From positions 1 through 64,000 of the forward strand of contig JACJNZ010000058.1 in the NCBI GenBank assembly GCA_014695325.1: a stretch of 64,000 nt of DNA, written 5' to 3'. The notes beneath the pieces were generated by a model. That model was not told where the DNA came from and did not search any database. It was given only the letters and a program-made list of their open reading frames with translations. Positions within the stretch are counted from its first letter, which is position 1; each line of letters opens with the position of its first letter. The position numbers and the translations under genes are program-made. This stretch comes from Cyanobacteria bacterium FACHB-502. GTDB lineage: Bacteria > Cyanobacteriota > Cyanobacteriia > Elainellales > Elainellaceae. Below are positions 1 through 64,000 of this stretch, piece after piece.

Positions 1-201
1 AAAGCCAGGGTCAATTGGAGATTTTCCAGTGCAGGTGCGCGCATTCGGTTAGGGCATCTCTATCCTAAATTAAAGCATGCTAACTAGGCAAAGTTTATTT
101 GGTGAACTACTAGTGATTCTCAGCAAAGCCGAACGTCTTGCTAATGCACGATTACCCCAGAGGGGGAACGGCGAAGCCTCGTCTCAGCAGGAGGATCAGC
201 C

Positions 202-408
202 ATGCTCGTTCTAAATGATGCTCAGGCGATCATCGTCAAAACCCTGCTCACCAAAATGCTGATTAACGATACCTATTCAGTGAGCCAGCTTGAAGAGGCG
301 ATGAGTTGGTTTGAGCGGGAAGACGATCGCGTCTCTTGTCCCTTCGAGCAGGTGTGGAGCAAAAACTTAGCGCAGGAAATTGTGCGGGAGTTACGCGATC
401 GACCTTAA
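202..408 (+). CDS. Small conserved-looking hypothetical protein (68 aa)
   Basis: An ATG is preceded by a strong Shine-Dalgarno AGGAGG at 189-194, seven bases upstream, which fixes the start and argues that the short frame is translated. The product is acidic, with a helical pattern (SVSQLEEAMSWFEREDD) and one Cys (SCPFEQ). There is no signal peptide, membrane segment or motif I can name. It is followed by an intergenic G/C-tract repeat and then the aldolase gene, so nothing in the neighbourhood fixes a function. I do not recognise the family. Confidence 0.6.
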   Translation: MLVLNDAQAIIVKTLLTKMLINDTYSVSQLEEAMSWFEREDDRVSCPFEQVWSKNLAQEIVRELRDRP

Positions 409-410
409 CC

Positions 411-480
411 TCCCCCAGCCTTCAAAGTCCCCCACTCGCTCCTCTAGAGCGGCAGTAACCAATGGGGGATTTAGGGGGCA
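411..480 (-). repeat. Dispersed intergenic G/C-tract repeat, copy A
   Basis: Read on the minus strand this stretch runs gccccctaaatccccc, a spacer, then gggggactttgaaggc. The same arrangement (C tracts, then ggggactttgaa) recurs on the plus strand at 48259-48300 and 50296-50370. It occupies the first part of the 319-base gap between the small protein and the aldolase gene. In the rest of that gap (481-727) I see only AT-rich sequence suited to a promoter and no reliable -35/-10 pair. The function is unknown; it could be a mobile palindromic element or a transcript-end structure. Confidence 0.6.
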
Positions 481-727
481 ATGCAGGACAGTGGCGACTC
501 CTCAAATAACCTCTTGAGGGAGAATCAATTCATCCTGAAACCAAAGCTTGACTAAAGATCACCTTGAGCATTTATACTTAAAAACGAGGCTGGCGTTCAC
601 ATTCGCCGCTTAGACCGAAATCCGAAAGATATTAATTCACCTGGGAGTGTAAAGTATCTTAAGATTGTCATAAGCATTTCTCATTTCAAGCCGAAATTAG
701 CTGATCACACCAACTAGGAGGAAACCT

Positions 728-1807
728 ATGGCACTTGTGCCAATGCGACTACTGCTGGATCACGCCGCCGAGAATGGATACGGCATTCCTGCGTTCAACG
801 TCAACAACATGGAGCAAATCCAGGCAATCATGCAGGCTGCTGATGCCACAGATAGCCCTGTGATTCTGCAAGCTTCTCGTGGTGCCCGCAAGTACGCTGG
901 GGAAAATTTCCTCCGTCACCTGATTCTGGCTGCGGTTGAGACCTATCCTCATATTCCGATCGTGATGCACCAGGATCACGGTAACGAGCCTGCAACCTGC
1001 TACTCCGCAATTAAGAACGGCTTCACCAGCGTCATGATGGACGGTTCGCTGGAAGCTGACGCCAAGACCCCCGCAAGCTACGAGTACAACGTTGCTGTCA
1101 CCAGCGAAGTCGTGAAAGTCGCTCACGCGATCGGGGCTAGCGTTGAAGGTGAACTGGGTTGCCTCGGCTCGCTAGAAACCGGCAAAGGCGAAGCAGAAGA
1201 TGGACACGGCTTTGAAGGTGAACTCGATCACTCCATGCTGCTGACCGACCCCGATGAAGCGGTTGACTTCGTTGAGCGGACTCAGGTTGACGCGCTGGCA
1301 GTCGCAATCGGAACCAGCCACGGCGCATACAAGTTCACCCGCAAGCCGACCGGTGAAATTTTGGCAATCAGCCGCATCGAAGAAATCCACCGCCGCCTGC
1401 CCAACACCCACCTGGTAATGCACGGTTCTTCCTCGGTTCCCGAAGATCTGATTGCGCTGATTAACCAACACGGTGGTACTATCCCTGAAACCTACGGTGT
1501 ACCCGTTGAAGAAATCCAGAAGGGTATCAAGAGCGGTGTACGGAAGGTGAACATCGATACGGATAACCGTTTGGCAATTACGGCAGCAGTCCGTGAAGCT
1601 CTGTCGGCAAATTCGAAGGAATTTGACCCCCGCCACTTCCTCAAGCCTTCGATCAAGTACATGCAGAAAGTGTGCGCCGATCGCTATCAGCAGTTCGAAA
1701 CCGCAGGCAATGCGTCTAAGATCAAGCAGATTAGCCTGGAAGAGTACGCTGCCAAGTATGTGAAAGGCGAACTGGCTCAGGTGAGCAAGCGGACCGTGGG
1801 CGTGTAA
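728..1807 (+). CDS. fba: Class II fructose-bisphosphate aldolase
   Basis: This 359-residue protein is a zinc-dependent class II aldolase. It interconverts fructose 1,6-bisphosphate with dihydroxyacetone phosphate and glyceraldehyde 3-phosphate in the Calvin cycle and glycolysis; the same family also acts on sedoheptulose bisphosphate. The substrate and metal motif HQDHG lies at residues 81-85, with the presumed catalytic Asp83 and zinc ligand His84. Further ligand motifs are VEGELG near 140, GTSHG near 198 and MHGSSS near 232. Length and sequence match the CbbA-type enzyme of cyanobacteria. Ribosome-binding site AGGAGG at 717-722 lies six bases before the ATG. A rho-independent terminator follows at 1865-1893, so the gene is probably transcribed alone. 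Codon use looks highly expressed. A second, shorter class II aldolase lies at 31273-32175. Confidence 0.97.
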
Positions 1808-1864
1808 GCTAACGTTCTGCCGTTTAGTTTAATCAATCAATCTGATCATCCTTTTCCTTCGATT

Positions 1865-1893
1865 CCGGGTAGGCTAGTCCTATCCGGTTTTTT
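1865..1893 (+). terminator. Rho-independent terminator after the aldolase gene
   Basis: A nine-base-pair stem ccgggtagg / cctatccgg (one G-U pair) with a five-base loop is followed directly by six T residues. It lies 57 bases after the aldolase stop and just before the acetyltransferase start, separating the two transcripts. Confidence 0.85.
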
Positions 1894-1914
1894 GCTTGGG
1901 GTGTGCTAAAGCAA

Positions 1915-2547
1915 ATGAACTATCCTGATCCCAAGAACCCGCACCCAATGCCGGGATTTCCTCAGATTTGTTTTATTCAAAACACAGTCTCTAATCCCAA
2001 TATTTCGATCGGCGATTACACTTACTACGACGACCCGGAAGACTCCGAAAACTTTGAGCGCAATGTGCTATATCACTTTCCTTTTGTGGGGGATAAGCTG
2101 ATGATCGGTAAGTTTTGCGCCATTGCGAGAGGAGTAAAGTTCGTGATGAATGGGGGAACCCATCGCATGTCTGGCTTCTCGACCTATCCGTTTGAGATTT
2201 TTGGGCAGGGGTGGGAACGGGTTGCTTCCAAGACCGATGATTCTGCTTATAAGGGCGATACGATAATTGGTAACGACGTTTGGATTGGCTACGAGGCGGT
2301 CATTATGCCGGGCGTGCAAATTGGGGATGGCGCGATCGTTGCAGCAAAAGCGATCGTTACGAAAGATGTGTTGCCTTACACGATTGTCGGCGGCAATCCG
2401 GCGAAGCAAATTCGGCAGCGATTCTCAGATGAAATCATTCAGCATTTACTAGAAATTGCCTGGTGGAACTGGGATATTGAGAAAATTACGAGGAATCTGG
2501 AAGCGATCGTGAATGCAGATATCGAAGCACTCGCAGCCTGCCGATAA
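1915..2547 (+). CDS. Vat/CatB-type hexapeptide-repeat acetyltransferase
   Basis: The protein has the left-handed beta-helix acyltransferase pattern of the xenobiotic acetyltransferase (XAT) family, which uses acetyl-CoA to acetylate hydroxyl groups (virginiamycin A acetyltransferase, CatB chloramphenicol acetyltransferase). Diagnostic segments are [16 protein letters not shown], the active-site loop MNGGTHRM with its conserved His, and [27 protein letters not shown] followed by [13 protein letters not shown]. The start is taken at ATG 1915. An in-frame GTG at 1903 would add four residues but sits closer to the upstream terminator. Length (210 aa) is normal for the family. The natural substrate cannot be read from sequence; chromosomal homologues are not proof of antibiotic resistance. 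The next gene starts 18 bases downstream, so the two may share a transcript. Confidence 0.88.
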
Positions 2548-2565
2548 ATTCAGGAGAGTCAATTC

Positions 2566-3309
2566 ATGATGCTCAAAAAAAGATTTGCGCTGCTTCAGTT
2601 TGCCATTGCTGGGCTGTGCCTTACTGCTGGGCAGACAATCGCCCAGACCCTTGCCCTCCCCGACCGTCTGATTGCGTTTAACTCGCCGCAGGGTGAAGCT
2701 CTGCTGATAGAGAGTGCCGCCAGACAGGATTTTTGGAATCTCAGCTCGCAGTTTGTGACGCAGGTGAATCAGGCCTATTGTGGCGTTGCCAGTATGGTGA
2801 TGATCCTGAATAGTCTGGGCATTCCCGCTCCGATCGCCCCTCAGTATGAACCCTATCGCGTTTTCACGCAGGACAATTTTTTTGACAGTGAAGCCGCCCG
2901 ACAGGTGATCGCGCCTGAAGTGGTGCAGCGGCAGGGGCTGACCCTGGAAGAACTGGGAAAACTGCTCGAGAGCTACTCGGTGCAAGCCAAGGTTCACCAT
3001 GCAGGCGATACGTCGCTGGAAGAGTTTCGCAGGCTGGCGATCGAAAACCTCAATCAGCCGCAGAACTATATTCTGATTAACTATTTGCGTCGAGAAATTG
3101 GGCAGGAGCGAGGTGGGCACATTTCCCCGATCGCGGCCTATCATGCGGAAACCGATCGCTTTTTGATTCTGGATGTTGCCCGCTACAAATATCCTCCCGT
3201 TTGGGTGAGAGCCGATGAGCTTTGGCGATCGATGGACACGCTGGATACAACTTCAGGAAAAACCAGAGGCTTTGTTCTGGTCAGCCGAGGTCTGGTCGGT
3301 CGAGAATAA
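2566..3309 (+). CDS. Phytochelatin-synthase-like cysteine peptidase
   Basis: This is a 247-residue prokaryotic phytochelatin synthase (papain-like clan CA) of the type characterised from Nostoc. It carries only the catalytic half of the plant enzyme, without the Cys-rich C-terminal domain. Such proteins cleave glycine from glutathione and make phytochelatin only weakly. The triad is visible: Cys72 in QAYCGVASM, His185 in GGHISPI and Asp203 in LDVARYKYPPVW. Residues 1 to about 27 form a signal peptide (basic start, hydrophobic core, AQT end), so it should act in the periplasm. The gene follows the acetyltransferase closely and ends two bases from the convergent exonuclease-ATPase gene. A role in glutathione turnover or metal tolerance is inferred from the family. 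Confidence 0.9.
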   Translation: MMLKKRFALLQFAIAGLCLTAGQTIAQTLALPDRLIAFNSPQGEALLIESAARQDFWNLSSQFVTQVNQAYCGVASMVMILNSLGIPAPIAPQYEPYRVFTQDNFFDSEAARQVIAPEVVQRQGLTLEELGKLLESYSVQAKVHHAGDTSLEEFRRLAIENLNQPQNYILINYLRREIGQERGGHISPIAAYHAETDRFLILDVARYKYPPVWVRADELWRSMDTLDTTSGKTRGFVLVSRGLVGRE

Positions 3310-3311
3310 TT

Positions 3312-5819
3312 TCAGTTCAGCGATCGCTCAGGCTGAAAAAGCTGAATCAGCCAGTTATCTTTTAACTCGTCCGTCACGACTTCCAGTGCGGCAAGCAAAT
3401 CAACGTCTAAATCTCGGTTTTGAATATCGATCACGAGCTTGTACAGCAGCTCAAAATCAATCCGATCGTTTTCCTCCATCAGTCGATATTCACCATTCGC
3501 CGCATTGTTCAACTTCTCGATTTCTTCGCGTCCTACTTTGCCTGTAATCGGTGGCTGTCGCCCATCACGCCATAGAAGAAACCGAGTGTCTTTGTGGCTG
3601 ACAACTAATTCGTTGAAGTTTTTCAAACGGCTCGTGAATCCGCTGCCGTCGATTTGCAGAAATCCGATCGCCACCTTCTTAAGCTCAGACTGAAAAACAC
3701 GATTTTCAGGCAATTTAGACTTACCTAATCGAAGACAGTCAATTTCAAAGGGCTGGATGAGCTGAAAAGCTTCGGCGATCGTCGTGAGTTTGCCAATATC
3801 GTCGCTGTCCGTAATAATTTGCAGTTTGTCATAGTCCTGCAAAAGTTCCGGTCTCTGCGATTTCAGATAGTCTAAAACCTGTCGTGTGGCATCAAGACGG
3901 ACAATGAGAGTTTCATCAGAGCGATGAGCATTTCCATTCTGATAATGAGTGTTTTGATGAGGGTTGAACTCAGTATTCAGAAACGGCTGAAAAACGGGAG
4001 TCTCTCCATTTGTTTCTGTGCTGTAGATTGAGCCTAATCCGGTTGCGATCGCCTGAATTGCTTGCCGAAATTTGCTGAGCTCCTGCTCCAAGCGATCGAG
4101 TCGCTGTTCCGTAGAAATCGGGAATTCGGGGGAAGGATAGGATTCCGAAAATTCCTGAGCCGATCGCGGTAGGGGAATTCCGCGTGCCTTGTAGCGATAG
4201 TAGTCTGCTGCTCGATTCAGGGCGGCTCGAATCGGACGATGACTGAGAATTTGCTGAAGTTCTCCTGATGTAAATAGCTTTTCTAAATCAATGCCGATCG
4301 CCCTCACTTTAAGCTGCAAAATTTCCTTGATCTGCTGATTAGTTGGAGCTTCTAGAAAGACTTTGTGCTGCGAAATGCGATCGATCACTGAACCATCGAA
4401 AAAGGTTTGAAACTGCTGCCAGCGATCGGGAAACAGATTGAGAATAATCAAACTATTCGGAACGTAGGTAAAGATTTCTTTGACGGCTTCGCCAAATCGT
4501 TCCAGCAGATTTCGATTGCATTCCAGTCCTAATCCCTCAAGCTGATCAAATACAATGATTAGCGGTTCATCGAGCAGAGAAAGCTTGCTAAATACTGAGA
4601 TTGCTTCTAATGAGAAATCCTCTTTGCTGAAGTCTGCGCTCCAGTTTTCTAAGCCGATTGATTCCGCATCTTCGCGCTCTAGCTCGTGAGCAACTAACCA
4701 GCGTGTTGCTAATTCTTTGCGTCGTGGTTCGGTATAGCTGCAAAATTTGATGATGCCTTTAATAATCTGCGCCGAGTAGCCCGATAACCCATATTGGCTT
4801 GTCCACCATTCATTGGTGCGTCGCTCAATATGCTGCCAGAGTTTGCGCTTCAAATCGGTTCCTTCTTTCGCCAAACTATAAAGCGCAAGCGGATTTTCTC
4901 CAATTCTCGAAAGAATGATTTCATCGTTATTGCTTTGCTGGGAAGTTGCCTGAAGAATTCTAACAAAGCTGTGTGCTAACAAATTCTCAAGCTGGGTAAA
5001 GCCATTTCCTGGAACAGTTTCGACAAACGATTTGAGAATGCGCGTGTAGATGTGATAGAGAACACTATCGGGATTATTCGGCTGACCGATAAACAGCAGA
5101 CGATTCACCTGCAACAGCTCTTTTGCCAATCGCATGATCAAGTGCGTTTTGCCCGTTCCCGGTTCCCCGATCACTACGGCTCCCTGGCTCTGATGATTGC
5201 GATCGTCTCGGATATCATCGATCGTTGCCTTTAGCAATTCAAACTCATCCTGATAAATTTGCTTCAGGTCAGGATGGTCTTGAAAAGGATTATCAACCTT
5301 GCTGCTGCTAAAGGGATTCGGTTTATCTTTCAACGCCTTTTTCAGGGAGGACTGCGACTTCAGTTCCATAAGTTTCAGATAGAGCTGATAGGTAAATTCG
5401 GCATCGTAGCGGGCAGAGTGGGCTTGTTGGGGATTGAAGTATTTCTGGTTAACTTTTAAGTTTAATCGCTTACTTAAGTATTCGAGTGAGTAGCTGGGTA
5501 AATCGGGCAGATAATGCTGAGCCAGTTCATAAGTACAGCTAAACTGAATTTTCCTCCAGGTTAGTCCTGCTTTCCGACAGCTTTGCCGTAGAACCTGAAT
5601 ATCGTGATTTGCGGAGTGAAAAATCACCTGCTTTTGCTTTGCGAAATCAAAAAAGCAGGGCAGTATTGCCTGAAGCGGCTGTTTTTTAAGCTGGGTTTCT
5701 GTGTAGTCTGGATGGGCTGCGTCAAAAGCTTCGTAAACGAGCTGTCCTTCGCTGTTCAAAATCGCAATTTCGCGAACGATCTCGCTTCCCTCCGTGTCTA
5801 CGACAATAAACTCTTTCAC
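3312..5819 (-). CDS. DEDDh exonuclease - P-loop ATPase fusion protein
   Basis: The first 155 residues form a DnaQ-like 3'-5' exonuclease. ExoI is VVDTEGSE (Asp8, Glu10), ExoII is HSANHDIQVL (Asp73) and ExoIII is HSARYDAEF (His134, Asp139), the full DEDDh set. A short linker leads to a P-loop ATPase with Walker A GEPGTGKT at 218-225 and Walker B LIIVFDQLEGLG (Asp425) within a region resembling Orc1/Cdc6-type or STAND-like ATPases. Then comes a predicted coiled coil (about 575-600), a low-complexity linker and a C-terminal domain of about 200 residues that I cannot assign. There is no membrane segment or signal peptide. The gene stands alone on its strand between convergent and divergent neighbours. 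A role in DNA repair, replication or defence is inference from the domain pairing only. Confidence 0.85.
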   Translation of the reverse strand: MKEFIVVDTEGSEIVREIAILNSEGQLVYEAFDAAHPDYTETQLKKQPLQAILPCFFDFAKQKQVIFHSANHDIQVLRQSCRKAGLTWRKIQFSCTYELAQHYLPDLPSYSLEYLSKRLNLKVNQKYFNPQQAHSARYDAEFTYQLYLKLMELKSQSSLKKALKDKPNPFSSSKVDNPFQDHPDLKQIYQDEFELLKATIDDIRDDRNHQSQGAVVIGEPGTGKTHLIMRLAKELLQVNRLLFIGQPNNPDSVLYHIYTRILKSFVETVPGNGFTQLENLLAHSFVRILQATSQQSNNDEIILSRIGENPLALYSLAKEGTDLKRKLWQHIERRTNEWWTSQYGLSGYSAQIIKGIIKFCSYTEPRRKELATRWLVAHELEREDAESIGLENWSADFSKEDFSLEAISVFSKLSLLDEPLIIVFDQLEGLGLECNRNLLERFGEAVKEIFTYVPNSLIILNLFPDRWQQFQTFFDGSVIDRISQHKVFLEAPTNQQIKEILQLKVRAIGIDLEKLFTSGELQQILSHRPIRAALNRAADYYRYKARGIPLPRSAQEFSESYPSPEFPISTEQRLDRLEQELSKFRQAIQAIATGLGSIYSTETNGETPVFQPFLNTEFNPHQNTHYQNGNAHRSDETLIVRLDATRQVLDYLKSQRPELLQDYDKLQIITDSDDIGKLTTIAEAFQLIQPFEIDCLRLGKSKLPENRVFQSELKKVAIGFLQIDGSGFTSRLKNFNELVVSHKDTRFLLWRDGRQPPITGKVGREEIEKLNNAANGEYRLMEENDRIDFELLYKLVIDIQNRDLDVDLLAALEVVTDELKDNWLIQLFQPERSLN

Positions 5820-5955
5820 AGGTTTCTTTCACAGGTTGGCAATAGCTCGAATCAATCGAAGATTCATTTACACGCAAAGTTCTGTAGAGCGCGTACTCAG
5901 AGACTTACTGTAGAAGGTGGAATAGATTTCAGCAGTTATTTGTCTACTTCCCTTT

Positions 5956-6540
5956 ATGGCTAAAGTCTTCGATCGCATCACTGACGATTTACAAAAATTT
6001 ATTCACGCGCAGCAAATCTTTTTCGTGGCGACTGCGCCCTTGAGCCCCGCTGGACACATCAATCTTTCACCCAAGGGGCTGGATAGCTTTCGCATTCTTT
6101 CACCCAATCGCGTTGCCTACCTTGACCTCACCGGAAGCGGTAACGAAACTTCTGCTCATCTAGCAGAAAATCAGCGAATTACGTTTATGTTCTGCGCTTT
6201 TCAAGGCAAGCCTTTAATCCTGCGGCTATATGGTCAGGGACGAGTGCTGACGCCGGATGCCCTCGACTGGCACACCCAGGCTGACTTGTTTCCCACGATT
6301 CCCGGAACCCGACAAATTATCATCGCCGAAATCGATCGCGTTCAGACTTCCTGCGGTACGGGCGTTCCGCTCTATGAGTTTGAGGGGCAGCGATCAGACA
6401 TGGTGGAATGGGCGCAAAAGAAAGGCGATCGGGGCATGTGGGACTACTGGCAGCTTAAAAATCAAATCAGCGTAGACGGTCTACCCACCCCGCTTGCAGG
6501 ATGGATGGAGCGTAGCCAGCAGGAGATTGGCGGGAATTAG
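5956..6540 (+). CDS. Pyridoxamine 5'-phosphate oxidase-fold flavin-binding protein
   Basis: The 194-residue protein resembles the FMN-binding split-barrel family (PNPOx-like). Supporting segments are the early IFFVATAPLSPAGHINLSPKG, in which a small reactive pocket follows the first strands, and YLDLTGSGNETSAHLAENQRITFMFCAF, the barrel core typical of this group. The substrate is unknown; related proteins bind FMN or F420 and act as reductases or oxidases on small molecules. There is no signal peptide, so it is cytoplasmic. It is divergently placed from the exonuclease-ATPase gene with 136 bases between them and converges on the phosphoesterase gene. Assignment to the fold is solid, the reaction is not. 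Confidence 0.85.
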   Translation: MAKVFDRITDDLQKFIHAQQIFFVATAPLSPAGHINLSPKGLDSFRILSPNRVAYLDLTGSGNETSAHLAENQRITFMFCAFQGKPLILRLYGQGRVLTPDALDWHTQADLFPTIPGTRQIIIAEIDRVQTSCGTGVPLYEFEGQRSDMVEWAQKKGDRGMWDYWQLKNQISVDGLPTPLAGWMERSQQEIGGN

Positions 6541-6552
6541 GCTCGATCGGGG

Positions 6553-7380
6553 CTAAACGATCGTGATTACTGTTAATTCAGGCGGGCAGAAGAGCCGTCC
6601 CGGTGGATAGGTTCCCAGTCCGCGATTCACATAAAGCAGATTAGAGCCGACCTGGTGCAATCCCTGCGCCCACTCCCAGTGCTGCAAGACTTTGTAGCAG
6701 TCTTCTTTCATATAAGGAATCCATTTGCGCCAGGTTTTGGGAACATAGCGACGCAGCCGCTGATAGCCTGTGGGAAAGGGTCCGAAACCGGGTAAAGCAA
6801 TCTGACCGCCGTGGGTGTGCCCGGAAAGCTGAAGATCGACCCGCCAGGGCTGAAGTTTAGCGGCAGAGTCGGGATTGTGAGAAAGAACGATGCGGGGCGT
6901 TTCGGGGTGAAGCTGACTTAAGACTAAAGCAGGATTAAACTCACGCGACCAGAAATCTGCCAGTCCGACGATCGGAAGCTGTTGCCCTAGCGGGTAAGCA
7001 ATTTCATTCCACAGCACCCGAATTCCAGCGCGAGTGAGGGCAGTTGTCACCTCGGTTCTGGATTGGGGCAGTTCCAGGTCGTGGTTTCCCAGCACCGCAT
7101 AAATCCCCAACCGGCTCTCAAGCCGCTGAAGTCGATCGGCTAAGGCATAAATCGGAGTGGGGTCATCGGTGACATAATCGCCCGTGAGCACCACCAAATC
7201 TGGCCGAAGCGCATTGCTAGTTTCGATCGCCTCAGTGAGCATCTGCTCTGAAAGCCGGAGTCCGTCATAATGCAAGTCGGAGAGCTGTACAAACCGGATA
7301 TTTTGGAGCTGGGGCGGTAACTGGGGAATGGCGATTGTGATCGCTTCAGTCCGAAGGGAGCCGGATAACAGCTTGTGCAT
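6553..7380 (-). CDS. Calcineurin-like metallophosphoesterase
   Basis: A 275-residue dimetal phosphoesterase. The ordered metal-binding motifs are visible: QLSDLHYDG (D-x-H), VVLTGDYVTD (GDxxD), VLGNHDLE (GNHD), IVLSHNPD and SGHTHGGQ (GHTH). The arrangement and length match the YkuE/YaeI-like group, some of which act on UDP-2,3-diacylglucosamine or related phospholipid substrates; others are of unknown specificity. Residues near the N-terminus are hydrophobic but not a convincing signal peptide. It ends 12 bases from the convergent flavoprotein gene. The substrate is not predictable from sequence alone. Confidence 0.92.
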   Translation of the reverse strand: MHKLLSGSLRTEAITIAIPQLPPQLQNIRFVQLSDLHYDGLRLSEQMLTEAIETSNALRPDLVVLTGDYVTDDPTPIYALADRLQRLESRLGIYAVLGNHDLELPQSRTEVTTALTRAGIRVLWNEIAYPLGQQLPIVGLADFWSREFNPALVLSQLHPETPRIVLSHNPDSAAKLQPWRVDLQLSGHTHGGQIALPGFGPFPTGYQRLRRYVPKTWRKWIPYMKEDCYKVLQHWEWAQGLHQVGSNLLYVNRGLGTYPPGRLFCPPELTVITIV

Positions 7381-7492
7381 GGGTGATATACGTTCTTCTG
7401 AACGGTCATCTCAGCTTACCAAATGGAGGTATCCGGCCTGGTGTTTGCTGTATCACAAGCTGCATCCGAATCTGGTTTGCTGCCTGATGCTA

Positions 7493-7586
7493 GTAACGAG
7501 TTCTGAAGTAACAAGTTCTGAAGTGACGAGTTCTCAGAACTGACGGGTTTTTAGTGGGGGTTTTTAGTGGGGGTTTTTAGTGGGGA
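7493..7586. repeat. Two adjacent short tandem repeats (15 bp x3, 13 bp x3)
   Basis: Three imperfect copies of gtaacgagttctgaa (7493-7507, 7508-7522, 7523-7537) are followed after ten bases by three copies of tttttagtggggg (7548-7560, 7561-7573, 7574-7586). They lie in the 600-base gap between the phosphoesterase and the isomerase gene. In the rest of this gap (7587-7978) I see no convincing gene. Confidence 0.9.
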
Positions 7587-7978
7587 TTGTATGGACAAGA
7601 GCAGGCAAACTGGCAGGAGCAGGAATCCAGGACAGGTTGTGTAAAGGCTTTGTGATAAATCAACAAGTATACTTATCAAAATGTCACATTCCCACGTATT
7701 TTTAGGAGGATTCAAGTCTCCTACTGTATAAAGTAATTGCAAATGAATTTCGTGCAGTGACGCGATAAGAGTTTTGACAAACTGTTGTCGATGCCATCTA
7801 GACGGAACAAAAGGCAAAATGGTAGAGATTCTACTGAGTGTTTTAGCTGGCCCTAATAAGATTTCAGGATTGACCCGAAGTTTTTACCTGAATCTCCGTA
7901 TCCCTGAGTCGATCGAGAGAAATTAGGGCAAAGTTAAAGTCAAAGGGCATAGCGTGTATCCACAGAGATCCTACTGAG

Positions 7979-8740
7979 ATGACTGTTGTACTACAAATTG
8001 GGGATCGATCGATCAAGGCTGAGGAACTGCTGCCGCTGATGGCGGGTTATCAGATGATGCCGCAGTTTGTTCAGGAACTCCTGATTGATCAGGCAATTCA
8101 AGCGATCGACTGTACAGAAGCAGAAATTGCCGAAGCACGTCAGCAATTCTACAGTCAAAACCAGCTCGAAGAAGCGGAAGCCCGGCAGTCGTGGCTAGCC
8201 TACTACGGTATGACTGAAGAGCAGCTCGATGCTCTGGCAAGCCGGGAAATGCGGATTGAGAAATTTAAACAGGCAACCTGGGGAAACAAGCTAGAGTCTT
8301 ACTTCCTCAGCCGCAAAGACAGGCTCGATAAGGTCATTTACTCTCTAATTCGGGTTCAGGAACAGGACATTGGCGTTGCCCAAGAGCTTTATTTCCGGGT
8401 GTTGGAAGGCGAACAGAGCTTTGCTGAACTGGCACGCAGCTACTCAAAGGGTCCAGAAGCGCAGACCGACGGCTTGATCGGTCCGGTAGAGCTGAGCGTT
8501 CCCCACCCGACTCTGGCACAGCTTCTGATGCTCAGCCAGCCCGGTCATATTAGCCCTCCTACCCGTGTGGGCGAATGGATCGTCCTGGTTCGTCTGGAAA
8601 AATTTATTCCCGCCCAGCTTGACGAATCGATGCGGCGGAGATTGTTAAACGAATGTTTTAATACCTGGCTCAAGGAACAATTGGAACAAGTCGATTCCCT
8701 GAGTTTTAATCCTTCTACGGCTGCCCCCCTTGCCACATGA
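7979..8740 (+). CDS. PpiC-type (parvulin) peptidyl-prolyl isomerase of a type I secretion operon
   Basis: The 253-residue protein has an N-terminal SurA/PrsA-like helical part and a parvulin domain at about 118-215, recognisable by SFAELARSYSKGPEAQTDGLIGPVE and LSQPGHISPPTRVGEWIVLVRLE. Parvulins catalyse cis-trans isomerisation of prolyl bonds and help exported proteins fold. No signal peptide is present, so it would act in the cytoplasm or be exported by an atypical route. Its stop overlaps the ATG of the ABC transporter (ATGA at 8737-8740), so the two are translationally coupled. This places it as an accessory factor of the exporter. Parvulin genes beside ABC exporter and HlyD genes are familiar in cyanobacteria. 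Confidence 0.9.
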   Translation: MTVVLQIGDRSIKAEELLPLMAGYQMMPQFVQELLIDQAIQAIDCTEAEIAEARQQFYSQNQLEEAEARQSWLAYYGMTEEQLDALASREMRIEKFKQATWGNKLESYFLSRKDRLDKVIYSLIRVQEQDIGVAQELYFRVLEGEQSFAELARSYSKGPEAQTDGLIGPVELSVPHPTLAQLLMLSQPGHISPPTRVGEWIVLVRLEKFIPAQLDESMRRRLLNECFNTWLKEQLEQVDSLSFNPSTAAPLAT

Positions 8741-11718
8741 CCTATACCAAATCCACTGTTCAAGACTTTGTCGCGGCTGTTCCGCCGTTCGACCAGCTTT
8801 CGCCCAGTGCCTTGTCCTACGCGACTGAGCGGTTTCAGCTCTTGCGTTACCGGATGGGGCAGGCGGTGCTGGTGCGCGATCGACTCCCCAATCAGGTCTG
8901 TATTGTTTATCAGGGACAGGTGCGGCTACTGGGCTATGATCCCCGGACGCAAAAGCCTGTGACGCTGCAACTGCTTCAGCCGGGAGCTATTTTTGGCTGG
9001 GTGGGGCTGGTGCGCGGTGTCCCTTGTGAAACGGTGATCGCCTCGACGGAAACAATCTGCCTCACCCTATCAGCCACCGATTTTCTGGCGTTGCTGGAGC
9101 GAGAACCGACCTTAGCCAGTGCGTTTCGCCAGCGTGCGCCGCTGATGGAAGTCTTTGACCTGCTGGGCACAGAGCTACACCGTCAGGCAAATGGCGATGC
9201 TGACTTGAAAGAGCTATCGTTTCAGGCAGAAACCGAAGCGGTGGTATGCAACCTGCCCCCCGGACGGACTCCGATCGCCCAGCTTGAACAAAATCGGATC
9301 TGGCTCGTAAGCGGCGGCGGCGAAATTGAAAATTTCCCGGTCGGAAGTCGGCTGACGCTAAACGGTCGGCTCAGCGGCGTTGAAGTGACGGGCAGCCGGC
9401 CTGCGCGAATTGTGGGCTTTCCAGAGATCCTGACCGAACAAATTGCTGATGCCACCCCGGAGCCGATCGAATCAGCGGCGATCGAGCCAGAGCTTGAAAT
9501 TCCCTACGCGCCCGATCGTCCCGGAGAAGCTGATCCCAGTCTCACGGCGGATAAAAAATCCTCTGGGCGGCCCAATTATCCCTTTGTGCGCGGCAAGGGT
9601 GAGCTGGACGAAGCAATGGCTTGTATGCAGATGCTCTGCAAGCACTTCAATATGCCGTTCCGCAGCGATGTGGTGAAGCGCGTTTTGGTGAGTCAGTCGC
9701 AGCGGATGGGCGCCGTCTCCCTGGAGCTGTGTGGCGCGGTTGCCGAAATGATGGGCTTGAATGCTCAGCTTGTGGTAGCTCCAGCCAATGCGATCGGTCG
9801 TATCGAGGGTCCGGCTCTGCTGAAGTGGCAGGATGGAATTGTGCTGCTGTATGAAGCGAGCGAACGTGAACTGGTGATTGCTGATCCCCAAAGCGGCATT
9901 CGGCGACGCAAACCTGCGGATTTTGCTGAAACCTGGGGACAGCAGGGTGAGATCCTGCTGCTGAAATCGACCAAGCAAACGCCGCAGCAGCGATTTGGAT
10001 TGAACTGGTTTTTGCCAGCCGTCCAGAAACACAAGCGGGTGCTGATCGAAGTCTTCATTGCCTCTTTCTTTGTGCAGCTCTTTGCCTTGGCGAATCCCCT
10101 GATGGTGCAGGTGATCATCGATAAGGTGATTGTGCAGAAAAGCATCGCCACGCTGCATGTTTTGGGGTTTCTGCTGCTGGCACTGGCACTCTTTGAGGCG
10201 CTTCTCACCAGTGTACGAACGTATTTGTTTGTGGACACCACGAACCGGATCGATATGTCGCTTGGCTCAGAGATTATCGATCACCTGCTGCGGCTGCCGC
10301 TGCGCTACTTTGAACGTCGTCCGGTTGGAGAACTGGCAACACGGATCAATGAGCTGGAAAATATTCGGCAGTTCCTCACCGGGACGGCTCTGACCGTGGT
10401 GCTGGATGCGATATTCTCCGTGATCTACATTGTGGTGATGTTTGTTTATAGCTGGCTGCTGACGCTGGTGTCGCTGCTGACGATTCCCCTGTTTATTCTG
10501 CTGGCAGTGTTCGCTTCACCCCTGATTCGTAACCAGCTTCGCGTTAAGGCGGAGCGAAACGCTGAAACCCAGTCTTATCTGGTGGAAGTGGTTTCAGGGA
10601 TTCAGACCGTCAAAGCCCAGAATATGGAGCTACGGGCACGCTGGCAGTGGCAGCAACGCTATGCCCGATATGTCAGTGCAGGCTTTAAAACCGTTCTCAC
10701 TTCCACGACTGCCGGGTCTGCCAGCAACTTCCTGAACCAGCTTTCGGGTCTGCTGGTGATCTGGGTCGGAGCTTATTTGGTGCTGCAAGGTCAGCTCTCA
10801 CTCGGTCAGCTCATCGCCTTCCGAATTATTGCCGGATATGTGACGAGTCCGCTGCTGCGTCTGGCGCAACTTTGGCAAAACTTCCAGGAAGTGGGTCTGT
10901 CGATCGAACGACTCAGCGACATTGTAGACTCGGCTCCCGAAGCGGATGAAACCGATCGCCAAAATATCCCGATGCCTCCAATTCAGGGTCAGGTTAAGTT
11001 TGACGACGTTTCGTTCCGGTTTGGCACGAGTGGACCGTGGCAGCTCACCAACGTCAGTCTGGAGTTTCCTGCAGGCGCGTTTGTCGGGATTGTGGGTCAG
11101 AGCGGTTCCGGGAAGAGTACGCTGATGAAGCTGCTGCCCCGACTCTATGATTTGGAAGAAGGGCGAATCATTATCGACGGCTACGACATCAGCAAAGTCG
11201 AACTCTACTCGCTGCGACAGCAAATTGGCATCGTGCCTCAAGATACCCTGCTGTTTGAAGGTAGTGTGCAGGAGAATATTGCCCTCACCTGTCCCAATGC
11301 TTCGGCGGAAGAAATCATCCGGGCGGCTCAGGCGGCGGCGGCGCACGACTTCATCATGGAACTGCCCAACGGCTACAACACGCGAGTGGGTGAACGCGGA
11401 GCTTCCCTTTCGGGTGGACAGCGGCAGCGGATTGCGATCGCCCGCACGGTGCTGCAAAACCCGCGTCTGCTGATTCTGGACGAAGCGACCAGCGCACTGG
11501 ACTATGACTCGGAGCGGCGCGTTTGCCTGAATTTGGCAGAGGTGTTTAGCGATCGAACCGTATTTTTCATCACGCACCGACTTAGCACAATTCGCAATGC
11601 CGATATTATTTTGATGATGGATAAAGGTTCGCCTGTTGAAATTGGTACGCATGATGAACTCATGGCGCTGCGGGGACGCTACTATGCCCTCTATCAGCAG
11701 CAGGAAGCTGAAATGTAG
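8737..11718 (+). CDS. Type I secretion ABC exporter with cyclic-nucleotide-binding and degenerate C39 domains
   Basis: This 993-residue inner-membrane exporter has four parts. Residues about 15-135 form a cyclic-nucleotide-binding-like domain (VLVRDRLPNQVCIVYQGQVRLLG, LQPGAIFGWVGL). Residues about 288-410 form a peptidase-C39-like domain whose expected DCG catalytic motif reads DEA (LDEAMACMQMLC) and whose usual His region reads WQDGIVLLY, so it is probably an inactive substrate-docking domain as in HlyB. A six-helix membrane domain spans about 430-710. The nucleotide-binding domain has Walker A GQSGSGKST near 787, signature LSGGQRQR near 891 and Walker B LLILDEAT near 912. Its ATG overlaps the isomerase stop. 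With the HlyD-type protein it should form a type I secretion channel. The cargo is unknown. Confidence 0.95.
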   Translation: MTYTKSTVQDFVAAVPPFDQLSPSALSYATERFQLLRYRMGQAVLVRDRLPNQVCIVYQGQVRLLGYDPRTQKPVTLQLLQPGAIFGWVGLVRGVPCETVIASTETICLTLSATDFLALLEREPTLASAFRQRAPLMEVFDLLGTELHRQANGDADLKELSFQAETEAVVCNLPPGRTPIAQLEQNRIWLVSGGGEIENFPVGSRLTLNGRLSGVEVTGSRPARIVGFPEILTEQIADATPEPIESAAIEPELEIPYAPDRPGEADPSLTADKKSSGRPNYPFVRGKGELDEAMACMQMLCKHFNMPFRSDVVKRVLVSQSQRMGAVSLELCGAVAEMMGLNAQLVVAPANAIGRIEGPALLKWQDGIVLLYEASERELVIADPQSGIRRRKPADFAETWGQQGEILLLKSTKQTPQQRFGLNWFLPAVQKHKRVLIEVFIASFFVQLFALANPLMVQVIIDKVIVQKSIATLHVLGFLLLALALFEALLTSVRTYLFVDTTNRIDMSLGSEIIDHLLRLPLRYFERRPVGELATRINELENIRQFLTGTALTVVLDAIFSVIYIVVMFVYSWLLTLVSLLTIPLFILLAVFASPLIRNQLRVKAERNAETQSYLVEVVSGIQTVKAQNMELRARWQWQQRYARYVSAGFKTVLTSTTAGSASNFLNQLSGLLVIWVGAYLVLQGQLSLGQLIAFRIIAGYVTSPLLRLAQLWQNFQEVGLSIERLSDIVDSAPEADETDRQNIPMPPIQGQVKFDDVSFRFGTSGPWQLTNVSLEFPAGAFVGIVGQSGSGKSTLMKLLPRLYDLEEGRIIIDGYDISKVELYSLRQQIGIVPQDTLLFEGSVQENIALTCPNASAEEIIRAAQAAAAHDFIMELPNGYNTRVGERGASLSGGQRQRIAIARTVLQNPRLLILDEATSALDYDSERRVCLNLAEVFSDRTVFFITHRLSTIRNADIILMMDKGSPVEIGTHDELMALRGRYYALYQQQEAEM

Positions 11719-11862
11719 TGTGCATCTATCACGGATGGTTTCTCAGATATTCTCTAAGATGGATGCAGAGGGAGCCATTTCCGCTTTGGAATACACCGAG
11801 TCTTGCAGTTTTCCTTCACTCAGTCCCCCTTAATCCACGATCCGCAAAGGAGCTTTCTTGCA

Positions 11863-13446
11863 ATGAACGGAAGGAACGGAGCCGGAAAAAACGGCAAATC
11901 GAGCAGTCTTGCCCCCCTGAAAGTGCCCGCTCACCAAAACGGCAACGGCAAACAGAGCCGGGCGGAGCTAGCAGAGACCGGAGCTGCTGAAGATAAGCTG
12001 ATTCGGGCAGAATCCTTCGATCAGCCAATTCTGTTGCAGCAAACTAGTTTGTGGTCGCGCTGTATTCTCTGGGGGATTATGGGCGTGGCTGGCTTTGTGA
12101 TCGTCTGGGCAGCGGTTGCTCAAATCGAAGAAGCCGTTCCTGCTGCCGGACAGCTCCAGCCTGAACAAAGCGTGCAGCCCATTCAGGCTCCGGTGGGCGG
12201 TGTGGTGCAGGAAATCCTGGTGAAAGATGGGCAGAGCGTGAACAAAGGCGATCTGCTGATTCGGTTTGACCCAACGGCTGCGGCAGCCCAGGAAAAATCG
12301 CTCGAACAGGTCAAAGCCTCGCTGACTCGCCAGAATCAGTTTTACCGTTCTCAGTTGGCGGGTTCTGTGGCTCCCAGTTTAGCGACCGCTCAGCAGCTTA
12401 ATCTGTCTCCCGAAGTGCTGTCGCTCACCGAAAACCGCTCAGCTCTGCTGGCTGAAAATCAGCTTTATCGGGCACAGTTCGGCGGCAGCGGTGCAGGTCT
12501 TTCGCCAGAGCAGCAGATTCGTCTGCAAGCCAGCCAACAGGAATCTAGCACCAGAGCGGCGGCGGCTCAGTTTGAAGTGGCTCAGCTTCAACAGCAGCTT
12601 ACCCAGACCGAACAGCAGCTTGCCTCGACCCGGCAAAGTCTAGCAATCGACGAAAAAATTTATAGCGATCTGGCTCCGCTATTGGTTGACGGCGGCATTG
12701 CCCGAATTCAGGTGGTGAAGCAAGAGCAGCAGGTGATTCAGTCCCGGTCAGAAGCCAATCGTTTGGCTCAGGAAGCGGCACGGCTGCGCTTTTCGATCGC
12801 CCAGGCTCAGCAAAAGCTGCAAAATACTGTTGCCACTACCAACACTGATCTGCTCAGCAAAATTGCTGAAAACGACAAAAGAATTGCGGACATTGATAGC
12901 CAAATCAATAAGGCGATTCTAGACAACGAAAACCGCATTTCTGAAATTGACAGCCAGCTCAGCCAGGCGAAACAAACCCTGCGCTATCAGGAACTTCGGG
13001 CGCCGATCGATGGCGTTGTCTTTGATCTGCAAGCTAAGGGATCCGGATTTGTCGCGAACAGTACCGAGCCGATTCTGAAAATTGTGCCGAGCAATGCGCT
13101 GGTGGCTGAGGTCTTTATCACCAATCAGGACATTGGCTTTGTTGCCGAAGGATTGCCGGTCGATGTGCGCGTAGACTCGTTTCCATTTAGTGAATTTGGC
13201 GATATCAAAGGCAAAATCATCAACATTGGCTCGGATGCGCTACCGCCGGATCAAAACCATCAGTTTTATCGTTTTCCGGCAAAGATTCAGCTTGATCAGC
13301 AGTATCTTGCAGTGAACGGCAACAAGATTCCGCTCCAATCCGGGATGTCGATCAGCGCGAACATCATTACCCGCAAGCGCTCGGTGATGAGCATCTTTAC
13401 CGATTCCTTCTCGCGGAAAGTGGATAGCGTTAGAACGGTTCGATAA
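11863..13446 (+). CDS. HlyD-family membrane fusion (periplasmic adaptor) protein
   Basis: The protein (527 aa from this start) bridges the inner-membrane exporter and an outer-membrane TolC-like channel. After a low-complexity N-terminal tail comes one membrane helix (ILWGIMGVAGFVIVWAAVAQ), then the biotinyl-lipoyl half-motif PIQAPVGGVVQEILVKDGQSVNKGDLLIRFD, a long Gln-rich coiled coil of about 230 residues, and the second lipoyl half LRAPIDGVVFDLQ leading into the beta-barrel. The start is taken at ATG 11863 because AAAGGAG at 11846-11852 precedes it; an upstream in-frame start at 11803 would add 20 residues without a ribosome site. It follows the exporter by 144 bases and completes the operon. 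No TolC gene is in the window. Confidence 0.95.
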   Translation: MNGRNGAGKNGKSSSLAPLKVPAHQNGNGKQSRAELAETGAAEDKLIRAESFDQPILLQQTSLWSRCILWGIMGVAGFVIVWAAVAQIEEAVPAAGQLQPEQSVQPIQAPVGGVVQEILVKDGQSVNKGDLLIRFDPTAAAAQEKSLEQVKASLTRQNQFYRSQLAGSVAPSLATAQQLNLSPEVLSLTENRSALLAENQLYRAQFGGSGAGLSPEQQIRLQASQQESSTRAAAAQFEVAQLQQQLTQTEQQLASTRQSLAIDEKIYSDLAPLLVDGGIARIQVVKQEQQVIQSRSEANRLAQEAARLRFSIAQAQQKLQNTVATTNTDLLSKIAENDKRIADIDSQINKAILDNENRISEIDSQLSQAKQTLRYQELRAPIDGVVFDLQAKGSGFVANSTEPILKIVPSNALVAEVFITNQDIGFVAEGLPVDVRVDSFPFSEFGDIKGKIINIGSDALPPDQNHQFYRFPAKIQLDQQYLAVNGNKIPLQSGMSISANIITRKRSVMSIFTDSFSRKVDSVRTVR

Positions 13447-13506
13447 CTTCGAGAACGGTTCGATCGCCGTTTGGAACAACAATTCGCGATCGGCTTCTCG
13501 ATGTGC

Positions 13507-13512
13507 TATTCT
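13507..13512 (+). promoter_or_regulatory. Probable -10 element of the SRP RNA gene
   Basis: TATTCT preceded by an extended TG (13504-13505) lies six bases before the expected 5' end of the SRP RNA, the correct distance for a sigma-70 -10 box. No clear -35 hexamer is seen. Confidence 0.5.
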
Positions 13513-13517
13513 AAAAG

Positions 13518-13613
13518 AGACCTGGACTCATGCAATTACAACGCCCAAACTTTGTCAGGACCGGAAGGTAGCAGCAATACGGGATGCTTGCAATCGGCGT
13601 GAACTCCGGGTCT
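13518..13613 (+). ncRNA. ffs: Small bacterial signal recognition particle RNA (4.5S type)
   Basis: The apical domain sequence caggaccggaaggtagcagc at 13556-13575 and the following ataCGGG are the conserved Ffh-binding tetraloop and asymmetric loops of bacterial SRP RNA. The ends agacctggactc (13518 on) and gaactccgggtct (to 13613) pair to close a single long hairpin of about 96 nt. A T run at 13613-13617 directly follows the closing helix and serves as the transcription end. The RNA combines with Ffh to target nascent membrane proteins. Confidence 0.94.
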
Positions 13614-13785
13614 TTTTGTTGGATGGTTATTTGTTGAATAGTTTTAATTAAGTAATTCCATTGATTTTTATTGGGTAATTTCCCCTCAGGTGGTTGGGTA
13701 ATTTCCCGCTCAGGAGCAGCGACGGAACCGATCGCATTTTGTAAGCTAGAGAAAAACTAGTCCTTGCAAACAGGAAGCTTCAGCG

Positions 13786-14181
13786 ATGGCAGGTCTTGGT
13801 GATTTCGTTCAAAAAGCATTTTATTTAGGTGTGGGAGCTGCCTCCTACGCGGCTGAAAAAGCAGGCGGTAAACTAGCAGGTTTGCGGGTTCAGGCGCAAA
13901 AGCTGGCAGACGAGATGGTGGCACGCGGCGAGATTACTGCCGAAGATGCGAAGCGGATAGTCGATGAAATGATGAATCGGGCACAGCAAGAGCAGCCGTC
14001 TGTGAATGAGCCGCGATCGACCGAACCGCGCCGGATTGAGATTTTAACCGACGACGAACCTGAGCCTGCCGCGGACGCTGCCGCGGAGACGAAAGCCGCT
14101 GGACCGGAATCTAATGTCGATGACTTGCGAGCACAAGTTGCAAAACTTCAAGAAGAACTGCGGCGGCTCAAACGAGAGTAG
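13786..14181 (+). CDS. Phasin-like coiled-coil protein
   Basis: The 131-residue protein begins with an amphipathic helix (DFVQKAFYLGVGAASYAAEKAG), has the segment LADEMVARGEITAEDAKRIVDEM that is typical of phasin / polyhydroxyalkanoate granule-associated-like proteins, then an acidic Ala/Glu/Pro linker, and ends with a leucine-zipper-like coiled coil (VDDLRAQVAKLQEELRRLKRE minus its edges). Phasins coat hydrophobic granules; in cyanobacteria members of this group are widespread even where granules are not proven, so the role is open. No PHA synthesis gene is nearby. The following four-cysteine protein starts 44 bases downstream and may be co-transcribed. Confidence 0.75.
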   Translation: MAGLGDFVQKAFYLGVGAASYAAEKAGGKLAGLRVQAQKLADEMVARGEITAEDAKRIVDEMMNRAQQEQPSVNEPRSTEPRRIEILTDDEPEPAADAAAETKAAGPESNVDDLRAQVAKLQEELRRLKRE

Positions 14182-14225
14182 AGTAGTCACAATAGGCAAC
14201 TCACTAAACATTACCTTCGCAGTTT

Positions 14226-14705
14226 ATGGATGGCTGGCAACAGGATTGGCTCCGGTCTTTAGACTCGGTGACGAAAGAAGTGGAGCAATTTTTTGAAAAC
14301 GTTGGGCGTGAATTAGATGATTTCGCAGATGCTGTGATTGAGTTTTCCGAAGAAGTGATGGAAGAAGTGGAGCGATCGATCGTTCCGAAACTCGATCAGT
14401 TGGATCATCAAATTGCGGATTGGGTTGAACCCGTGATTCAGATAGTTCTGGGCATGGAAACCACGCTCGATCGTGCCGTTGAACCTGTGACGCACACCGT
14501 TGAACCCTGGCTGAATCAACATCCGGTTTGTATTGGCTGTCAGCATTACCACGGGCAAGTTTATGGCGGAAATTTGCTGATTTGTGCCATGCATCCCTTT
14601 GGCATAGAAGAGGGCGTTGATCAGTGCGCGGATAAGGAACTCGTTTCCTGGTCGTTTCCTGCCCTGCATTCCCAATCCTCTGACCTGACTGATGATCAGT
14701 ACTAA
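14226..14705 (+). CDS. Hypothetical protein with four-cysteine metal-binding-like C-terminus
   Basis: The 159-residue product has two parts. The first 98 residues are an acidic amphipathic helix with repeated VEP motifs (WVEPVIQ, AVEPVTH, TVEPW). The C-terminal part holds Cys102-x2-Cys105 (PVCIGCQHYHG), Cys120 (NLLICAMHP) and Cys134 (DQCADKE), plus several His residues, spacing that would suit a zinc or iron-sulphur site. I recall similar C-terminal segments in uncharacterised cyanobacterial proteins but cannot name a family. It is followed by a strong terminator at 14788-14814. No signal peptide or membrane helix. Confidence 0.75.
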   Translation: MDGWQQDWLRSLDSVTKEVEQFFENVGRELDDFADAVIEFSEEVMEEVERSIVPKLDQLDHQIADWVEPVIQIVLGMETTLDRAVEPVTHTVEPWLNQHPVCIGCQHYHGQVYGGNLLICAMHPFGIEEGVDQCADKELVSWSFPALHSQSSDLTDDQY

Positions 14706-14787
14706 GCAACTTGCCGATTTTTCTCTGAATATTCCGGGCGAGCTGCTGCTTATCCGTAGAAGGAATTGGTAGATGCACCCTGATTGT

Positions 14788-14814
14788 TCCCCTGGTTCAC
14801 CCAGGGGATTTTTT
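14788..14814 (+). terminator. Rho-independent terminator
   Basis: A perfect eight-base-pair stem tcccctgg / ccagggga with a five-base loop is followed by six T residues. It lies 83 bases after the four-cysteine protein gene and ends the rightward unit before the convergent pabB-pabC gene. Confidence 0.9.
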
Positions 14815-14847
14815 ATTTGTCGCCATCTGGGTTCGCCTGTAACAGGT

Positions 14848-16719
14848 TCAACTTTTAACTGTAACCAGTTCAACCGCAACAAATTTTCGCACCGAGTTAA
14901 TCAACCCGATTCGATCGCATTCACTCAATTCGCTGATTTGAATCCTTCGTTCTTTCAGCTTGTTTGTTGCCAGCAGTTCTGCGCGATAGGTTCCCGCTAA
15001 TAAACCCGATTCGATCGGCGGTGTAAAAGCCTGTCCATCTTTTTCTATCACTAAATTTCCAATACAAAATTCTGTAACTTCTCCTCGATCGTTCCACAGC
15101 AAGACTTCTTCTGCGGGAAAACAGGCTTGCTTAACCCGTTCATAAATCGATCGTTCTGTGGTTTTGTGATACAGGAAGGGATAATTTGAGTCGATTGGAA
15201 AAGGGGCAAGCTGAGCTCTGATCGTATGTTGGGCAGTGGCCCAAGGCCGATAGCTTAATTCAAACTTGCCCGATCGCGAAACGGTTAGATGTACTTTATA
15301 TTCCTGACCTGCTCCTCTGCTCAACCTGCTTTCTCCATCCTTCATTGAAGAATTGAGAGAACCTATGGAGGACTGCCGACATTCCGCTAACATTCGATCG
15401 GCTTGCTCCAGAAGTGCCTGCTCAAGGGTCACAAGATCGATCGCATTGCCAAAATAATCGGCGGATTGTTGCAAACGCTGAAGGTGACGCTCGAGCAAGA
15501 AATATCCGGTTGTGGGTGTCCAGAGAATGGTTTCGAGCAGATCAAAAGCGGGCTGCGATCGGGTGAGAATTTGCGCTTTGGTGTAGCACTCTTGCAGTTC
15601 GGCAGTGTCGGCTGAATCCCACACAATGCCACCTCCGGTTCCGTATTCTGCGGTGTGTGTGGTGCGATCAATCAGAATGGTGCGAATTGCGACGTTGAAC
15701 TGAGCTTTCAGCGATGTCCCTGCTCCGGGTTGAATCCAACCGATCGTTCCGGTATAGAGCCTGCGAGGATCGGTTTCCAGTGCTGTAATAATTTCCATTG
15801 TGCGGGCTTTCGGCGCACCCGTAATCGAGGCAGGCGGAAACATTGCCTGAAAAATCTCGGTCATCGACGCAGCTGTATTACACTGCACAGTGCTGGTCAT
15901 TTGCCACAGCGTCGGATATTGCTCCAGGTCAAACAGTCCGGGAACTGAGACAGAACCAACCTCGGCGATCTGTCCCATGTCGTTTCGCACCATGTCTACG
16001 ATCATCAGATTTTCTGCCCGATTTTTCTCAGACAGAGTCAGTTCAATCGCCTGCTGACAGTCGCGCTCATGCCATAGCCCACGGGCGATCGTACCTTTCA
16101 TCGGACGCGAAACCAGCCGACGATTCTCCAGGGTAAAAAACAGTTCCGGGGATGCCGAGCAGATATACCAGTCGGGAAGCTGCAAAAACGCGCCATAGCC
16201 CGCACCCTGCGCCTGAATTAACTGCAAGAAAAGCTGAAACGGATCGCTCTCGAAAGCCGATCGCAGCCGAAATGTATAGTTGACCTGATAGGTATCTCCG
16301 GCGTGAATTCTGTGCTTAATTTGCTGAATTGCCGATCGATATTCTCCATCCCCAATTGATGGCTGCCAATCGAGCGGCGACAGAGAAACTGGATTCGCAG
16401 GCAGTTCAACAATCTGCGGCGGAGCAAATAGCCCAAACCAGATCAGGGGAAAATTAGCCGGGTGAACGGTCAGTGTTAGATCAAAGGCAGGAGCGGCTTC
16501 ATAGGCAATCATTCCAGCAGCGTGAAGCGATTCGCGGGTGACCCGCTGTTCAATGTCTTGCAGCATGGGCACGACCTGATCGATCGCCTGTGTCGTGTAA
16601 ATTGCGATCGGCTGCTGAAACAAAAGCCACTGACGGCGATCCGCATCGTGTAGCAAAATTGAATGATTAGACAGCGAAAAATCAGGCTGGGCAGCAGTCA
16701 TCGGCTCTTTCCATCGCAC
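14848..16719 (-). CDS. pabB: Aminodeoxychorismate synthase component I fused to aminodeoxychorismate lyase
   Basis: The 623-residue protein joins two steps of p-aminobenzoate (folate) synthesis. Residues about 115-385 are the chorismate-binding domain: VNYTFRLRS, SRPMKGTIARG, VDMVRNDMGQI, PPASITGAPK and EYGTGGGIVWDS. Residues about 395-623 are a class IV PLP aminotransferase-like lyase (PabC): the PLP lysine lies in FLYHKTTERSIY and the GEVTEFCIGNLVI segment follows. Component I makes aminodeoxychorismate with ammonia delivered by a separate PabA glutaminase, not present here. PabB-PabC fusions are known in many bacteria. An alternative start at 16701 (MTAAQ) would remove six residues; neither has a clear ribosome site. 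Confidence 0.93.
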   Translation of the reverse strand: MRWKEPMTAAQPDFSLSNHSILLHDADRRQWLLFQQPIAIYTTQAIDQVVPMLQDIEQRVTRESLHAAGMIAYEAAPAFDLTLTVHPANFPLIWFGLFAPPQIVELPANPVSLSPLDWQPSIGDGEYRSAIQQIKHRIHAGDTYQVNYTFRLRSAFESDPFQLFLQLIQAQGAGYGAFLQLPDWYICSASPELFFTLENRRLVSRPMKGTIARGLWHERDCQQAIELTLSEKNRAENLMIVDMVRNDMGQIAEVGSVSVPGLFDLEQYPTLWQMTSTVQCNTAASMTEIFQAMFPPASITGAPKARTMEIITALETDPRRLYTGTIGWIQPGAGTSLKAQFNVAIRTILIDRTTHTAEYGTGGGIVWDSADTAELQECYTKAQILTRSQPAFDLLETILWTPTTGYFLLERHLQRLQQSADYFGNAIDLVTLEQALLEQADRMLAECRQSSIGSLNSSMKDGESRLSRGAGQEYKVHLTVSRSGKFELSYRPWATAQHTIRAQLAPFPIDSNYPFLYHKTTERSIYERVKQACFPAEEVLLWNDRGEVTEFCIGNLVIEKDGQAFTPPIESGLLAGTYRAELLATNKLKERRIQISELSECDRIGLINSVRKFVAVELVTVKS

Positions 16720-16734
16720 AGGCTTTAATTATGG

Positions 16735-16973
16735 CGAATTTATAGCGAACCTATGGCGGACAAAAGTCGAATTTATAGCGAATTAATTACAGGTCGATCG
16801 TGCATTTTATTCGATCGTTGCTGTGAGTGTATCCGGTTCTACAAGTAATTCTGTTCATGAGAGTTATATCATCTATATTTCGAGGGATGGAGGAGGGATC
16901 GAGGATTGCCTAAAATCGCCTCAATTTATGAATCAAATTATTAGATTCAAATTATTAGATTCAAATCACTGAT
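16735..16973. repeat. Direct and tandem short repeats in a divergent intergenic region
   Basis: The 321-base gap between the pabB-pabC gene and the glycosyltransferase gene holds no gene. The 15-mer cgaatttatagcgaa occurs at 16735-16749 and 16768-16782, and the 14-mer tcaaattattagat occurs twice in tandem at 16933-16946 and 16947-16960, with a third degraded copy to about 16973. No confident promoter hexamers are seen. Confidence 0.85.
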
Positions 16974-17040
16974 TCAACCTGACGATTTTCAGAACCTTCT
17001 AACCCTGATCCTCTGATTCTCTCAATCTGCTCCAAGCCCT

Positions 17041-18147
17041 ATGGTGATTTGCATTGCAGAAGATCGTCAGCGCGAAGAAATTGCAGTCAAGCTGCTGCTG
17101 CTCAGTCTGGCAAAACACTGTCCCCATGTGCCAATTGAACTGTTCTTTCCGCCTGCTACGGAAGCGTTTAAAGCCTGGGCTGCTGCCCTGCCGCAGGTTC
17201 ATCTCAGAACTACGCCGATCGCCACGGCTGCGGGATGGGATATTAAACCCTACGCGCTGCTGAAGCTGCTAACAGAAGGACACCGTGAAGTCTGGTGGAT
17301 TGATTCCGACATTATCGTGACCCGCGATTTTCGACAAACGATCGCCCCCCTGACCGACGCTGATTTGGTAATTGCGGAAGAGGCGTTATACGGTCACTAT
17401 CGCGATGAAGGCTATCGGGCGCGGGCGTGGGGATTTGCGATCGGGCGCAGCTTGCCCTTCAATCTCAATTCGGGTGTGATGCGAGTGACGCAGGCGCATC
17501 GATTGTTGTTGCAGCAGTGGCAGCAGTTGCTCGAAACCGAGGTGTATCAGCAGGCACAGCAGCAGCCCTACGGTCAAAAGCCGTTTCATCTGTTTGGCGA
17601 TCAGGACGTGTTGACTGCACTGCTCAGCACTCAAGAGTTTGCCCATATTCCACTGCGGATTCTAAAGCGCGGCACAGCCATTATTCAATACTTTGGGCTT
17701 GCCGGATATACGATCGCCGAGCGGCTGCAAAATCTGGTTGACGGAATGCCGCCGTTTATCCACGCGCAGCGCGAAAAACCCTGGCATCGATCGCTTATTC
17801 CACCTGGGCTTAAGCCGTTGCGGCCCTATTTAGACTTTGTGCAAATGGATATTTCGCCCTATTGCTTTGCCGCAGCCCCGTATCGATCGCAGCTTGCCGA
17901 AGATCTGCCCTGGCTGGACGCGCACTCGCGCCTGGGCAAAATCCTACGTGGATTAGGCTTGGGAAATGCTGCATTCACAGGTTTGCCGATCGCCCTCGGC
18001 TACAGTGTAATTCGTGCGATTAAACAAATGCGGGGAATCGACGATCGGTTCGATCCGCAGCAGGCGTATCAGCGAGTGATTCTTGCTCAGACTGATGAAC
18101 AAACAGCGGGAAAGGCGAGCGTGGAGAAAGTGGAAACAATATATTAA
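17041..18147 (+). CDS. GT-A-fold glycosyltransferase-like protein
   Basis: A 368-residue soluble protein. The central EVWWIDSDIIVTRDF contains a D-x-D metal and nucleotide-sugar motif in the place expected for a GT-A glycosyltransferase (GT8-like), and LFGDQDVLTALL with FNLNSGVMRV resembles the acceptor-side loops of the same fold. The N-terminus (MVICIAEDRQREEIAVKLLLLSL) lacks a signal peptide. Donor and acceptor are unknown. The gene stands alone; its stop overlaps the stop of the convergent histidine kinase gene by four bases (18144-18147). Function beyond the fold is inference. Confidence 0.75.
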   Translation: MVICIAEDRQREEIAVKLLLLSLAKHCPHVPIELFFPPATEAFKAWAAALPQVHLRTTPIATAAGWDIKPYALLKLLTEGHREVWWIDSDIIVTRDFRQTIAPLTDADLVIAEEALYGHYRDEGYRARAWGFAIGRSLPFNLNSGVMRVTQAHRLLLQQWQQLLETEVYQQAQQQPYGQKPFHLFGDQDVLTALLSTQEFAHIPLRILKRGTAIIQYFGLAGYTIAERLQNLVDGMPPFIHAQREKPWHRSLIPPGLKPLRPYLDFVQMDISPYCFAAAPYRSQLAEDLPWLDAHSRLGKILRGLGLGNAAFTGLPIALGYSVIRAIKQMRGIDDRFDPQQAYQRVILAQTDEQTAGKASVEKVETIY

Positions 18148-20717
18148 CTGCTCTGGAGTTTCAGTCGGGTTTGGATCAGGTTAAACAAATGGTTGAGCTG
18201 CACAGGCTTCGTCAAGTATTCATCGGCTCCGGCTGTAAGACAGCGTTCGCGATCGCCCGGCATTGCCAGCGCAGTCAGCGCAAATATCGGAATATTCGCG
18301 GTTGCAGCATACCGACGCAGAGCATCGATCGCCTGTAGACCGTTCAGGCGGGGAAGCTGAATATCCATCAAAATCAGGTGGGGCAAATAGGATCGAGCGA
18401 GATCGATCGCCTCGATACCGTCTTTTGCCAGCAGGATGTGAAAGCCCTTTGCCTGCAAATAGTTCATCAGGGTCATAACATTATCGGGATGGTCTTCCGC
18501 CACCAGAATCACGGGCTGCATTGCACCCTGAGCACTCGTCGCGGCGGCGCAAACAGGTAAGCCCGAAGCCCGCTCAGCCGAAGACGAATGGGATTGCGAG
18601 AACCGCCAGGGCAACAAAATGGTGAAGCAGCTTCCTTGTCCCGGTTGGCTATCGACTAAAATTTGACCGCCATGCAGTTCCACAATTTGTTTGACCAGAA
18701 CTAGCCCCAGACCCGTTCCTTCATAGCGACGAGAGAGGCTGCTATCAATTTGGACAAAAGCCTGGAATAGCTTTTCGAGATCGGCAGGGGCAATGCCAAT
18801 TCCTGTATCGGTAACGCTGCACTGCAACCACTGCGTGGCTGGACTGCCCTTGGCCTTTAGCGTGACCGAGCCGCCCTCTGGTGTGAACTTGACTGCATTA
18901 CTAAGCAGATTGATGAGCACTTGACGTATGCGACGTTCGTCTAATTGAATCGATGCAGAAGGATTAGCAAGCTCAAGGTTGAGCGAAATGCTTTTCTCGT
19001 GTGCCTGATGCCTCACAAAGTCAAGACTGTCTTCGCAGAGTTCCTCGATCGAAACCGGAGCAATTTGAAGTTCAAGCTTGCCCGCCTCGATTTTTGCCAG
19101 ATCGAGAATGTCGTTAATCAGCTCAAGCAGGTGACTGCCGCTGTTTTGAATTGTGACGAGAAACTGTCGCTGCTTGTCATTAATCGCTCCAAAAACTTCG
19201 GTTTGCAGCACTTCAGATAAGCCCATGATCGCGTTGAGCGGGGTTCGCAGTTCATGGCTCATATTCGCGAGAAATTCATCTTTCAGGCGGGTTGCTTGGG
19301 CAAGTTCCAGATTGGTTACTGCTAAATGCTCATTAGCGCGTCGGAGCTGTTCTTCAGCCTGCTGTCGCTGGTATTGCAGTGCCTTCTTCTCGGTAATATC
19401 TTCTGACATGCCGAGACTGTAAAGTGGATGACCTTGAGAATCACGCATCAGTGCGACCGTTACATTGCACCAGATGACTTCGCCCTGTTTACGAATAAAG
19501 CGTTTTTCCATTTGAAAACTGGTCTGTTCGCCGTTCATCAAGGTATCAACCCGCTGGAGATCCGGTTCAAGATCTTCGGGGTGAGTAATATCCCTCAGGG
19601 TAAGACTGGACATTTCCGCATCGTCATAGCCTAGAAGCTGTCGGTGCGCGGGATTGTAGCGCACCAGTTTGTACTGATCCTGCACATCGAAGATTATGAT
19701 TCCCATCGGGGCATTTTCAAAAATGCTGCGAAGCTGCTCCTCGCTCTGCCGAAGGGTCAATTGGGAGCGTTCCAGGGCGTGAGTGCGTTCCTGAACCCGC
19801 CGTTCTAGCTCTTGATTAAGCTGCTGGAGGTCGGTCTGCATCTGCTCAAGGGCTGCTTCGCGCTGTTTGGCTTTAGTAATGTTGACGCCAATTCCTAATG
19901 CGGCATAGGTGTTGCGATCGGCAAGGAAAAGGGGGCGCTTTTGCCATTGATACCATTGCTGCTGCCCATTGATCGCGATCTCCTCTTCGGCGATAAATAG
20001 GGGCTGTCGGTTTTGAATGACTGCGGCATTCTGGGCCATAAATTCTTGCACGAGGTGCGGATCTTCGACCAGATCTGCAATTTTTTTGCCGATTAAATCT
20101 TCGACTGTAGTGCTGTAGTAATCTGCTAAGGCTTGATTCGCAAGCACATAGCGTCCTTCCAGGTCTTTCACAAAGATCAGGCTGGGATCGGTATCAATGA
20201 CGGTACGAAGAAAATCTTGCTGCTGCTGAAGCTGTGCTTTGGCACGAACGCGATCGGTAATATCCTGCAAAATTCCGACCAGACGAACAGATTGAGCATC
20301 GTAGTACCAGCATCCTTTTTCACAGAGCCATTGAACTCGGTTGTCGAGGTGCTGCACCTGATATTCAATGCTGTAGCTCGATCGATCGGTGAGTGCAGTA
20401 TTAATCGCGCGATTCACCTGTTCTTGATCGTCTGGGTGGAGTCGATCGCGCCATTGGCAATAAGAGACAGGGGAAATTACGGGAGAGATTTCGGCAGAGA
20501 GTCCAAGCAGGCGAGCAACTTGAGGATTCCACAAGACCTGATCGCGATCGAGATGCCATTCCCAGCAGCCAATTTCTGCCAGTTCAATCGCAGCCGCACA
20601 GGTATCAGACAGAAGGCTTTCGGGTCGGAAGGGTGCTTGATCAGTGAGACGATAGGAAGCTGGTTCTCTGAGCAGGCGATCGTTGGGAGAAGACATTGCA
20701 TTTACGTTAGCAGGCAA
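18144..20717 (-). CDS. Hybrid PAS-domain sensor histidine kinase with C-terminal receiver
   Basis: The 857-residue protein has no membrane segment. In order it carries a PAS fold (WEWHLDRDQVLWNPQVARLLG), two further PAS/PAC units (FVKDLEGRYVLANQALADYY; IFENAPMGIIIFDVQDQYKLVRYNPAHRQLLGY) joined by coiled coils, the dimerisation and phosphoacceptor segment FLANMSHELRTPLNAIMGLSE, an HATPase domain (NLLSNAVKFTPEGG, DTGIGIA, GTGLGLVL) and a receiver domain (VAEDHPDN, phosphoacceptor Asp near 785 in LILMDIQLPRLNG, then FALTAL). It should autophosphorylate and relay to its own receiver, then to an unknown partner. A start at 20696 (MSSPND) is equally possible. No response-regulator gene is adjacent. 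Confidence 0.96.
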   Translation of the reverse strand: MPANVNAMSSPNDRLLREPASYRLTDQAPFRPESLLSDTCAAAIELAEIGCWEWHLDRDQVLWNPQVARLLGLSAEISPVISPVSYCQWRDRLHPDDQEQVNRAINTALTDRSSYSIEYQVQHLDNRVQWLCEKGCWYYDAQSVRLVGILQDITDRVRAKAQLQQQQDFLRTVIDTDPSLIFVKDLEGRYVLANQALADYYSTTVEDLIGKKIADLVEDPHLVQEFMAQNAAVIQNRQPLFIAEEEIAINGQQQWYQWQKRPLFLADRNTYAALGIGVNITKAKQREAALEQMQTDLQQLNQELERRVQERTHALERSQLTLRQSEEQLRSIFENAPMGIIIFDVQDQYKLVRYNPAHRQLLGYDDAEMSSLTLRDITHPEDLEPDLQRVDTLMNGEQTSFQMEKRFIRKQGEVIWCNVTVALMRDSQGHPLYSLGMSEDITEKKALQYQRQQAEEQLRRANEHLAVTNLELAQATRLKDEFLANMSHELRTPLNAIMGLSEVLQTEVFGAINDKQRQFLVTIQNSGSHLLELINDILDLAKIEAGKLELQIAPVSIEELCEDSLDFVRHQAHEKSISLNLELANPSASIQLDERRIRQVLINLLSNAVKFTPEGGSVTLKAKGSPATQWLQCSVTDTGIGIAPADLEKLFQAFVQIDSSLSRRYEGTGLGLVLVKQIVELHGGQILVDSQPGQGSCFTILLPWRFSQSHSSSAERASGLPVCAAATSAQGAMQPVILVAEDHPDNVMTLMNYLQAKGFHILLAKDGIEAIDLARSYLPHLILMDIQLPRLNGLQAIDALRRYAATANIPIFALTALAMPGDRERCLTAGADEYLTKPVQLNHLFNLIQTRLKLQSS

Positions 20718-20979
20718 CTTGCGGTACTGCGAGGGCTAGGATAGCGAAAATCATCAGTTCTTGCGGTGCCTAATTTCCCTGTGAAAAATTAAAAAGTGAC
20801 TCAAAAAATCATTAGCCAAGGCAAGACGACCGGGCAAGAACTGAGATCGATCAGGAAACGTTTCTCATCAATTTCGCAAAAACTCATTGCGGGCGATCGA
20901 TTAAGGCAACATATCAGGCAACCTACTAAGGCAACATGTCCAAGATGCCCATCCGCCCAGGCAGAATTTCGAGCAATGC

Positions 20980-21300
20980 TCAGGGAGAATCATTCTGAGC
21001 GAGAACTTCCTGAAGCTTCGTGCGAAACTCACCCTTAGGATGCGCCCCTTTCACTTCTCCGATGATTTTGAAATCTGCTTCGGGCGACGCACAAATCAGG
21101 TAGGTGGGCCAGCCCATTTCTGCTTTATCAGGATATTGCGCCAGGAGAATTTTGCGATATTTGCGGTAGGTGGCAGTATCCTGCATCTTGACATCTACAA
21201 AGTCTAAACCCAGTTCTGAGACGACTTTCTGGTCATAAAATGCCATTTTGTGGCACAGTCCACAATCTTCTGAAGAAAATTTGATAACGGCTACACTCAT
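20980..21300 (-). CDS. Thioredoxin-like protein
   Basis: The 106-residue product has a redox CxxC motif near its N-terminus (SSEDCGLCHKM), followed by FVDVKMQDTATYRKY and the cis-proline-like GWPTYLIC, matching a minimal thioredoxin fold. No signal peptide is present, so it is cytosolic. It would reduce or oxidise disulphides in client proteins; the partner is unknown. It is a single gene diverging from the decayed glycosyltransferase. Confidence 0.85.
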   Translation of the reverse strand: MSVAVIKFSSEDCGLCHKMAFYDQKVVSELGLDFVDVKMQDTATYRKYRKILLAQYPDKAEMGWPTYLICASPEADFKIIGEVKGAHPKGEFRTKLQEVLAQNDSP

Positions 21301-21535
21301 AGATTTTCTCTGGTTCTCAAAAACGATCGAATTCGCTTGGGATAACGACTGTGCAATGACTCCTTCGATTCTATTGAATCAACCGGGGTCTGAAAACCAG
21401 TTTACAGGGGAGAGACTGCAAAGGCTTGGGGTGGGGAAGCTTGGGATAGGAAAGAGGGTTTGAGGAATCGCTTGCCAGAGCAGCAATGACTTTTCCCCGT
21501 TCAGTGATGTTGCCGATCGAACAAGGAAAACAAGA

Positions 21536-22199
21536 ATGAGTCAGCCCCACGTGAGCGTTGTCATTCCTACCTACAACTGCGATCGATTCTTGCCCAAAGC
21601 GATTGAGAGCGTGCTGCGGCAAACCATGACTCAGCATGAAGCGATTGTGATTGATGATGGTTCAACGGATAACACAGCCGCTGTTTTGCAGCATTATCAG
21701 GACAGGTATGCTGTTTCGGCAAGATTGGCTGCTGCAATCAGGCGGATTCGCTCGGCGATTGTCGATGTCTGAAGAGACGAAACTGGTGCTCTGGCTGGCG
21801 CGATCGCGCTGTGAGGCAGAGTGGCTGTGGCAGGTGACGGTTAGCTATCGGCAGCGCGAAGACAACGCCACCCATAAAGAACTGCTCCAGGCAGAATCTC
21901 TGTCTGCCATTCTGGCTGAATTTTTTTCCCAGGGTGAGCTGCCAGAATCAATTCGGCTGCTAGAGAACTCGGTGTGCTACAACATGCTGGTCTGGCTTGC
22001 CTAGTATCTCTACCACACCGGACATTTGGCAGAGGCAGTGCGCTTTCTTAAGCAGGCTTATTTCTATTCCGCCTATTCTCCAATAGAGGCGATCGTTCAC
22101 TAGGCAAATTGCTTCGCCGAGTTTTCTAAAAGCTGGCACAGCAAGTTTGACGTGCAGCAACTCCGGCGATCGAGCGAGTGGCGGCAATTAATCCAGTAG
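21536..22199 (+). pseudogene. Decayed GT2 glycosyltransferase (internal deletion, frameshift, nonsense codons)
   Basis: The start is a normal GT2 N-terminus (VSVVIPTYNCDRFL ... VIDDGSTDNTAAVL) that runs to about 21700. Coding then continues in another frame with what should be the C-terminal half (GMLFRQDWLLQSGGFARRLSMSEETKLVLWLA and SYRQREDNATHK), so roughly a hundred codons covering the D-x-D region appear to be missing. Further on, the frame is broken by in-frame TAG codons at 22002 and 22101 while the sequence stays protein-like (YLYHTGHLAEAVRFLKQAY), ending at TAG 22197. The gene cannot make a working enzyme. The intact GT2 genes at 33.9-38.0 kb are the nearest relatives in the window. 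Confidence 0.85.
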
Positions 22200-22223
22200 A
22201 TTGTAGGAAGAAGTTCGGGGTGC

Positions 22224-22460
22224 TTAAAGGAAGCACTTGACCTGATGCCAGTTTTGCTGCTCATCCTGGCAGTAGTAGCAGCCTTCCCACCAGATGCACT
22301 GACGATAAGATTGCTCGACTTCTCTGCTTTTCCTGGGCTGCTCATCGCTCAACAGCGCAACAATTTCCTGCTTGCGATCGATCGTTTTGGCAGCAGCAGC
22401 ATCGAGCGTTTTTTGCAGAGAGTGCTCAGTCAGGTTTGATGGGATCACAGTAAACCTCAC
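22224..22460 (-). CDS. Possible small hypothetical protein (78 aa)
   Basis: An open frame from a GTG at 22460 gives a hydrophilic protein ending in a Cys/Trp-rich tail (QCIWWEGCYYCQDEQQNW). No ribosome-binding site is visible and no family is recognised. The composition (clustered Cys and Trp) is unusual for a chance frame, but the gene lies directly beside a decaying pseudogene, so it may be a remnant or not coding at all. Confidence 0.35.
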   Translation of the reverse strand: MRFTVIPSNLTEHSLQKTLDAAAAKTIDRKQEIVALLSDEQPRKSREVEQSYRQCIWWEGCYYCQDEQQNWHQVKCFL

Positions 22461-22650
22461 AAGAAATGGCAGTAAACAAATATCAACAGCAGAGGAAGAT
22501 TGAAGAATCTTAATCCCTTTATGTTCTGTTGTAACTCGCGAACCAAGGGCAAAAATAGACTCTTTAGTATTATTTAATTTCTATGATTGATATGACTAAA
22601 GCTCTATTGATGCGGTTCCAGGCTCTCGCGAATTTTAGACCCAGCCTTAT

Positions 22651-22695
22651 ATAAAGCTTGAACAGATAAAGCTTGAGCAGATAAAACTTGAACAG
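22651..22695. repeat. Three tandem 15-bp repeats
   Basis: The unit ataaagcttgaacag occurs at 22651-22665, 22666-22680 (one change) and 22681-22695 (one change). It sits just downstream of the channel gene stop, in a 260-base gap with no other gene. Confidence 0.92.
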
Positions 22696-22720
22696 TAACC
22701 GCAGCCCGATCGGGTTCTGA

Positions 22721-23875
22721 TTAAATCAGCGGCGGAGCAATCGTCCAGCCTGTTTCGCGCACAATTTTGCTTTCGGAGGGCGCAACCTGATTCCAGCGGT
22801 AGCCCATGTAGTGAGCGATCGCCATGACGTAAGGCTCCCAGCGACGGCGCATTTTAATATATTCCTGAACCCCTGCTTCGACATCGGGCACGGTTTCAAT
22901 GTCTTCCTGGCGTAGCCGCTCGATCGCCTGAAGATATCGCTGTCGCAAAATAAAGTCATCCTCTCCAGCCATTTTGAAGCTGCGCTGGGGCAGAAACGTA
23001 TAAGACAGTTCCATCAGCAAATGCTGTCCGCCGTTTGCCAGTCCTGCAACAACCGTGGAACGAATAAAGGCACGATAGCGATCGGGATGAAGAGCCGTAT
23101 TAATCAGCGTCACCGTATCCATTGCCAGCCAGACAATTCGCGCGAGGGAATACAGGTCATTCTCAAAGCGAAAATAGTGAACGACAGGATAAGCATGGTG
23201 TGATTCCAGCAGGGTCAACAAGCTTTCGGCAATTTTCGCCACATCGTCGCGGGCATCGTTAAAGTCTCCGGCTGCGCCCATGCGGGCAACCAGTTCGGCG
23301 GCATCGGCTTTTCCCATTGTGCGGTGGTGCAGCATCAGCGCAAGGATATTTCGCTGACTCAACGCGCTGTAAATCGCCATCAGGTAGGTAATAGTGAGCG
23401 TAAAAATGGCAAATCCCAGCCCTGCTTCGATCACGGTTACGATCCGAACCCAGTCCGATCGCGGCACCAAATCGCCCACTCCTAGCGTCGTAAAGACATA
23501 GCCGCTGTAATACAGCGCCGTGCTAAAGCTAATCGGCGTCAGACCTTCGCTCGCCTGAATTTCCATCCCCAATTCTGTCCAGTACACGCAGGCAAAGCCT
23601 ACAATCAAAAGCACAGTCCAGGCAGAAACCACCAAAATCAGCAGGGTTGGACCACAAAACGATAAAATTGCTGCACCGAATCGCTCCGATCGCTGAATCG
23701 CTGCTCCAAGCCTGGCAATTCGCTGAAATAGCCGCCAGGTTCCTTTGCTGATCGCCGTACTCAGCCATCCCTTACCGCTGCGGGGATAGAGCACGATCAA
23801 ATAAATATCAATCAGCGAGATTAGAATCAGGACAACTCCAACCAATTGGATTAGCCTATCGAACAAGGGGTGCAT
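22721..23875 (-). CDS. Potassium-channel-like membrane protein
   Basis: The 384-residue protein has an N-terminal membrane helix (11-30), two further helices at about 77-101 and 143-172, and between the last two a pore loop with filter-like TTLGVGD at 129-135. The canonical filter is TVGYGD, so the Tyr is Val here, as in some divergent channels. The C-terminal 210 residues are soluble and mostly helical and contain no obvious RCK/TrkA nucleotide-binding motif. It would form a tetrameric channel in the inner membrane; selectivity for potassium is likely but not certain given the filter. It diverges from the flavoprotein gene with about 100 bases between. Confidence 0.82.
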   Translation of the reverse strand: MHPLFDRLIQLVGVVLILISLIDIYLIVLYPRSGKGWLSTAISKGTWRLFQRIARLGAAIQRSERFGAAILSFCGPTLLILVVSAWTVLLIVGFACVYWTELGMEIQASEGLTPISFSTALYYSGYVFTTLGVGDLVPRSDWVRIVTVIEAGLGFAIFTLTITYLMAIYSALSQRNILALMLHHRTMGKADAAELVARMGAAGDFNDARDDVAKIAESLLTLLESHHAYPVVHYFRFENDLYSLARIVWLAMDTVTLINTALHPDRYRAFIRSTVVAGLANGGQHLLMELSYTFLPQRSFKMAGEDDFILRQRYLQAIERLRQEDIETVPDVEAGVQEYIKMRRRWEPYVMAIAHYMGYRWNQVAPSESKIVRETGWTIAPPLI

Positions 23876-23974
23876 AGTTACGGTGCGATACGATAACGGT
23901 GTGACGGCGCAAAATCAGCATTCACAGCCTAGACTGCCGGACTCAACTGCAAACCCTGCCGCAGGACTTAAATC

Positions 23975-25531
23975 ATGAGTGCCCCTGTCTCTAACTCCTT
24001 TCGTTCTCCCGTCCCCATTGCCCCTCTCGATCAATACAATCAGCGTCTCGTTGAGCGGTTGCATCCACCGGACTGGATCAATCCTGAACCTGCCCGACGC
24101 TATGACCTGGTTGTAGTTGGCGGAGGCGCAGCCGGACTGGTGACGGCAGGGGGAGCGGCTTTGCTGGGTGCAAAAGTGGCTCTTGTTGAAAAGCATTTGC
24201 TGGGCGGAGACTGCACTAATGTGGGCTGTGTGCCTTCTAAAACGCTAATTCGATCGGCAAGAGTGGCAGAAACTGCGCGATCGGCAGCAGACTATGGCAT
24301 CGAAACCGGAGCGGTAAAGGTTAATTTTGCGGCAGTGATGGAGCGGCTACGGCGCATTCGATCGGACATTAGCGTGCATGATTCTGCCCGTCGCTTTCAG
24401 GATGAGTTTGGCGTGGATGTGTTTTTTGGGATGGCAAGCTTTGCCGACTCAGACCGTATCACCGTTGCCGGAAAAACACTGTGCTTCAAAAAAGCTGTCT
24501 TGGCCACCGGAAGCTACCCCTCAATTCCCTTGATTCCCGGACTGGATGCCGCAGGTTATCTCACCAACGAAACCGTCTTTTCAATCACCGATCGCCCTGC
24601 AAACCTGGCAATTATCGGCGGCGGCTATATCGGCTGCGAAATGGCACAGACCTTCCAGCGGCTAGGTTCACAGGTGGCGCTGTTTGTGCGGGGCGATCGC
24701 CTTCTGAGTCAGGAAGATCCCGATGCGTCTGAGATTATTCGGCAGCAGCTTGAACAGGCGGGAATTCAAATTCTGCTTAACAGTAAGATCTTGGGTGTGA
24801 ATGGTTCGGACACAGGTAAGACGATCGAATACGAACAAAATCAGCAAGCCCAGAAGATAACCATTGATGAAATTCTGGTGGCAACCGGGCGATCGGTCAA
24901 CGTAGACGGCATGAACCTCGATCGCGTTAATGTGGAGTACAGCGATAAAGGCATTGTGGTGAATGATTATCTACAAACCACCAATCCCAGAATTTATGCG
25001 GTCGGTGATAGCTGCCTGAAATGGAAATTTACCCATGCCGCAAACGCAGCCGCACGAGTTTTATTACAGAATGCGCTGTTCGCAGTTGGCGGCATTGGAC
25101 GCAAAAATATTAACTCTTTGGTGATGCCCTACACCGTTTACACTGAACCCGAAGTCGCCCACGTGGGAATGCATCTTGCAGAAATTCAGGCACAAAATAT
25201 TCCCGTTGAAACCCTGTGCCAGCCTCTTACCAAAGTCGATCGCGCCGTGGTTGACAGTGAAACGATCGGCTTTGCCAAAGTCCATCTCAAGCGCGGAACC
25301 GATCGCATCTTGGGCGCAACGATTGTCAGTCCTCAGGCAGGTGAACTGATTACGCTCTTCACTCAGGCAATGACGAATGGATTGGGACTGAAAGCGATCG
25401 CCAAAACGATTTATCCCTACCCGACGCAGGCAGAACTCATTCGCAATCTGGCAGATGAGTACAGTATCCGGCAGCTTCAGTCGCTCAAGCCGATTACGTC
25501 TCGCTGGCTTGCCTGGACGCACGGCGGCTAG
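23975..25531 (+). CDS. MerA-like FAD-dependent pyridine nucleotide-disulphide oxidoreductase
   Basis: The 518-residue flavoprotein has an FAD Rossmann motif GGGAAG at 49-54, the redox-active pair GGDCTNVGCVPSK (Cys80, Cys85), an NAD(P)H Rossmann motif (IIGGGYIGCEMAQ), the second FAD motif YAVGDSC and a dimerisation domain. At the C-terminus the sequence YPYPTQAE puts Tyr where lipoamide dehydrogenase and glutathione reductase have the catalytic His, as in MerA. It lacks both the N-terminal heavy-metal-associated domain and the C-terminal Cys pair of true mercuric reductase, and no other mer gene is present. It is therefore better called a MerA-like reductase of unknown substrate. It ends six bases from the convergent aminopeptidase gene. 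Confidence 0.92.
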   Translation: MSAPVSNSFRSPVPIAPLDQYNQRLVERLHPPDWINPEPARRYDLVVVGGGAAGLVTAGGAALLGAKVALVEKHLLGGDCTNVGCVPSKTLIRSARVAETARSAADYGIETGAVKVNFAAVMERLRRIRSDISVHDSARRFQDEFGVDVFFGMASFADSDRITVAGKTLCFKKAVLATGSYPSIPLIPGLDAAGYLTNETVFSITDRPANLAIIGGGYIGCEMAQTFQRLGSQVALFVRGDRLLSQEDPDASEIIRQQLEQAGIQILLNSKILGVNGSDTGKTIEYEQNQQAQKITIDEILVATGRSVNVDGMNLDRVNVEYSDKGIVVNDYLQTTNPRIYAVGDSCLKWKFTHAANAAARVLLQNALFAVGGIGRKNINSLVMPYTVYTEPEVAHVGMHLAEIQAQNIPVETLCQPLTKVDRAVVDSETIGFAKVHLKRGTDRILGATIVSPQAGELITLFTQAMTNGLGLKAIAKTIYPYPTQAELIRNLADEYSIRQLQSLKPITSRWLAWTHGG

Positions 25532-25537
25532 TGCAAA

Positions 25538-26851
25538 TTAACGCTCCAAATCCTCGATCATCTTCGGCACACCTGCCGTCAAATTCTCATATCCTTCCGG
25601 TGTCACCAGCACATCATCTTCAATGCGAATGCCAATGCCGTGCCAGCGGGGATCAACGGCAGGCTGTCCTTCCGCAGGTTGAATGTGAGGTGAGATATAA
25701 ATTCCAGGTTCCACAGTAAGCACCTGTCCCGGCTCTAGACTATGGGGTGTTTCGCCGTGCTGATAAACGCCCACATCATGCACATCCAGCCCCAGCCAGT
25801 GCCCGGTGCGGTGCATATAAAACGGCTTGTATTTCTCTTCTTGGATGATCTCCTCAATGTTGCCCTGAAGCAGTCCCAGATCAATTAATCCCTCTACGAT
25901 CACTCGCACTGCAACATCGTGGGTTTGCTTGTAAGGATTGCCGGGATACACCTGGGCGATCGATTGACGCTGAGCCTCCAGCACAATTTCGTAAATTGCT
26001 TTTTGCTCCTCAGTGAATTTGCCGTTTACCGGAAAGGTGCGCGTGATATCGGAGTTGTAGTAGCCGTAGGCGCAGCCTGCATCAATTAACAGCAAGTCAT
26101 CGTCCTGCATCTGGCGCGTGTTTTCGGTGTAGTGCAGAATGCAGGCATTTTCCCCTGATGCCACGATCGATGGATAAGCCGGACCGATCGCCCCCTGCAA
26201 ACGAAAGGTATGCTCAATTTCCGCCTGCACCTGATATTCATAGTGACCCGGACGCGCAAAATCCATCGCTCGCTGGTGAGCCTCGATCGCAATTTCTGCC
26301 GCTTTTCGCATCAGATCCAGTTCGGCTGCGCTTTTAATTTGCCGCATCGGGTGGAGGAGGGCGATCGGATTTTCGAGTGCAACGGGACCGTAGCCCTTGC
26401 GGGGGTAGGTTCTCAAAAGCTGCTGCCAGTGCTTCAGAATCGTTTCGTTAAATGCTTTGTCGCGGCCAATCGAGTAAAAGATGCGATCGGCTGGCTCGAG
26501 ATACTGGGGCAGTTTTTCTTCAAGTTCATCGATCGGATACACGATATCTGCGCCGAACTGTTCTTTGGCAGCTTCCACTCCGACTCGATAGCCCGACCAG
26601 GTTTCTTTCTCCAGATCCTTCGGGCGCACAAACAGAATAAATCGATGCTCTTCATGGTGCGGCGCAAGTACGGCAACGGCTCCCGGCTCATCGAATCCGG
26701 TCAGGTAATAAAAGTCGCTGTCCTGCCGAAAGTTGTACTCTACGTCATTGTGCATTGTTGCCAGCGGCGCACTGCGAAACACTGCCGTTCCTTTTCCCAG
26801 CTTTGCCATTAGGGTTGCGCGACGCTGAGCATATTCCGTTGCCGTAATCAT
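25538..26851 (-). CDS. pepP: Xaa-Pro aminopeptidase (aminopeptidase P)
   Basis: This 437-residue metallopeptidase of family M24B removes an N-terminal residue that is followed by proline. The N-terminal creatinase-like domain covers about 1-175. The pita-bread catalytic domain carries the five dimetal ligands: Asp in LLIDAGCAYGYYNSDITRTF (two), His in MHRTGHWLGLDVHD, Glu in TVEPGIYI and Glu in GIRIEDDVLVT. Length matches bacterial PepP. It is cytoplasmic, with no signal peptide, and stands alone on its strand, converging on the MerA-like gene. Confidence 0.96.
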   Translation of the reverse strand: MITATEYAQRRATLMAKLGKGTAVFRSAPLATMHNDVEYNFRQDSDFYYLTGFDEPGAVAVLAPHHEEHRFILFVRPKDLEKETWSGYRVGVEAAKEQFGADIVYPIDELEEKLPQYLEPADRIFYSIGRDKAFNETILKHWQQLLRTYPRKGYGPVALENPIALLHPMRQIKSAAELDLMRKAAEIAIEAHQRAMDFARPGHYEYQVQAEIEHTFRLQGAIGPAYPSIVASGENACILHYTENTRQMQDDDLLLIDAGCAYGYYNSDITRTFPVNGKFTEEQKAIYEIVLEAQRQSIAQVYPGNPYKQTHDVAVRVIVEGLIDLGLLQGNIEEIIQEEKYKPFYMHRTGHWLGLDVHDVGVYQHGETPHSLEPGQVLTVEPGIYISPHIQPAEGQPAVDPRWHGIGIRIEDDVLVTPEGYENLTAGVPKMIEDLER

Positions 26852-27042
26852 GGGATTTGAGGATAGGGATTACATCAAGATTGCTAGTGTTCTCTACTTT
26901 AGCGAGTTCAGCTTTCAGATTCCAATCATCATGGACGATCGCCGCAAGATAGATTTATATTGATGGATAAAGCATTTGCAATTGATTTCTGCTTAAGCAT
27001 TTTAAGCTTGTGCAGTGCGTAAGCCGGGTCAAACGACTTTTT

Positions 27043-27756
27043 ATGAAACCCACCCAACCCTATCAGCCCTTCCTGCTCCGCATCCTCCACGGACTCATCG
27101 GAATTTTTGTGATTGGGGCGATCGTCACTGCCTACTGGACTTACGACACTTATGACAAACGCTGGGGCGGAATTGGACTGCCTCACTTTCCCGAAATCGA
27201 AGGTATTCATGGCACGTTTGGACTATACGCGCTGCTGCTGTTCCCGGTGTTTGCCATCTACGCACTGCGACGCGGACAAAAACGCCTGCTTCAGCCTGAT
27301 TCCCTCACAAAACTGAGTCAATTTAATACGCCGATTGGGTGGTATACGCTGCATCGCGGTGCGAATACCCTGTCGCTGCTGGCTCTCACGTTTGCGCTGT
27401 TTTCCGGCAAGATGATGGACTCAGGCTGGCTACCTCGCGGCGAACTGAATCATCCTTGGTACTCCGTTCACCTCATTTCCTGGGTGGTGATGGTGCTGAC
27501 GCTGGCAATTCATCTGCTGATGAGCGCGAAAGTAGGCGGTTTGCCTTTACTGCTCTCAATTTGGCAGTGGAAATTTCGCCCTGAAGAAAGCCCAAAACAG
27601 TGGCGATCGCACATTCAGAAATGGTGGTTTCAGATCCGGTCAGGTGATACCAGCAGTTTGCTTTGGGTCAGGCGATCGATGCTCTATCGAGGGCTGGAGG
27701 CAGCCATAATAATTAGCCTGATTTTTGCCTGGATTATTCCGCTGCTAAAGGGTTAG
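27043..27756 (+). CDS. Cytochrome b561-like integral membrane protein
   Basis: From ATG 27043 the protein is about 237 residues with four or five hydrophobic helices: LHGLIGIFVIGAIVTAYW, GTFGLYALLLFPVFAIYAL, NTLSLLALTFALFSGKMM, SVHLISWVVMVLTLAIHLL and AAIIISLIFAWIIPLL. Conserved His residues in helices (LHGLIG, GIHGTFG, YTLHRGAN, HLISW, AIHLL) suit bis-haem b coordination as in the cytochrome b561 / Ni-hydrogenase b-subunit group. An in-frame GTG at 27010 would add 11 residues but lies outside the conserved part. Its electron donors and acceptors are unknown and no hydrogenase or oxidoreductase gene is adjacent. Confidence 0.82.
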   Translation: MKPTQPYQPFLLRILHGLIGIFVIGAIVTAYWTYDTYDKRWGGIGLPHFPEIEGIHGTFGLYALLLFPVFAIYALRRGQKRLLQPDSLTKLSQFNTPIGWYTLHRGANTLSLLALTFALFSGKMMDSGWLPRGELNHPWYSVHLISWVVMVLTLAIHLLMSAKVGGLPLLLSIWQWKFRPEESPKQWRSHIQKWWFQIRSGDTSSLLWVRRSMLYRGLEAAIIISLIFAWIIPLLKG

Positions 27757-27992
27757 TAGCTGTTTTAAAGCTCGAAGAGGCTAGACAGAGATTCGTGGAT
27801 CGATCGCTTGTCAAACTCATCAACTACAGGGGTTACGGCGATCAATTACCATTCTGATAGGAATAAATTCTTATCCTATCAACCGACTTGTCCTGAGAGT
27901 ACGCTATCCTAGCTATTTAAGAGATTGATTGCCCATTGGAGTCTATGTTTCTGAACGTTCACGATCCTCTTGAAAATCAAAGCTGAGCTATC

Positions 27993-29273
27993 TTGATTTC
28001 ACTCCTAACTCCTGAATTGCTCCAGACCCATTTGTTTCCAGCGCAGCAGTATCGATTTAGTAACGGGCTAACGCTAATTCATCAGCAAACGCCAGCCGCC
28101 CCAGTAGTTACCGTTGATGTGTGGGTGAAGGCGGGGGCAATCTTGGAGCCGGAACCCTGGTCGGGGATGGCACACTTTCTAGAACACATGATTTTCAAGG
28201 GAACCCATCAGCTTCCACCCGGCTTGTTTGATCAGATTATTGAAAGTCGCGGCGGCATGACCAATGCAGCAACGAGCCACGACTACGCCCATTTTTTCAT
28301 TAACACAGCAGCGATTCACCTGCCCGAAACCCTGCCTCATCTGGCAGATTTGCTGCTGAATGCTCAGATTCCAGACGAGGAGTTTGATCTGGAGCGCGAT
28401 GTCGTTTTAGAAGAAATTCGGCAATCGCTCGACGACCCAGACTATCTCGGCTATCAGTCGCTTGTCGAAAACATCTATCAGCGGCATCCCTACGGGCGTC
28501 CAATTCTGGGCGATGCTCAGCTTTTGCTCGCTCGCTCGCCCGACGAAATGCGCCATTTCCACCGCACTCACTATCAGCCGGAAAATATGACAGTGGTGAT
28601 TGTCGGCGATGTGGCATGGGAACCGACGCTGGAAATAGTCAGCCGTTCCTTTGCTCAGTTTGCGCCGCGATCGAACTGTCCTTTGCCCGAGGTCGAAGCC
28701 GAACCGCCAATTACTGAGATTCGCCGACAGGAGCTTCATCTGCCTCGATTAGAGCAGGCGCGGCTGATGATGGCTTGGATAGGACCGGGCGTGGACCATT
28801 TGCGGAGTGCCTACGGGCTGGATCTGCTTTCGGTGCTGCTGGCAGGCGGGCGAACCTCGCGACTGGTGCGCGAACTGCGGGAAGAACGCTACCTGGTGCA
28901 GGACATTATGAGCAGCTTCTCGCTTCAGCAGGATTCGAGCCTGTTTACGATCACTGCCTGGTTAGAGCCGGAGCATCTGGGGCAGGTCGAGGCAATTATT
29001 GGCGATCGCTTAGCAGAGTTGGCTGAGGTTCCCCCGTCGCCCAGCGAATTAAACCGCTATCAGCGATTGCTCTGCAACGACTACGCCTTTTCAACCGAAA
29101 CGGCAGGACAACTTGCCGGACTCTACGGTTACTACAGCACGATCGCCGAACCGCAAATCGCGACGGCATATCCGCAGGTGATTCAATCCTTCCAACCGGA
29201 GGAACTGCGAAACATTGCCCGTCAATACCTGTCGCCGCTACGCTATGCTGTAACGGTGCTGAAGCCCTGCTAA
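27993..29273 (+). CDS. M16 family zinc peptidase, catalytic member
   Basis: The 426-residue protein carries the inverted zinc motif His61-Phe-Leu-Glu-His65 (MAHFLEHMIFKG) and the downstream ligand Glu in ERDVVLEEIRQ, defining an active M16 (pitrilysin / processing-peptidase-like) subunit. Two homologous halves of about 200 residues are present. The start is TTG 27993; no ATG lies near, and the N-terminus through QQYRFSNGLTL aligns with family starts. It is cytoplasmic. The second M16 gene starts 37 bases downstream and lacks the zinc motif, so the two probably form a heterodimer in the manner of mitochondrial processing peptidase. Confidence 0.94.
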   Translation: MISLLTPELLQTHLFPAQQYRFSNGLTLIHQQTPAAPVVTVDVWVKAGAILEPEPWSGMAHFLEHMIFKGTHQLPPGLFDQIIESRGGMTNAATSHDYAHFFINTAAIHLPETLPHLADLLLNAQIPDEEFDLERDVVLEEIRQSLDDPDYLGYQSLVENIYQRHPYGRPILGDAQLLLARSPDEMRHFHRTHYQPENMTVVIVGDVAWEPTLEIVSRSFAQFAPRSNCPLPEVEAEPPITEIRRQELHLPRLEQARLMMAWIGPGVDHLRSAYGLDLLSVLLAGGRTSRLVRELREERYLVQDIMSSFSLQQDSSLFTITAWLEPEHLGQVEAIIGDRLAELAEVPPSPSELNRYQRLLCNDYAFSTETAGQLAGLYGYYSTIAEPQIATAYPQVIQSFQPEELRNIARQYLSPLRYAVTVLKPC

Positions 29274-29310
29274 AGTCAGGAAAATTAGGGTCGGGAAAGA
29301 GAGAAATTTA

Positions 29311-30597
29311 ATGCAAAATCGTATTGTGCATCGTGCTGTCCTGCCCAACGGGATGACCGTTTTGTGTACTGAAAATGCGGCAGCCGATATTGTGGCAGCG
29401 CGGGTGTTTATCCGGGCGGGTGGACGCTATGAGCCGATCGCTCAGGCAGGGCTTTCGCACCTGCTGGCAGCCGTGATCACCAAAGGAACCGATCGCCTTA
29501 CGTCGCAGGAAATCGCCGAACGGGTTGAGTCCGTTGGGGCAAGTTTGGGAACCGATGCGGCGTCAGACTACTGTTTGCTCAGCCTCAAGACTGTGTCGGG
29601 CGACTTTCCCGAAATGCTAGAGCTGGCGGCAGAACTACTCCGATCGCCTGCCTTTCCCGAAATGGAAGTCGAGCTAGAGCGGCGGCTCACCCTGCAAGGA
29701 ATTCGATCGATGCAGGAACAGCCCTTTTCCGTGGCAAACAATCAGTTACGGCAGGCGATGTACGGTGAGCACCCCTATGCCCTCCCCGGATTAGGAACCG
29801 CCGAAACCGTATCTAGCCTGACTCCGGCAGACCTGCATCATTATCACAAAACTTACTTCCGTCCCGATAATGTGGTGATTAGCATTGCCGGACGCATTCA
29901 GCCCGATGAAGCAATGGCACTGGTCGATCGCACGTTGGGCGACTGGGAACTTCCTTTGCAAACAGACGGATCGCCCTTGCCCCTGCCCACCCTGGAGCTG
30001 CCGCCCGTGACTCCAAACCCACAGTGGCTTGTAACCCTCCAGGACACACAGCAGGCGATCGTGATGCTGGGTTATCTAGCAAGCGAAGTTCACAATCGAG
30101 ATCATTTAACCCTGAAGCTACTCAATACTTATCTGGGAAGCGGTCTATCGAGTCGGCTATTTGTCGAGCTGCGGGAAAAGCAAGGACTGGCTTATGAAGT
30201 GTCTGCCTTCTATCCTACCCGGATCGATACCTCCCACTTTGTTGCCTATATCGGCACTGCGCCAGATAATGCTGCCGTTGCGCTGGAAGGACTACGATCG
30301 GAAGTTGAGCGGCTGCAAACCGTTCAGCTCACCGACGAAGAACTTCAGGCGTCAAAAAACAAGCTGCTGGGACAATACGCCCTCGGCAAACAAACCAACG
30401 CTCAGCTTGCCCAAATCTCTGGCTGGTACGAAACGCTGAAATTGGGCATCGACTACGACGATCGCTTTCAGCAGCAAATCCCGACGATCACTGCTGAAGA
30501 CATTCAGGCAGTCGCCAACCGCTATTTCACCCAGCCCTATGTGTCCCTTGTCGGGTCGGAAAAGGCGATCGATCAGGTGGAGCAGGTGAAGCGGTAA
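29311..30597 (+). CDS. M16 family peptidase, non-catalytic partner
   Basis: The 428-residue protein is clearly M16 (AVLPNGMTVL, AARVFIRAGGRYEP, C-terminal SRLFVELREKQGLAYEVSAFYP) but at the zinc site has HLLAAVITKG in place of HxxEH, so it cannot bind catalytic zinc in the usual way. The conserved R/Y segment SRLF...GLAYEV, which shapes the substrate-binding site, is kept. It probably binds substrate for the catalytic neighbour. Such active plus inactive pairs in one operon are common in cyanobacteria. It ends a two-gene operon. Confidence 0.94.
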   Translation: MQNRIVHRAVLPNGMTVLCTENAAADIVAARVFIRAGGRYEPIAQAGLSHLLAAVITKGTDRLTSQEIAERVESVGASLGTDAASDYCLLSLKTVSGDFPEMLELAAELLRSPAFPEMEVELERRLTLQGIRSMQEQPFSVANNQLRQAMYGEHPYALPGLGTAETVSSLTPADLHHYHKTYFRPDNVVISIAGRIQPDEAMALVDRTLGDWELPLQTDGSPLPLPTLELPPVTPNPQWLVTLQDTQQAIVMLGYLASEVHNRDHLTLKLLNTYLGSGLSSRLFVELREKQGLAYEVSAFYPTRIDTSHFVAYIGTAPDNAAVALEGLRSEVERLQTVQLTDEELQASKNKLLGQYALGKQTNAQLAQISGWYETLKLGIDYDDRFQQQIPTITAEDIQAVANRYFTQPYVSLVGSEKAIDQVEQVKR

Positions 30598-30630
30598 TGG
30601 GTTTTTAGACGTGCCGCACATCGATAAGGG

Positions 30631-30644
30631 CGTTTCGCGAAACG
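30631..30644. repeat. Perfect 14-bp palindrome
   Basis: cgtttcgcgaaacg is a perfect inverted repeat without spacer, 34 bases after the second M16 gene and 125 bases before the pentapeptide-repeat gene. It has no T run, so an operator-type site is as likely as a transcript-end structure. Confidence 0.6.
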
Positions 30645-30768
30645 TTATTTACCGCATCCAGGCATTTACTGCATCCAGACAGCCCGCTTGCACCAGGAGA
30701 TATTTTTTGCCGTTCCGTAGGGTAATCTAAACAAAAATCTGTCGTTCATTTGCTAATGGGGAATCGCA

Positions 30769-31188
30769 ATGAGAATTGCCGTTCTATTCGCAACTGTAAT
30801 CCTGGCACTTTTTTGTTTCTTGTCTCCTGTTTCTGCTGATAATGTCGTGCCAACGGATCGAATTGACCCTAAAATGCAGCTGCTTGAAACGCGATCGTGC
30901 ATTGGCTGCAATCTCCAAAATGTTGATCTGAGCGGTGAGGATTTGAGAGGCGTTAACCTGAGTCGTGCCAACCTGGAAAACGCAAATCTAAAGGGCGCAA
31001 AGATGATGGCGGTCGTACTGCGCGATGCTGACCTAAAACGAGCCGATTTGCGACAAGCCGATTTGTTGGCGGTCGATTTCACCGGAGCTAACCTGAAGGG
31101 CGCCCAATTTTCGCGAACTGATCTGGCAGCCGCTCGCATTTGCCGGACGATCGATCCCAATGGCAAGCTATCGCAGAGAGACTGCTAA
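30769..31188 (+). CDS. Secreted pentapeptide-repeat protein
   Basis: The 139-residue protein starts with a signal peptide (RIAVLFATVILALFCFLSPVSA, cleavage near 23) and continues with about twelve A(D/N)LXX pentapeptide repeats from VDLSGEDLRGVNLSRANL through ANLKGAQFSRTDL. These fold into a right-handed square beta-helix. A Cys pair (CIGC) lies just before the repeats and two Cys follow, possibly forming disulphides in the thylakoid lumen or periplasm. Many cyanobacterial pentapeptide proteins have no known role. It is transcribed alone and converges on the second aldolase. Confidence 0.9.
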   Translation: MRIAVLFATVILALFCFLSPVSADNVVPTDRIDPKMQLLETRSCIGCNLQNVDLSGEDLRGVNLSRANLENANLKGAKMMAVVLRDADLKRADLRQADLLAVDFTGANLKGAQFSRTDLAAARICRTIDPNGKLSQRDC

Positions 31189-31272
31189 AGTAGCTCATGC
31201 TTGAGATCTCGGAGGCTCGGTTTGGTCAAGGTTCCTTTTGTGAACGGCATCCTGAGCCTCAAGGGAATTCCC

Positions 31273-32175
31273 TTATTTGCGGTATCGCTGTGCTGCCAGC
31301 ATCGTCGCGTATGGCGTTTCGTGCAGGTGTTCCTTGTTTGCAGAGCCAAACAGCTTCATTTTTTCGGTAATCACGTCTTGCATCGCAGCGATCGATTCTT
31401 CCATGCAGGGCAGCAGGTCGGCTTTGGGGGCAGTGCAGGCTTCAGAGCCGATCGTCGTCATGTAGGCCTGGCGTACTTCGGTATTGACGTTGAATTTGCA
31501 AACGCCCAGTTCGATCGATTTGCTGATCATTGGGGCAGGCAGTCCCGACGCGCCGTGCAGCACCAGCAAGACATGACCGACTCTTTCTCGAATGCGAATT
31601 AGGCGATCGAAGTCCAGACGGGGTTCGCTGCGGTATTCGCCGTGGACGTTGCCAATTGTGACTGCCAATGAATCGACCTGGGTTTGCCGCACAAATTCGC
31701 CTGCCTGAGTTGGGTCGGTCATTTTGGCTTCTTTCTCAGAAACCGATAGACCATCTTCCGTACCGCTGATTCTGCCAATTTCCGCTTCAACAATCGCGCC
31801 CTGGGCATGGGCAAACTGGGTCATTTCACGGGTAAAAGCAAGGTTCTCTTCGTAGGGCAAATGGGAGCCGTCTGCCATGATCGAACTCATTCCGGCCGCT
31901 AGGGCAAACTCGATCGCGCTGGCAGAAGTGCTGTGATCGAGATGGACAGAGACGGGGACAGAGGCAGTTCGGGCAGATTCTAAACAAAGTAAAACCAGGG
32001 GCGATCCGCCATACTTCAGCGCACTGGGATGGAGTTGCAGCATTGCTGGACTGCGGTTTGCTTCTGCCGCACCGATCACTGCCCGTACCCCCTCCAGGTT
32101 ATAAACATTGAATGCTCCGATCGCGTAAATATTGCGTTGAGCGGTTTCTAATAGTTCCAGCGTAGAGGCAAGCAT
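31273..32175 (-). CDS. Second class II aldolase (ketose-bisphosphate aldolase family)
   Basis: The 300-residue protein belongs to the class II aldolase superfamily, with HLDHS (metal and catalytic Asp), VEAEIGR, TIGNVHG and VLHGASG ligand motifs in the usual order. It is nearer in length to GatY/KbaY/FbaA-like enzymes (tagatose or fructose bisphosphate) than to the 359-residue enzyme at 728-1807, and is clearly divergent from it. The substrate cannot be assigned; no tagatose or galactitol genes are nearby. The stop lies inside a perfect palindrome (aagggaattccctt, 31261-31274). The start at 32175 follows family N-termini (LELLETAQRNIYAIGAFNV). Confidence 0.88.
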   Translation of the reverse strand: MLASTLELLETAQRNIYAIGAFNVYNLEGVRAVIGAAEANRSPAMLQLHPSALKYGGSPLVLLCLESARTASVPVSVHLDHSTSASAIEFALAAGMSSIMADGSHLPYEENLAFTREMTQFAHAQGAIVEAEIGRISGTEDGLSVSEKEAKMTDPTQAGEFVRQTQVDSLAVTIGNVHGEYRSEPRLDFDRLIRIRERVGHVLLVLHGASGLPAPMISKSIELGVCKFNVNTEVRQAYMTTIGSEACTAPKADLLPCMEESIAAMQDVITEKMKLFGSANKEHLHETPYATMLAAQRYRK

Positions 32176-32306
32176 GGTAGTTTCCTGGCGTGAGAATGGA
32201 TTGCTTGAGGCGGTGTGGTTTTTCCTGGGAGGGAAGCGATCGTTTCTTCAGCTTATGTCATCTGAGCGGGCAGAAAACGGCAGGAGTGAAATGATGGCTC
32301 TTATGG

Positions 32307-33425
32307 TCAAGAACTCTTATAGAACGGGCGCTTCACCACTGTTGCCGGATAGCTCTTGCCCCGAATCTCGACTTGCAGCACTCGATCGAGTTGCGCCAGT
32401 TCAGCTGCCACATAAGCCAGCGCGATCGGATAGCCCAGCGTTGGAGAAAGAGTGCCGCTCGTAATTTCGCCGATCGGTTTGCCTTCAGACAGTACCGGAT
32501 AGCCGTGACGGGCAATGTTGCGGCCTTCGGTTCGCAGTCCGACCAGTCGTCGCTGCAGTCCGTTTTGTTTTTGCTGCTCCAGCACCGATCGCCCGATAAA
32601 GTCCCCTTTGCGATCGAGATGCACTAGCCAGCCTAAGCCTGCTTCCAGAGGCGTAGTGGTTTCGTCGATATCCATGCCGTAGAGTGCCATTGCTGCTTCT
32701 AGCCGCAGGGTGTCTCTTGCGCCCAAGCCACAGGGAACGACACCCACTGATCGCAGTTCTTCCCAAAGTGCTTCACCTACGCCCGGCTCAACCATCACTT
32801 CGTAGCCATCCTCGCCTGTGTAGCCTGTTCGTGCCAGAAATCCTGGCTGTCCCAAAACTGTGCCTTCGAGATGCCCGAATCGTTTTACCTGAAACAGGTT
32901 TTCCTGCACAAAGGCTTGCAGTTTTTCGATCGCCTGTGGACCCTGCACTGCAACCAGCACTTGGTCAGCTGACAAATCGATGAATTCAATCTGATTCAGG
33001 TCAAGATGCCTTTTGAGCCAATTGCGGTCTTTTCCGGTTGTTGCGGCATTGACGATCGTAGTCACGCGCTGCACTCCGTCTGGGGTTTCGCCCTGGTAGT
33101 AGATAATCAAATCGTCGATAATGCCACCACGATCGTTCAGCAGCACTGTATATTGAGCTTCTCCCGCCTGAAGCCGACTCAAATCAGAGGGCACAAGCAA
33201 CTGCAATTGCTCAATCAGCCTCTTTCCCTGCAAGACAAACTTACCCATGTGGGAAATATCAAACATTCCAGCCGCCTGTCGGACTGCCTGATGTTCTTTG
33301 CTAATGCCCTCGTACTGCACAGGCATTTCCCAGCCGGAAAAGGGAACCATTCTGGCTTTTAGCTCCAGGTGGCGCAGGTGCAGCAGGGTTTTGAGGAGTG
33401 CAATATCAGAGGTAGGGTCTGCCAT
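32307..33425 (-). CDS. gcvT: Aminomethyltransferase (glycine cleavage T protein)
   Basis: The protein (372 aa from ATG 33425) is the T protein of the glycine cleavage system: it takes the aminomethyl group from lipoylated H protein, releases ammonia and makes 5,10-methylene-tetrahydrofolate. Recognisable segments are MVPFSGWEMPVQY, GMFDISHMGKF, LLNDRGGIIDDLIIY, FLARTGYTGEDGYEV, GLGARDTLRLEAAMALYG and ITSGTLSPTLGYPIALAYV. An upstream in-frame start at 33443 would add six residues that are not family-like. The H and P protein genes are not in the window. In cyanobacteria the system serves photorespiratory glycine. Confidence 0.96.
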   Translation of the reverse strand: MADPTSDIALLKTLLHLRHLELKARMVPFSGWEMPVQYEGISKEHQAVRQAAGMFDISHMGKFVLQGKRLIEQLQLLVPSDLSRLQAGEAQYTVLLNDRGGIIDDLIIYYQGETPDGVQRVTTIVNAATTGKDRNWLKRHLDLNQIEFIDLSADQVLVAVQGPQAIEKLQAFVQENLFQVKRFGHLEGTVLGQPGFLARTGYTGEDGYEVMVEPGVGEALWEELRSVGVVPCGLGARDTLRLEAAMALYGMDIDETTTPLEAGLGWLVHLDRKGDFIGRSVLEQQKQNGLQRRLVGLRTEGRNIARHGYPVLSEGKPIGEITSGTLSPTLGYPIALAYVAAELAQLDRVLQVEIRGKSYPATVVKRPFYKSS

Positions 33426-33627
33426 AGTGGAGAAGAGAAACAACGATATCTTCTTCCATTTTTAACGCTGATTCAGTCATGCGAAAGATCGAGGGGGCGA
33501 ACCTTTCGTTACACTGCTCTATCAAGCGACCACAGCAGGCACAAATCTGTTTTGCGATTCTTTCAACGGGATCGTCTAGGGGTTGATACCTTACGATTTT
33601 CGATGATTGCTCTCGATTCAAATCCAA
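33406..33627 (-). CDS. Possible small Cys-containing protein upstream of gcvT
   Basis: A 73-residue frame ends 20 bases inside gcvT. It contains ERIAKQICACCGRLIEQC, with three or four clustered Cys that could bind metal, and a helical tail (SALKMEEDIVVSLL). No ribosome site is clear and no family is recognised. Overlap with gcvT is compatible with translational coupling but also with chance. Confidence 0.25.
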   Translation of the reverse strand: MDLNREQSSKIVRYQPLDDPVERIAKQICACCGRLIEQCNERFAPSIFRMTESALKMEEDIVVSLLHYGRPYL

Positions 33628-33631
33628 CCTT

Positions 33632-33755
33632 GTTTAGCAACGTTTAGCGATGTTGAGCAATCTGTTGAGCAATTTATTTATCACAGACAATACCGCCTGG
33701 GTTGAATATCCATCCGAGTTGATTGAATATCTGGGTTGGGAATATCTGGGTTGAA
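33632..33755. repeat. Cluster of short imperfect tandem repeats
   Basis: Two copies of gtttagcaac-like 10-mers (33632-33651), two copies of gttgagcaatct (33652-33663, 33664-33675) and, further on, two copies of gaatatctgggttgg (33725-33739, 33740 onward) with a weaker related copy near 33702. They fill much of the 442-base gap between gcvT and the glycosyltransferase operon, which holds no convincing gene beyond the possible small frame next to gcvT. Confidence 0.8.
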
Positions 33756-33885
33756 TAGATCGGAAACAGGGCTGCGCCTGGTAGTAATACCCGTTTGCAA
33801 TTTGCCTCAGTCTTCGCGGCTCAGAACATTTTGTCATCCGGCAATTTTGCAGCATTAGGAACGATCGCCCCTCCCGCTTTTGCTC

Positions 33886-34881
33886 TTACGATCGCGAATA
33901 AAGCCGAAACATCAGTTGACTGCTCGCAGTTGCCGACTTGATCACCAGCGACAGCACACTGCGCCAAACCGTTAGATTACTGGGCAGTGCCAACGCCGAT
34001 CGCATTCCCGCAACTAGAGCCTTTGTCAGTTGTCCAGCTTGATAGCTGCGCCACGCCTCCCCCAGTAAAAAGTTTTGCAAATGCTGCTTTGCCGTCATAG
34101 GCGGCTTGTCGTGTTTCTGGGGTAAGGCAGGAGGACAGCCTCGTTGCAGCGCATCGTGACCCTGCTGCTGTCGCTGTCGCTGAAATTCACGGGCAATCTG
34201 GTCAAAAAACTCGCGCTCGGTTGAACTGCGGGTATGGGTGATCGAAGTTTCATGCAGGCGGTAGTGATAACACATTCCGGGCAGATACCAGACGTTTGTG
34301 GCATCGCCCAGCCGGAGCTGCAAATCAATATCTTCAGCCGTGACGAAATAAGAGCGGAAGCCCTCGATCGATCGCACAATGTCCGTTCGTATCACAAAGG
34401 TGCAGAGATGGGTGCGCGCGGTTCCGGCTTGCAGTTCGCCCGTAATGTCTTCGATTTCCTGGCTCCAATTAAACGCGGTGACGGAAAGCCCTTTGGGATC
34501 GATCACGCGATATCCCCCACAGACGGCTCCTGCTTCTGGGTGCTGCATCAGCCAATTGATCTGCCTAAACAGCCGCCCGGCCGGATAGTAATCATCGGCA
34601 TCACAGCGAGCGATAAACTTGCCCCGTGCTGCCGCAAGCCCAGTGTTCAGCGCGGTTGCAATGCCTTTGCCCTGGTTGTAAAGCACCACAAGGCGATCGT
34701 CCCGAATTTGTTTGAGGACTTTCAGCGATCGATCGGTCGAGCCGTCATCCACGACAATCAGCTCTAGCGGAATGCGGGTTTCCTGCAAGATCGATCGCAC
34801 CGCCTCTCTGATGTAGGACTCTGCATTATAGAGCGGTAGGATGACACTGATAAGCACAGGCTGCGAGTTGGTAAGCACCAC
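33886..34881 (-). CDS. GT2 family glycosyltransferase (polysaccharide operon, gene 6)
   Basis: A GT-A-fold family 2 enzyme with VSVILPLYNAE-type start (here ISVILPLYNAESYI), VVDDGSTDRSL, the D-x-D motif ARCDADDYYPAGRL and the catalytic-base-like TAEDIDLQLRLG. The C-terminal 70 residues resemble those of its neighbours (QAGQLTKALVAGMRSALALP). The start is taken at GTG 34881 because GAGG lies eight bases before it; a TTG further up at 34974 would add 31 residues not typical of the family. It is separated from the preceding gene by 173 bases, unlike the overlapping genes upstream, so it may have its own promoter. Donor and acceptor sugars are unknown. Confidence 0.88.
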   Translation of the reverse strand: MVLTNSQPVLISVILPLYNAESYIREAVRSILQETRIPLELIVVDDGSTDRSLKVLKQIRDDRLVVLYNQGKGIATALNTGLAAARGKFIARCDADDYYPAGRLFRQINWLMQHPEAGAVCGGYRVIDPKGLSVTAFNWSQEIEDITGELQAGTARTHLCTFVIRTDIVRSIEGFRSYFVTAEDIDLQLRLGDATNVWYLPGMCYHYRLHETSITHTRSSTEREFFDQIAREFQRQRQQQGHDALQRGCPPALPQKHDKPPMTAKQHLQNFLLGEAWRSYQAGQLTKALVAGMRSALALPSNLTVWRSVLSLVIKSATASSQLMFRLYSRS

Positions 34882-35054
34882 GGGTTTTTCCTCAAATTGG
34901 GCGGCTCTGAGAGGGATTGAGATCCTGGGAAATGACTGACAGGTTGTGGAACACACGCGGACGTTGCACAGCAAACGATCGAGTTCGGCTTCAGGGTTGT
35001 TTTATCAAGGTCGTTCGTCAAAGCGCAAGGCTTGGGGATCGGGGTTGGGTGGAT

Positions 35055-36059
35055 CTAGGTTTGGTTCTGGTTGAGCGATGCCTCCTTTGATTTCAGCGAT
35101 TTCAGCAGGGCGCAAGCCAGCAGCTTCCAGCCTTCGAGATAGTGCGGCAGCAGGCAAACTGCTTTTAAGCCGTAGAGCGCAGCCGTCGATCGATTGCCGC
35201 TTTCAAACGCCCACCAGCCGTATTGCAGCATAAACTGATGGCGCGATCGGCGGTCTTTTCCCGGTCGCCACAGATCGTCTGCTTCAAACCTGCCCTGAAT
35301 CTTGCGGCGTTTCCAGGCGAGTTCGCAGGCTTTGCGGGCTTGCTGACGCTGAATTGCACAGGCTTGGGCACTGACTGAGCCAGGGTGCAGGCGATATCTC
35401 AAAACTGGAGCGGAGAGATTGGCAAGCTTCCCCAATTCGCCCAGCTTCAGCCACAAATCCACATCTTCCGCAGGCAGCAGGCTGGCGTCGTAGCCGCCGA
35501 TTTGCACCAGTGCCGATCGCCGCATCATGGCTGTGGGGTGACAGATGCTGCCATGTCCGGCGAGGGCAGACTGCTGAATTGTGGGATCGTCAGAGGCAAC
35601 GCTTAGCGTGGTCAGGAACCGTCCGCGATCGTCGATCATCTCATACGAACCGCCCACACAAACAACCTCCGCGTGATCCACTAGGAAAGAAACCTGCCGC
35701 TCGAACCGATCAGGAAGGGCAATATCATCGGCATCCATGCGGGCAATCAACTCGCCCCGGGCGGTTTGCAGCATTTCGTTGAGTGCTACGGCAAGTCCAG
35801 TATTAGGGCGGCTGTGGAGGCGAATTCGCTGATCCCGGGCGGCATACTGCTGCAAAATCTTCAGCGATCGATCGGTGGAGCCATCATCAATGATCAGGAA
35901 TTCAAAATTGCTGAACGTTTGATTCAGGATGCTTTCGATCGCCTGCGCGACGTATCGCTCTGCGTTGTAAACGGGCATCAGCACAGAAACCAAGGGAGCT
36001 GTCATGATTACAGGTGAGGGATACATAAGGATGGAGAACATCAAGAAGATGCGGAACAT
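35055..36059 (-). CDS. GT2 family glycosyltransferase (polysaccharide operon, gene 5)
   Basis: A family 2 glycosyltransferase with VSVLMPVYNAERYV, IIDDGSTDRSLKIL, ARMDADDIALPDRF (D-x-D) and PAEDVDLWLKLGEL. The ATG at 36059 overlaps the TGA of the upstream gene, so it is probably made by coupled re-initiation. An internal ATG at 36005 (MTAPLVSV) aligns better with other family N-termini and may be the real start. Sequence is closely similar to the next two genes upstream, including the C-terminal ...YGWWAFESGNRSTAALYGLKAV segment, which points to tandem duplication. Probably cytoplasmic, building repeat-unit or O-antigen-like glycan for the adjacent ABC exporter. Confidence 0.9.
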   Translation of the reverse strand: MFRIFLMFSILMYPSPVIMTAPLVSVLMPVYNAERYVAQAIESILNQTFSNFEFLIIDDGSTDRSLKILQQYAARDQRIRLHSRPNTGLAVALNEMLQTARGELIARMDADDIALPDRFERQVSFLVDHAEVVCVGGSYEMIDDRGRFLTTLSVASDDPTIQQSALAGHGSICHPTAMMRRSALVQIGGYDASLLPAEDVDLWLKLGELGKLANLSAPVLRYRLHPGSVSAQACAIQRQQARKACELAWKRRKIQGRFEADDLWRPGKDRRSRHQFMLQYGWWAFESGNRSTAALYGLKAVCLLPHYLEGWKLLACALLKSLKSKEASLNQNQT

Positions 36060-37045
36060 CAAGCAACTGGGAACGGTTTAATCAAGGCACAAGCCAACAG
36101 GTTCCAGCTTTCCAATGAGCCTGGATTAAGGGCAACGGCTTGAATGCCGTATTGCAGAGCCGACCGCCGCTGTCGATTGCCAAATGCCCACCAGCCGTAT
36201 TTGACTGCAAATGCATGGCGGGAAGCGCGATCGGGCGTGGGTCGCCAGCCGCAAACCACCGTAGCTTGAGGTTTATCGCGAATCAGTCCCTTTTGCCAGG
36301 CGCGATCGAGCACGGTTTGAACTTCGTGGGGCGGCAAAGCCTGATACCGATCGCAAATCGAATTGCCGTGCAGCCGATACTGAACTACCGCTTTGGGCAG
36401 ATTGGCGAGTGCGCCAATTTCGCTCAGCCGTAGCCACAAATCCAGATCTTCCGCCAGGGGCAAGCTTTCGTCGTAGCCGCCAACCTGAAGCACTGCCGAT
36501 CGCCGCATTAGCGCGGTGGGATGTAAAAAGCTCACTTGTCCCGCTTGCAGCAGTGACCTGATTTCCTTGTTTCGCTCTGCCAGCGGGATCTCGGTCATGA
36601 GCCGTCCCTCGCGATCGATGAGCTGAAACGCGCCCCCGACCCAGACGACATCCGGCGACTGCTGCAAAAAAGCGACCTGGCGGGCAAGCCGATCGGGAAG
36701 TGCCACATCGTCGGAGTCCATCACCGCAATGAACTCGCCCTGTGCCTCACGCAGCAGCTCATTCCGCGTCTGGGGAATTCCACGATTTTCGCGGCTGATC
36801 AGCCGAATCCGTGAATCTTGTGCTGCATAGTGCTGAAGAATCGGCAGCGATCGATCGGTTGAGCCGTCATCTAAAACAATCAGCTCAAAATCGCGAAAGC
36901 TCTGCTGCAAGATACTTTCGATCGCTTGTCCCACAAAGCGTTCTGTATTGTGTACCGCCATCAGAACCGAAACGATCGGGCGTGTCTGCTCCCGGTGGTC
37001 TGGCTGGTGTTCTGGATGCTGCGGCAGGCGATCGATTGATTTCAT
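36059..37045 (-). CDS. GT2 family glycosyltransferase (polysaccharide operon, gene 4)
   Basis: A 328-residue family 2 glycosyltransferase with VSVLMAVHNTERFV, VLDDGSTDRSLPIL, AVMDSDDVALPDRL (D-x-D variant) and LAEDLDLWLRLSEI. It shares the C-terminal YGWWAFGNRQRRSALQYGIQAVALNPGSLESWNLLACALIKP pattern with both neighbours. Its ATG overlaps the stop of gene 3 (ATGA at 37042-37045) and its own stop overlaps the start of gene 5. The overlaps suggest fixed-ratio translation of the three enzymes. The sugar specificity is not predictable. Confidence 0.92.
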   Translation of the reverse strand: MKSIDRLPQHPEHQPDHREQTRPIVSVLMAVHNTERFVGQAIESILQQSFRDFELIVLDDGSTDRSLPILQHYAAQDSRIRLISRENRGIPQTRNELLREAQGEFIAVMDSDDVALPDRLARQVAFLQQSPDVVWVGGAFQLIDREGRLMTEIPLAERNKEIRSLLQAGQVSFLHPTALMRRSAVLQVGGYDESLPLAEDLDLWLRLSEIGALANLPKAVVQYRLHGNSICDRYQALPPHEVQTVLDRAWQKGLIRDKPQATVVCGWRPTPDRASRHAFAVKYGWWAFGNRQRRSALQYGIQAVALNPGSLESWNLLACALIKPFPVA

Positions 37046-37977
37046 ACTGTCTCGACCTCTGGCAGTGGTTTGATCAGCGCGCAGATCAGCAGCTTCCAGC
37101 CGTTCAGGTTGAGCGGTAGCGTTCGCACTGCTTTGATGCCATACACGATTGCCGCCTGTCGATCGCCCCGGAGAAAGAATCTCCAGCCATAGTCGGTCAC
37201 AAACTCGTGGCGCGAAGGACGATCGATCGGTCGCCAGGGTGGAGCTTCTTTAAACTTGCCGCTGATGCCACGCCGCTCCCAAGCACGCCGACAGGCTTCT
37301 CGCCGATCGTCGGTTTGCCGCAGCTGATTGCTTTCGCTAATCGATTTTGGATGCAGCCGATATTGCAGCACGGTTTGCTTCAGGTTCGCCAATTGCCCCA
37401 CTTCGCCCAGCCGCAAAAACAGATCCAGATCACCAACCGTTGCCATTGTTTCATCGTAGCCCCCGACCTGAAGCAGAGCCGATCGCCGAATCAGAGCGCA
37501 GGGGTGATTGATCGGGGTAATGCCCGACAAAGCGGAGGCTTGAATATCGCGATCGTGTTCTAGCACCTCGCGGTGAACCAGGAAGCGTCCGGCTTCGTCG
37601 ATCCAGTCCTGTGAACCGCCTACGCAGACAACCTCTGGGTGAGCTGTTAGAAATTCGACCTGCTGTTTCAGGCGATCGGGCAGGGCGATATCATCCCCGT
37701 CCATAACCGCCACAAATTTGCCCCGTGCCTGATCAATTAACTCGTTTCGAGTTTTGGCAACGCCCCGATTTTCCCGCCGCGTTAAGCGAATTCGGGCATC
37801 TTGCGCGGCATATTTTTCTAAGATTTTTCCCGCTCGATCGGTAGAACCATCGTCAATAATCACAAACTCAAAATCTGTAAAAGTTTGATTCAGAATACTT
37901 TCGATGGCTGCCCGAAGAAAACGCTCATTGTTGTAAACCGACATCAACACGCTAACGGCGGGAGGGGAAATGTTCAT
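37042..37977 (-). CDS. GT2 family glycosyltransferase (polysaccharide operon, gene 3)
   Basis: A 311-residue family 2 glycosyltransferase from ATG 37977, which has AGGAGG three bases upstream. An in-frame start further up at 38082 would prefix 35 Arg/Tyr-rich residues that are only the shadow of repeats in the preceding gene. Motifs are VSVLMSVYNNERFL, IIDDGSTDRAGKIL, AVMDGDDIALPDRL and TVGDLDLFLRLGEV. The start lies within the last 26 bases of the Wzt-type gene. It shares the C-terminal YGIKAVRTLPLNLNGWKLLICALIKPL pattern with its downstream neighbours. Confidence 0.92.
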   Translation of the reverse strand: MNISPPAVSVLMSVYNNERFLRAAIESILNQTFTDFEFVIIDDGSTDRAGKILEKYAAQDARIRLTRRENRGVAKTRNELIDQARGKFVAVMDGDDIALPDRLKQQVEFLTAHPEVVCVGGSQDWIDEAGRFLVHREVLEHDRDIQASALSGITPINHPCALIRRSALLQVGGYDETMATVGDLDLFLRLGEVGQLANLKQTVLQYRLHPKSISESNQLRQTDDRREACRRAWERRGISGKFKEAPPWRPIDRPSRHEFVTDYGWRFFLRGDRQAAIVYGIKAVRTLPLNLNGWKLLICALIKPLPEVETV

Positions 37978-39376
37978 AGTCCTCCTGTAAGCCCTTCTTC
38001 TGTAAACCATCCTCTTGTAGCCTATTCTCCTGTAACCCAATGGATTGCAGATGAGACTGCGGATTGGGCTGCGGCATTCCACGACCCAAAAGCTGCCACT
38101 GGCGGGGCTGATAAAAGAACCCCCGATTCAGGTGAGATGCGCTCTCGACCGTGAACGGCAGCGACTCGTAGGAGTCTAGAAGATAGAGTAAACCGTCCTT
38201 AATAAAGGCATTCAGCGTGTAGGAACCGGGAAGCAATCCCAGATAAGGCAGTGCCAGGCGCAGTTCATAAATTCCGGGCGCAACTTCAAACATTTCATCG
38301 TCGTATGCACTGCTTAGGTGAAGTGCCAGGCTGTTATCCCGGGCGGGTTGATAGACGGCAAGAAAAAGGCTGAGCTTTTGAATCGGTTTAACGACGCGAC
38401 AGCGCACACAAAAGGATACAGGCTCCCCGCTAATCGGCGCAGCGATCGTGTTTCCGGCGGCATCGCGGCAATCGATCGATAAGATATCGGCTCCGGCACT
38501 ATCGGTTTCAGGTCTTGCAGGTAATACCAGCGGAAAAGTGTCAGACGATCGCTGAATCGAAAACAAATCTTGCTCATAGCGATCCATGATTTCGCGGGCA
38601 TTTCCGGCGGCAATTAAACGCCCCTGGTTGAGATAAATCCCAGAAGAACAAATGTTGAGAATGCCCTGGAAGAAATGGGTGACCAAAACAAATGCCGTTC
38701 CCTGCTGGAGTAGATCCGCAAGCCGCCGCTCGCACTTGGCACGAAATCGCGCATCTCCGACTGCCAGCACTTCATCGATCAGCAAAACATCGGGGTTGGT
38801 GTGAACCGCGCAGGCAAATCCTAACCGCGCTGCCATGCCAGAACTGTAGCTGTATACAGGCGCGTCAATGGCTTCGCCGATCTCGGCAAATTCGACCACC
38901 TGCTCAAATCGTGCATCGATCTCGCGGGTGGATAAACCCAGAATCGACATATTGGCATAGATATTTTCGCGCCCGCTCAGAACAGGGCTGAAGCCCGCTC
39001 CCAGTGCCAGCAGTGGGGCAACTCGTCCGCGCACCCAGATCGAACCTGTATCGGGCCTGATCAGACCGCTAATCATTCTCAGCAGGGTGGTTTTGCCGCT
39101 GCCGTTTGCCCCCACCAAGCCCAACGCCTCGCCGCGTCGCAGTTGCAGGTTAATGTCTTGCAGTGCCCAAAACTCTCCGGCGCGAAGCCGATCGGGTCTT
39201 TTCGTTCCGGTTAGCTCGGAGCCAATGTCCTGGATGCCGTAAAACAGCGATCGTTTCAGGCTGCGGCAGAATTTTTTTGACACGCCCTGCACCGACAAGA
39301 TGACATCACTCGATTCATCTGTGTCCCCAGCGTGGTGTATCCCGTTCTGGAAATGATTTTGAGTCCAGTCCATCAT
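37952..39376 (-). CDS. ABC transporter ATPase for polysaccharide export (Wzt type)
   Basis: The 474-residue protein has an N-terminal ATPase domain (about 25-265) with Walker A VGANGSGKTT, signature YSSGMAARLGFA, Walker B VLLIDEVLAVGD and switch His (VTHFF), of the polysaccharide/teichoic acid (TagH/Wzt) subtype. A C-terminal beta-sandwich-like domain (about 300-425) resembles the Wzt carbohydrate-binding domain that recognises the capped glycan. The last 35 residues are a repeat tail (GLQEN/RLQED/GLQKK/GLQED). Its start overlaps the permease stop by four bases. With the permease it should export a glycan assembled on a lipid carrier by the following glycosyltransferases. Confidence 0.94.
   Translation of the reverse strand: MMDWTQNHFQNGIHHAGDTDESSDVILSVQGVSKKFCRSLKRSLFYGIQDIGSELTGTKRPDRLRAGEFWALQDINLQLRRGEALGLVGANGSGKTTLLRMISGLIRPDTGSIWVRGRVAPLLALGAGFSPVLSGRENIYANMSILGLSTREIDARFEQVVEFAEIGEAIDAPVYSYSSGMAARLGFACAVHTNPDVLLIDEVLAVGDARFRAKCERRLADLLQQGTAFVLVTHFFQGILNICSSGIYLNQGRLIAAGNAREIMDRYEQDLFSIQRSSDTFPLVLPARPETDSAGADILSIDCRDAAGNTIAAPISGEPVSFCVRCRVVKPIQKLSLFLAVYQPARDNSLALHLSSAYDDEMFEVAPGIYELRLALPYLGLLPGSYTLNAFIKDGLLYLLDSYESLPFTVESASHLNRGFFYQPRQWQLLGRGMPQPNPQSHLQSIGLQENRLQEDGLQKKGLQEDYEHFPSRR
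37981..38040 (-). repeat. Four 15-bp tandem repeats in the 3' end of the Wzt-type gene
   Basis: Units at 37981-37995, 37996-38010, 38011-38025 and 38026-38040 share the minus-strand core ttacaggagg (third and second copies altered). A weaker fifth copy may precede at 38041-38055. They encode a five-residue repeat with consensus GLQE(D/N), and the last unit supplies the AGGAGG used by the next gene. Confidence 0.88.
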
Positions 39377-40290
39377 GCGCTAATTCGCTCGATCATAAAC
39401 GGCATCGCAACTCGATACACGAGCCAGCCTAGCAGCAGCACCAGCAGCGCGGTCAGGCTTGCCAACCAGAAAGCCCCGGGGTTAGACACCGTGCCGATCG
39501 TTGCCAGTTCTCTTGTCGTCATCAGTAGGGGAGTGACAGGGTTTAGCTTCACCAGCATGGCAAACAGACCGGACTGGGGCAAGGGATACAGCACCGGCGT
39601 GATAAATAGCCACCCCGTCAGCAGCAGGGTTAAACCTCTGGAAATATCCTCATACAGTCCACCAAACGGAGCCAGCAGCAGCCCAATGCCTGTCCCGAAG
39701 CCAACCAGGTGGAGCAGTGCCACGGGGGCGACGATCACCGCCCAGGTAACAGGCATTTTGAACCAGAGGAACAGTGCCACAATCAGCACCAGCTTGATTA
39801 AAAAATTGAACCCGACTTGCCCCAGTTGAGAAAGCACCAACGCTTCGCGAGGAAAGTTAATCCGCGACAGCAGATACTTGGCATTCAGGATTGCTTGCAC
39901 CTGCCCGGTCACAGATTCAGCAAAGGTTTGCCAGAGGGCCATACTCAGCATCACATACGCTGGATAGGGCAAGTCGGTCGCGCCCACGTTGAGCACTTGG
40001 GCATTGTTTGCCAGTGTCAAACCCGCCGCAGTGGCGATCGGCGGCACAAACGCCCAAAAAATGCCAAGCAGTGACTGCCGATACTGGGCACGGATATCGC
40101 GCACCAGCAGCCGCCATGCTAGCTCTCGCGCTGCCAGCAGATCCCGCCTCATTGCACCGATCAGCTTGAGCGGATGGCGCAGCAGGCTATCAGCGGAATA
40201 GAATGCTTCAGCGGAATGACCTTCAGCGAAATGATTCTTAGCCAAAGAATCGGGTCGCAATCCCGGTAGATGCTCGCTCTGCTGGGGCAT
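39373..40290 (-). CDS. ABC-2 type permease for polysaccharide export (Wzm type)
   Basis: The 305-residue protein has a hydrophilic N-terminal tail of about 65 residues, then about six membrane helices, with the family sequence LAWRLLVRDIRAQYRQSLLGIFWAFVPPI at 70-98 and later LLTGWLFITPVLYPL and TALLVLLLGWLVYRVAMP. This is the pattern of O-antigen/teichoic-acid exporter permeases. The N-terminal tail contains two near-copies of a short motif (HFAEGHSAEAFYSAD). It is the first gene of the leftward operon and its stop overlaps the ATPase start. Confidence 0.93.
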   Translation of the reverse strand: MPQQSEHLPGLRPDSLAKNHFAEGHSAEAFYSADSLLRHPLKLIGAMRRDLLAARELAWRLLVRDIRAQYRQSLLGIFWAFVPPIATAAGLTLANNAQVLNVGATDLPYPAYVMLSMALWQTFAESVTGQVQAILNAKYLLSRINFPREALVLSQLGQVGFNFLIKLVLIVALFLWFKMPVTWAVIVAPVALLHLVGFGTGIGLLLAPFGGLYEDISRGLTLLLTGWLFITPVLYPLPQSGLFAMLVKLNPVTPLLMTTRELATIGTVSNPGAFWLASLTALLVLLLGWLVYRVAMPFMIERISA

Positions 40291-40554
40291 AAGTATATGA
40301 GTATAAGTACGGAGGCAAAAGCGATCGCTACGAGAAAATTAGCAGTGATATTCCTGACACCGCAAGCGTAACTCAGAAAGTTGACCGTAATTCTGCTGAA
40401 ACTTCATCAAAAGTTCAAGAAGTCTTTACAGAAATTTCTTTAAGTCGTGCAGCACGGATGTTTGTACCGCAATCCTTGCGACCGAGTGAGCAACTGTTAG
40501 GGCAAATCAAGGCTGGGCACACTTATAGATAAACTTTGTTAGTCGTTGTCGTTT

Positions 40555-41733
40555 ATGAAACGCCGCCCAATTGTAAGGTACACGGTTGCTGCTGCTGTTG
40601 CCGGGGTTGCTGCGACGAGGTCGATTACCCCGCAGGGGAAACTGCTTCGCATCGCTCCCGATTCAGCCCTGGGGCAAACTGCTGCGGATGCACCTTCTGA
40701 TTCAACATCTTCTGATTCAACATCTGATCCGGCATCCACGGTTCGCTGGCGCATCGCAACGAGCTACCCGAAATTGCTTGACCTGCTGTATGGAGCCGTC
40801 GAACTTTTCTGTCAGCGCGTTAGTGAACTAACCGACGGACGCTTTGTGATCACGCCCTATCCTGCGGGTGATATTGTTCCAGCCCTGGAGGTGCTCGATG
40901 CGGTTTCTCAAGGCACGATCGAGTGCGGTCATACGTTTAGCACTTATTACATTGAACAAAGTCCTGCATTAGCATTTAGTGCTGGAGTTCCGTTTGGTTT
41001 TACGGCGCAGCAGCAAAGTGCCTGGCTCTACGAAGGCGGTGGGTTAGAAGCGATTCGTCGGGTTTATCAAAGATTTAACGTGATCAATTTTCCGGCAGGC
41101 AATACAGGGGCTCAGATGGGCGGCTGGTTTCAACGCGAAATTCAGCGCACTTCGGATTTCAAAGGATTAAAGATGCGGATTTCCGGGCTAGCCGGGCAAA
41201 TCATGAGTCGCCTGGGTGCAGAAATTAAAATGTTGGCGGCTGATGAGATTGTTCAAGCCTTTGTTCAAGGAGAAGTAGAAGCGGTTGAACTGACTGGACC
41301 CTACGACGATTCAAAATTAGGACTGCACAAAGCTGCTCGGTTTTACTACTATCCTGCCTGGTGGCAGCCGAGTGAATCGGTGGATGTAATTATCAATCTG
41401 GAGCAGTGGAATCAATTGTCGCCGCAGTTTCAAAAGGTCATTGAGATTGCTGCGATCGAAGCAAACATTTTGACACTAGCAAAATACAATGCTGGAAACA
41501 CCAAAATGTTGCAGCGGTTAAAAGCAGAAGGAGTTCAATTAAAGTCTTTGAATACAGAGATTTTAGAAGCGGCTGAGCAAGCAACATTCGCGTTCTACGA
41601 GGACATTGCCAGTCGGGATCCTGAGTTCAGTCAAGTTTATCAGCCGTGGAAAACTTTCCGCGATCGAATTTATCAGTGGCATCGCATCAACGAACTTAGC
41701 TTCGCCAATTTTGCGTTCACCCATGATGCTTAG
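40555..41733 (+). CDS. TRAP-type (DctP family) solute-binding protein 1
   Basis: The protein (392 aa from ATG 40555) begins with a twin-arginine-like export signal (MKRRPIVRYTVAAAVAGVAA) and a Ser/Thr/Asp-rich linker, followed by a DctP/TRAP extracytoplasmic binding domain: VRWRIATSYPK, DGRFVITPYPAGDIVPALEVLDAVSQGTIECGHT, NFPAGNTGAQMGGWF, LKGL-type MRISGLAGQIMSRLG and YYYPAWWQPSESVDVIIN. TRAP receptors bind organic acids and related ligands by a conserved Arg-carboxylate contact (here in GLKMRISG). No small or large TRAP permease gene follows. The neighbour is a close paralogue and then a histidine kinase. Confidence 0.93.
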   Translation: MKRRPIVRYTVAAAVAGVAATRSITPQGKLLRIAPDSALGQTAADAPSDSTSSDSTSDPASTVRWRIATSYPKLLDLLYGAVELFCQRVSELTDGRFVITPYPAGDIVPALEVLDAVSQGTIECGHTFSTYYIEQSPALAFSAGVPFGFTAQQQSAWLYEGGGLEAIRRVYQRFNVINFPAGNTGAQMGGWFQREIQRTSDFKGLKMRISGLAGQIMSRLGAEIKMLAADEIVQAFVQGEVEAVELTGPYDDSKLGLHKAARFYYYPAWWQPSESVDVIINLEQWNQLSPQFQKVIEIAAIEANILTLAKYNAGNTKMLQRLKAEGVQLKSLNTEILEAAEQATFAFYEDIASRDPEFSQVYQPWKTFRDRIYQWHRINELSFANFAFTHDA

Positions 41734-41798
41734 CCTCATCATTTCCGCTTTTGAATGTGCTGCCTTCTCTGTTCTTCCAATCGTTTTTCTCTATTGCT

Positions 41799-42929
41799 AT
41801 GAAACGTCGTCAATTTGCGCGTCAGGCTGCGATCGCGACTGCAAGTGCCACGCTAGCTGCCTGTACTCAGAAAGCTGCCCCAACCATCTCTTCCCAGGCT
41901 GCCGTTTCTGAAACCCCTATGATCCGCTGGCGGATGGCAACAAGCTGGACAAAATCGATTCCGATCGTCTTTAGCGGTGCTGAGATTATTGTTCAACGAG
42001 TGGCTGAAATGACTAACGGGCGGTTTGTCATCACCCCTTATGCCGCCGATGAAATTGTTTCCGGGTTGAAAGTGATGGATGCCGTTCAGGCGGGTACGGT
42101 AGAGTGCGGTCATACCTTAAGTTACTACTACACCCAAAAGAATCCGGCTCTGGCATTTGCTTCCACGATGCCGTTTGGTCTTACGGCTTATCAACAAAAT
42201 GCCTGGATGTATGAAGGCGGAGGCTTGGAAGCCCTGAATCAAGTCTATGCAGCCTTTGGATTAATCGGGTTTCCTGCTGGCAATACCGGAGTCCAAATGG
42301 GAGGTTGGTTTAACCGCCAGGTCAACACCGTCGCTGATCTGAAAGGGTTAAAGATGCGGATTCCTGGCTTAGGCGGACAAGTTTTGGCCAAGCTGGGAGT
42401 CGAGGTGAAGCTTCTGGCAGGAGGGCAAATCTACGCGGCTTTAGAAAAAGGCGAAATCGATGCCGCAGAATGGCAGGGTCCAAACGATGACGAAAACCTT
42501 GGATTGGATCGGGTTGCGTCTTTTTACTACTATCCGGGCTGGTGGGAACCCGGCACAAATTATGCGGTGCTGATCAATCTCCAGGAATGGAATCAATTGC
42601 CTCAACGATATCAGCAGATTTTTCAAGCCGCTGCTGCTGAAGCAAACCTAAAAGTTCTCGCCCAATATGATATGGCGAATAGTGAACGGTTGAACCAACT
42701 GCTGGCAAAGGGAACCCAGCTCCTTCCCTTTAATTCTGAAATTCTCAAAGCGGCTCACAAAACTGCTTTTGAAATCTATGAAGAACTGGCGATCGAACAC
42801 GCAGAATTCAAAAAGATTTACCAGAATTGGAATGAATTTCGATCGCAAATCCATCAATGGAATCGCATCAATGAATTGAGCTTCTCCAGTTTTGCCATCA
42901 ATCGAAACCAGCCTTCTAGCCTATCGTGA
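41799..42929 (+). CDS. TRAP-type (DctP family) solute-binding lipoprotein 2
   Basis: The protein (376 aa from ATG 41799) has a twin-arginine signal with a lipobox (MKRRQFARQAAIATASATLAAC), so it is probably Tat-exported and lipid-anchored. The binding domain closely parallels that of the preceding gene: IRWRMATSWTKS, NGRFVITPYAADEIVSGLKVMDAVQAGTVECGHT, FPAGNTGVQMGGWF, GLKMRIPGLGGQVLAKLG and YYYPGWWEPGTNYAVLIN. The two clearly arose by duplication. The kinase gene starts ten bases after its stop, so all three should be one transcript. Confidence 0.94.
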   Translation: MKRRQFARQAAIATASATLAACTQKAAPTISSQAAVSETPMIRWRMATSWTKSIPIVFSGAEIIVQRVAEMTNGRFVITPYAADEIVSGLKVMDAVQAGTVECGHTLSYYYTQKNPALAFASTMPFGLTAYQQNAWMYEGGGLEALNQVYAAFGLIGFPAGNTGVQMGGWFNRQVNTVADLKGLKMRIPGLGGQVLAKLGVEVKLLAGGQIYAALEKGEIDAAEWQGPNDDENLGLDRVASFYYYPGWWEPGTNYAVLINLQEWNQLPQRYQQIFQAAAAEANLKVLAQYDMANSERLNQLLAKGTQLLPFNSEILKAAHKTAFEIYEELAIEHAEFKKIYQNWNEFRSQIHQWNRINELSFSSFAINRNQPSSLS

Positions 42930-42938
42930 GAACTCTTC

Positions 42939-45143
42939 ATGCGTTACAAATATTTTCAGCCCCTTGAGGCATTGATTCAAAAAGCGACTGGCGTTAAACC
43001 AAGCCTAAACAATCGAATCAAGCATCTCAAGTTAGGAGAAAAGCTGAATTTGGGATTTGGAACGCTGGTCGTGCTCACTTTTCTGGTGGTTGGTCGCACG
43101 TATTTAAGCAGTGTTCAGGCAACAGCCAATATCAATCAAACGCAAACGGTTAGAATGCCTTCTGCTTTGGCTTCTGCGACAGCGCAGACCAACTTGCTGA
43201 GAATGCTTTCTGATGTCCGGGGATATCTGGCAACCGGAGATTCCGAATACCGTTTTCGCTATCAAAAAACGCGCCAGTCGTTTGAAACAGACTTGACGAT
43301 GCTGAATGATTTACTCAGCGACCAGGCGACAAGTAAAAATCAGCAGCAACTGCAAAATCTGAAGCAAATTTACCAGCAGTGGTCGGTGCTGCCCGATCGC
43401 CTCTTTAAGCTCTACGACGACACGATCGAAAATCAGCCTGCCCTGAAGTTATTAGATCAGGAAGGTGAACTTTTAATTGTCGGTATTTCTAACCAAATGC
43501 AGCAGATGCTAGAAGAGCAGGAAGGTCAATTAGCCTCTGCGGAAGCTGCAATTTTGTTCAGGGACATGCTGGAGTTTCGCAACTCTTTTGCGCTCTTAGT
43601 GTCGGCACTGCGAACCTATATTGTAGTTCGTGAACCTACCTTTCGATTTGAATACGGCAGGAATTTGCAAGCAAATCGACAAGCCTGGGAGCGGTTAACC
43701 CAAAAAAAGAATGAGATGACCCTCAGCCAGCAAGCGTCGCTGCAAAAGATTGCTCAACAGCGGCAATCCTTCCTCAATCTACCGGAAACGATGTTCAAGG
43801 CGGTAGCAAGCGATCGCTACCGGAATGATTTATATCTGTTTAATTCTGAAGCAGAGCCGCTGGCAACTGAAATGTTGTCTATTCTGAATGAGATTGTGCA
43901 AGATCAGCAGACTGCACTGACACAAGAACTAGAAGTCGGAAATGCCAGTCTCACCGATGCTCAATGGAAAAATCTTTTCACCGGATTGATCGCCGTAGGT
44001 TTAAGTGTTGGCATGACGGTATTTTTTCGACGGCACATTGCTCAACCCGTGCAGCGATTGACCGAAGCCACCAGTCGAATTACAGCAGGCGATTTTGACG
44101 TGAGTGCACCCGTTGAATCTCAGGATGAAATTGGACAACTTGCCCTGACCTTCAATCAAATGACAAAATCGCTCAAAGAATCCCGCGATCAGCTCGAACA
44201 TTACAATCGCAACTTAGAGCATGAAGTCAGGGATAGAACGCAAGAATTGCAGGAAAAAAACCAGCAGCTCGAACAGGCATTTGATGATCTGAAACAGACG
44301 CAAGCCCAACTGGTGCAAACCGAAAAAATGTCCAGTTTAGGGCAGCTCGTAGCGGGCATTGCCCATGAGATTAATAATCCGGTCAATTTCATTCACGGCA
44401 ATGTGAATTTTGTTGATCAATATGCCCAGGATTTGCTGGGATTGGTTCATCTTTATCAGTTGCAGTATCCAGAACCCGGCTTAGAAATTCAAGACAGACT
44501 AAAAGACATTGATTTTCAGTTTCTCGAAACGGATCTCACTCGAGTGCTGGCTTCGATCAAGGTCGGAACAGAACGCATCCGAGAAATCATCAAATCGCTG
44601 CGCCTGTTCTCCCGGCTGGACGAAGCAGAAGTCAAAAACGTTGATTTGCATGAGGGTATTGATAGCACGCTGATGATTTTGCAGGGTCGCTTAAAAGCAA
44701 AAACCGATCGTCCTGCAATTGAAGTCATTAAACACTATGGTGCGCTGCCAAAAGTTGAGTGCCATGCCGGACAGCTCAATCAAGTGTTTATGAATCTTTT
44801 GAGTAATGCGATCGATGCACTCGAAGAATCAAATCACGATCGCTCCTTTACAACGATTGAGCAGCAGCGCAATACCATCTGGATACAAACTGAAGTAATG
44901 AAGAACGATCGCGTTAAAATCACCATTGCGGATAACGGAATCGGGATGTCAGAAGTCGTGCGATCGCGCCTGTTTGACCCTTTTTTCACAACAAAGCCGG
45001 TTGGCAAAGGCACAGGCTTAGGGCTAGCCATCAGCTACCAAATCATCACCGAGAAACACAATGGGCAACTGTACTGTGATTCTACACCCGGAAAAGGAAC
45101 CAGATTTTGCATTGAAATTCCAAAGCAACAGCCCTTTGCATGA
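42939..45143 (+). CDS. Membrane sensor histidine kinase paired with TRAP binding proteins
   Basis: The 734-residue kinase has a short cytoplasmic N-terminus, a membrane helix at about 37-57, a large periplasmic helical domain (about 58-343), a second membrane helix at about 345-366, a HAMP domain (RHIAQPVQRLTEATSRITAGDF), a coiled coil, a dimerisation domain with phosphoacceptor His476 in GIAHEINNPVNF, and an HATPase domain (NLLSNAIDAL, DNGIGM, GTGLGLAISY). The periplasmic domain is large enough to dock the two binding proteins encoded just upstream. No response regulator gene is adjacent. The phosphate acceptor is unknown. It ends close to the convergent SUI1-like gene. Confidence 0.95.
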   Translation: MRYKYFQPLEALIQKATGVKPSLNNRIKHLKLGEKLNLGFGTLVVLTFLVVGRTYLSSVQATANINQTQTVRMPSALASATAQTNLLRMLSDVRGYLATGDSEYRFRYQKTRQSFETDLTMLNDLLSDQATSKNQQQLQNLKQIYQQWSVLPDRLFKLYDDTIENQPALKLLDQEGELLIVGISNQMQQMLEEQEGQLASAEAAILFRDMLEFRNSFALLVSALRTYIVVREPTFRFEYGRNLQANRQAWERLTQKKNEMTLSQQASLQKIAQQRQSFLNLPETMFKAVASDRYRNDLYLFNSEAEPLATEMLSILNEIVQDQQTALTQELEVGNASLTDAQWKNLFTGLIAVGLSVGMTVFFRRHIAQPVQRLTEATSRITAGDFDVSAPVESQDEIGQLALTFNQMTKSLKESRDQLEHYNRNLEHEVRDRTQELQEKNQQLEQAFDDLKQTQAQLVQTEKMSSLGQLVAGIAHEINNPVNFIHGNVNFVDQYAQDLLGLVHLYQLQYPEPGLEIQDRLKDIDFQFLETDLTRVLASIKVGTERIREIIKSLRLFSRLDEAEVKNVDLHEGIDSTLMILQGRLKAKTDRPAIEVIKHYGALPKVECHAGQLNQVFMNLLSNAIDALEESNHDRSFTTIEQQRNTIWIQTEVMKNDRVKITIADNGIGMSEVVRSRLFDPFFTTKPVGKGTGLGLAISYQIITEKHNGQLYCDSTPGKGTRFCIEIPKQQPFA

Positions 45144-45183
45144 TCGGAGGAATCTTTGAGTTCTCCCTGGCTGCTAAAGAACC

Positions 45184-45549
45184 CTACTTGCCGCCGCTTT
45201 TTTTCGCTTTGTAGCCCATCTGCGTCAGGAGTTCGACGAGCTTTTGAGTATGGTCGCCCTGAATCTCCATTTCGTTGTCTTTCAGTGTTCCGCCTGTGCC
45301 GCACTGGGCTTTGAGCTTCTTTAATAAATCTGCCAGCGTTTCAGGCTTTGCTTGAAATCCGCTAATAACGGTGACGGTTTTGCCGCCTTTGCCCTTGCGG
45401 GTTGCCTGCACGCGAAGATTTTGCTGGTTGGGCAGCAGTTCCTGAACCGGACGCTCGAAGGCATCGGTGTTGGGGTTGCCGAACTCGGAGTAAACTACGC
45501 GATTGGTTGCAGGGCTGTGAGCAGATGAATCTTTGCGTTTGGATGACAT
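45184..45549 (-). CDS. SUI1/eIF1-family translation factor (YciH type)
   Basis: The 121-residue protein carries the eIF1/SUI1 domain in its C-terminal 80 residues: LRVQATRKGKGGKTVTVISGF, LKKLKAQCGTGGTLKDNEMEIQGDH and LVELLTQMGY. Bacterial members (YciH) are related to eukaryotic initiation factor 1 and affect initiation fidelity on unusual start sites in vitro; they are not essential where tested. The N-terminal 40 residues are probably flexible. It diverges from trpB with about 150 bases between. Confidence 0.93.
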   Translation of the reverse strand: MSSKRKDSSAHSPATNRVVYSEFGNPNTDAFERPVQELLPNQQNLRVQATRKGKGGKTVTVISGFQAKPETLADLLKKLKAQCGTGGTLKDNEMEIQGDHTQKLVELLTQMGYKAKKSGGK

Positions 45550-45664
45550 GGGCGTGATGAAATCTGTGGCTTTTTTGGTGGCTTTTCTATAAGAACCAGG
45601 GAGAAGCGAAGCGACCCAGTTTCCCCTTTCGAGGCGATCGTTTTTTGCAGACCCGGAACTTCTT

Positions 45665-45670
45665 TATAAT
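45665..45670 (+). promoter_or_regulatory. Probable -10 element of trpB
   Basis: TATAAT lies 31 bases before the GTG start of trpB. A weak TTTTTT/TTGCAG element lies at 45641-45650, with 14-18 bases of spacing depending on alignment, so the -35 is uncertain. Confidence 0.45.
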
Positions 45671-45700
45671 AAGGACTGTTCCATTATCCCATTGGATTCC

Positions 45701-46945
45701 GTGACCTACACTCCCGTTCCCCCCTCCCAACCCCTTGACACGACCCAACGCCCAGACACCCTGGGACGCTTCGGTAAGTTTGGCGGCAAATATGTCCCCG
45801 AAACGCTAATGCCTGCCCTGAGCGAACTGGAAACGGCTTTTTATCAGTACCGCAATGATCCAGAATTCCAGGCAGAGTTTCAAGGCTTGCTAAAGGATTA
45901 TGTGGGCAGAGCAACACCACTCTATTTTGCGGAACGGTTGACTCAGCACTATGCCAAACCCGACGGCACGGGCGCCCAAATTTACCTGAAGCGGGAAGAC
46001 CTCAACCACACTGGGGCACACAAGATCAACAATGCTCTGGGGCAAGTGTTGCTGGCAAAGCGGATGGGCAAACAGCGGATTATTGCAGAAACGGGAGCCG
46101 GACAGCACGGAGTCGCTACGGCAACGGTCTGCGCTCGGTTTGGTCTGCACTGCATTATCTACATGGGCGTGCATGACATGGAGCGGCAGGCGTTAAATGT
46201 GTTTCGGATGCGGCTGATGGGAGCAGAGGTGCGTCCGGTGGCATCAGGGACGGGAACCCTGAAGGATGCCACGTCTGAGGCAATTCGGGACTGGGTAACG
46301 AATGTGGAAAGCACGCACTATATTTTGGGGTCGGTGGCGGGTCCACATCCTTATCCGATGATTGTGCGCGACTTTCAGGCAGTGATCGGGCAGGAGACGC
46401 GGCAGCAGTGTATGGAGAAATGGGGCGGTCTGCCAGATATGCTGCTGGCTTGTGTGGGCGGCGGCTCAAACGCGATGGGGCTGTTTCACGAGTTTGTGAA
46501 TGAACCCTCGGTGCGGCTCATTGGAATTGAGGCAGGCGGAGAGGGTGTCGATTCTGAAAAACACGCAGCAACGCTCACGCGGGGCAGAGTCGGCGTTTTG
46601 CACGGGGCGATGAGCTATTTGCTGCAAGACGAAGATGGACAGGTCGTAGAGCCATACTCAATCAGTGCCGGACTAGATTATCCGGGCGTTGGACCCGAAC
46701 ACAGCTTCCTCAAAGATGCCGGACGCGCTGAGTATTTCAGCATTTCTGACCAGGAAGCTCTGGAAGGACTGAAGCGACTTTCCTGCCTGGAGGGAATTAT
46801 TCCTGCGCTGGAAACGGCTCACGCGATCGCCTTCCTCGACCAACTCTGTCCCCAGCTCACGGGCAGTCCCCGGATTGTGATCAACTGCTCTGGACGCGGC
46901 GATAAGGATATGCAGAACGTAGCCAAGTACCTGAGTTTGGGTTAA
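45701..46945 (+). CDS. trpB: Tryptophan synthase beta subunit
   Basis: The PLP enzyme condenses indole (channelled from TrpA) with serine to give tryptophan. Motifs include [20 protein letters not shown], the PLP lysine in [35 protein letters not shown] and the phosphate-binding loop [12 protein letters not shown]. The start is taken at GTG 45701 (414 aa), giving a TYTPVPPS beginning like other cyanobacterial homologues; a TTG at 45692 would add three residues. No trpA is adjacent, the usual scattered trp organisation of cyanobacteria. The RNase D-like gene starts three bases after its stop. Confidence 0.97.
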
Positions 46946-46948
46946 AGC

Positions 46949-47578
46949 ATGACATTCACCGAGTTTCAGGTCTGCGATCGAGACATCTCAGATGAAATTT
47001 TGGCAGGCTATCTTGAGTCCGATGCACTGGCAGTGGATACCGAAACAATGGGTCTGCTGCCGATGCGCGATCGGCTCTGCGTCGTGCAGCTTTGCGATCC
47101 GCAGGGACGAGTGGCAGTGCTGCGAATTCAGCAGGGACAAACCGAAGCCCCTAATCTAAAGCGGCTTTTGGAAGCGGAGCAGGTGTTGAAAGCCTTTCAC
47201 TTTGCCCGATTTGACCTGGCAACGATTCGCTATCACCTGGGAATCGAGGTCGCTCCGGTGTTTTGCACCAAGATTGCCAGCAAGCTTGCCCGCACCTATA
47301 GCCCCCGCCACGGACTTAAGGATGTGGTGCTGGAGCTAGAGCGGGTCGAACTCGACAAAACGGCACAAAGCTCCGACTGGGGCAATGCCGTAAATTTATC
47401 CGATGAGCAGTTGCGCTATGCCGCGAATGACGTGCGCTATTTGCTTAACATTCAGCAAAAATTAAAGGAGATGCTTCAGCGAGAAGGACGCTGGGAACTG
47501 GCGCAGGATTGCTTTCGCTGCTTACCCACGATCGTCTCCCTGGATCTGATGCAGTACCAGGGCATTTTTGAGCATTAG
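46949..47578 (+). CDS. RNase D-like 3'-5' exonuclease
   Basis: The 209-residue protein is a DEDDy-type exonuclease: ExoI LAVDTETMGLL, ExoII KAFHFARFDLATI and ExoIII LRYAANDVRYL with the Tyr. It contains only the catalytic domain and lacks the two HRDC domains of Escherichia coli RNase D, as is usual for the short cyanobacterial form. The likely role is 3' trimming of tRNA or other small RNAs. It follows trpB by three bases and is probably co-transcribed. Confidence 0.93.
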   Translation: MTFTEFQVCDRDISDEILAGYLESDALAVDTETMGLLPMRDRLCVVQLCDPQGRVAVLRIQQGQTEAPNLKRLLEAEQVLKAFHFARFDLATIRYHLGIEVAPVFCTKIASKLARTYSPRHGLKDVVLELERVELDKTAQSSDWGNAVNLSDEQLRYAANDVRYLLNIQQKLKEMLQREGRWELAQDCFRCLPTIVSLDLMQYQGIFEH

Positions 47579-47629
47579 TTTCGAGCAATAATGTCAAGCA
47601 ATAGTTTCGAGCAGCGGTAAAGTTGCGCC

Positions 47630-48100
47630 TCAGGGCTGGATTAGCGTTTCTTTGATCTTCCGGATGATTGGGCAAATTAACTGGCTCTCTTTGGGCGGCA
47701 GAGCCGATCGCAGCAGGTTCTCCAGTGCTGAGTACACAACCTCGCATCTGGGCTGAATTTTGCGTGATCGAGTAATAGTCTGGAACCAGATCAGTAAATC
47801 TTCCTGAAGCCAGGCTTCACCCAGCAGCATTGATTGCACTGCATGATGAAAGGTGTAGCGGACATCGTGCCGACACTGCACCGAAACATCTCTGCCCTCC
47901 ATCTGAAAAATTTGGGGATGGGAAGCAGAAACGCGCTGATAAAGCTCGTTGAGAATTCGCTCTTCTGCTTGTGCGAGCTTGCTATAGAGCTGAAAGCGAT
48001 CGATTGTCATCTGGGAAAGCTGTTCCAGTTCGACTAGCTCTTGATCTGTAGCGTAGCGACCATCAATTTCAGCAATGCGATCCAGTACATCAAACATCAA
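47630..48100 (-). CDS. Phycobiliprotein-like (phycobilisome family) protein
   Basis: The 156-residue protein shows the globin-like phycobiliprotein pattern: an N-terminal helical pair (GRYATDQELVELEQLSQM, RFQLYSKLAQAEERILNELYQRV), then CRHDVRYTFHHAVQSMLLGE at 76-95, which parallels the CxRDxxxxLRxxxYALLAGD core with Cys76 at the usual bilin-attachment position and Asp79 nearby, then LQEDLLIWFQTI and a helical end. It is divergent from true phycocyanin and allophycocyanin subunits. Similar stand-alone paralogues are annotated as phycobilisome proteins in cyanobacteria. Whether it carries a bilin is unknown. No phycobilisome structural gene or bilin lyase is nearby. Confidence 0.7.
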   Translation of the reverse strand: MMFDVLDRIAEIDGRYATDQELVELEQLSQMTIDRFQLYSKLAQAEERILNELYQRVSASHPQIFQMEGRDVSVQCRHDVRYTFHHAVQSMLLGEAWLQEDLLIWFQTITRSRKIQPRCEVVYSALENLLRSALPPKESQLICPIIRKIKETLIQP

Positions 48101-48258
48101 ATGTTCTCCAGACCAGGTAGAATCACAAATTTATTCTTCCCGCTGCCATTTTGAGTGATTCGATCGGGTTGAAAAACTTAACACGTCTAAAAAGTGCCTT
48201 AGAAGGTTAAATGGGCGATTGGGGTGGGAGTGTGCTTGAGGCATAGGATAGGTTCTAC

Positions 48259-48300
48259 ATTGCCCCCCTAATTCCCCCCTAATGGGGGGACTTTGAAAGC
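48259..48300 (+). repeat. Dispersed intergenic G/C-tract repeat, copy B
   Basis: attgcccccctaattccccc, then aatggggggactttgaaagc. It contains the same C-tract, G-tract and actttgaa core as copies at 411-480 and 50296-50370. It lies in the 304-base gap between the phycobiliprotein-like gene and malQ, which contains no gene. Confidence 0.65.
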
Positions 48301-48404
48301 AAGGATGATTCTTGAGGAAACTGATAATTTAACGCTCGGTTCCTCCCAGAATTAACCCGCAGGGGGCAGTTCGGCAGGTGGTTAACTCAGCAAACCGGAA
48401 TGCT

Positions 48405-49922
48405 TCAACGGCTATAAATCTCCGTCATCTGACGCAGCCGATCGCTAATCTCCTGGGTCAGCAAGCCCGAGTCCGTGTATCGCCATCGCCACTGTCCGGC
48501 ATTGGTGCTGGGATCGTTCATGCGGGCGCGGTTGTCCAGTCCCAGCACGTCCTGAAGCGGCAGGATTGCTAGATCTGCGACCGAGAACAGAGCCGCTGAG
48601 ATAAATAGCCAGTTGATTTCCTGAATGTCTTCTGGTGTCGCGTAGCCCCAGTATTTTGTGACAAACTGCTTTTCGTGATCGCCGGCTTTTTGCCACCAGC
48701 CGATCGTCGTATCGTTGTCGTGCGTGCCAGGATAAACGACGCAGTTGGGGATATAGTGATGGGGCAGATAGGCGTTATCAGAACCGCCGCCAAAGGCGAA
48801 CTGAAGAATTCGCATTCCGGGGAAGTCGAAGCGATCGCGCAGTTCCTCTACTTCGGGGGTAATGATGCCCAGATCTTCTGCCATCACCGGTAGAGAACCG
48901 ACTGCCGCCTTCAGCGCCTCAAAGAATTTTGCGTCTGGGCCTTTGACCCATTTGCCATTAATCGCCGTAGTTTCTCCGGCAGGAACTTCCCAGTATGCCT
49001 CGAAGCCCCGGAAGTGATCGATGCGGACAATATCGACATAAAGCAGTGTTGCCTTAAACCGCGCAATCCACCAGGCAAAATTGGTGCTTTCGATCTGATT
49101 CCAGTCGTAAACCGGGTTGCCCCAGAGCTGACCCGTTGCGCTGAAGTAGTCCGGTGGCACTCCGGCAATATAGGCAGACTCTAGCGTTTGTGGATCGAGC
49201 TTAAAGGTTTCGGGGCTAGACCAGACATCCGAGCTGTTGTGGCAAACATAGATTGACACGTCGCCCACAATTTGAATGCCTTTGCCGTTGGCATACGCCC
49301 GCAGTTTGCGCCACTGCTCAAAGAACTGGAACTGCATGAATTTTTGAAAGGCAATGCTGTCCTTTAGTTCTTGCCGTTTGGCTTCGAGGGCATTGGGTTC
49401 GCGACGGGCGATCGATCGCTCCCACTGGCTCCAGGGCTTGCCGCCGTTTTCTTCCAGCAATGCCATAAACAGCACAAAGTCATCTAGCCACCAGGCTTGC
49501 TCCCGGCAAAACTGCTCGTATTCGGGATTCGGTTCTTTGTTGAGTTTTTGGGCAAAGCGATCGAATGCCTGCTTCAGGTAGCCGTACTTAACCGGAATTA
49601 CGCGATCGAAATCCACGCGGCTATAGCCCGGTTCGCCTGATTCAGGGAGCGGCTGAAGCTGGTCAGCCTCCAGTAAGCCTTCTTCTGCCAGGGTTTCGAG
49701 GCTGATCATCAGCGGATTTCCGGCAAAGGCACTGAAATTCATAATGTAAGGCGAATGCTCGTCTCCGGTGGGTCCCAGCGGCAACACCTGCCATAGCTTT
49801 TGTCCGCTGCGCTCCAGAAAATCGATAAACTCATAAGCCGATCGTCCTAAATCCCCAATGCCAAATCGTCCGGGAAGGCAGGTGGGATGAAGTAGAATGC
49901 CACTGGCGCGTTGAAAGGTCAC
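48405..49922 (-). CDS. malQ: 4-alpha-glucanotransferase (amylomaltase)
   Basis: This 505-residue GH77 enzyme transfers alpha-1,4-glucan segments between maltooligosaccharides and releases glucose. Family features are GILLHPTCLPGRFGIGDLG, WQVLPLGPTG, YVDIVRIDHFRGFEAYWEVP with the catalytic Asp, VMAEDLGIITPEV with the acid/base Glu, and VVYPGTHDNDTTIGWW. The length is that of the short bacterial and plant D-enzyme form. In cyanobacteria it takes part in glycogen turnover. It lies beside the trehalose synthase-maltokinase gene on the other strand, fitting an alpha-glucan neighbourhood. Confidence 0.97.
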   Translation of the reverse strand: MTFQRASGILLHPTCLPGRFGIGDLGRSAYEFIDFLERSGQKLWQVLPLGPTGDEHSPYIMNFSAFAGNPLMISLETLAEEGLLEADQLQPLPESGEPGYSRVDFDRVIPVKYGYLKQAFDRFAQKLNKEPNPEYEQFCREQAWWLDDFVLFMALLEENGGKPWSQWERSIARREPNALEAKRQELKDSIAFQKFMQFQFFEQWRKLRAYANGKGIQIVGDVSIYVCHNSSDVWSSPETFKLDPQTLESAYIAGVPPDYFSATGQLWGNPVYDWNQIESTNFAWWIARFKATLLYVDIVRIDHFRGFEAYWEVPAGETTAINGKWVKGPDAKFFEALKAAVGSLPVMAEDLGIITPEVEELRDRFDFPGMRILQFAFGGGSDNAYLPHHYIPNCVVYPGTHDNDTTIGWWQKAGDHEKQFVTKYWGYATPEDIQEINWLFISAALFSVADLAILPLQDVLGLDNRARMNDPSTNAGQWRWRYTDSGLLTQEISDRLRQMTEIYSR

Positions 49923-50295
49923 GGTTTTTTCCTGCTAGCGACTGATATTAATGAATGCAAAAGATTGTAGAGTTTGGAGCCGAAAATTTCCTCTTACCTG
50001 AGTTGATTTGCAGTGGATTTGCGATCGAATTCAGAAGGGCGATCGCATCTCTTCCAGGGCAAAATACCAACCTAACCAGTGAATTTACCGGGTGTAAAGG
50101 CAAAAATTGTAAGAATATCGAGATATTACGGAAAGGCTTTGCAAAGTTCCGGTGAAATCGGCGTCCTCCTCTAGGAGGATTGAATTTTTCATTTTTAGAA
50201 TGGGCGCATCCAGAAAGCGCGGTTAAGCAACAGCCTTTTAAGCGGGTATTTGAGAAGTCTCTGAGGTTTGACATTGACTCTGCTATTTCCCTTTT
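49923..50295. other. Intergenic region without recognised gene
   Basis: This first part of the roughly 970-base space between malQ and the trehalose synthase gene contains short open frames on both strands (for example 49955-50155 and 49948-50274) that overlap each other and look like no protein I know. I see no riboswitch or RNA-gene pattern. Confidence 0.5.
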
Positions 50296-50370
50296 TGCCC
50301 CCGCCGCTGGGGACTTTGAAACCTAGAGGAAGAGAGGTTCCCCTAGAATTCGGGGGCTAGGGAGGCGGAT
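50296..50370 (+). repeat. Dispersed intergenic G/C-tract repeat, copy C
   Basis: tgcccccgccgctggggact followed by ttgaaacc and, after about 20 bases, an inverted pair ggttcccctagaa / ttcgggggctagg. It shares the ggggactttgaa core with the copies at 411-480 and 48259-48300 but is more diverged. Confidence 0.55.
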
Positions 50371-50375
50371 CACTG

Positions 50376-50564
50376 TTAGGATTTTTCAAACATCCTGCAA
50401 ACTTCCGATTCAGGGTATTTCAAGCAGAGTATTTCACAAAATACTTTTATCAGATCTGCGGCTCTTTTCTGGAGAGTCGAGATCATCGCTTCAATCGCGA
50501 ATTGGCTCAAGCGATCGATCGCCGCTCTGGTCATTTTCTTGAGATTGTCAGTGATGGCTACCAC
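50376..50564 (-). CDS. Possible small hypothetical protein (62 aa)
   Basis: A GTG-started frame gives a basic, helical protein (ITDNLKKMTRAAIDRLSQFAIEAM ... SEVCRMFEKS). No ribosome-binding site and no family are recognised. It lies downstream of a decayed gene fragment on the same strand, so it may also be a remnant. Confidence 0.25.
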   Translation of the reverse strand: MVAITDNLKKMTRAAIDRLSQFAIEAMISTLQKRAADLIKVFCEILCLKYPESEVCRMFEKS

Positions 50565-50580
50565 AACTTGAGCTAGTGAA

Positions 50581-50740
50581 CTACGCTTGAATGAAAAGTC
50601 TGATTAACACTCCATCAGGGTCGCAACCCCGGAAATGTATCGCATCTACCCGCTCAGCCACCGTCTCCAGGTCACCCACCTGCTCTAGACTTACGATTTC
50701 CGCTTGATTGGTTGGCTCTCTGCCTTCAGTAAGACAGAGA
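50581..50740 (-). pseudogene. Possible remnant of a VOC/glyoxalase-family gene
   Basis: Read on the minus strand, the frame ending at TAG 50583-50581 gives LETVAERVDAIHFRGCDPDG and then VLIRLFIQA. This resembles the C-terminal end of glyoxalase/dioxygenase (VOC) proteins, where a DPDGxLIxL segment supplies a metal-ligand strand. The frame has no start codon and meets a stop near 50785. It therefore looks like a 3' fragment of a lost gene. The identification rests on a short match only. Confidence 0.35.
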
Positions 50741-50895
50741 GTTGGCTTGCAATTGGCACAATCGATCGAGAAGGTGAAAAACGGTCAATCCATTTTGCTC
50801 AGATGATCTGGCTGCACAACTGCTGCACAACCAGATTGCCAAGGACTTGCGACAGAATCCAGCGAACAGCCGATCGGTTTTTAGGGAAACATACT

Positions 50896-53800
50896 ATGCA
50901 GAAGACACCGCTCAACGACGATCCCCTTTGGTTTAAAGACGCAATCATTTACGAAGTGCCCGTGCGTGCCTTTGGTGACAGTGACGCAGACGGCATCGGC
51001 GATTTTCGCGGCTTAACTGAGAAGCTGGATTACATTCAGGATCTGGGAGTAACTGCCATTTGGATTCTGCCGTTTTTTCCGTCTCCCCTGCGCGACGATG
51101 GCTACGACATTTCCGACTACACCAGTGTTAACTCGATCTACGGCAACCTGGAAGATTTTCAGGCATTTCTGGATGCGGCTCACCAGCGCGGCATTCGCGT
51201 AATTATCGAGCTAATTATTAACCACACTTCCGATCAGCATCCTTGGTTTCAGCGTGCCCGCAAAGCACCTCCCGGCAGCCCGGAGCGCGATTTCTATGTC
51301 TGGAGCGACAATCCCCAGAAATACAAAGGGGTGCGGATTATCTTCAAAGACTTTGAAACCTCGAACTGGACATGGGACCCGGTGGCTCAGTCCTACTACT
51401 GGCATCGCTTTTATTCGCATCAGCCCGACCTTAACTTTGAGCATCCAGAACTGCAACGCGCCCTCTTCGATGTGGCGGACTTCTGGCTGAGCATGGGTGT
51501 GGATGGCATGCGCCTTGATGCAATTCCCTATTTGTACGAGCGAGAAGGCACAATTTGCGAAAACCTGCCCGAAACCCACGAATTTCTGAAGCGGCTGCGG
51601 AAATATGTAGACGAAAATTATCCCAATCGAATGCTGCTGGCAGAGGCAAACCAGTGGCCCGAAGATGCGGCGGAATATTATGGGCGGGGCGACGAGTGCC
51701 ACATGAACTTCCATTTTCCGCTGATGCCGCGCTTGTTTATGTCGCTGCAGATGGAAGACAGCTTCCCGATTATCGACATTCTTCAGCAAACGCCGCAAAT
51801 TCCCGATAACTGTCAGTGGGCGCTCTTCCTGCGAAACCACGACGAACTCACGCTGGAAATGGTGAGCGACGAAGACCGTGACTATATGTATCGCGTTTAT
51901 GCTCAAGACCCGCAGGCGCGGATCAACTTAGGAATTCGGCGACGGCTGGCTCCGCTGCTGGGCAATAACCGACGGCGGATTGAGCTGATGAACTGTTTGT
52001 TGATGGCACTGCCAGGTACGCCTGTGTTGTACTACGGCGATGAGATCGGCATGGGCGATAACATCTATCTGGGCGATCGCAACGGGGTGCGAACTCCAAT
52101 GCAGTGGAGCGGCGATCGCAATGCCGGATTTAGCCGTACCAATCCACAAAAGCTGTATCTGCCTGTAATTGTTGACCCGGAATATCACTACGAAACGGTG
52201 AACGTCGAGGCACAGCGGGCAAACCCGAACTCGCTCTGGTGGTGGACGAAGCGGCTTCTGGCAATTCGCAGCCGTTACCGTGCCTTTGGGCGGGGAACCT
52301 TTGAGCTGCTCTATCCCGAAAACCGCAAAGTGCTGGCGTTTACGCGCACCTATCACGATGAGCACATTCTGGTGGTGGCAAACCTGTCGCGCTTTGTGCA
52401 AACCGTGGAACTCGATCTGTCTGCCTTTAAGGGCATGGTTCCGGTCGAAATCTTTGGACGCAATGAGTTTCCAGCGATCAACGACAAGCCCTATTTCCTC
52501 AGTTTGGGTCCCCACGCTTTCTTCTGGTTCACGATTCAGGTGCCGCAGGGTCAGGCTTCGATTCAGCCCATGAAGCAGCCGACCACGATCGCCGTGAATG
52601 GCGACTGGCGCGATGTTTTCCTGAAAGCCGAAGCCAGAAAATCTCTGGAAACTGCTCTGCCTGCCTATCTGCGAAGCTGTCACTGGTTTGGCAACAAAGC
52701 ACGGCTAATTCAAAATGCGACGGTGGTGGATGCTGTGCCGATCGAGCCGCCCCTGGAACTGTCGGACTCGCCCTATCCGCCCGTTGCTCCGTCACCTTAC
52801 TATTTGCTGCTGACGCGGATCGACTACACCGAGGGAATGTCCGAAATCTGCGTGTTGCCGGTCGCCTATGGGGTAGGCAATGAACCAGGGCAGGCAATCG
52901 TTTATCTGGAAGGCAAAACTAGTTCTGGTGTGCTGTATGACGCGATGCACCAGCGCGACTTTCTCTCGATTCCGCTGGCGGCAATTACTCATAAATTGCA
53001 GTTTCGCGGTAGTGCAGGTGATATCGTTGCGGTGCAGGCAGAAGCCTTTGCTCAGATTGCCGCTACTCCCACCCATCCGGGCATGAACTCGAATCTAGAA
53101 CCGCATCTGATGCGCGGCGAACGAAGCAATGCGATCGTGTCTTACGGCGATCGGTTTATCTTGAAGCTGTATCGCAAAACGGATCAGTGCATTAACCCAG
53201 ATCTGGAGATCGGGCAGTTTCTTACCCGCAGTTCGGCATCGGTCGGGCTGCCCAACCCGGATAACTTTGCTCCGGTGGCAGGCTGGCTGGAATATCGGCG
53301 CAAAGGGGCTGAACCCATGACGATTGGCTTGCTGCTCAAAATGATTCCCGAAGCGCGAGATGCCTGGAGCTACACGCTCGACTCGATGCGCGACTGGTTT
53401 GATAACATTCTGACGCTGCCGCTGGAACAGATTACGCTAACTTTCCCAGCAGAGTCGATCGAAGAGGCTCTCGAACAAGACGTGCCCGACCTGGCTCATA
53501 AAACCATGAGCGGCTATCTGCTGGCAGCGGAACTGCTGGGACGACGCACCGCCGAAATGCACCTTGCCCTCGCATCCGAGCCAGATTATTCCGGCTTTGT
53601 ACCCGAAGACTTCACGGCGTTTTACCAGCGATCGATCTACCAGTACATGAGAAACCAGGCGGGACAGGTGTTGCTAGAGCTGAAAAAGTACGTCGGACAG
53701 TTGCCCGAAGACTTGCAGCGTCAGGCCCAGTTCATTCTCAACTACCGGGAGCAGCTTTTAGGACGATTCCGATCGGTGATCGATCAGCCGATTGCGACCA

Positions 53801-54276
53801 TGCGGATGCGCTGTCACGGCAACTATCACCTGGAAGAGGTGCTGTACACAGGCAAAGATTTTGTGATTGTGGACTTTGAGGGCGAACCCACCCGACCCCT
53901 CACCGAACGCCGCATGAAACGATCGCCCCTGCGCGACATCGCCGGAATGCTGCAATCGTTCTACTATGCGTCCCAAATTGCGCTGCGACGCGAAATCGAA
54001 ACCGGACTGATCCGCAACGAAACGCTGCCTGCAATGCAGGAATGGACTCGTTTCTTCTGCGCCTGGACGAGTGTAACGTTCCTCAAGTCCTATTTGGCAA
54101 GAACTGATCACGCGCCTTTCCTGCCGCGAACCTACTCAGAAATGCAGATTTTGCTCGATGCCTATCTGCTCGAAAAATCGGTGTACGAACTTGGCTATGA
54201 GCTGAGCAATCGCCTCGACTGGGTAGATATTCCGATGCGGCGCGTTTTGGAGCTGATGCGCTTGCCGCAGGAGTAG
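50896..54276 (+). CDS. treS: Trehalose synthase - maltokinase fusion
   Basis: From ATG 50896 the protein is 1126 residues. The first 550 or so form a GH13 trehalose synthase that interconverts maltose and trehalose: IIYEVPVRAFGDSDADGIGDF, the nucleophile in DGMRLDAIPYL, acid/base Glu in LLAEANQWPED and LRNHDELTLEM. The remainder is a Pep2/maltokinase-like kinase that normally makes maltose 1-phosphate: HWFGNKARLI, SYGDRFILKLYRK, then RCHGNYHLEEVLYT, VDFEGEPTRPL and SPLRDIAGML. In the usual motif the first segment is HGDYHLGQ. Here Asn976 replaces the presumed catalytic Asp. A further 64 codons upstream are open (from 50704) but do not look like family sequence. No GlgE partner is in the window. 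Confidence 0.95.
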   Translation: MQKTPLNDDPLWFKDAIIYEVPVRAFGDSDADGIGDFRGLTEKLDYIQDLGVTAIWILPFFPSPLRDDGYDISDYTSVNSIYGNLEDFQAFLDAAHQRGIRVIIELIINHTSDQHPWFQRARKAPPGSPERDFYVWSDNPQKYKGVRIIFKDFETSNWTWDPVAQSYYWHRFYSHQPDLNFEHPELQRALFDVADFWLSMGVDGMRLDAIPYLYEREGTICENLPETHEFLKRLRKYVDENYPNRMLLAEANQWPEDAAEYYGRGDECHMNFHFPLMPRLFMSLQMEDSFPIIDILQQTPQIPDNCQWALFLRNHDELTLEMVSDEDRDYMYRVYAQDPQARINLGIRRRLAPLLGNNRRRIELMNCLLMALPGTPVLYYGDEIGMGDNIYLGDRNGVRTPMQWSGDRNAGFSRTNPQKLYLPVIVDPEYHYETVNVEAQRANPNSLWWWTKRLLAIRSRYRAFGRGTFELLYPENRKVLAFTRTYHDEHILVVANLSRFVQTVELDLSAFKGMVPVEIFGRNEFPAINDKPYFLSLGPHAFFWFTIQVPQGQASIQPMKQPTTIAVNGDWRDVFLKAEARKSLETALPAYLRSCHWFGNKARLIQNATVVDAVPIEPPLELSDSPYPPVAPSPYYLLLTRIDYTEGMSEICVLPVAYGVGNEPGQAIVYLEGKTSSGVLYDAMHQRDFLSIPLAAITHKLQFRGSAGDIVAVQAEAFAQIAATPTHPGMNSNLEPHLMRGERSNAIVSYGDRFILKLYRKTDQCINPDLEIGQFLTRSSASVGLPNPDNFAPVAGWLEYRRKGAEPMTIGLLLKMIPEARDAWSYTLDSMRDWFDNILTLPLEQITLTFPAESIEEALEQDVPDLAHKTMSGYLLAAELLGRRTAEMHLALASEPDYSGFVPEDFTAFYQRSIYQYMRNQAGQVLLELKKYVGQLPEDLQRQAQFILNYREQLLGRFRSVIDQPIATMRMRCHGNYHLEEVLYTGKDFVIVDFEGEPTRPLTERRMKRSPLRDIAGMLQSFYYASQIALRREIETGLIRNETLPAMQEWTRFFCAWTSVTFLKSYLARTDHAPFLPRTYSEMQILLDAYLLEKSVYELGYELSNRLDWVDIPMRRVLELMRLPQE

Positions 54277-54338
54277 GTGGGTGGATGGGAAATAAGGTGA
54301 TGGAAAGGTGGGGAACGGTAAACAGCAAAGGCTCTTCT

Positions 54339-54398
54339 GCTCCTTTCTTCCTTCTTCATTCCTTTATCTCCTTCTTCCCTCTCCCGCCTTTTCTTCCC
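54339..54398. other. Polypyrimidine tract at a convergent gene end
   Basis: About 60 bases on the plus strand are nearly all C and T, preceded by a purine-rich stretch (54277-54320). It covers the 3' end of the GT4 gene (encoding the EEKAGEGRRR tail) and the gap to the trehalose synthase gene. The tract could form a triplex; otherwise no function is evident. Confidence 0.6.
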
Positions 54399-55599
54399 AA
54401 ACGTTCACCAATCGATCGATCGCCTGTTCCCAGGAGTGTTCTGCTGCAAATGTTCGAGCCTGTTCTCCCATTTGTTGACGCAGTGAAGGGCGATCGATCA
54501 GCGTTTTGAGTTTTTGGCTGAAATCGTTGATATTATCGGGTTCAAAAAGCTCGCCTGTTGTGCCGGGCTGAATGCTTTCGATAATGCCTCCGGCACGAGG
54601 GGCAAGGACTGGAATTCCTGCGGCGGCGGCTTCCAGAACGGTGAGACCCTTGGTTTCCTTCTGGGATGCGGTAATGTGCAGATCACTGTTGATCAGCAGA
54701 GCAGGGACATCTTCTGGGGAAATGCGTCCCAGTAAATGCACTTCGGGCAAAATCGCTCGGAGGCGATCGCGGATTTCAACTTCCATGGGTCCGTCTCCGG
54801 CAATCAGCAGGGCGATCGAGCTTCGATCAAGTGATGGAGCAAGCGTTTCAAATGCCTTGAGCGTAAATTTCCAGCCTTTGTCCGGCGTGAGGCGACCTAA
54901 AAAAGTGAGCTTGGTTTTGCGATCGACCGAGGGCAGATGATATTTTTCGGCAAAGAAGCGATCGTGTTTCAGTTCAGGACGATATTGGGAGAGATCAATT
55001 CCGAGAAACTCACCTCGAACAATATTTTTGATGCCCATTTGAATCAGTTTTCGACCTGCATCTTCACTGCTGACTAACGTTGCAGTATAGGAATTGTAGA
55101 TGCCCCGCACAATCCGACGCGAAATCCGCTGAAGTATCGCGATGATGAATTTTGGAAGCGGCAAATAATCTTCGATGTATTCAATCAGATTGGTATGAAA
55201 GAAGCTAACGCAGGGAATCTGGTGCTGCTTTGCATACGCAACGCCAACCACTTTTTGCATACTGAGATGCAGGCGATCGGGTTCGTCCACGTGAATGATT
55301 TCTGGCTGAAACGCTTCTAGTTCTCGCATCAGTGCCGGATATGCCTTGCCGCTTATATTGCGCTCAAACTGCAAATCGAGAAACGGCTCACTCTGGAGCG
55401 GCACAATTTTCACCCCCGGTAGAATGTTGCCCACATACTGCTGCCAGTGGGGATATAGGGTGGCGATCGGCTGATAGTCGGGACACAGCACCAGCACTTG
55501 ATGTCTATCCCGGCTCAGTTTTTGCAGCCTCTGCCAAACCGTTACCGTTACGCCATCGACCACAGGCAAAAATCCAGACGTGATAATTGCAATTTTCAT
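54364..55599 (-). CDS. GT4 family glycosyltransferase
   Basis: The 411-residue protein is a GT-B-fold family 4 enzyme: N-terminal AIITSGFLPVVDGVTVTV (Rossmann with acceptor loop), HVDEPDRLHLS and SFFHTNLIEYIEDYL, and in the C-terminal domain FLGRLTPDKGWKFTLKAF, LLIAGDGPME and the nucleotide-sugar motif SQKETKGLTVLEAAAAGIPVLAPRAGG (EX7E). It resembles the lipid-modifying group (for instance sulfoquinovosyl- or mannosyltransferases) in its start, but no sqd gene is adjacent, so specificity is open. It is divergent from the phosphopantetheinyl transferase gene by 56 bases. Confidence 0.93.
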   Translation of the reverse strand: MKIAIITSGFLPVVDGVTVTVWQRLQKLSRDRHQVLVLCPDYQPIATLYPHWQQYVGNILPGVKIVPLQSEPFLDLQFERNISGKAYPALMRELEAFQPEIIHVDEPDRLHLSMQKVVGVAYAKQHQIPCVSFFHTNLIEYIEDYLPLPKFIIAILQRISRRIVRGIYNSYTATLVSSEDAGRKLIQMGIKNIVRGEFLGIDLSQYRPELKHDRFFAEKYHLPSVDRKTKLTFLGRLTPDKGWKFTLKAFETLAPSLDRSSIALLIAGDGPMEVEIRDRLRAILPEVHLLGRISPEDVPALLINSDLHITASQKETKGLTVLEAAAAGIPVLAPRAGGIIESIQPGTTGELFEPDNINDFSQKLKTLIDRPSLRQQMGEQARTFAAEHSWEQAIDRLVNVWEEKAGEGRRR

Positions 55600-55655
55600 C
55601 TAGAATCGGGTCAGCTAACTGGGTCAGAGCCTCGTTCAGAATATCACGGTGATTC

Positions 55656-56384
55656 ATGCTTGAAGTTTGTTCCTGGACAGTGCCGCCTTCTAATCTGCAG
55701 CTTTCCGATCGGGAGGTTCACATTTGGCAGGCGGATTTGACTTGCTTGGATGCCGAAGTGGAAAAGCTGGCTCCCTTGCTGAGTGCAGACGAACAGCACC
55801 GTGCCGCCCGATTTCGATTTGAGCGCGATCGCAGAAAGTTTATTCTCGCTCGCGGCATCCTGCGAAACCTTTTGAGCCAGTACCTTCAGTGCGATCCGAG
55901 CACCCTCAGCTTTGAATATGGAAAATACGGCAAACCCACTCTCATCGGATCTAATCTGCTGTCATTTAATTTGGCGCATTCGGGCGATCGAGTGCTTTAT
56001 GCCGTGACCCAGCATGACCCGATCGGCATTGATATCGAGCAGTTGCGTCCGGTGCAGCAGATTGAACAAATTGTCAGCCGCTATTTCTCGCCCGAAGAAC
56101 GGCAGGCCTTTCAGTCGCTTCCGGTCAACCAGCAGCCGCTTGCTTTTTTTCGTGCCTGGACGGGGAAAGAAGCATTTTTGAAGGCGATCGGGAGCGGTTT
56201 ATCGTTGCCGTTGGATCAGGTGGCAATCACCCTGTTACCCGGTCAACCTGCCGAACTGCTGGGACTTCCTGCCGACCATTCGGTCAAACAATGGAAGCTG
56301 CATCAATTCGTGCCTGCTGCGGGGTATGTCGGGGCGATCGTCGTGCCGCAAAAATCTTTGCAGATTGGTTTCTGGCAGCTGTAA
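55656..56384 (+). CDS. Sfp-type 4'-phosphopantetheinyl transferase
   Basis: The 242-residue enzyme transfers the phosphopantetheine arm of CoA to acyl or peptidyl carrier proteins. The two signature motifs are present: DPIGIDIEQL (magnesium-binding Asp and Glu) and FRAWTGKEAFLKAIG (W-x-x-KEA). The N-terminal half includes FRFERDRRKFILARGILRNLL and YGKYGKPTL, with FNLAHSGDRVLYAV between. Length is typical of the Sfp/HetI/Gsp group; in cyanobacteria a single such enzyme often serves fatty-acid, polyketide and nonribosomal peptide carrier proteins. No carrier-protein gene is in the window. Confidence 0.95.
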   Translation: MLEVCSWTVPPSNLQLSDREVHIWQADLTCLDAEVEKLAPLLSADEQHRAARFRFERDRRKFILARGILRNLLSQYLQCDPSTLSFEYGKYGKPTLIGSNLLSFNLAHSGDRVLYAVTQHDPIGIDIEQLRPVQQIEQIVSRYFSPEERQAFQSLPVNQQPLAFFRAWTGKEAFLKAIGSGLSLPLDQVAITLLPGQPAELLGLPADHSVKQWKLHQFVPAAGYVGAIVVPQKSLQIGFWQL

Positions 56385-56443
56385 GTTTACACGTAATTCA
56401 ATGTAAGTCTAATCGATCTGCTGAAGTCAGGTCATGGATTGAG

Positions 56444-59400
56444 TCACGACGATTGAGTCACTACGCCTTCTAACTCTTCGTCGGTTTGCTGGTAAAGCTG
56501 CCGCAGGTGTGCCAGAGTTTCGGGGTCGGGTTGCCAGAATCCGCGTCCCTGTGCCTCTAGCATTCGTCCGACGATGTTGCGAAACGCTTCTGGATTTGCC
56601 TGCCGCAGCCGTTCTACCATTTGAGCATCGAGCGCGTAGGTTGCGGCTGCCTGATCGTAGACCCAGGTTTCCTGAAAGTCAGTGGTTCCTGCCCAGCCTA
56701 TCAAAGCTGTCATGCGCTGAGAAATTTCATACGCCCCGCCCGAACCCTGAGCGATCATTGCTTCTGCCCATTTGGGATTGAGCAGTTTCGTGCGATATTC
56801 CATTCGCAGCAAGTCTTCCAGCTTTCGGGGGGTGGTGTCGTTCGAGAAACTTTCCACAAAGCTGGCGGTCACGTTTCGATCGCCCTGCATCTCAGCCGCT
56901 TTTTTTAGTCCGCCCGTGTTCGCGTAGTATTCCTGAATGTCGGTCAAGCCATACTCGATTGAGTCAATCTGCTGCACAATGCGATCGGTGGTTTTCAGCA
57001 GCGTTTCCAGAATTTCTGGACGAGCCTGCCCTTTGTCTTGGCGTCCGTAGCTAAAGGTATTGCGCCCTGTCCAGGTTTGCCCCAATTCATCGCCCGATTC
57101 CCAGTTAGAATCTGTAATGCGATCGTTCACAAGTGAACCAAAATCACCGGAAGGGTTTGAGAACAGTCTTGCAGATGCGTTATCGATGCCCTTGGCTTGC
57201 AGAGCAAGAGCGTGTTTACGAATAAAATTTTGGTCGATCGGTTCCTCGATCGTGGATGCTCTGAGGAACAGATCGTCTAATAGCTCAATCACATTCACAA
57301 AGCTATCGCGAAAGATCCCAGAGAGGTTTCCCAGCACATCGATTCGGGGATGGTTCAGTTCTGAAAGCGGCTTTAGCTCATAGCGCACAACCCGCCCGGT
57401 TCCTTCTTTCACAGGCTCCGCCCCTACCAGTTCGAGAAGAATGCCGATCGATTCTCCTTTTGTTTTGATTGCGTCCAATCCCCAGAGCATGACGGCGATC
57501 GTTTCAGGGTAAGTGCCGTGCTCTTGCAAATGCTGAGCGATGAGCGTTTGGGCGATTTTTCGTCCCCGCTCGTAGGCGGCGGCTGAGGGCATCCGGTAGG
57601 GATCAAGCGCATGAATGTTGCGTCCGGTGGGCAAAACGCCGATTCCATCTCGCAGCAAATCACCGCCCGGAGCCGGAGGAATGTATTCGCCGTTGAGTCC
57701 GCGCAGCAGATTTGTGAGTTCGTCGGTGGTTTGGCTCAGCAGAGTTTTGATCTGGAGAGCGATTTGAATTTCAGAATCAGTCAATTGAGCTTGAGTTGGG
57801 TTAAGTGAATCTGTGCAAACGGCATGAATGATCTCATCGGGTAGTCGATCGCCAAAATAAGCTTGGAGATAGCTTTGCAATTCTTCAGCACCAGGAGTTT
57901 CCCCCAAGATGTGTAGACCAGAAGAAAAGAGCCGATTTTCTAACACCTGCAAATATTCATAAAGCCGAATCAGGTAATCATCAAACGCATGATTGCTAAA
58001 CAGCCGAATATTTTCTGGCGTGAATTCAATTCCCGATCGCTTGGCTTCTGTAAAAGGACAATCTGTATCCAACCCTGAATCCAGAATCTTCTTGCAGATT
58101 GCCTCCTTCAGCAGATAATTCTTTTCTGGATCTTCGCGATACTCTGCAATGAAATCTCGCAGCGCAACCAGCTCCTTATACAATCCGGCTCGACCATAGG
58201 GTGGCACGTTGTAAGACACTAAAACTCCATAGCCACGCCGCTTTGCCAGAATCGACTCTGAAGGATTATTCGCAGCATAAAGATAGAGATTTGGCAGATT
58301 TCCTAACAAAATATCCGACCAGGAATAGCCTGTATTGCCCAGCGGAGAACCAGGAAGCCATTCGACCGTGCCGTGCATTCCAAAATGAACGATCGCATCT
58401 GCCCTAAACTCATTTTGGAGCCATTTATAATAGGCAGCATATTGAGGATGAGGCGTAAGATCTCGCTCAAACATCAGCCGCATTGGATCACCCTGCAATC
58501 CTAAGGGAGGCTGCACGCCAATCCACAGATTTCCTAACTGAATGCCGCCAATCTGAAAGCGATCGCCGCTTGTTTTAATGCCACTTGCGATTAAAGACTG
58601 CCACTGTTTTTCAATCCGGCTTGTGAACAGATAGCCGAGCCATTTTTCCAGCGTTCTGGCATTAACTTGAACTGTATCCTCCTGCTCAGAGGCAAACGCT
58701 TCATCGGCCTGTTTGACCTGGCGAATTAATTCCTCTCCGTCTTCGGGCAATCGGCTGTCACCAAGCCAGTAGCCTTCGGTTTTCAGGGCCTGCAGCAGCT
58801 TGATCAGCGACTTTGGCACATTCAGCAGGGCTGCCGTTCCCGCTGCGCCGTATCCGGGCGGAAAGCCGTAGAGAATAATGGCAATCTTGCGTTCTGCGGC
58901 GGTTTTTTGTCGCAGCGCGATCCAGTTTTTGACCCGTCCGGTGAGCCGCTTAACTCGCTCTGGAATTAGATAAATTTCATCCCCCACCAATCCGCCCAAG
59001 GGCACGGTATCGATCGCTCCATCCAGCTCTGGCAGCGCGTACAATACCACACTCTGCAAACCGCCAATTCCCTGCCTTGTCCAGGAATGAATATCCTGAA
59101 TCAGCAAGGGAGCCGCGACAAAATAAGGCACGTTCTTCGCGCTGAGAATTCGCTTTGCCACCTCTACCTGCCGACCCGCCTCCATCGAGCCTGCCGGACC
59201 TCCTACCAGCGGAAATCCAATGGTTGAAACGATCGCGTCAATTCTGGCGGCTTCTGGCATCAGCGATAGAATTTCCCGATTTCCCTGCTGTTGTTGCCGT
59301 TGCTCATCATCGGTCGTGAGCCAATCCCGCACTGCCACATGGCCCTCGACCCCGTTGATAAAAATCGGTAAGGGAATTAAACCGGCCGCTTCAAAGTGCC

Positions 59401-60244
59401 GAATCAACTGGGGAATATAGGGCTGCTTTGTAATAACGTGCTTGCGATAAAGCAAAATGGCAACGATCGGAGAACCAGCGCAAATATTTTCAGGAATCTC
59501 TGAATGAATATTTTTGTGAACCTCTGGGTGAATTCCTGGTTGAACCGAACTCGATCGCCCTAAATTATCCTGAAAGTACCAGTTTAGATACGCCTGCGGT
59601 GATGCAAAATAGCCTGAATAATCCGGGTGAAGCAAACCCATATTCGGCGTTTCAATGGTTTCTGGAATTTCTCCCACCGAAAGCCCCAGATATCGCTCCG
59701 CCAGAAACCAGAACAGAGCCGCAACGTTCCCAGAACCACCGGCATTCCAATAGCCGTAGATAATTAGCCAGTTGCGAAGATCCTGCACTTTGCCGATTGG
59801 TACATACTTGAGCAGTTTCGGTCCCACCTTTAAAAAGCTGAGATATCCGGCAAGTTTATCTTCTTCGCGCTGCGTGCCGCCAAATTTGCTGAGGATAAAC
59901 TGTACAGGTTTTGGCATTCCCTTCGGTTTGTCGCCAATGCTGAATTTGCCGATTTGCGTCAGGCTCATCAGCTCCAGCGCAGACTCAAACACGAGCCGAA
60001 TCGGAATGGATGCAATTCGATCGCGTAGCCACAAGACCTGATCATAATCAAACAGCAAACTGCCAAAAAAGACATCTGCGCTTTGTAATGCCTGTTCGAC
60101 TTGCGCTGCCTGAGACGTGAGATCTCGATCGCTAAAGACCTGAATCTCCAGATCGGAACAGCGAGACTGCGCCTGCTGTGCTGCCTGACGGTATAAATCA
60201 GCGTTAAAAGATTCAAACCCCGCAATTAGAACAATTCGTTTCAT
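56444..60244 (-). CDS. Magnesium chelatase H subunit-like protein (ChlH/BchH/CobN family)
   Basis: The 1266-residue protein belongs to the large porphyrin-binding subunit family of class I chelatases. Recognisable parts are VPYFVAAPLLIQDIHSW, ELDGAIDTVPLGGLVGDEI, RKIAIILYGFPPGYGAAGTAA, HFGMHGTVEWLPGSPLGNTG and SGVGLPTGRN-like GIGVLPTGRNIHALDPYRMPS. It is shorter than typical cyanobacterial ChlH (about 1330) and lacks the usual extended N-terminus, so it may be the second H paralogue seen in some cyanobacteria rather than the main one. It would work with ChlI and ChlD to put magnesium into protoporphyrin IX, or on another tetrapyrrole. The hemB gene is next upstream on the same strand, 280 bases away. 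Confidence 0.9.
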   Translation of the reverse strand: MKRIVLIAGFESFNADLYRQAAQQAQSRCSDLEIQVFSDRDLTSQAAQVEQALQSADVFFGSLLFDYDQVLWLRDRIASIPIRLVFESALELMSLTQIGKFSIGDKPKGMPKPVQFILSKFGGTQREEDKLAGYLSFLKVGPKLLKYVPIGKVQDLRNWLIIYGYWNAGGSGNVAALFWFLAERYLGLSVGEIPETIETPNMGLLHPDYSGYFASPQAYLNWYFQDNLGRSSSVQPGIHPEVHKNIHSEIPENICAGSPIVAILLYRKHVITKQPYIPQLIRHFEAAGLIPLPIFINGVEGHVAVRDWLTTDDEQRQQQQGNREILSLMPEAARIDAIVSTIGFPLVGGPAGSMEAGRQVEVAKRILSAKNVPYFVAAPLLIQDIHSWTRQGIGGLQSVVLYALPELDGAIDTVPLGGLVGDEIYLIPERVKRLTGRVKNWIALRQKTAAERKIAIILYGFPPGYGAAGTAALLNVPKSLIKLLQALKTEGYWLGDSRLPEDGEELIRQVKQADEAFASEQEDTVQVNARTLEKWLGYLFTSRIEKQWQSLIASGIKTSGDRFQIGGIQLGNLWIGVQPPLGLQGDPMRLMFERDLTPHPQYAAYYKWLQNEFRADAIVHFGMHGTVEWLPGSPLGNTGYSWSDILLGNLPNLYLYAANNPSESILAKRRGYGVLVSYNVPPYGRAGLYKELVALRDFIAEYREDPEKNYLLKEAICKKILDSGLDTDCPFTEAKRSGIEFTPENIRLFSNHAFDDYLIRLYEYLQVLENRLFSSGLHILGETPGAEELQSYLQAYFGDRLPDEIIHAVCTDSLNPTQAQLTDSEIQIALQIKTLLSQTTDELTNLLRGLNGEYIPPAPGGDLLRDGIGVLPTGRNIHALDPYRMPSAAAYERGRKIAQTLIAQHLQEHGTYPETIAVMLWGLDAIKTKGESIGILLELVGAEPVKEGTGRVVRYELKPLSELNHPRIDVLGNLSGIFRDSFVNVIELLDDLFLRASTIEEPIDQNFIRKHALALQAKGIDNASARLFSNPSGDFGSLVNDRITDSNWESGDELGQTWTGRNTFSYGRQDKGQARPEILETLLKTTDRIVQQIDSIEYGLTDIQEYYANTGGLKKAAEMQGDRNVTASFVESFSNDTTPRKLEDLLRMEYRTKLLNPKWAEAMIAQGSGGAYEISQRMTALIGWAGTTDFQETWVYDQAAATYALDAQMVERLRQANPEAFRNIVGRMLEAQGRGFWQPDPETLAHLRQLYQQTDEELEGVVTQSS

Positions 60245-60339
60245 GTCTCGCTTCGTGCCCTACTGAGTGCCATAGCAGAATCGCCCTGCCTTTAATTCTA
60301 AAGGGATGTTTGAGAAGTCACGATCGCGGCCTGACCTAT

Positions 60340-60391
60340 CTCTCTGTTGCTTCTCTCTGTTGCTTCTCTCTGTTGCTTCTCTCTGTCGCCT
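60340..60391. repeat. Four tandem 13-bp repeats
   Basis: The unit ctctctgttgctt occurs at 60340-60352, 60353-60365, 60366-60378 and, with changes, 60379-60391. It lies in the 280-base gap between hemB and the chelatase gene, on the side nearer the chelatase start, so it would be in or before the chelatase mRNA leader. Confidence 0.93.
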
Positions 60392-60435
60392 TAGTAAGGA
60401 TGTTGACAAAACCACGCCCTCAACAAACAGGTGAT

Positions 60436-60467
60436 GAAAAATAACCCCTCACCGGGCTGGGAAGGGG
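60436..60467 (-). terminator. Probable terminator after hemB
   Basis: On the minus strand, ccccttcc and agggg pair across a 12-base loop and are followed by ttattttt. It lies about 60-90 bases after the hemB stop. Confidence 0.45.
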
Positions 60468-60524
60468 CTGTTTAGGAATCTACAAAGTAACGAATCTCTG
60501 CAAGGGGGCGAATGAGTTGAGCGA

Positions 60525-61508
60525 CTAGCCGTTGAGCCAGCGAGCTGCATCCTTCGCGTGGTAGGTGAGAATCAGGTCTGCGCCCGATCGCTTGAAGCCA
60601 GTTAGCGTTTCCATCACGACGCGCTGTTCATCGACCCAGCCGTTTAGCGCCGCCGCTTTCACCATTGCATACTCGCCAGAGACATTGTAGGCAGCGACAG
60701 GCAGATTGGTTGCCTGCTTCACGCGCCAGATAATGTCCATATACGCCAGAGCAGGCTTCACCATGAGCATATCTGCACCTTCAGCAATGTCGAGTTCGAT
60801 TTCCTTCAGGGCCTCCTTGCCATTTGCCGGGTCCATCTGATAGGTGCGACGATCGCCAAACTGTGGAGTAGACTCTGCTGCATCGCGGAACGGACCATAG
60901 TATGCCGAAGCATATTTTGCAGCGTAGGACATGATCGGAATATCCTGATAGCCTGCTTCATCCAGACCCGATCGAATTGCCTGCACAAAGCCATCCATCA
61001 TCCCGGAGGGCGCAATAATATCAGCTCCTGCTTTTGCCTGCGCCACAGCCGTTTTTTTCAGCAGTTCTAGCGTGGGATCATTCAGCACGCGCCCGGTCAG
61101 GTCGCCCACTTGCAAATAGCCGCAGTGACCGTGGGAGGTATATTCACACAGGCAAGTGTCGTTGATGACGATCAGATCAGGGACGGCTTCCTTTACCGCA
61201 GTGGTTGCGCGTTGAACAATGCCGCACTCATGCCATGCGTCGGTGGCATCGGTGTCTTTGTCGGCGGGAATGCCAAACAGAATAATCGCGGGAATTCCCA
61301 GGTCGTAAACTTCTTTTGCTTCTTCGACAATTTTGTCAACCGAAAGCTGATAAACGCCCGGCATCGATCGCACCTCGTTAGCAATCGACTCACCCGGAAC
61401 CGCAAAAAGCGGATAAATCAGATCGCTGGTCGTCAAAACGTTTTCCTGCACCATGCGGCGGAGCTGCGGATGGCTACGAAGGCGACGGGGGCGATGGGTC
61501 GGAAACAT
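60525..61508 (-). CDS. hemB: Delta-aminolaevulinic acid dehydratase (porphobilinogen synthase)
   Basis: The 327-residue enzyme condenses two molecules of 5-aminolaevulinate to porphobilinogen, the first common step to haem, chlorophyll and bilins. The two active-site lysines are in [15 protein letters not shown] and [10 protein letters not shown]. The metal-site region [16 protein letters not shown] keeps three Cys, compatible with zinc or mixed metal dependence. Other family segments are [24 protein letters not shown] and [11 protein letters not shown]. Length is standard. It precedes the chelatase-like gene on the same strand, grouping early and late tetrapyrrole steps. Confidence 0.98.
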
Positions 61509-61739
61509 AGATTTACTAAAAGGAGTCTGCTTGCTGATTCTTAAAAGTTTAGAACCTGAACGCCCCCCTTACCTCTACGGGAGTTACAAACCGTAAAGAT
61601 AGCCTTGATCAAACGCGCTTACTGCGACCTGAACTTCACAAACTGAAACGTAATCGTTCCAGCGATCGTTCTCAGCAGCGAGAGCATTAGGGCAAAACGA
61701 TTGGAGCAAAACGACTGGGGCAAACCGAAAAAATCCTGC

Positions 61740-62156
61740 CTAATCTCCTGAAAGATGAACAACCAGTTCCCTGCGGTGGCCGTGATCTCGATGCTCCCAC
61801 ACATAAATACCCTGCCAGGTTCCCAGTACAAGACGACCGTTTGCGATCGGAATTTGCTCTGAAGTGTGAGTCAGGACGGTGCGAATATGGGCAGGCATAT
61901 CATCCGGTCCTTCGGTGCTGTGAATGTAGTTGTACCCGTCGGGCACCAGTTTCGCCAGAAAGTTAGACAAATCTTTTAACACGTCTGGATCAGCATTTTC
62001 TTGAATAATCAAACTGGCAGAGGTATGGCGAAGAAACAGCGTACAAAGCCCGGTTTGAATTCCCGCATCAGCAACGATCGCCGCAACTTTTGAGGTGATT
62101 TTATGGAGAGATTTGCCGTTGGTCTGAATGGTAATCGCTTGCTGATAGTGAGACAT
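61740..62156 (-). CDS. YjbQ/UPF0047 family protein
   Basis: The 138-residue protein is a member of the YjbQ (UPF0047) family, sometimes listed as secondary thiamine-phosphate synthase because homologues can replace ThiE in vivo when overproduced. Diagnostic features are GLCTLFLRHTSASLIIQENADPDVLKDL, GPDDMPAHIRTVLT and the C-terminal LGTWQGIYVWEHRDHGHRRELVVHLSG, with conserved His and Asp/Glu residues. It is small, cytoplasmic and trimeric in known structures. The physiological role is not settled. No thi genes are nearby. Confidence 0.93.
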   Translation of the reverse strand: MSHYQQAITIQTNGKSLHKITSKVAAIVADAGIQTGLCTLFLRHTSASLIIQENADPDVLKDLSNFLAKLVPDGYNYIHSTEGPDDMPAHIRTVLTHTSEQIPIANGRLVLGTWQGIYVWEHRDHGHRRELVVHLSGD

Positions 62157-62271
62157 AGCGGGGTGTTAAGAACCTGTTTCTATTTTTGTTGTCTGTCTTT
62201 ATTGTAAAATTTCCGCTGCTCATCTTGCTTCATTTCGATATTCTGGTGGGCTTCACTGATTCTTAGCGTCT

Positions 62272-62601
62272 TATCCAGCAGGTCCTATCCAGCAGTGTCA
62301 TGAAGCCATGTCCCTTTTGCTTGTTTTTGATCTAGCGGTACGCTATCTAGCGATACACTTCAACTCGTTTGCGCTAGTGTTGAGATTTTTTAACAATTTA
62401 CAGTTTTAATTCATTGTGGCATCACCGATTCTCAAACGTTTTTCTTTCATCGTCTGCTCGATCGCACAATGGCTTTTCAAGCTGTAAATGCTTGGAGACG
62501 ACCCAAATTCAGCGAGATGACTGCGAATTTCAGAACCTTAAAAAGGAGCGTCAGCGATCGGGACGTTATTACGCGAGATTTAGACGTTATTACGCGAGAT
62601 T
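62272..62601. repeat. Three separate short direct repeats in a 593-base gap
   Basis: tatccagcag occurs at 62272-62281 and 62286-62295 (period 14); atctagcggtacgct / atctagcgatacact occupy 62330-62359; and gacgttattacgcgagatt occurs at 62562-62580 and 62583-62601 (period 21). The gap 62157-62749 holds no convincing gene apart from these and the palindrome at 62708-62726. Confidence 0.88.
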
Positions 62602-62707
62602 CAATTTAAATATTTGCCAGACCCGACAAAAAGGTCGATTTAACCAGCCGTCGTCTTAACTCAGGAACTTTATTACAAACAGCACCGTCAATACACGATG
62701 GAACCTA

Positions 62708-62726
62708 CAGAATCACTGTGATTCTG
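62708..62726. promoter_or_regulatory. Perfect 19-bp palindrome upstream of the PPC protein
   Basis: cagaatcac and gtgattctg are perfect inverted repeats around a single T. The site ends 23 bases before the ATG at 62750 and has no following T run, so it could be a repressor or activator operator, or a hairpin in the mRNA leader near the ribosome site. Confidence 0.6.
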
Positions 62727-62749
62727 CACTCATTTGAGGCTGTTGACCC

Positions 62750-63592
62750 ATGCTGTTCAACTCTTCGTCTCGTCCCGCTAATCAGGACAACCCATTTGCC
62801 AATCGCACCCGCTTGTTTAACTTCTCATCTGACTATGGTGACAGCCTGAAGAATGCCGAAAATATTGGCAGCATCAAGCGCGGCAAAAGCTACGACTATT
62901 CCGGGGACGTAGGCGGTGACGATCTCGATTTCTTTAAATTTAAGCTCGATCGCCGGGGCAAAATCTTTGCGACGCTCAATAACAAAAGCGATCGCGATGA
63001 ACCGATCGCCATTAGCCTGCTAAATCGTCAGGGCAAAGTGGTGAAAGCCCAAGATAACTTTCTGTTTGCCAACGTTGAAGCAGGGGAGAGCCAGACGATC
63101 TCCGTGAGAGGACTGGCAAAAGGAACTTATTTTCTCCGCATTCAGAGCGAAAACGGACGGGACGAAGACTATGATCTGAACTTATCCCAGTCTGGCTCTT
63201 CCTCACCGACCCCGGGATTTGATCAGTCGGTCAATCTCGGTACGCTGCGACCGGGCGATCTTTTCTCTGAATCGGGAACGGTGGGCGGCAGCGACGTTGA
63301 CTTTTACCGCTTCAGCGTAGACAACACCAGCCGCATTTCTGCCCGTCTCAGTAGCTCAGATTTCAACGCAGACCCGATCGCCTTCTCGATTCTAGACAGC
63401 CAGCGACGTACGGTAATGACCGAGAGCGGCAGATTTTTGTTTAGTAACGTGGAAGGCGGTGATAGTGACACGCTGTTTGCGCCCACCCTGGCTTCGGGAA
63501 CGTACTATGTGCGGGTGCAGAGCGAACAGGGACGCAACGAACCCTATCAATTGTTGGTAGAGCGATCGACAGTGACGGTGACTCCAATTTAG
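62750..63592 (+). CDS. Protein with two pre-peptidase C-terminal (PPC) domains
   Basis: The 280-residue protein has two repeats of a bacterial PPC-type beta-sandwich: YDYSGDVGGDDLDFFKFKLDRRGKIFATL ... GTYFLRIQSENGRDEDYDLNLSQ (about 45-145) and FSESGTVGGSDVDFYRFSVDNTSRISARL ... SGTYYVRVQSEQGRNEPYQLLVE (about 165-275). PPC domains usually sit at the end of secreted peptidases; here they stand alone. No N-terminal signal peptide is visible, so if exported it may use a type I or other non-classical path. Asp-rich loops (GGDDLDF, GGSDVDF) suggest calcium binding. Confidence 0.9.
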   Translation: MLFNSSSRPANQDNPFANRTRLFNFSSDYGDSLKNAENIGSIKRGKSYDYSGDVGGDDLDFFKFKLDRRGKIFATLNNKSDRDEPIAISLLNRQGKVVKAQDNFLFANVEAGESQTISVRGLAKGTYFLRIQSENGRDEDYDLNLSQSGSSSPTPGFDQSVNLGTLRPGDLFSESGTVGGSDVDFYRFSVDNTSRISARLSSSDFNADPIAFSILDSQRRTVMTESGRFLFSNVEGGDSDTLFAPTLASGTYYVRVQSEQGRNEPYQLLVERSTVTVTPI

Positions 63593-63650
63593 CGTTCCTG
63601 CTCTGACTCGTCCCTCTAGGACGTGCTTTAACGCTTTCTAATGGTGGTTT

Positions 63651-63667
63651 ACTTACCGATGGTAAGT
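63651..63667. repeat. Short inverted repeat between convergent genes
   Basis: acttacc and ggtaagt pair around a three-base loop in the 123-base gap between the PPC protein gene and miaA. It may mark the transcript end, though no T run follows. A second small hairpin, cgtcc / ggacg, lies at 63609-63623. Confidence 0.4.
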
Positions 63668-63715
63668 GACTGATCCGAGCGCTTTTACAGCACATTCTGG
63701 GGGGACAGTTCACCG

Positions 63716-64000
63716 CTAGCTGATTTTAAACGTCCTCCTATCGAACGGGGGAAAATTTCCTGCGGCGATCTGCACAAACTCCTTTACTCGCTTCATGACT
63801 CGATCGCTTAAATCTGGCGCATCCGCATCAAACCATTCGATCGATCGATCGGCGTGAAACCAGGTACGCTGCTGCTTGGCAAATTGTCGGGTATGCAAAA
63901 CGACGCGCGATTGTGCCTCTGTCAGGGAGATTTCACCGGAAAGAAACTGCCTGATTTCCTGATAGCCCAGGGTGTTGAGCAACGGTAAATCGGCTCCATA
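63716..64000 (-). CDS. miaA: tRNA dimethylallyltransferase, C-terminal part (runs off the window)
   Basis: The minus-strand frame is open to the right edge and reads YGADLPLLNTLGYQEIRQFL, then a basic region with FAKQQRTWFHADRSIEWFD and an ending near KRVKEFVQ. This is the C-terminal end of MiaA, which adds a dimethylallyl group to A37 of tRNAs reading UNN codons; the LGYQEI and (R/K)QxTWFR-type segments are typical. The N-terminal P-loop part lies beyond base 64000, so the gene is partial only because of the window edge. Confidence 0.9.
   Translation of the reverse strand, partial: YGADLPLLNTLGYQEIRQFLSGEISLTEAQSRVVLHTRQFAKQQRTWFHADRSIEWFDADAPDLSDRVMKRVKEFVQIAAGNFPPFDRRTFKIS

Follow-up and report, generated by a model that had tools for sequence, protein, structure and literature searches.

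What might a cyanobacterial protein do that carries a DEDDh exonuclease, an AAA+ ATPase, a coiled coil and a C-terminal domain (CTD) in one chain of 835 residues? The gene lies in a window of 64,000 nucleotides (the whole stretch of DNA analyzed) from Cyanobacteria bacterium FACHB-502. An earlier note on this DNA had proposed a single gene without partner genes at positions 3312-5819. The open reading frame (ORF) is real and lies on the minus strand, which the note had not given, and no partner recurs in neighbor clustering or among the nearest two genes per side, where lineage-specific synteny and broad superfamilies were found. The gene stands alone, with a convergent ORF ending at 3309 on one side (a gap of 2 bp) and a divergent ORF from 5956 on the other. 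Its own genome holds a single match to the protein.

Thirty-two other ORFs match the protein over most of its length at ~40-78% identity, a likeness that is, judged from the sequences, far beyond chance. A contig scan with the single protein as query returned no relatives, and one with the alignment as query returned 112. The best 80 of these 112 are cyanobacterial and gammaproteobacterial (mostly Thiotrichaceae), together with one Desulfobulbaceae and one Campylobacterales MAG; 53 of the 80 and the window protein make up the wider alignment of 54 rows used below. The family was found in 30 of 386 cyanobacterial genomes, and a CTD profile matched the same 30, the CTD occurring only in this architecture across the 386. 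This is a real family without a name, patchy across cyanobacteria and giant sulfur bacteria.

Table. Features of the gene and its upstream region, with positions in the 64,000-nucleotide window
Feature	Positions	Strand	Basis
Whole gene: DEDDh exonuclease - AAA+ ATPase - coiled coil - CTD, 835 aa, GTG start	3312..5819	-	ORF list, genome search, alignment
Divergent intergenic region, probably with promoter	5820..5955	.	no sigma-70-like site found by scan of this region
DEDDh 3'-5' exonuclease domain, residues 1-163 (D8, E10, D73, H134, D139)	5331..5819	-	Pfam RNase_T; VIA; residue conservation
AAA+ ATPase of ORC/Cdc6 type, residues 166-556	4152..5324	-	Pfam AAA_16; VIA 2qby, 7ufi
Walker A GEPGTGKT, residues 218-225	5145..5168	-	K224 33/33 and 54/54
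Long helical stretch between ATPase strands 2 and 3, residues 250-414	4578..5072	-	AlphaFold2 model
Walker B Asp425, motif FDQLE	4545..4547	-	D425 33/33; FDQLE 54/54
Long helix, probable coiled coil, residues 570-598	4026..4112	-	AlphaFold2 model
Disordered linker, residues 599-633	3921..4025	-	pLDDT <50, AlphaFold2 model
C-terminal domain, residues 636-835, perhaps degenerate PD-(D/E)XK-like fold	3315..3914	-	model pLDDT 95; VIA

The N-terminal domain had been read as a complete DEDDh exonuclease, and profile, structural and residue comparisons all support that reading. RNase_T (Pfam) spans residues 3-147 (E 4.6e-9, above the cut-off), and the domain shows the four acidic residues, the histidine five before the last aspartate and the DEDD fold of the class. 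D8, E10, D73, H134 and D139, like K224 and D425 of the ATPase, are identical in 33/33 aligned ORFs, a set that includes the window's own ORF and one truncated where its contig stops (L072) and leaves out a homolog split into two ORFs; in the wider alignment the five exonuclease residues are kept in 41-42 of 42 long rows. The best VIA rows for the predicted model are DNA enzymes, namely the PolC exonuclease (Z 17.4, rmsd 2.4, 151 aligned), DnaQ (16.8) and epsilon (16.6), and RNA may also be a substrate given that RNase T (Z 15-16), 3'hExo (14.7) and human ISG20 (14.5) are listed as well. With its catalytic residues present, the domain would act as a 3'-5' exonuclease. The DEDDh fold and all five residues are common to PolC/DnaQ and RNase T, but these are proofreading or RNA/DNA-end enzymes without the ATPase and CTD of the 835-residue protein.

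For the second domain the earlier note had offered two labels, Orc1/Cdc6-like or STAND-like, of which the first is favored. AAA_16 (Pfam) covers residues 192-428 (E 3e-8, above the cut-off), D425 sits in the context FDQLEGL, and the ATPase model aligns with ORC/Cdc6 (2qby; VIA Z 14.8, rmsd 3.1, 241 aligned) and with TnsC (7ufi; Z 14.8, rmsd 3.9, 252 aligned). The first ATPase rows of a Foldseek search with the whole model are less one-sided and include VirB4 (7e-4) and TRIP13 (1.3e-3) next to Cdc6 (1.4e-3). K224, D425, E428, R481 and R531 are kept in 54/54 rows and N461 in 52/54. In the AlphaFold2 model R481 lies just ahead of strand 485-489 and R531 within a helical bundle (494-546, the lid), the roles of R481, N461 and R531 being assigned by their positions in this predicted model. 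As in the ORC/Cdc6 clade, Walker A and B accompany an AAA+ core that aligns to ORC/Cdc6. The all-helical stretch 250-414, in which W339, C360, Y362 and W374 are invariant, lies in the model where the clade has an HEH insert after strand 2, and may or may not correspond to it. In Orc1/Cdc6 initiators proper the lid is followed by a winged-helix DNA-binding domain, whereas the modeled protein continues with a long helix, a disordered linker and the CTD. The likeness to ORC/Cdc6 and TnsC extends to the AAA+ fold (residues ~163-556, Z ~14-15) and to the placing of sensor, finger and lid residues, whereas the N-terminal exonuclease, the extended helical region that separates strands 2 and 3 and the unrelated CTD set the 835-residue protein apart.

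Were the ATPase instead a STAND-type, NLR-like switch, the exonuclease would be its effector and the CTD its sensor. Weak Pfam matches to nSTAND_NTPase5, nSTAND1 and nSTAND3, also present in relatives, point that way, but there as here they fall below the gathering cut-offs (23.0 vs 34, 15.8 vs 27.1 and 15.1 vs 27.2 bits in the window protein), no STAND protein was noticed among the best 50 VIA rows, and neither a winged helix nor a repeat array is apparent past the lid of the model. We prefer ORC/Cdc6 to STAND because of the invariant arginines in the lid and before strand 5 and the ORC/Cdc6 and TnsC structural rows, and regard the switch as improbable. BREX BrxC/BrxD offer another ORC/Cdc6-clade AAA+ in a genome-conflict setting, the link being a related cyanobacterial ATPase (L083) that is tied to the family by sequence (E 5e-15) and passes the Pfam BrxC_BrxD cut-off (27.9 vs 22.2 bits). 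In contrast to BrxC/BrxD, the 835-residue protein has no BrxC_BrxD match up to E 1, carries an exonuclease and showed no recurrent partner.

The C-terminal ~200 residues, previously left unassigned, have no convincing match in Pfam and none among PDB sequences. PD-(D/E)XK nucleases have a PD...(D/E)xK catalytic motif and an alpha-beta-beta-beta-alpha-beta core. The modeled CTD agrees with this core in the order of its strands and helices, and SfsA, XisH, BspD6I, EndoMS and Can2 are among weak matches of Z 5-6, the best VIA Z being 6.0, a level that by the tool's own guidance may reflect no more than a common arrangement. In place of a (D/E)xK at strand 3, where positions 717-720 are hydrophobic or small, the CTD conserves DxDDxGK, R731-N734-N736 and R751-D752. 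An active PD-(D/E)XK nuclease was rejected on the missing catalytic motif; the model resembles these folds weakly and is perhaps a degenerate one. Foldseek also listed small GTPases, APOBEC deaminases and an ASFV RNA polymerase subunit as matches of the CTD, and a viral structure library gave four matches at E <=0.001, the best an uncharacterized Salmonella phage protein (1.8e-4) and one a DNA mismatch endonuclease. Phospholipase D has the motif GSxN...N.E, and the CTD has GSxFTSRxxNFNEL, but a degenerate phospholipase D half is unsupported, no such fold having been noticed among the best 50 rows of each PDB structural listing (Foldseek, VIA). With a net charge of -9 in the window protein and a median of -3 across the 54 rows, the CTD is acidic, which argues against a basic DNA-binding tail and makes simple DNA binding doubtful.

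The exonuclease is absent from two clades that retain the ATPase and CTD, one gammaproteobacterial (9 rows) and one in Xenococcaceae (2 rows), each with 100/100 support, and in these short forms the Walker, finger and sensor residues are intact. Twelve alignment rows are without the exonuclease; the case does not rest on L144 and L146, which may be cut off or frameshifted because they start 50 and 115 bases from contig ends, and the late-starting L097, L115, L117, L150 and L151 were left out of the count. Both forms occur in five of 13 genomes searched, the short form alone in two and the long form alone in six. Exonuclease and ATPase distances co-vary (r 0.74, 42 long rows, 0/2000 permutations as high), which makes it probable that exonuclease and core descended together, without swapping; no other effector in its place was noticed in the loci fetched. 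On the best reading, what is conserved as a device is the AAA+/CTD core, to which the nuclease is attached as a separable module.

The gene appears accessory and is probably moving horizontally. Copies are present in 5/36 family genomes and on plasmids among the homologs, Synechococcus elongatus PCC 11801 having one such plasmid copy, the GC content of the gene (0.455) is the lowest of 19 window genes measured, and in two relatives the flanking genes adjoin each other without a copy. dN/dS was 0.14 for the exonuclease, 0.03 for the ATPase and 0.07 for the CTD, with dS saturated, and on these sequence comparisons the gene is under purifying selection.

Patchiness, presence in several phyla and plasmid-borne copies are still compatible with the anti-phage role suggested in the earlier note. 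In such a role, against phages or plasmids, a single protein would sense foreign DNA or an invader protein through its AAA+/CTD part and degrade invading or host DNA with the DEDDh domain. Some plasmid records have defense-like neighbors (DUF87 with NurA; TIR with macro-domain genes; a helicase with a phospholipase D family protein), GmrSD occurs in 4/120 flanking genes, of which probably at least three belong to related Nostocales loci in one neighbor cluster, and the ATPase part has weak PADLOC matches to mad8 (residues 211-337, 1.5e-5) and Avs2 (0.0045). PADLOC also matched DEDDh (39-147, 2.9e-14) and PDC-S48 (62-167, 8.4e-8), but no model spans the whole protein, and searches for viral and phage sequence homologs found none. 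The neighborhoods themselves lend defense no clear support. PADLOC named 132 families (the top one in 3 genes) for 119 genes near 20 homologs, against 107 (the top one in 2) for 120 random-region genes of the same 20 genomes, and 74 for 120 genes flanking 68 named loci, a coarse comparison because the output counts families, not genes, and shows the best 25 of each. At this family level the focal genes yielded a slightly longer list than the controls, with no clear excess of defense models beside the gene; many of the listed hits look generic, their names often reading as helicases, kinases, reverse transcriptases and TnpB-like proteins, and no recurrent BrxC, PglX or PglZ neighbors were noticed among those listed (25 each of 132, 107 and 74 families). 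The neighbor sets exclude focal ORFs open at an end and genes of >=1200 aa (1000 in the 68-locus set), and the 68-locus set also excludes 10 duplicate named loci, genes <100 aa and genes >=2500 bases away. Recurrent neighbors are mostly housekeeping genes, the lineage synteny comprising a PPOX-like gene (7 loci), a glycogen debranching enzyme (7) and acetate kinase (5), counts inflated because the same genome may enter both under a name and without one. With no replacing effector noticed in the loci fetched either, we hold the defense role to be a tentative reading, well short of an even chance.

DNA repair or the processing of replication-fork ends, which we rate a little higher than immunity to phages or plasmids, has a possible model in the exonuclease-helicase DinG of Staphylococcus aureus (SaDinG; PDB 8zef, 9ii8). 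SaDinG supplied the two best Foldseek rows, although the whole-chain TM-scores were 0.15-0.17, and its parts come in the same order, an N-terminal DEDDh exonuclease and then an ATP-dependent DNA module. Crosslink repair is reported to require both SaDinG activities, each of which high ATP inhibits (PMC12345164). SaDinG is an SF2 helicase, in contrast to the ORC/Cdc6-type AAA+ and unnamed CTD of the 835-residue protein. The strong conservation of architecture, purifying selection and stand-alone gene suit a housekeeping repair factor too, but this is not a core repair function because the gene is present in so few of the sampled cyanobacteria; repair is a possible reading that stops short of probable. 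No paper on this exonuclease-AAA+-CTD architecture was noticed in the open-license PMC literature. In the main texts of three papers, DEDD, RNase T, DnaQ and exonuclease are absent from PMC7159879, DEDD and DnaQ from PMC12839542 (with one "RNase T"), and exonuclease from PMC10907252.

We give an even chance to the reading that the protein is a stand-alone, ATP-gated 3'-5' DNA exonuclease encoded by an accessory genome-protection gene. The ORC/Cdc6-clade AAA+ module, with R481 acting in trans and R531 in the lid, would oligomerize on DNA, the CTD, perhaps a catalytically dead restriction-endonuclease-like fold, would pick the site or partner, and the N-terminal DEDDh domain would then trim 3' ends in cis. 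ATP-controlled loading of the nuclease is plausible. Long and short forms coexisting in several giant sulfur bacteria may co-assemble. An extension that we consider unlikely, though worth stating, is a new class of ORC/Cdc6-type genome-surveillance machines in bacteria. Its AAA+/CTD core, with or without the exonuclease and, in giant sulfur bacteria, as co-assembling long and short forms, would sense the state of DNA, for instance ends that are incoming or damaged where genomes are multicopy, and license exonucleolytic removal, an initiator-like ATPase having become a degradation loader.

If the accessory genome-protection reading is true, the family would complement the DinG-type exonuclease-helicase fusions with a single chain that couples an exonuclease to an initiator-type AAA+ ATPase. 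The natural exonuclease-free forms would be a ready-made separation of function, displaying what the core does without the nuclease, and its scattered occurrence in both cyanobacteria and giant sulfur bacteria would make this a testable accessory genome-protection gene.

The window protein joins a DEDDh exonuclease, an AAA+ ATPase and a C-terminal domain (CTD) in one chain. Pfam recognizes RNase_T at residues 3–147 and AAA_16 at 192–428, and an AlphaFold2 model built from 54 sequences (mean pLDDT 86.5) predicts DEDDh at 1–163, an AAA+ core with lid at 166–556, a long helix at 570–598, disorder at 599–633 and then the CTD. PolC gives the top VIA alignment of the exonuclease among the matches listed (Z 17.4, rmsd 2.4, 151 aligned), with DnaQ (Z 16.8), epsilon (16.6) and RNase T (15–16) also present. 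The earlier note had read the gene as a one-protein system in which the ATPase loads or regulates the nuclease, and had proposed structure prediction as a check; this was run and gave the ATPase a predicted fold of ORC/Cdc6 type, aligning by VIA with Sulfolobus Orc1/Cdc6 (2qby; Z 14.8, rmsd 3.1, 241 aligned), Vibrio cholerae TnsC (7ufi; Z 14.8, rmsd 3.9, 252 aligned) and Cdc6 (1fnn; Z 14.4, rmsd 3.2, 243 aligned). The Foldseek list also gives VirB4 (7e-4) and TRIP13 (1.3e-3) alongside Cdc6 (1.4e-3).

D8, E10, D73, H134, D139, K224 and D425 are identical in 33/33 aligned cyanobacterial ORFs, a set that includes the window ORF and a copy cut by its contig (L072) and omits the broken copy of genome G366. 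In a wider 54-row alignment, with the exonuclease present in 42 rows, D8, D73 and H134 are conserved in 42/42 and E10 and D139 in 41/42; FDQLE (424–428), R481 and R531 occur in 54/54 rows and N461 in 52/54. From their place in the model, N461, R481 and R531 are the putative sensor 1, arginine finger and sensor 2. Comparison with the same-genus relative gives dN/dS values of 0.14 (exonuclease), 0.03 (ATPase) and 0.07 (CTD), dS being saturated (1.5–2.3). Further cyanobacterial ATPases (loci L080–L086; 621–756 aa, ~23–26% identity to the ATPase part) lack an exonuclease and have C-terminal portions without an assignment; one of them, L083, passes Pfam BrxC_BrxD.

The CTD is a conserved domain without a nuclease motif. 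Modelled alone it reaches pLDDT 95, and by E-value its best Foldseek match in the PDB is an APOBEC (4.3e-3); SfsA has the highest VIA Z among the matches listed (6.0, rmsd 3.9, 111 aligned), followed by XisH-type proteins (5.8) and BspD6I (5.6). Judged by row names, PD-(D/E)XK enzymes and their relatives account for many of the top VIA rows but not for others, and (D/E)xK is absent from strand 3 in the 54-row alignment. There is no sequence match in the PDB, and no Pfam family matches more than three of 54 members (best E 0.0014). Across the 54 rows the DxDDxGK stretch (671–677) has D 49, D 49, D 52, G 54 and K 53; P704 and R786 are found in 54/54 and R731, N734, N736, R751 and D752 each in 53/54. 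The domain is slightly acidic.

The analysis thus shows intact exonuclease and AAA+ residues, a predicted fold of ORC/Cdc6 type, a conserved CTD and a stand-alone gene of accessory distribution. In the mechanism proposed, ATP-bound subunits would assemble on DNA via R481, the CTD would pick the site or partner, and assembly would position or release the exonuclease on 3' ends. The DEDDh exonuclease–AAA+–CTD combination was not found in the libraries and open-licence paper listings covered. Its parts are known, as are nuclease–ATPase fusions as a kind, and the CTD is unnamed.

Features of the window and of loci carrying homologues (coordinates within each sequence)
Sequence	Feature	Position	Strand	Remarks
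Window	Hexapeptide acetyltransferase-like gene	1903-2547		Between aldolase-like and focal genes
Window	Convergent neighbour ORF, C39-peptidase/phytochelatin-synthase-like	2566-3309	plus	Follows acetyltransferase-like gene; ends 2 bp from focal gene
Window	Focal ORF	3312-5819	minus	GTG start, 835 residues
Window	Divergent neighbour ORF	start 5956		Other side of focal gene
L169, Tolypothrix plasmid	DUF87 and NurA genes with homologue	8059-14448		Both genes just upstream of homologue
L170, S. elongatus PCC 11801 33 kb plasmid	Homologue with TIR-domain and macro-domain genes	11992-15958		Homologue immediately upstream of the other two
L055	1049-aa protein	5446-8592		Three TIR stretches and a CHASE2 domain; adjoins a homologue
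L162, Mojavia pulchra	Exonuclease and ATPase parts as separate ORFs	7474-11866		Two ORFs (332, 283 aa) between
L079	G366 homologue	8366-10734		Split into two overlapping ORFs

The gene is accessory in distribution, occurring, with the window genome counted, in 5/36 genomes of its own family and 30/386 sampled across the cyanobacterial phylum (two best candidates per genome scored). A CTD-only profile returned the same 30/386 genomes and one extra 44-residue scrap; beyond this phylum, the contig carrying the Thiomargarita nelsonii homologue also has a separate CTD-like piece (125-aa frame). Two peptide patterns run against 84,980 species genomes retrieved 112 relatives; the 80 listed belong to cyanobacteria, Thiotrichaceae and other gammaproteobacteria (Thiomargarita, Parabeggiatoa, Thioploca), a Desulfobulbaceae MAG and a Campylobacterales MAG; because many relatives are MAGs, lone odd placements could be binning errors. 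Beggiatoaceae have reportedly exchanged genes with filamentous cyanobacteria. Published work (PMC5108060, PMC6390638) already describes gene exchange of Beggiatoaceae with a group phylogenetically distant from them. Nine plasmid records match, seven covering at least 80% of the focal protein; phage/viral sequence searches gave no match to it.

The 6.6 Mb window genome holds one match to the focal protein. Its gene has the lowest GC among 19 window genes measured (0.455; others 0.478–0.557) and is probably its own transcription unit, since a convergent ORF lies on one side and a divergent ORF on the other; a promoter and terminator scan of 3 kb gave 2 and 3 sites, not above shuffled sequence (means 3.1 and 3.1). 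In 5/5 family genomes carrying it, the same PPOX-like gene is at most 600 bp away (window gene names, including aldolase, C39-like and hexapeptide acetyltransferase-like, were judged from sequence). Aldolase and PPOX-like matches are 414 bp apart in G009 (96% complete) and 838 bp apart in G014 (77% complete), both lacking the focal gene; in 20/22 genomes with the PPOX-like gene and without the focal gene, no aldolase was seen within the 1.5 kb examined. A Peptidase_C39_2 protein adjoins the homologue at L088 too.

Outside its own family, homologues have lineage-specific, mostly ordinary neighbours. PADLOC matched 132 families among 119 focal neighbours (top family in 3 genes) and 107 among 120 control genes from the same 20 genomes (top family in 2), differing little in a coarse comparison that lists families rather than genes; for 120 genes immediately flanking 68 named loci, the figure was 74 families (top family in 4 genes). 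Some plasmid contexts are defence-like in appearance (DUF87 with NurA; helicase with a phospholipase D family protein; TIR with macro domain). The anti-phage emphasis of the earlier note finds no backing in the neighbourhoods, but an immune role may still apply. Repair or end-processing is placed slightly ahead of immunity, the two being nearly tied and each less likely than not.

Some relatives begin at about residue 163–168 and lack the exonuclease; no separate exonuclease ORF was found at these loci. At two further loci, L143 and L162, the gene is in pieces, the ORFs between those of L162 being perhaps an inserted element. In the ATPase–CTD tree the short forms comprise a nine-row gammaproteobacterial clade, mostly Thiotrichaceae (100/100; the start of one row, L146, is 115 bases from the end of its contig), and a clade of two Xenococcaceae rows (100/100). 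Because the tree was rooted at its midpoint, loss of the exonuclease at least twice is the likely rather than the established direction. Whole-genome searches of 13 chosen genomes, of unstated completeness, found both forms in five, the long form alone in six and the short form alone in two, the Xenococcaceae. Single giant-sulfur-bacterium genomes hold the long/short pairs L093/L145, L094/L146, L096/L140, L103/L156 and L107/L147, and in two of these pairs a match carries one in-frame stop. All 12 rows without exonuclease keep intact ATPase motifs, and exonuclease and ATPase distances co-vary among long forms (r 0.74). Given these short clades, both-form genomes, intact motifs and co-varying distances, the ATPase–CTD core seems able to persist alone, and the exonuclease, where present, seems to be inherited together with it.
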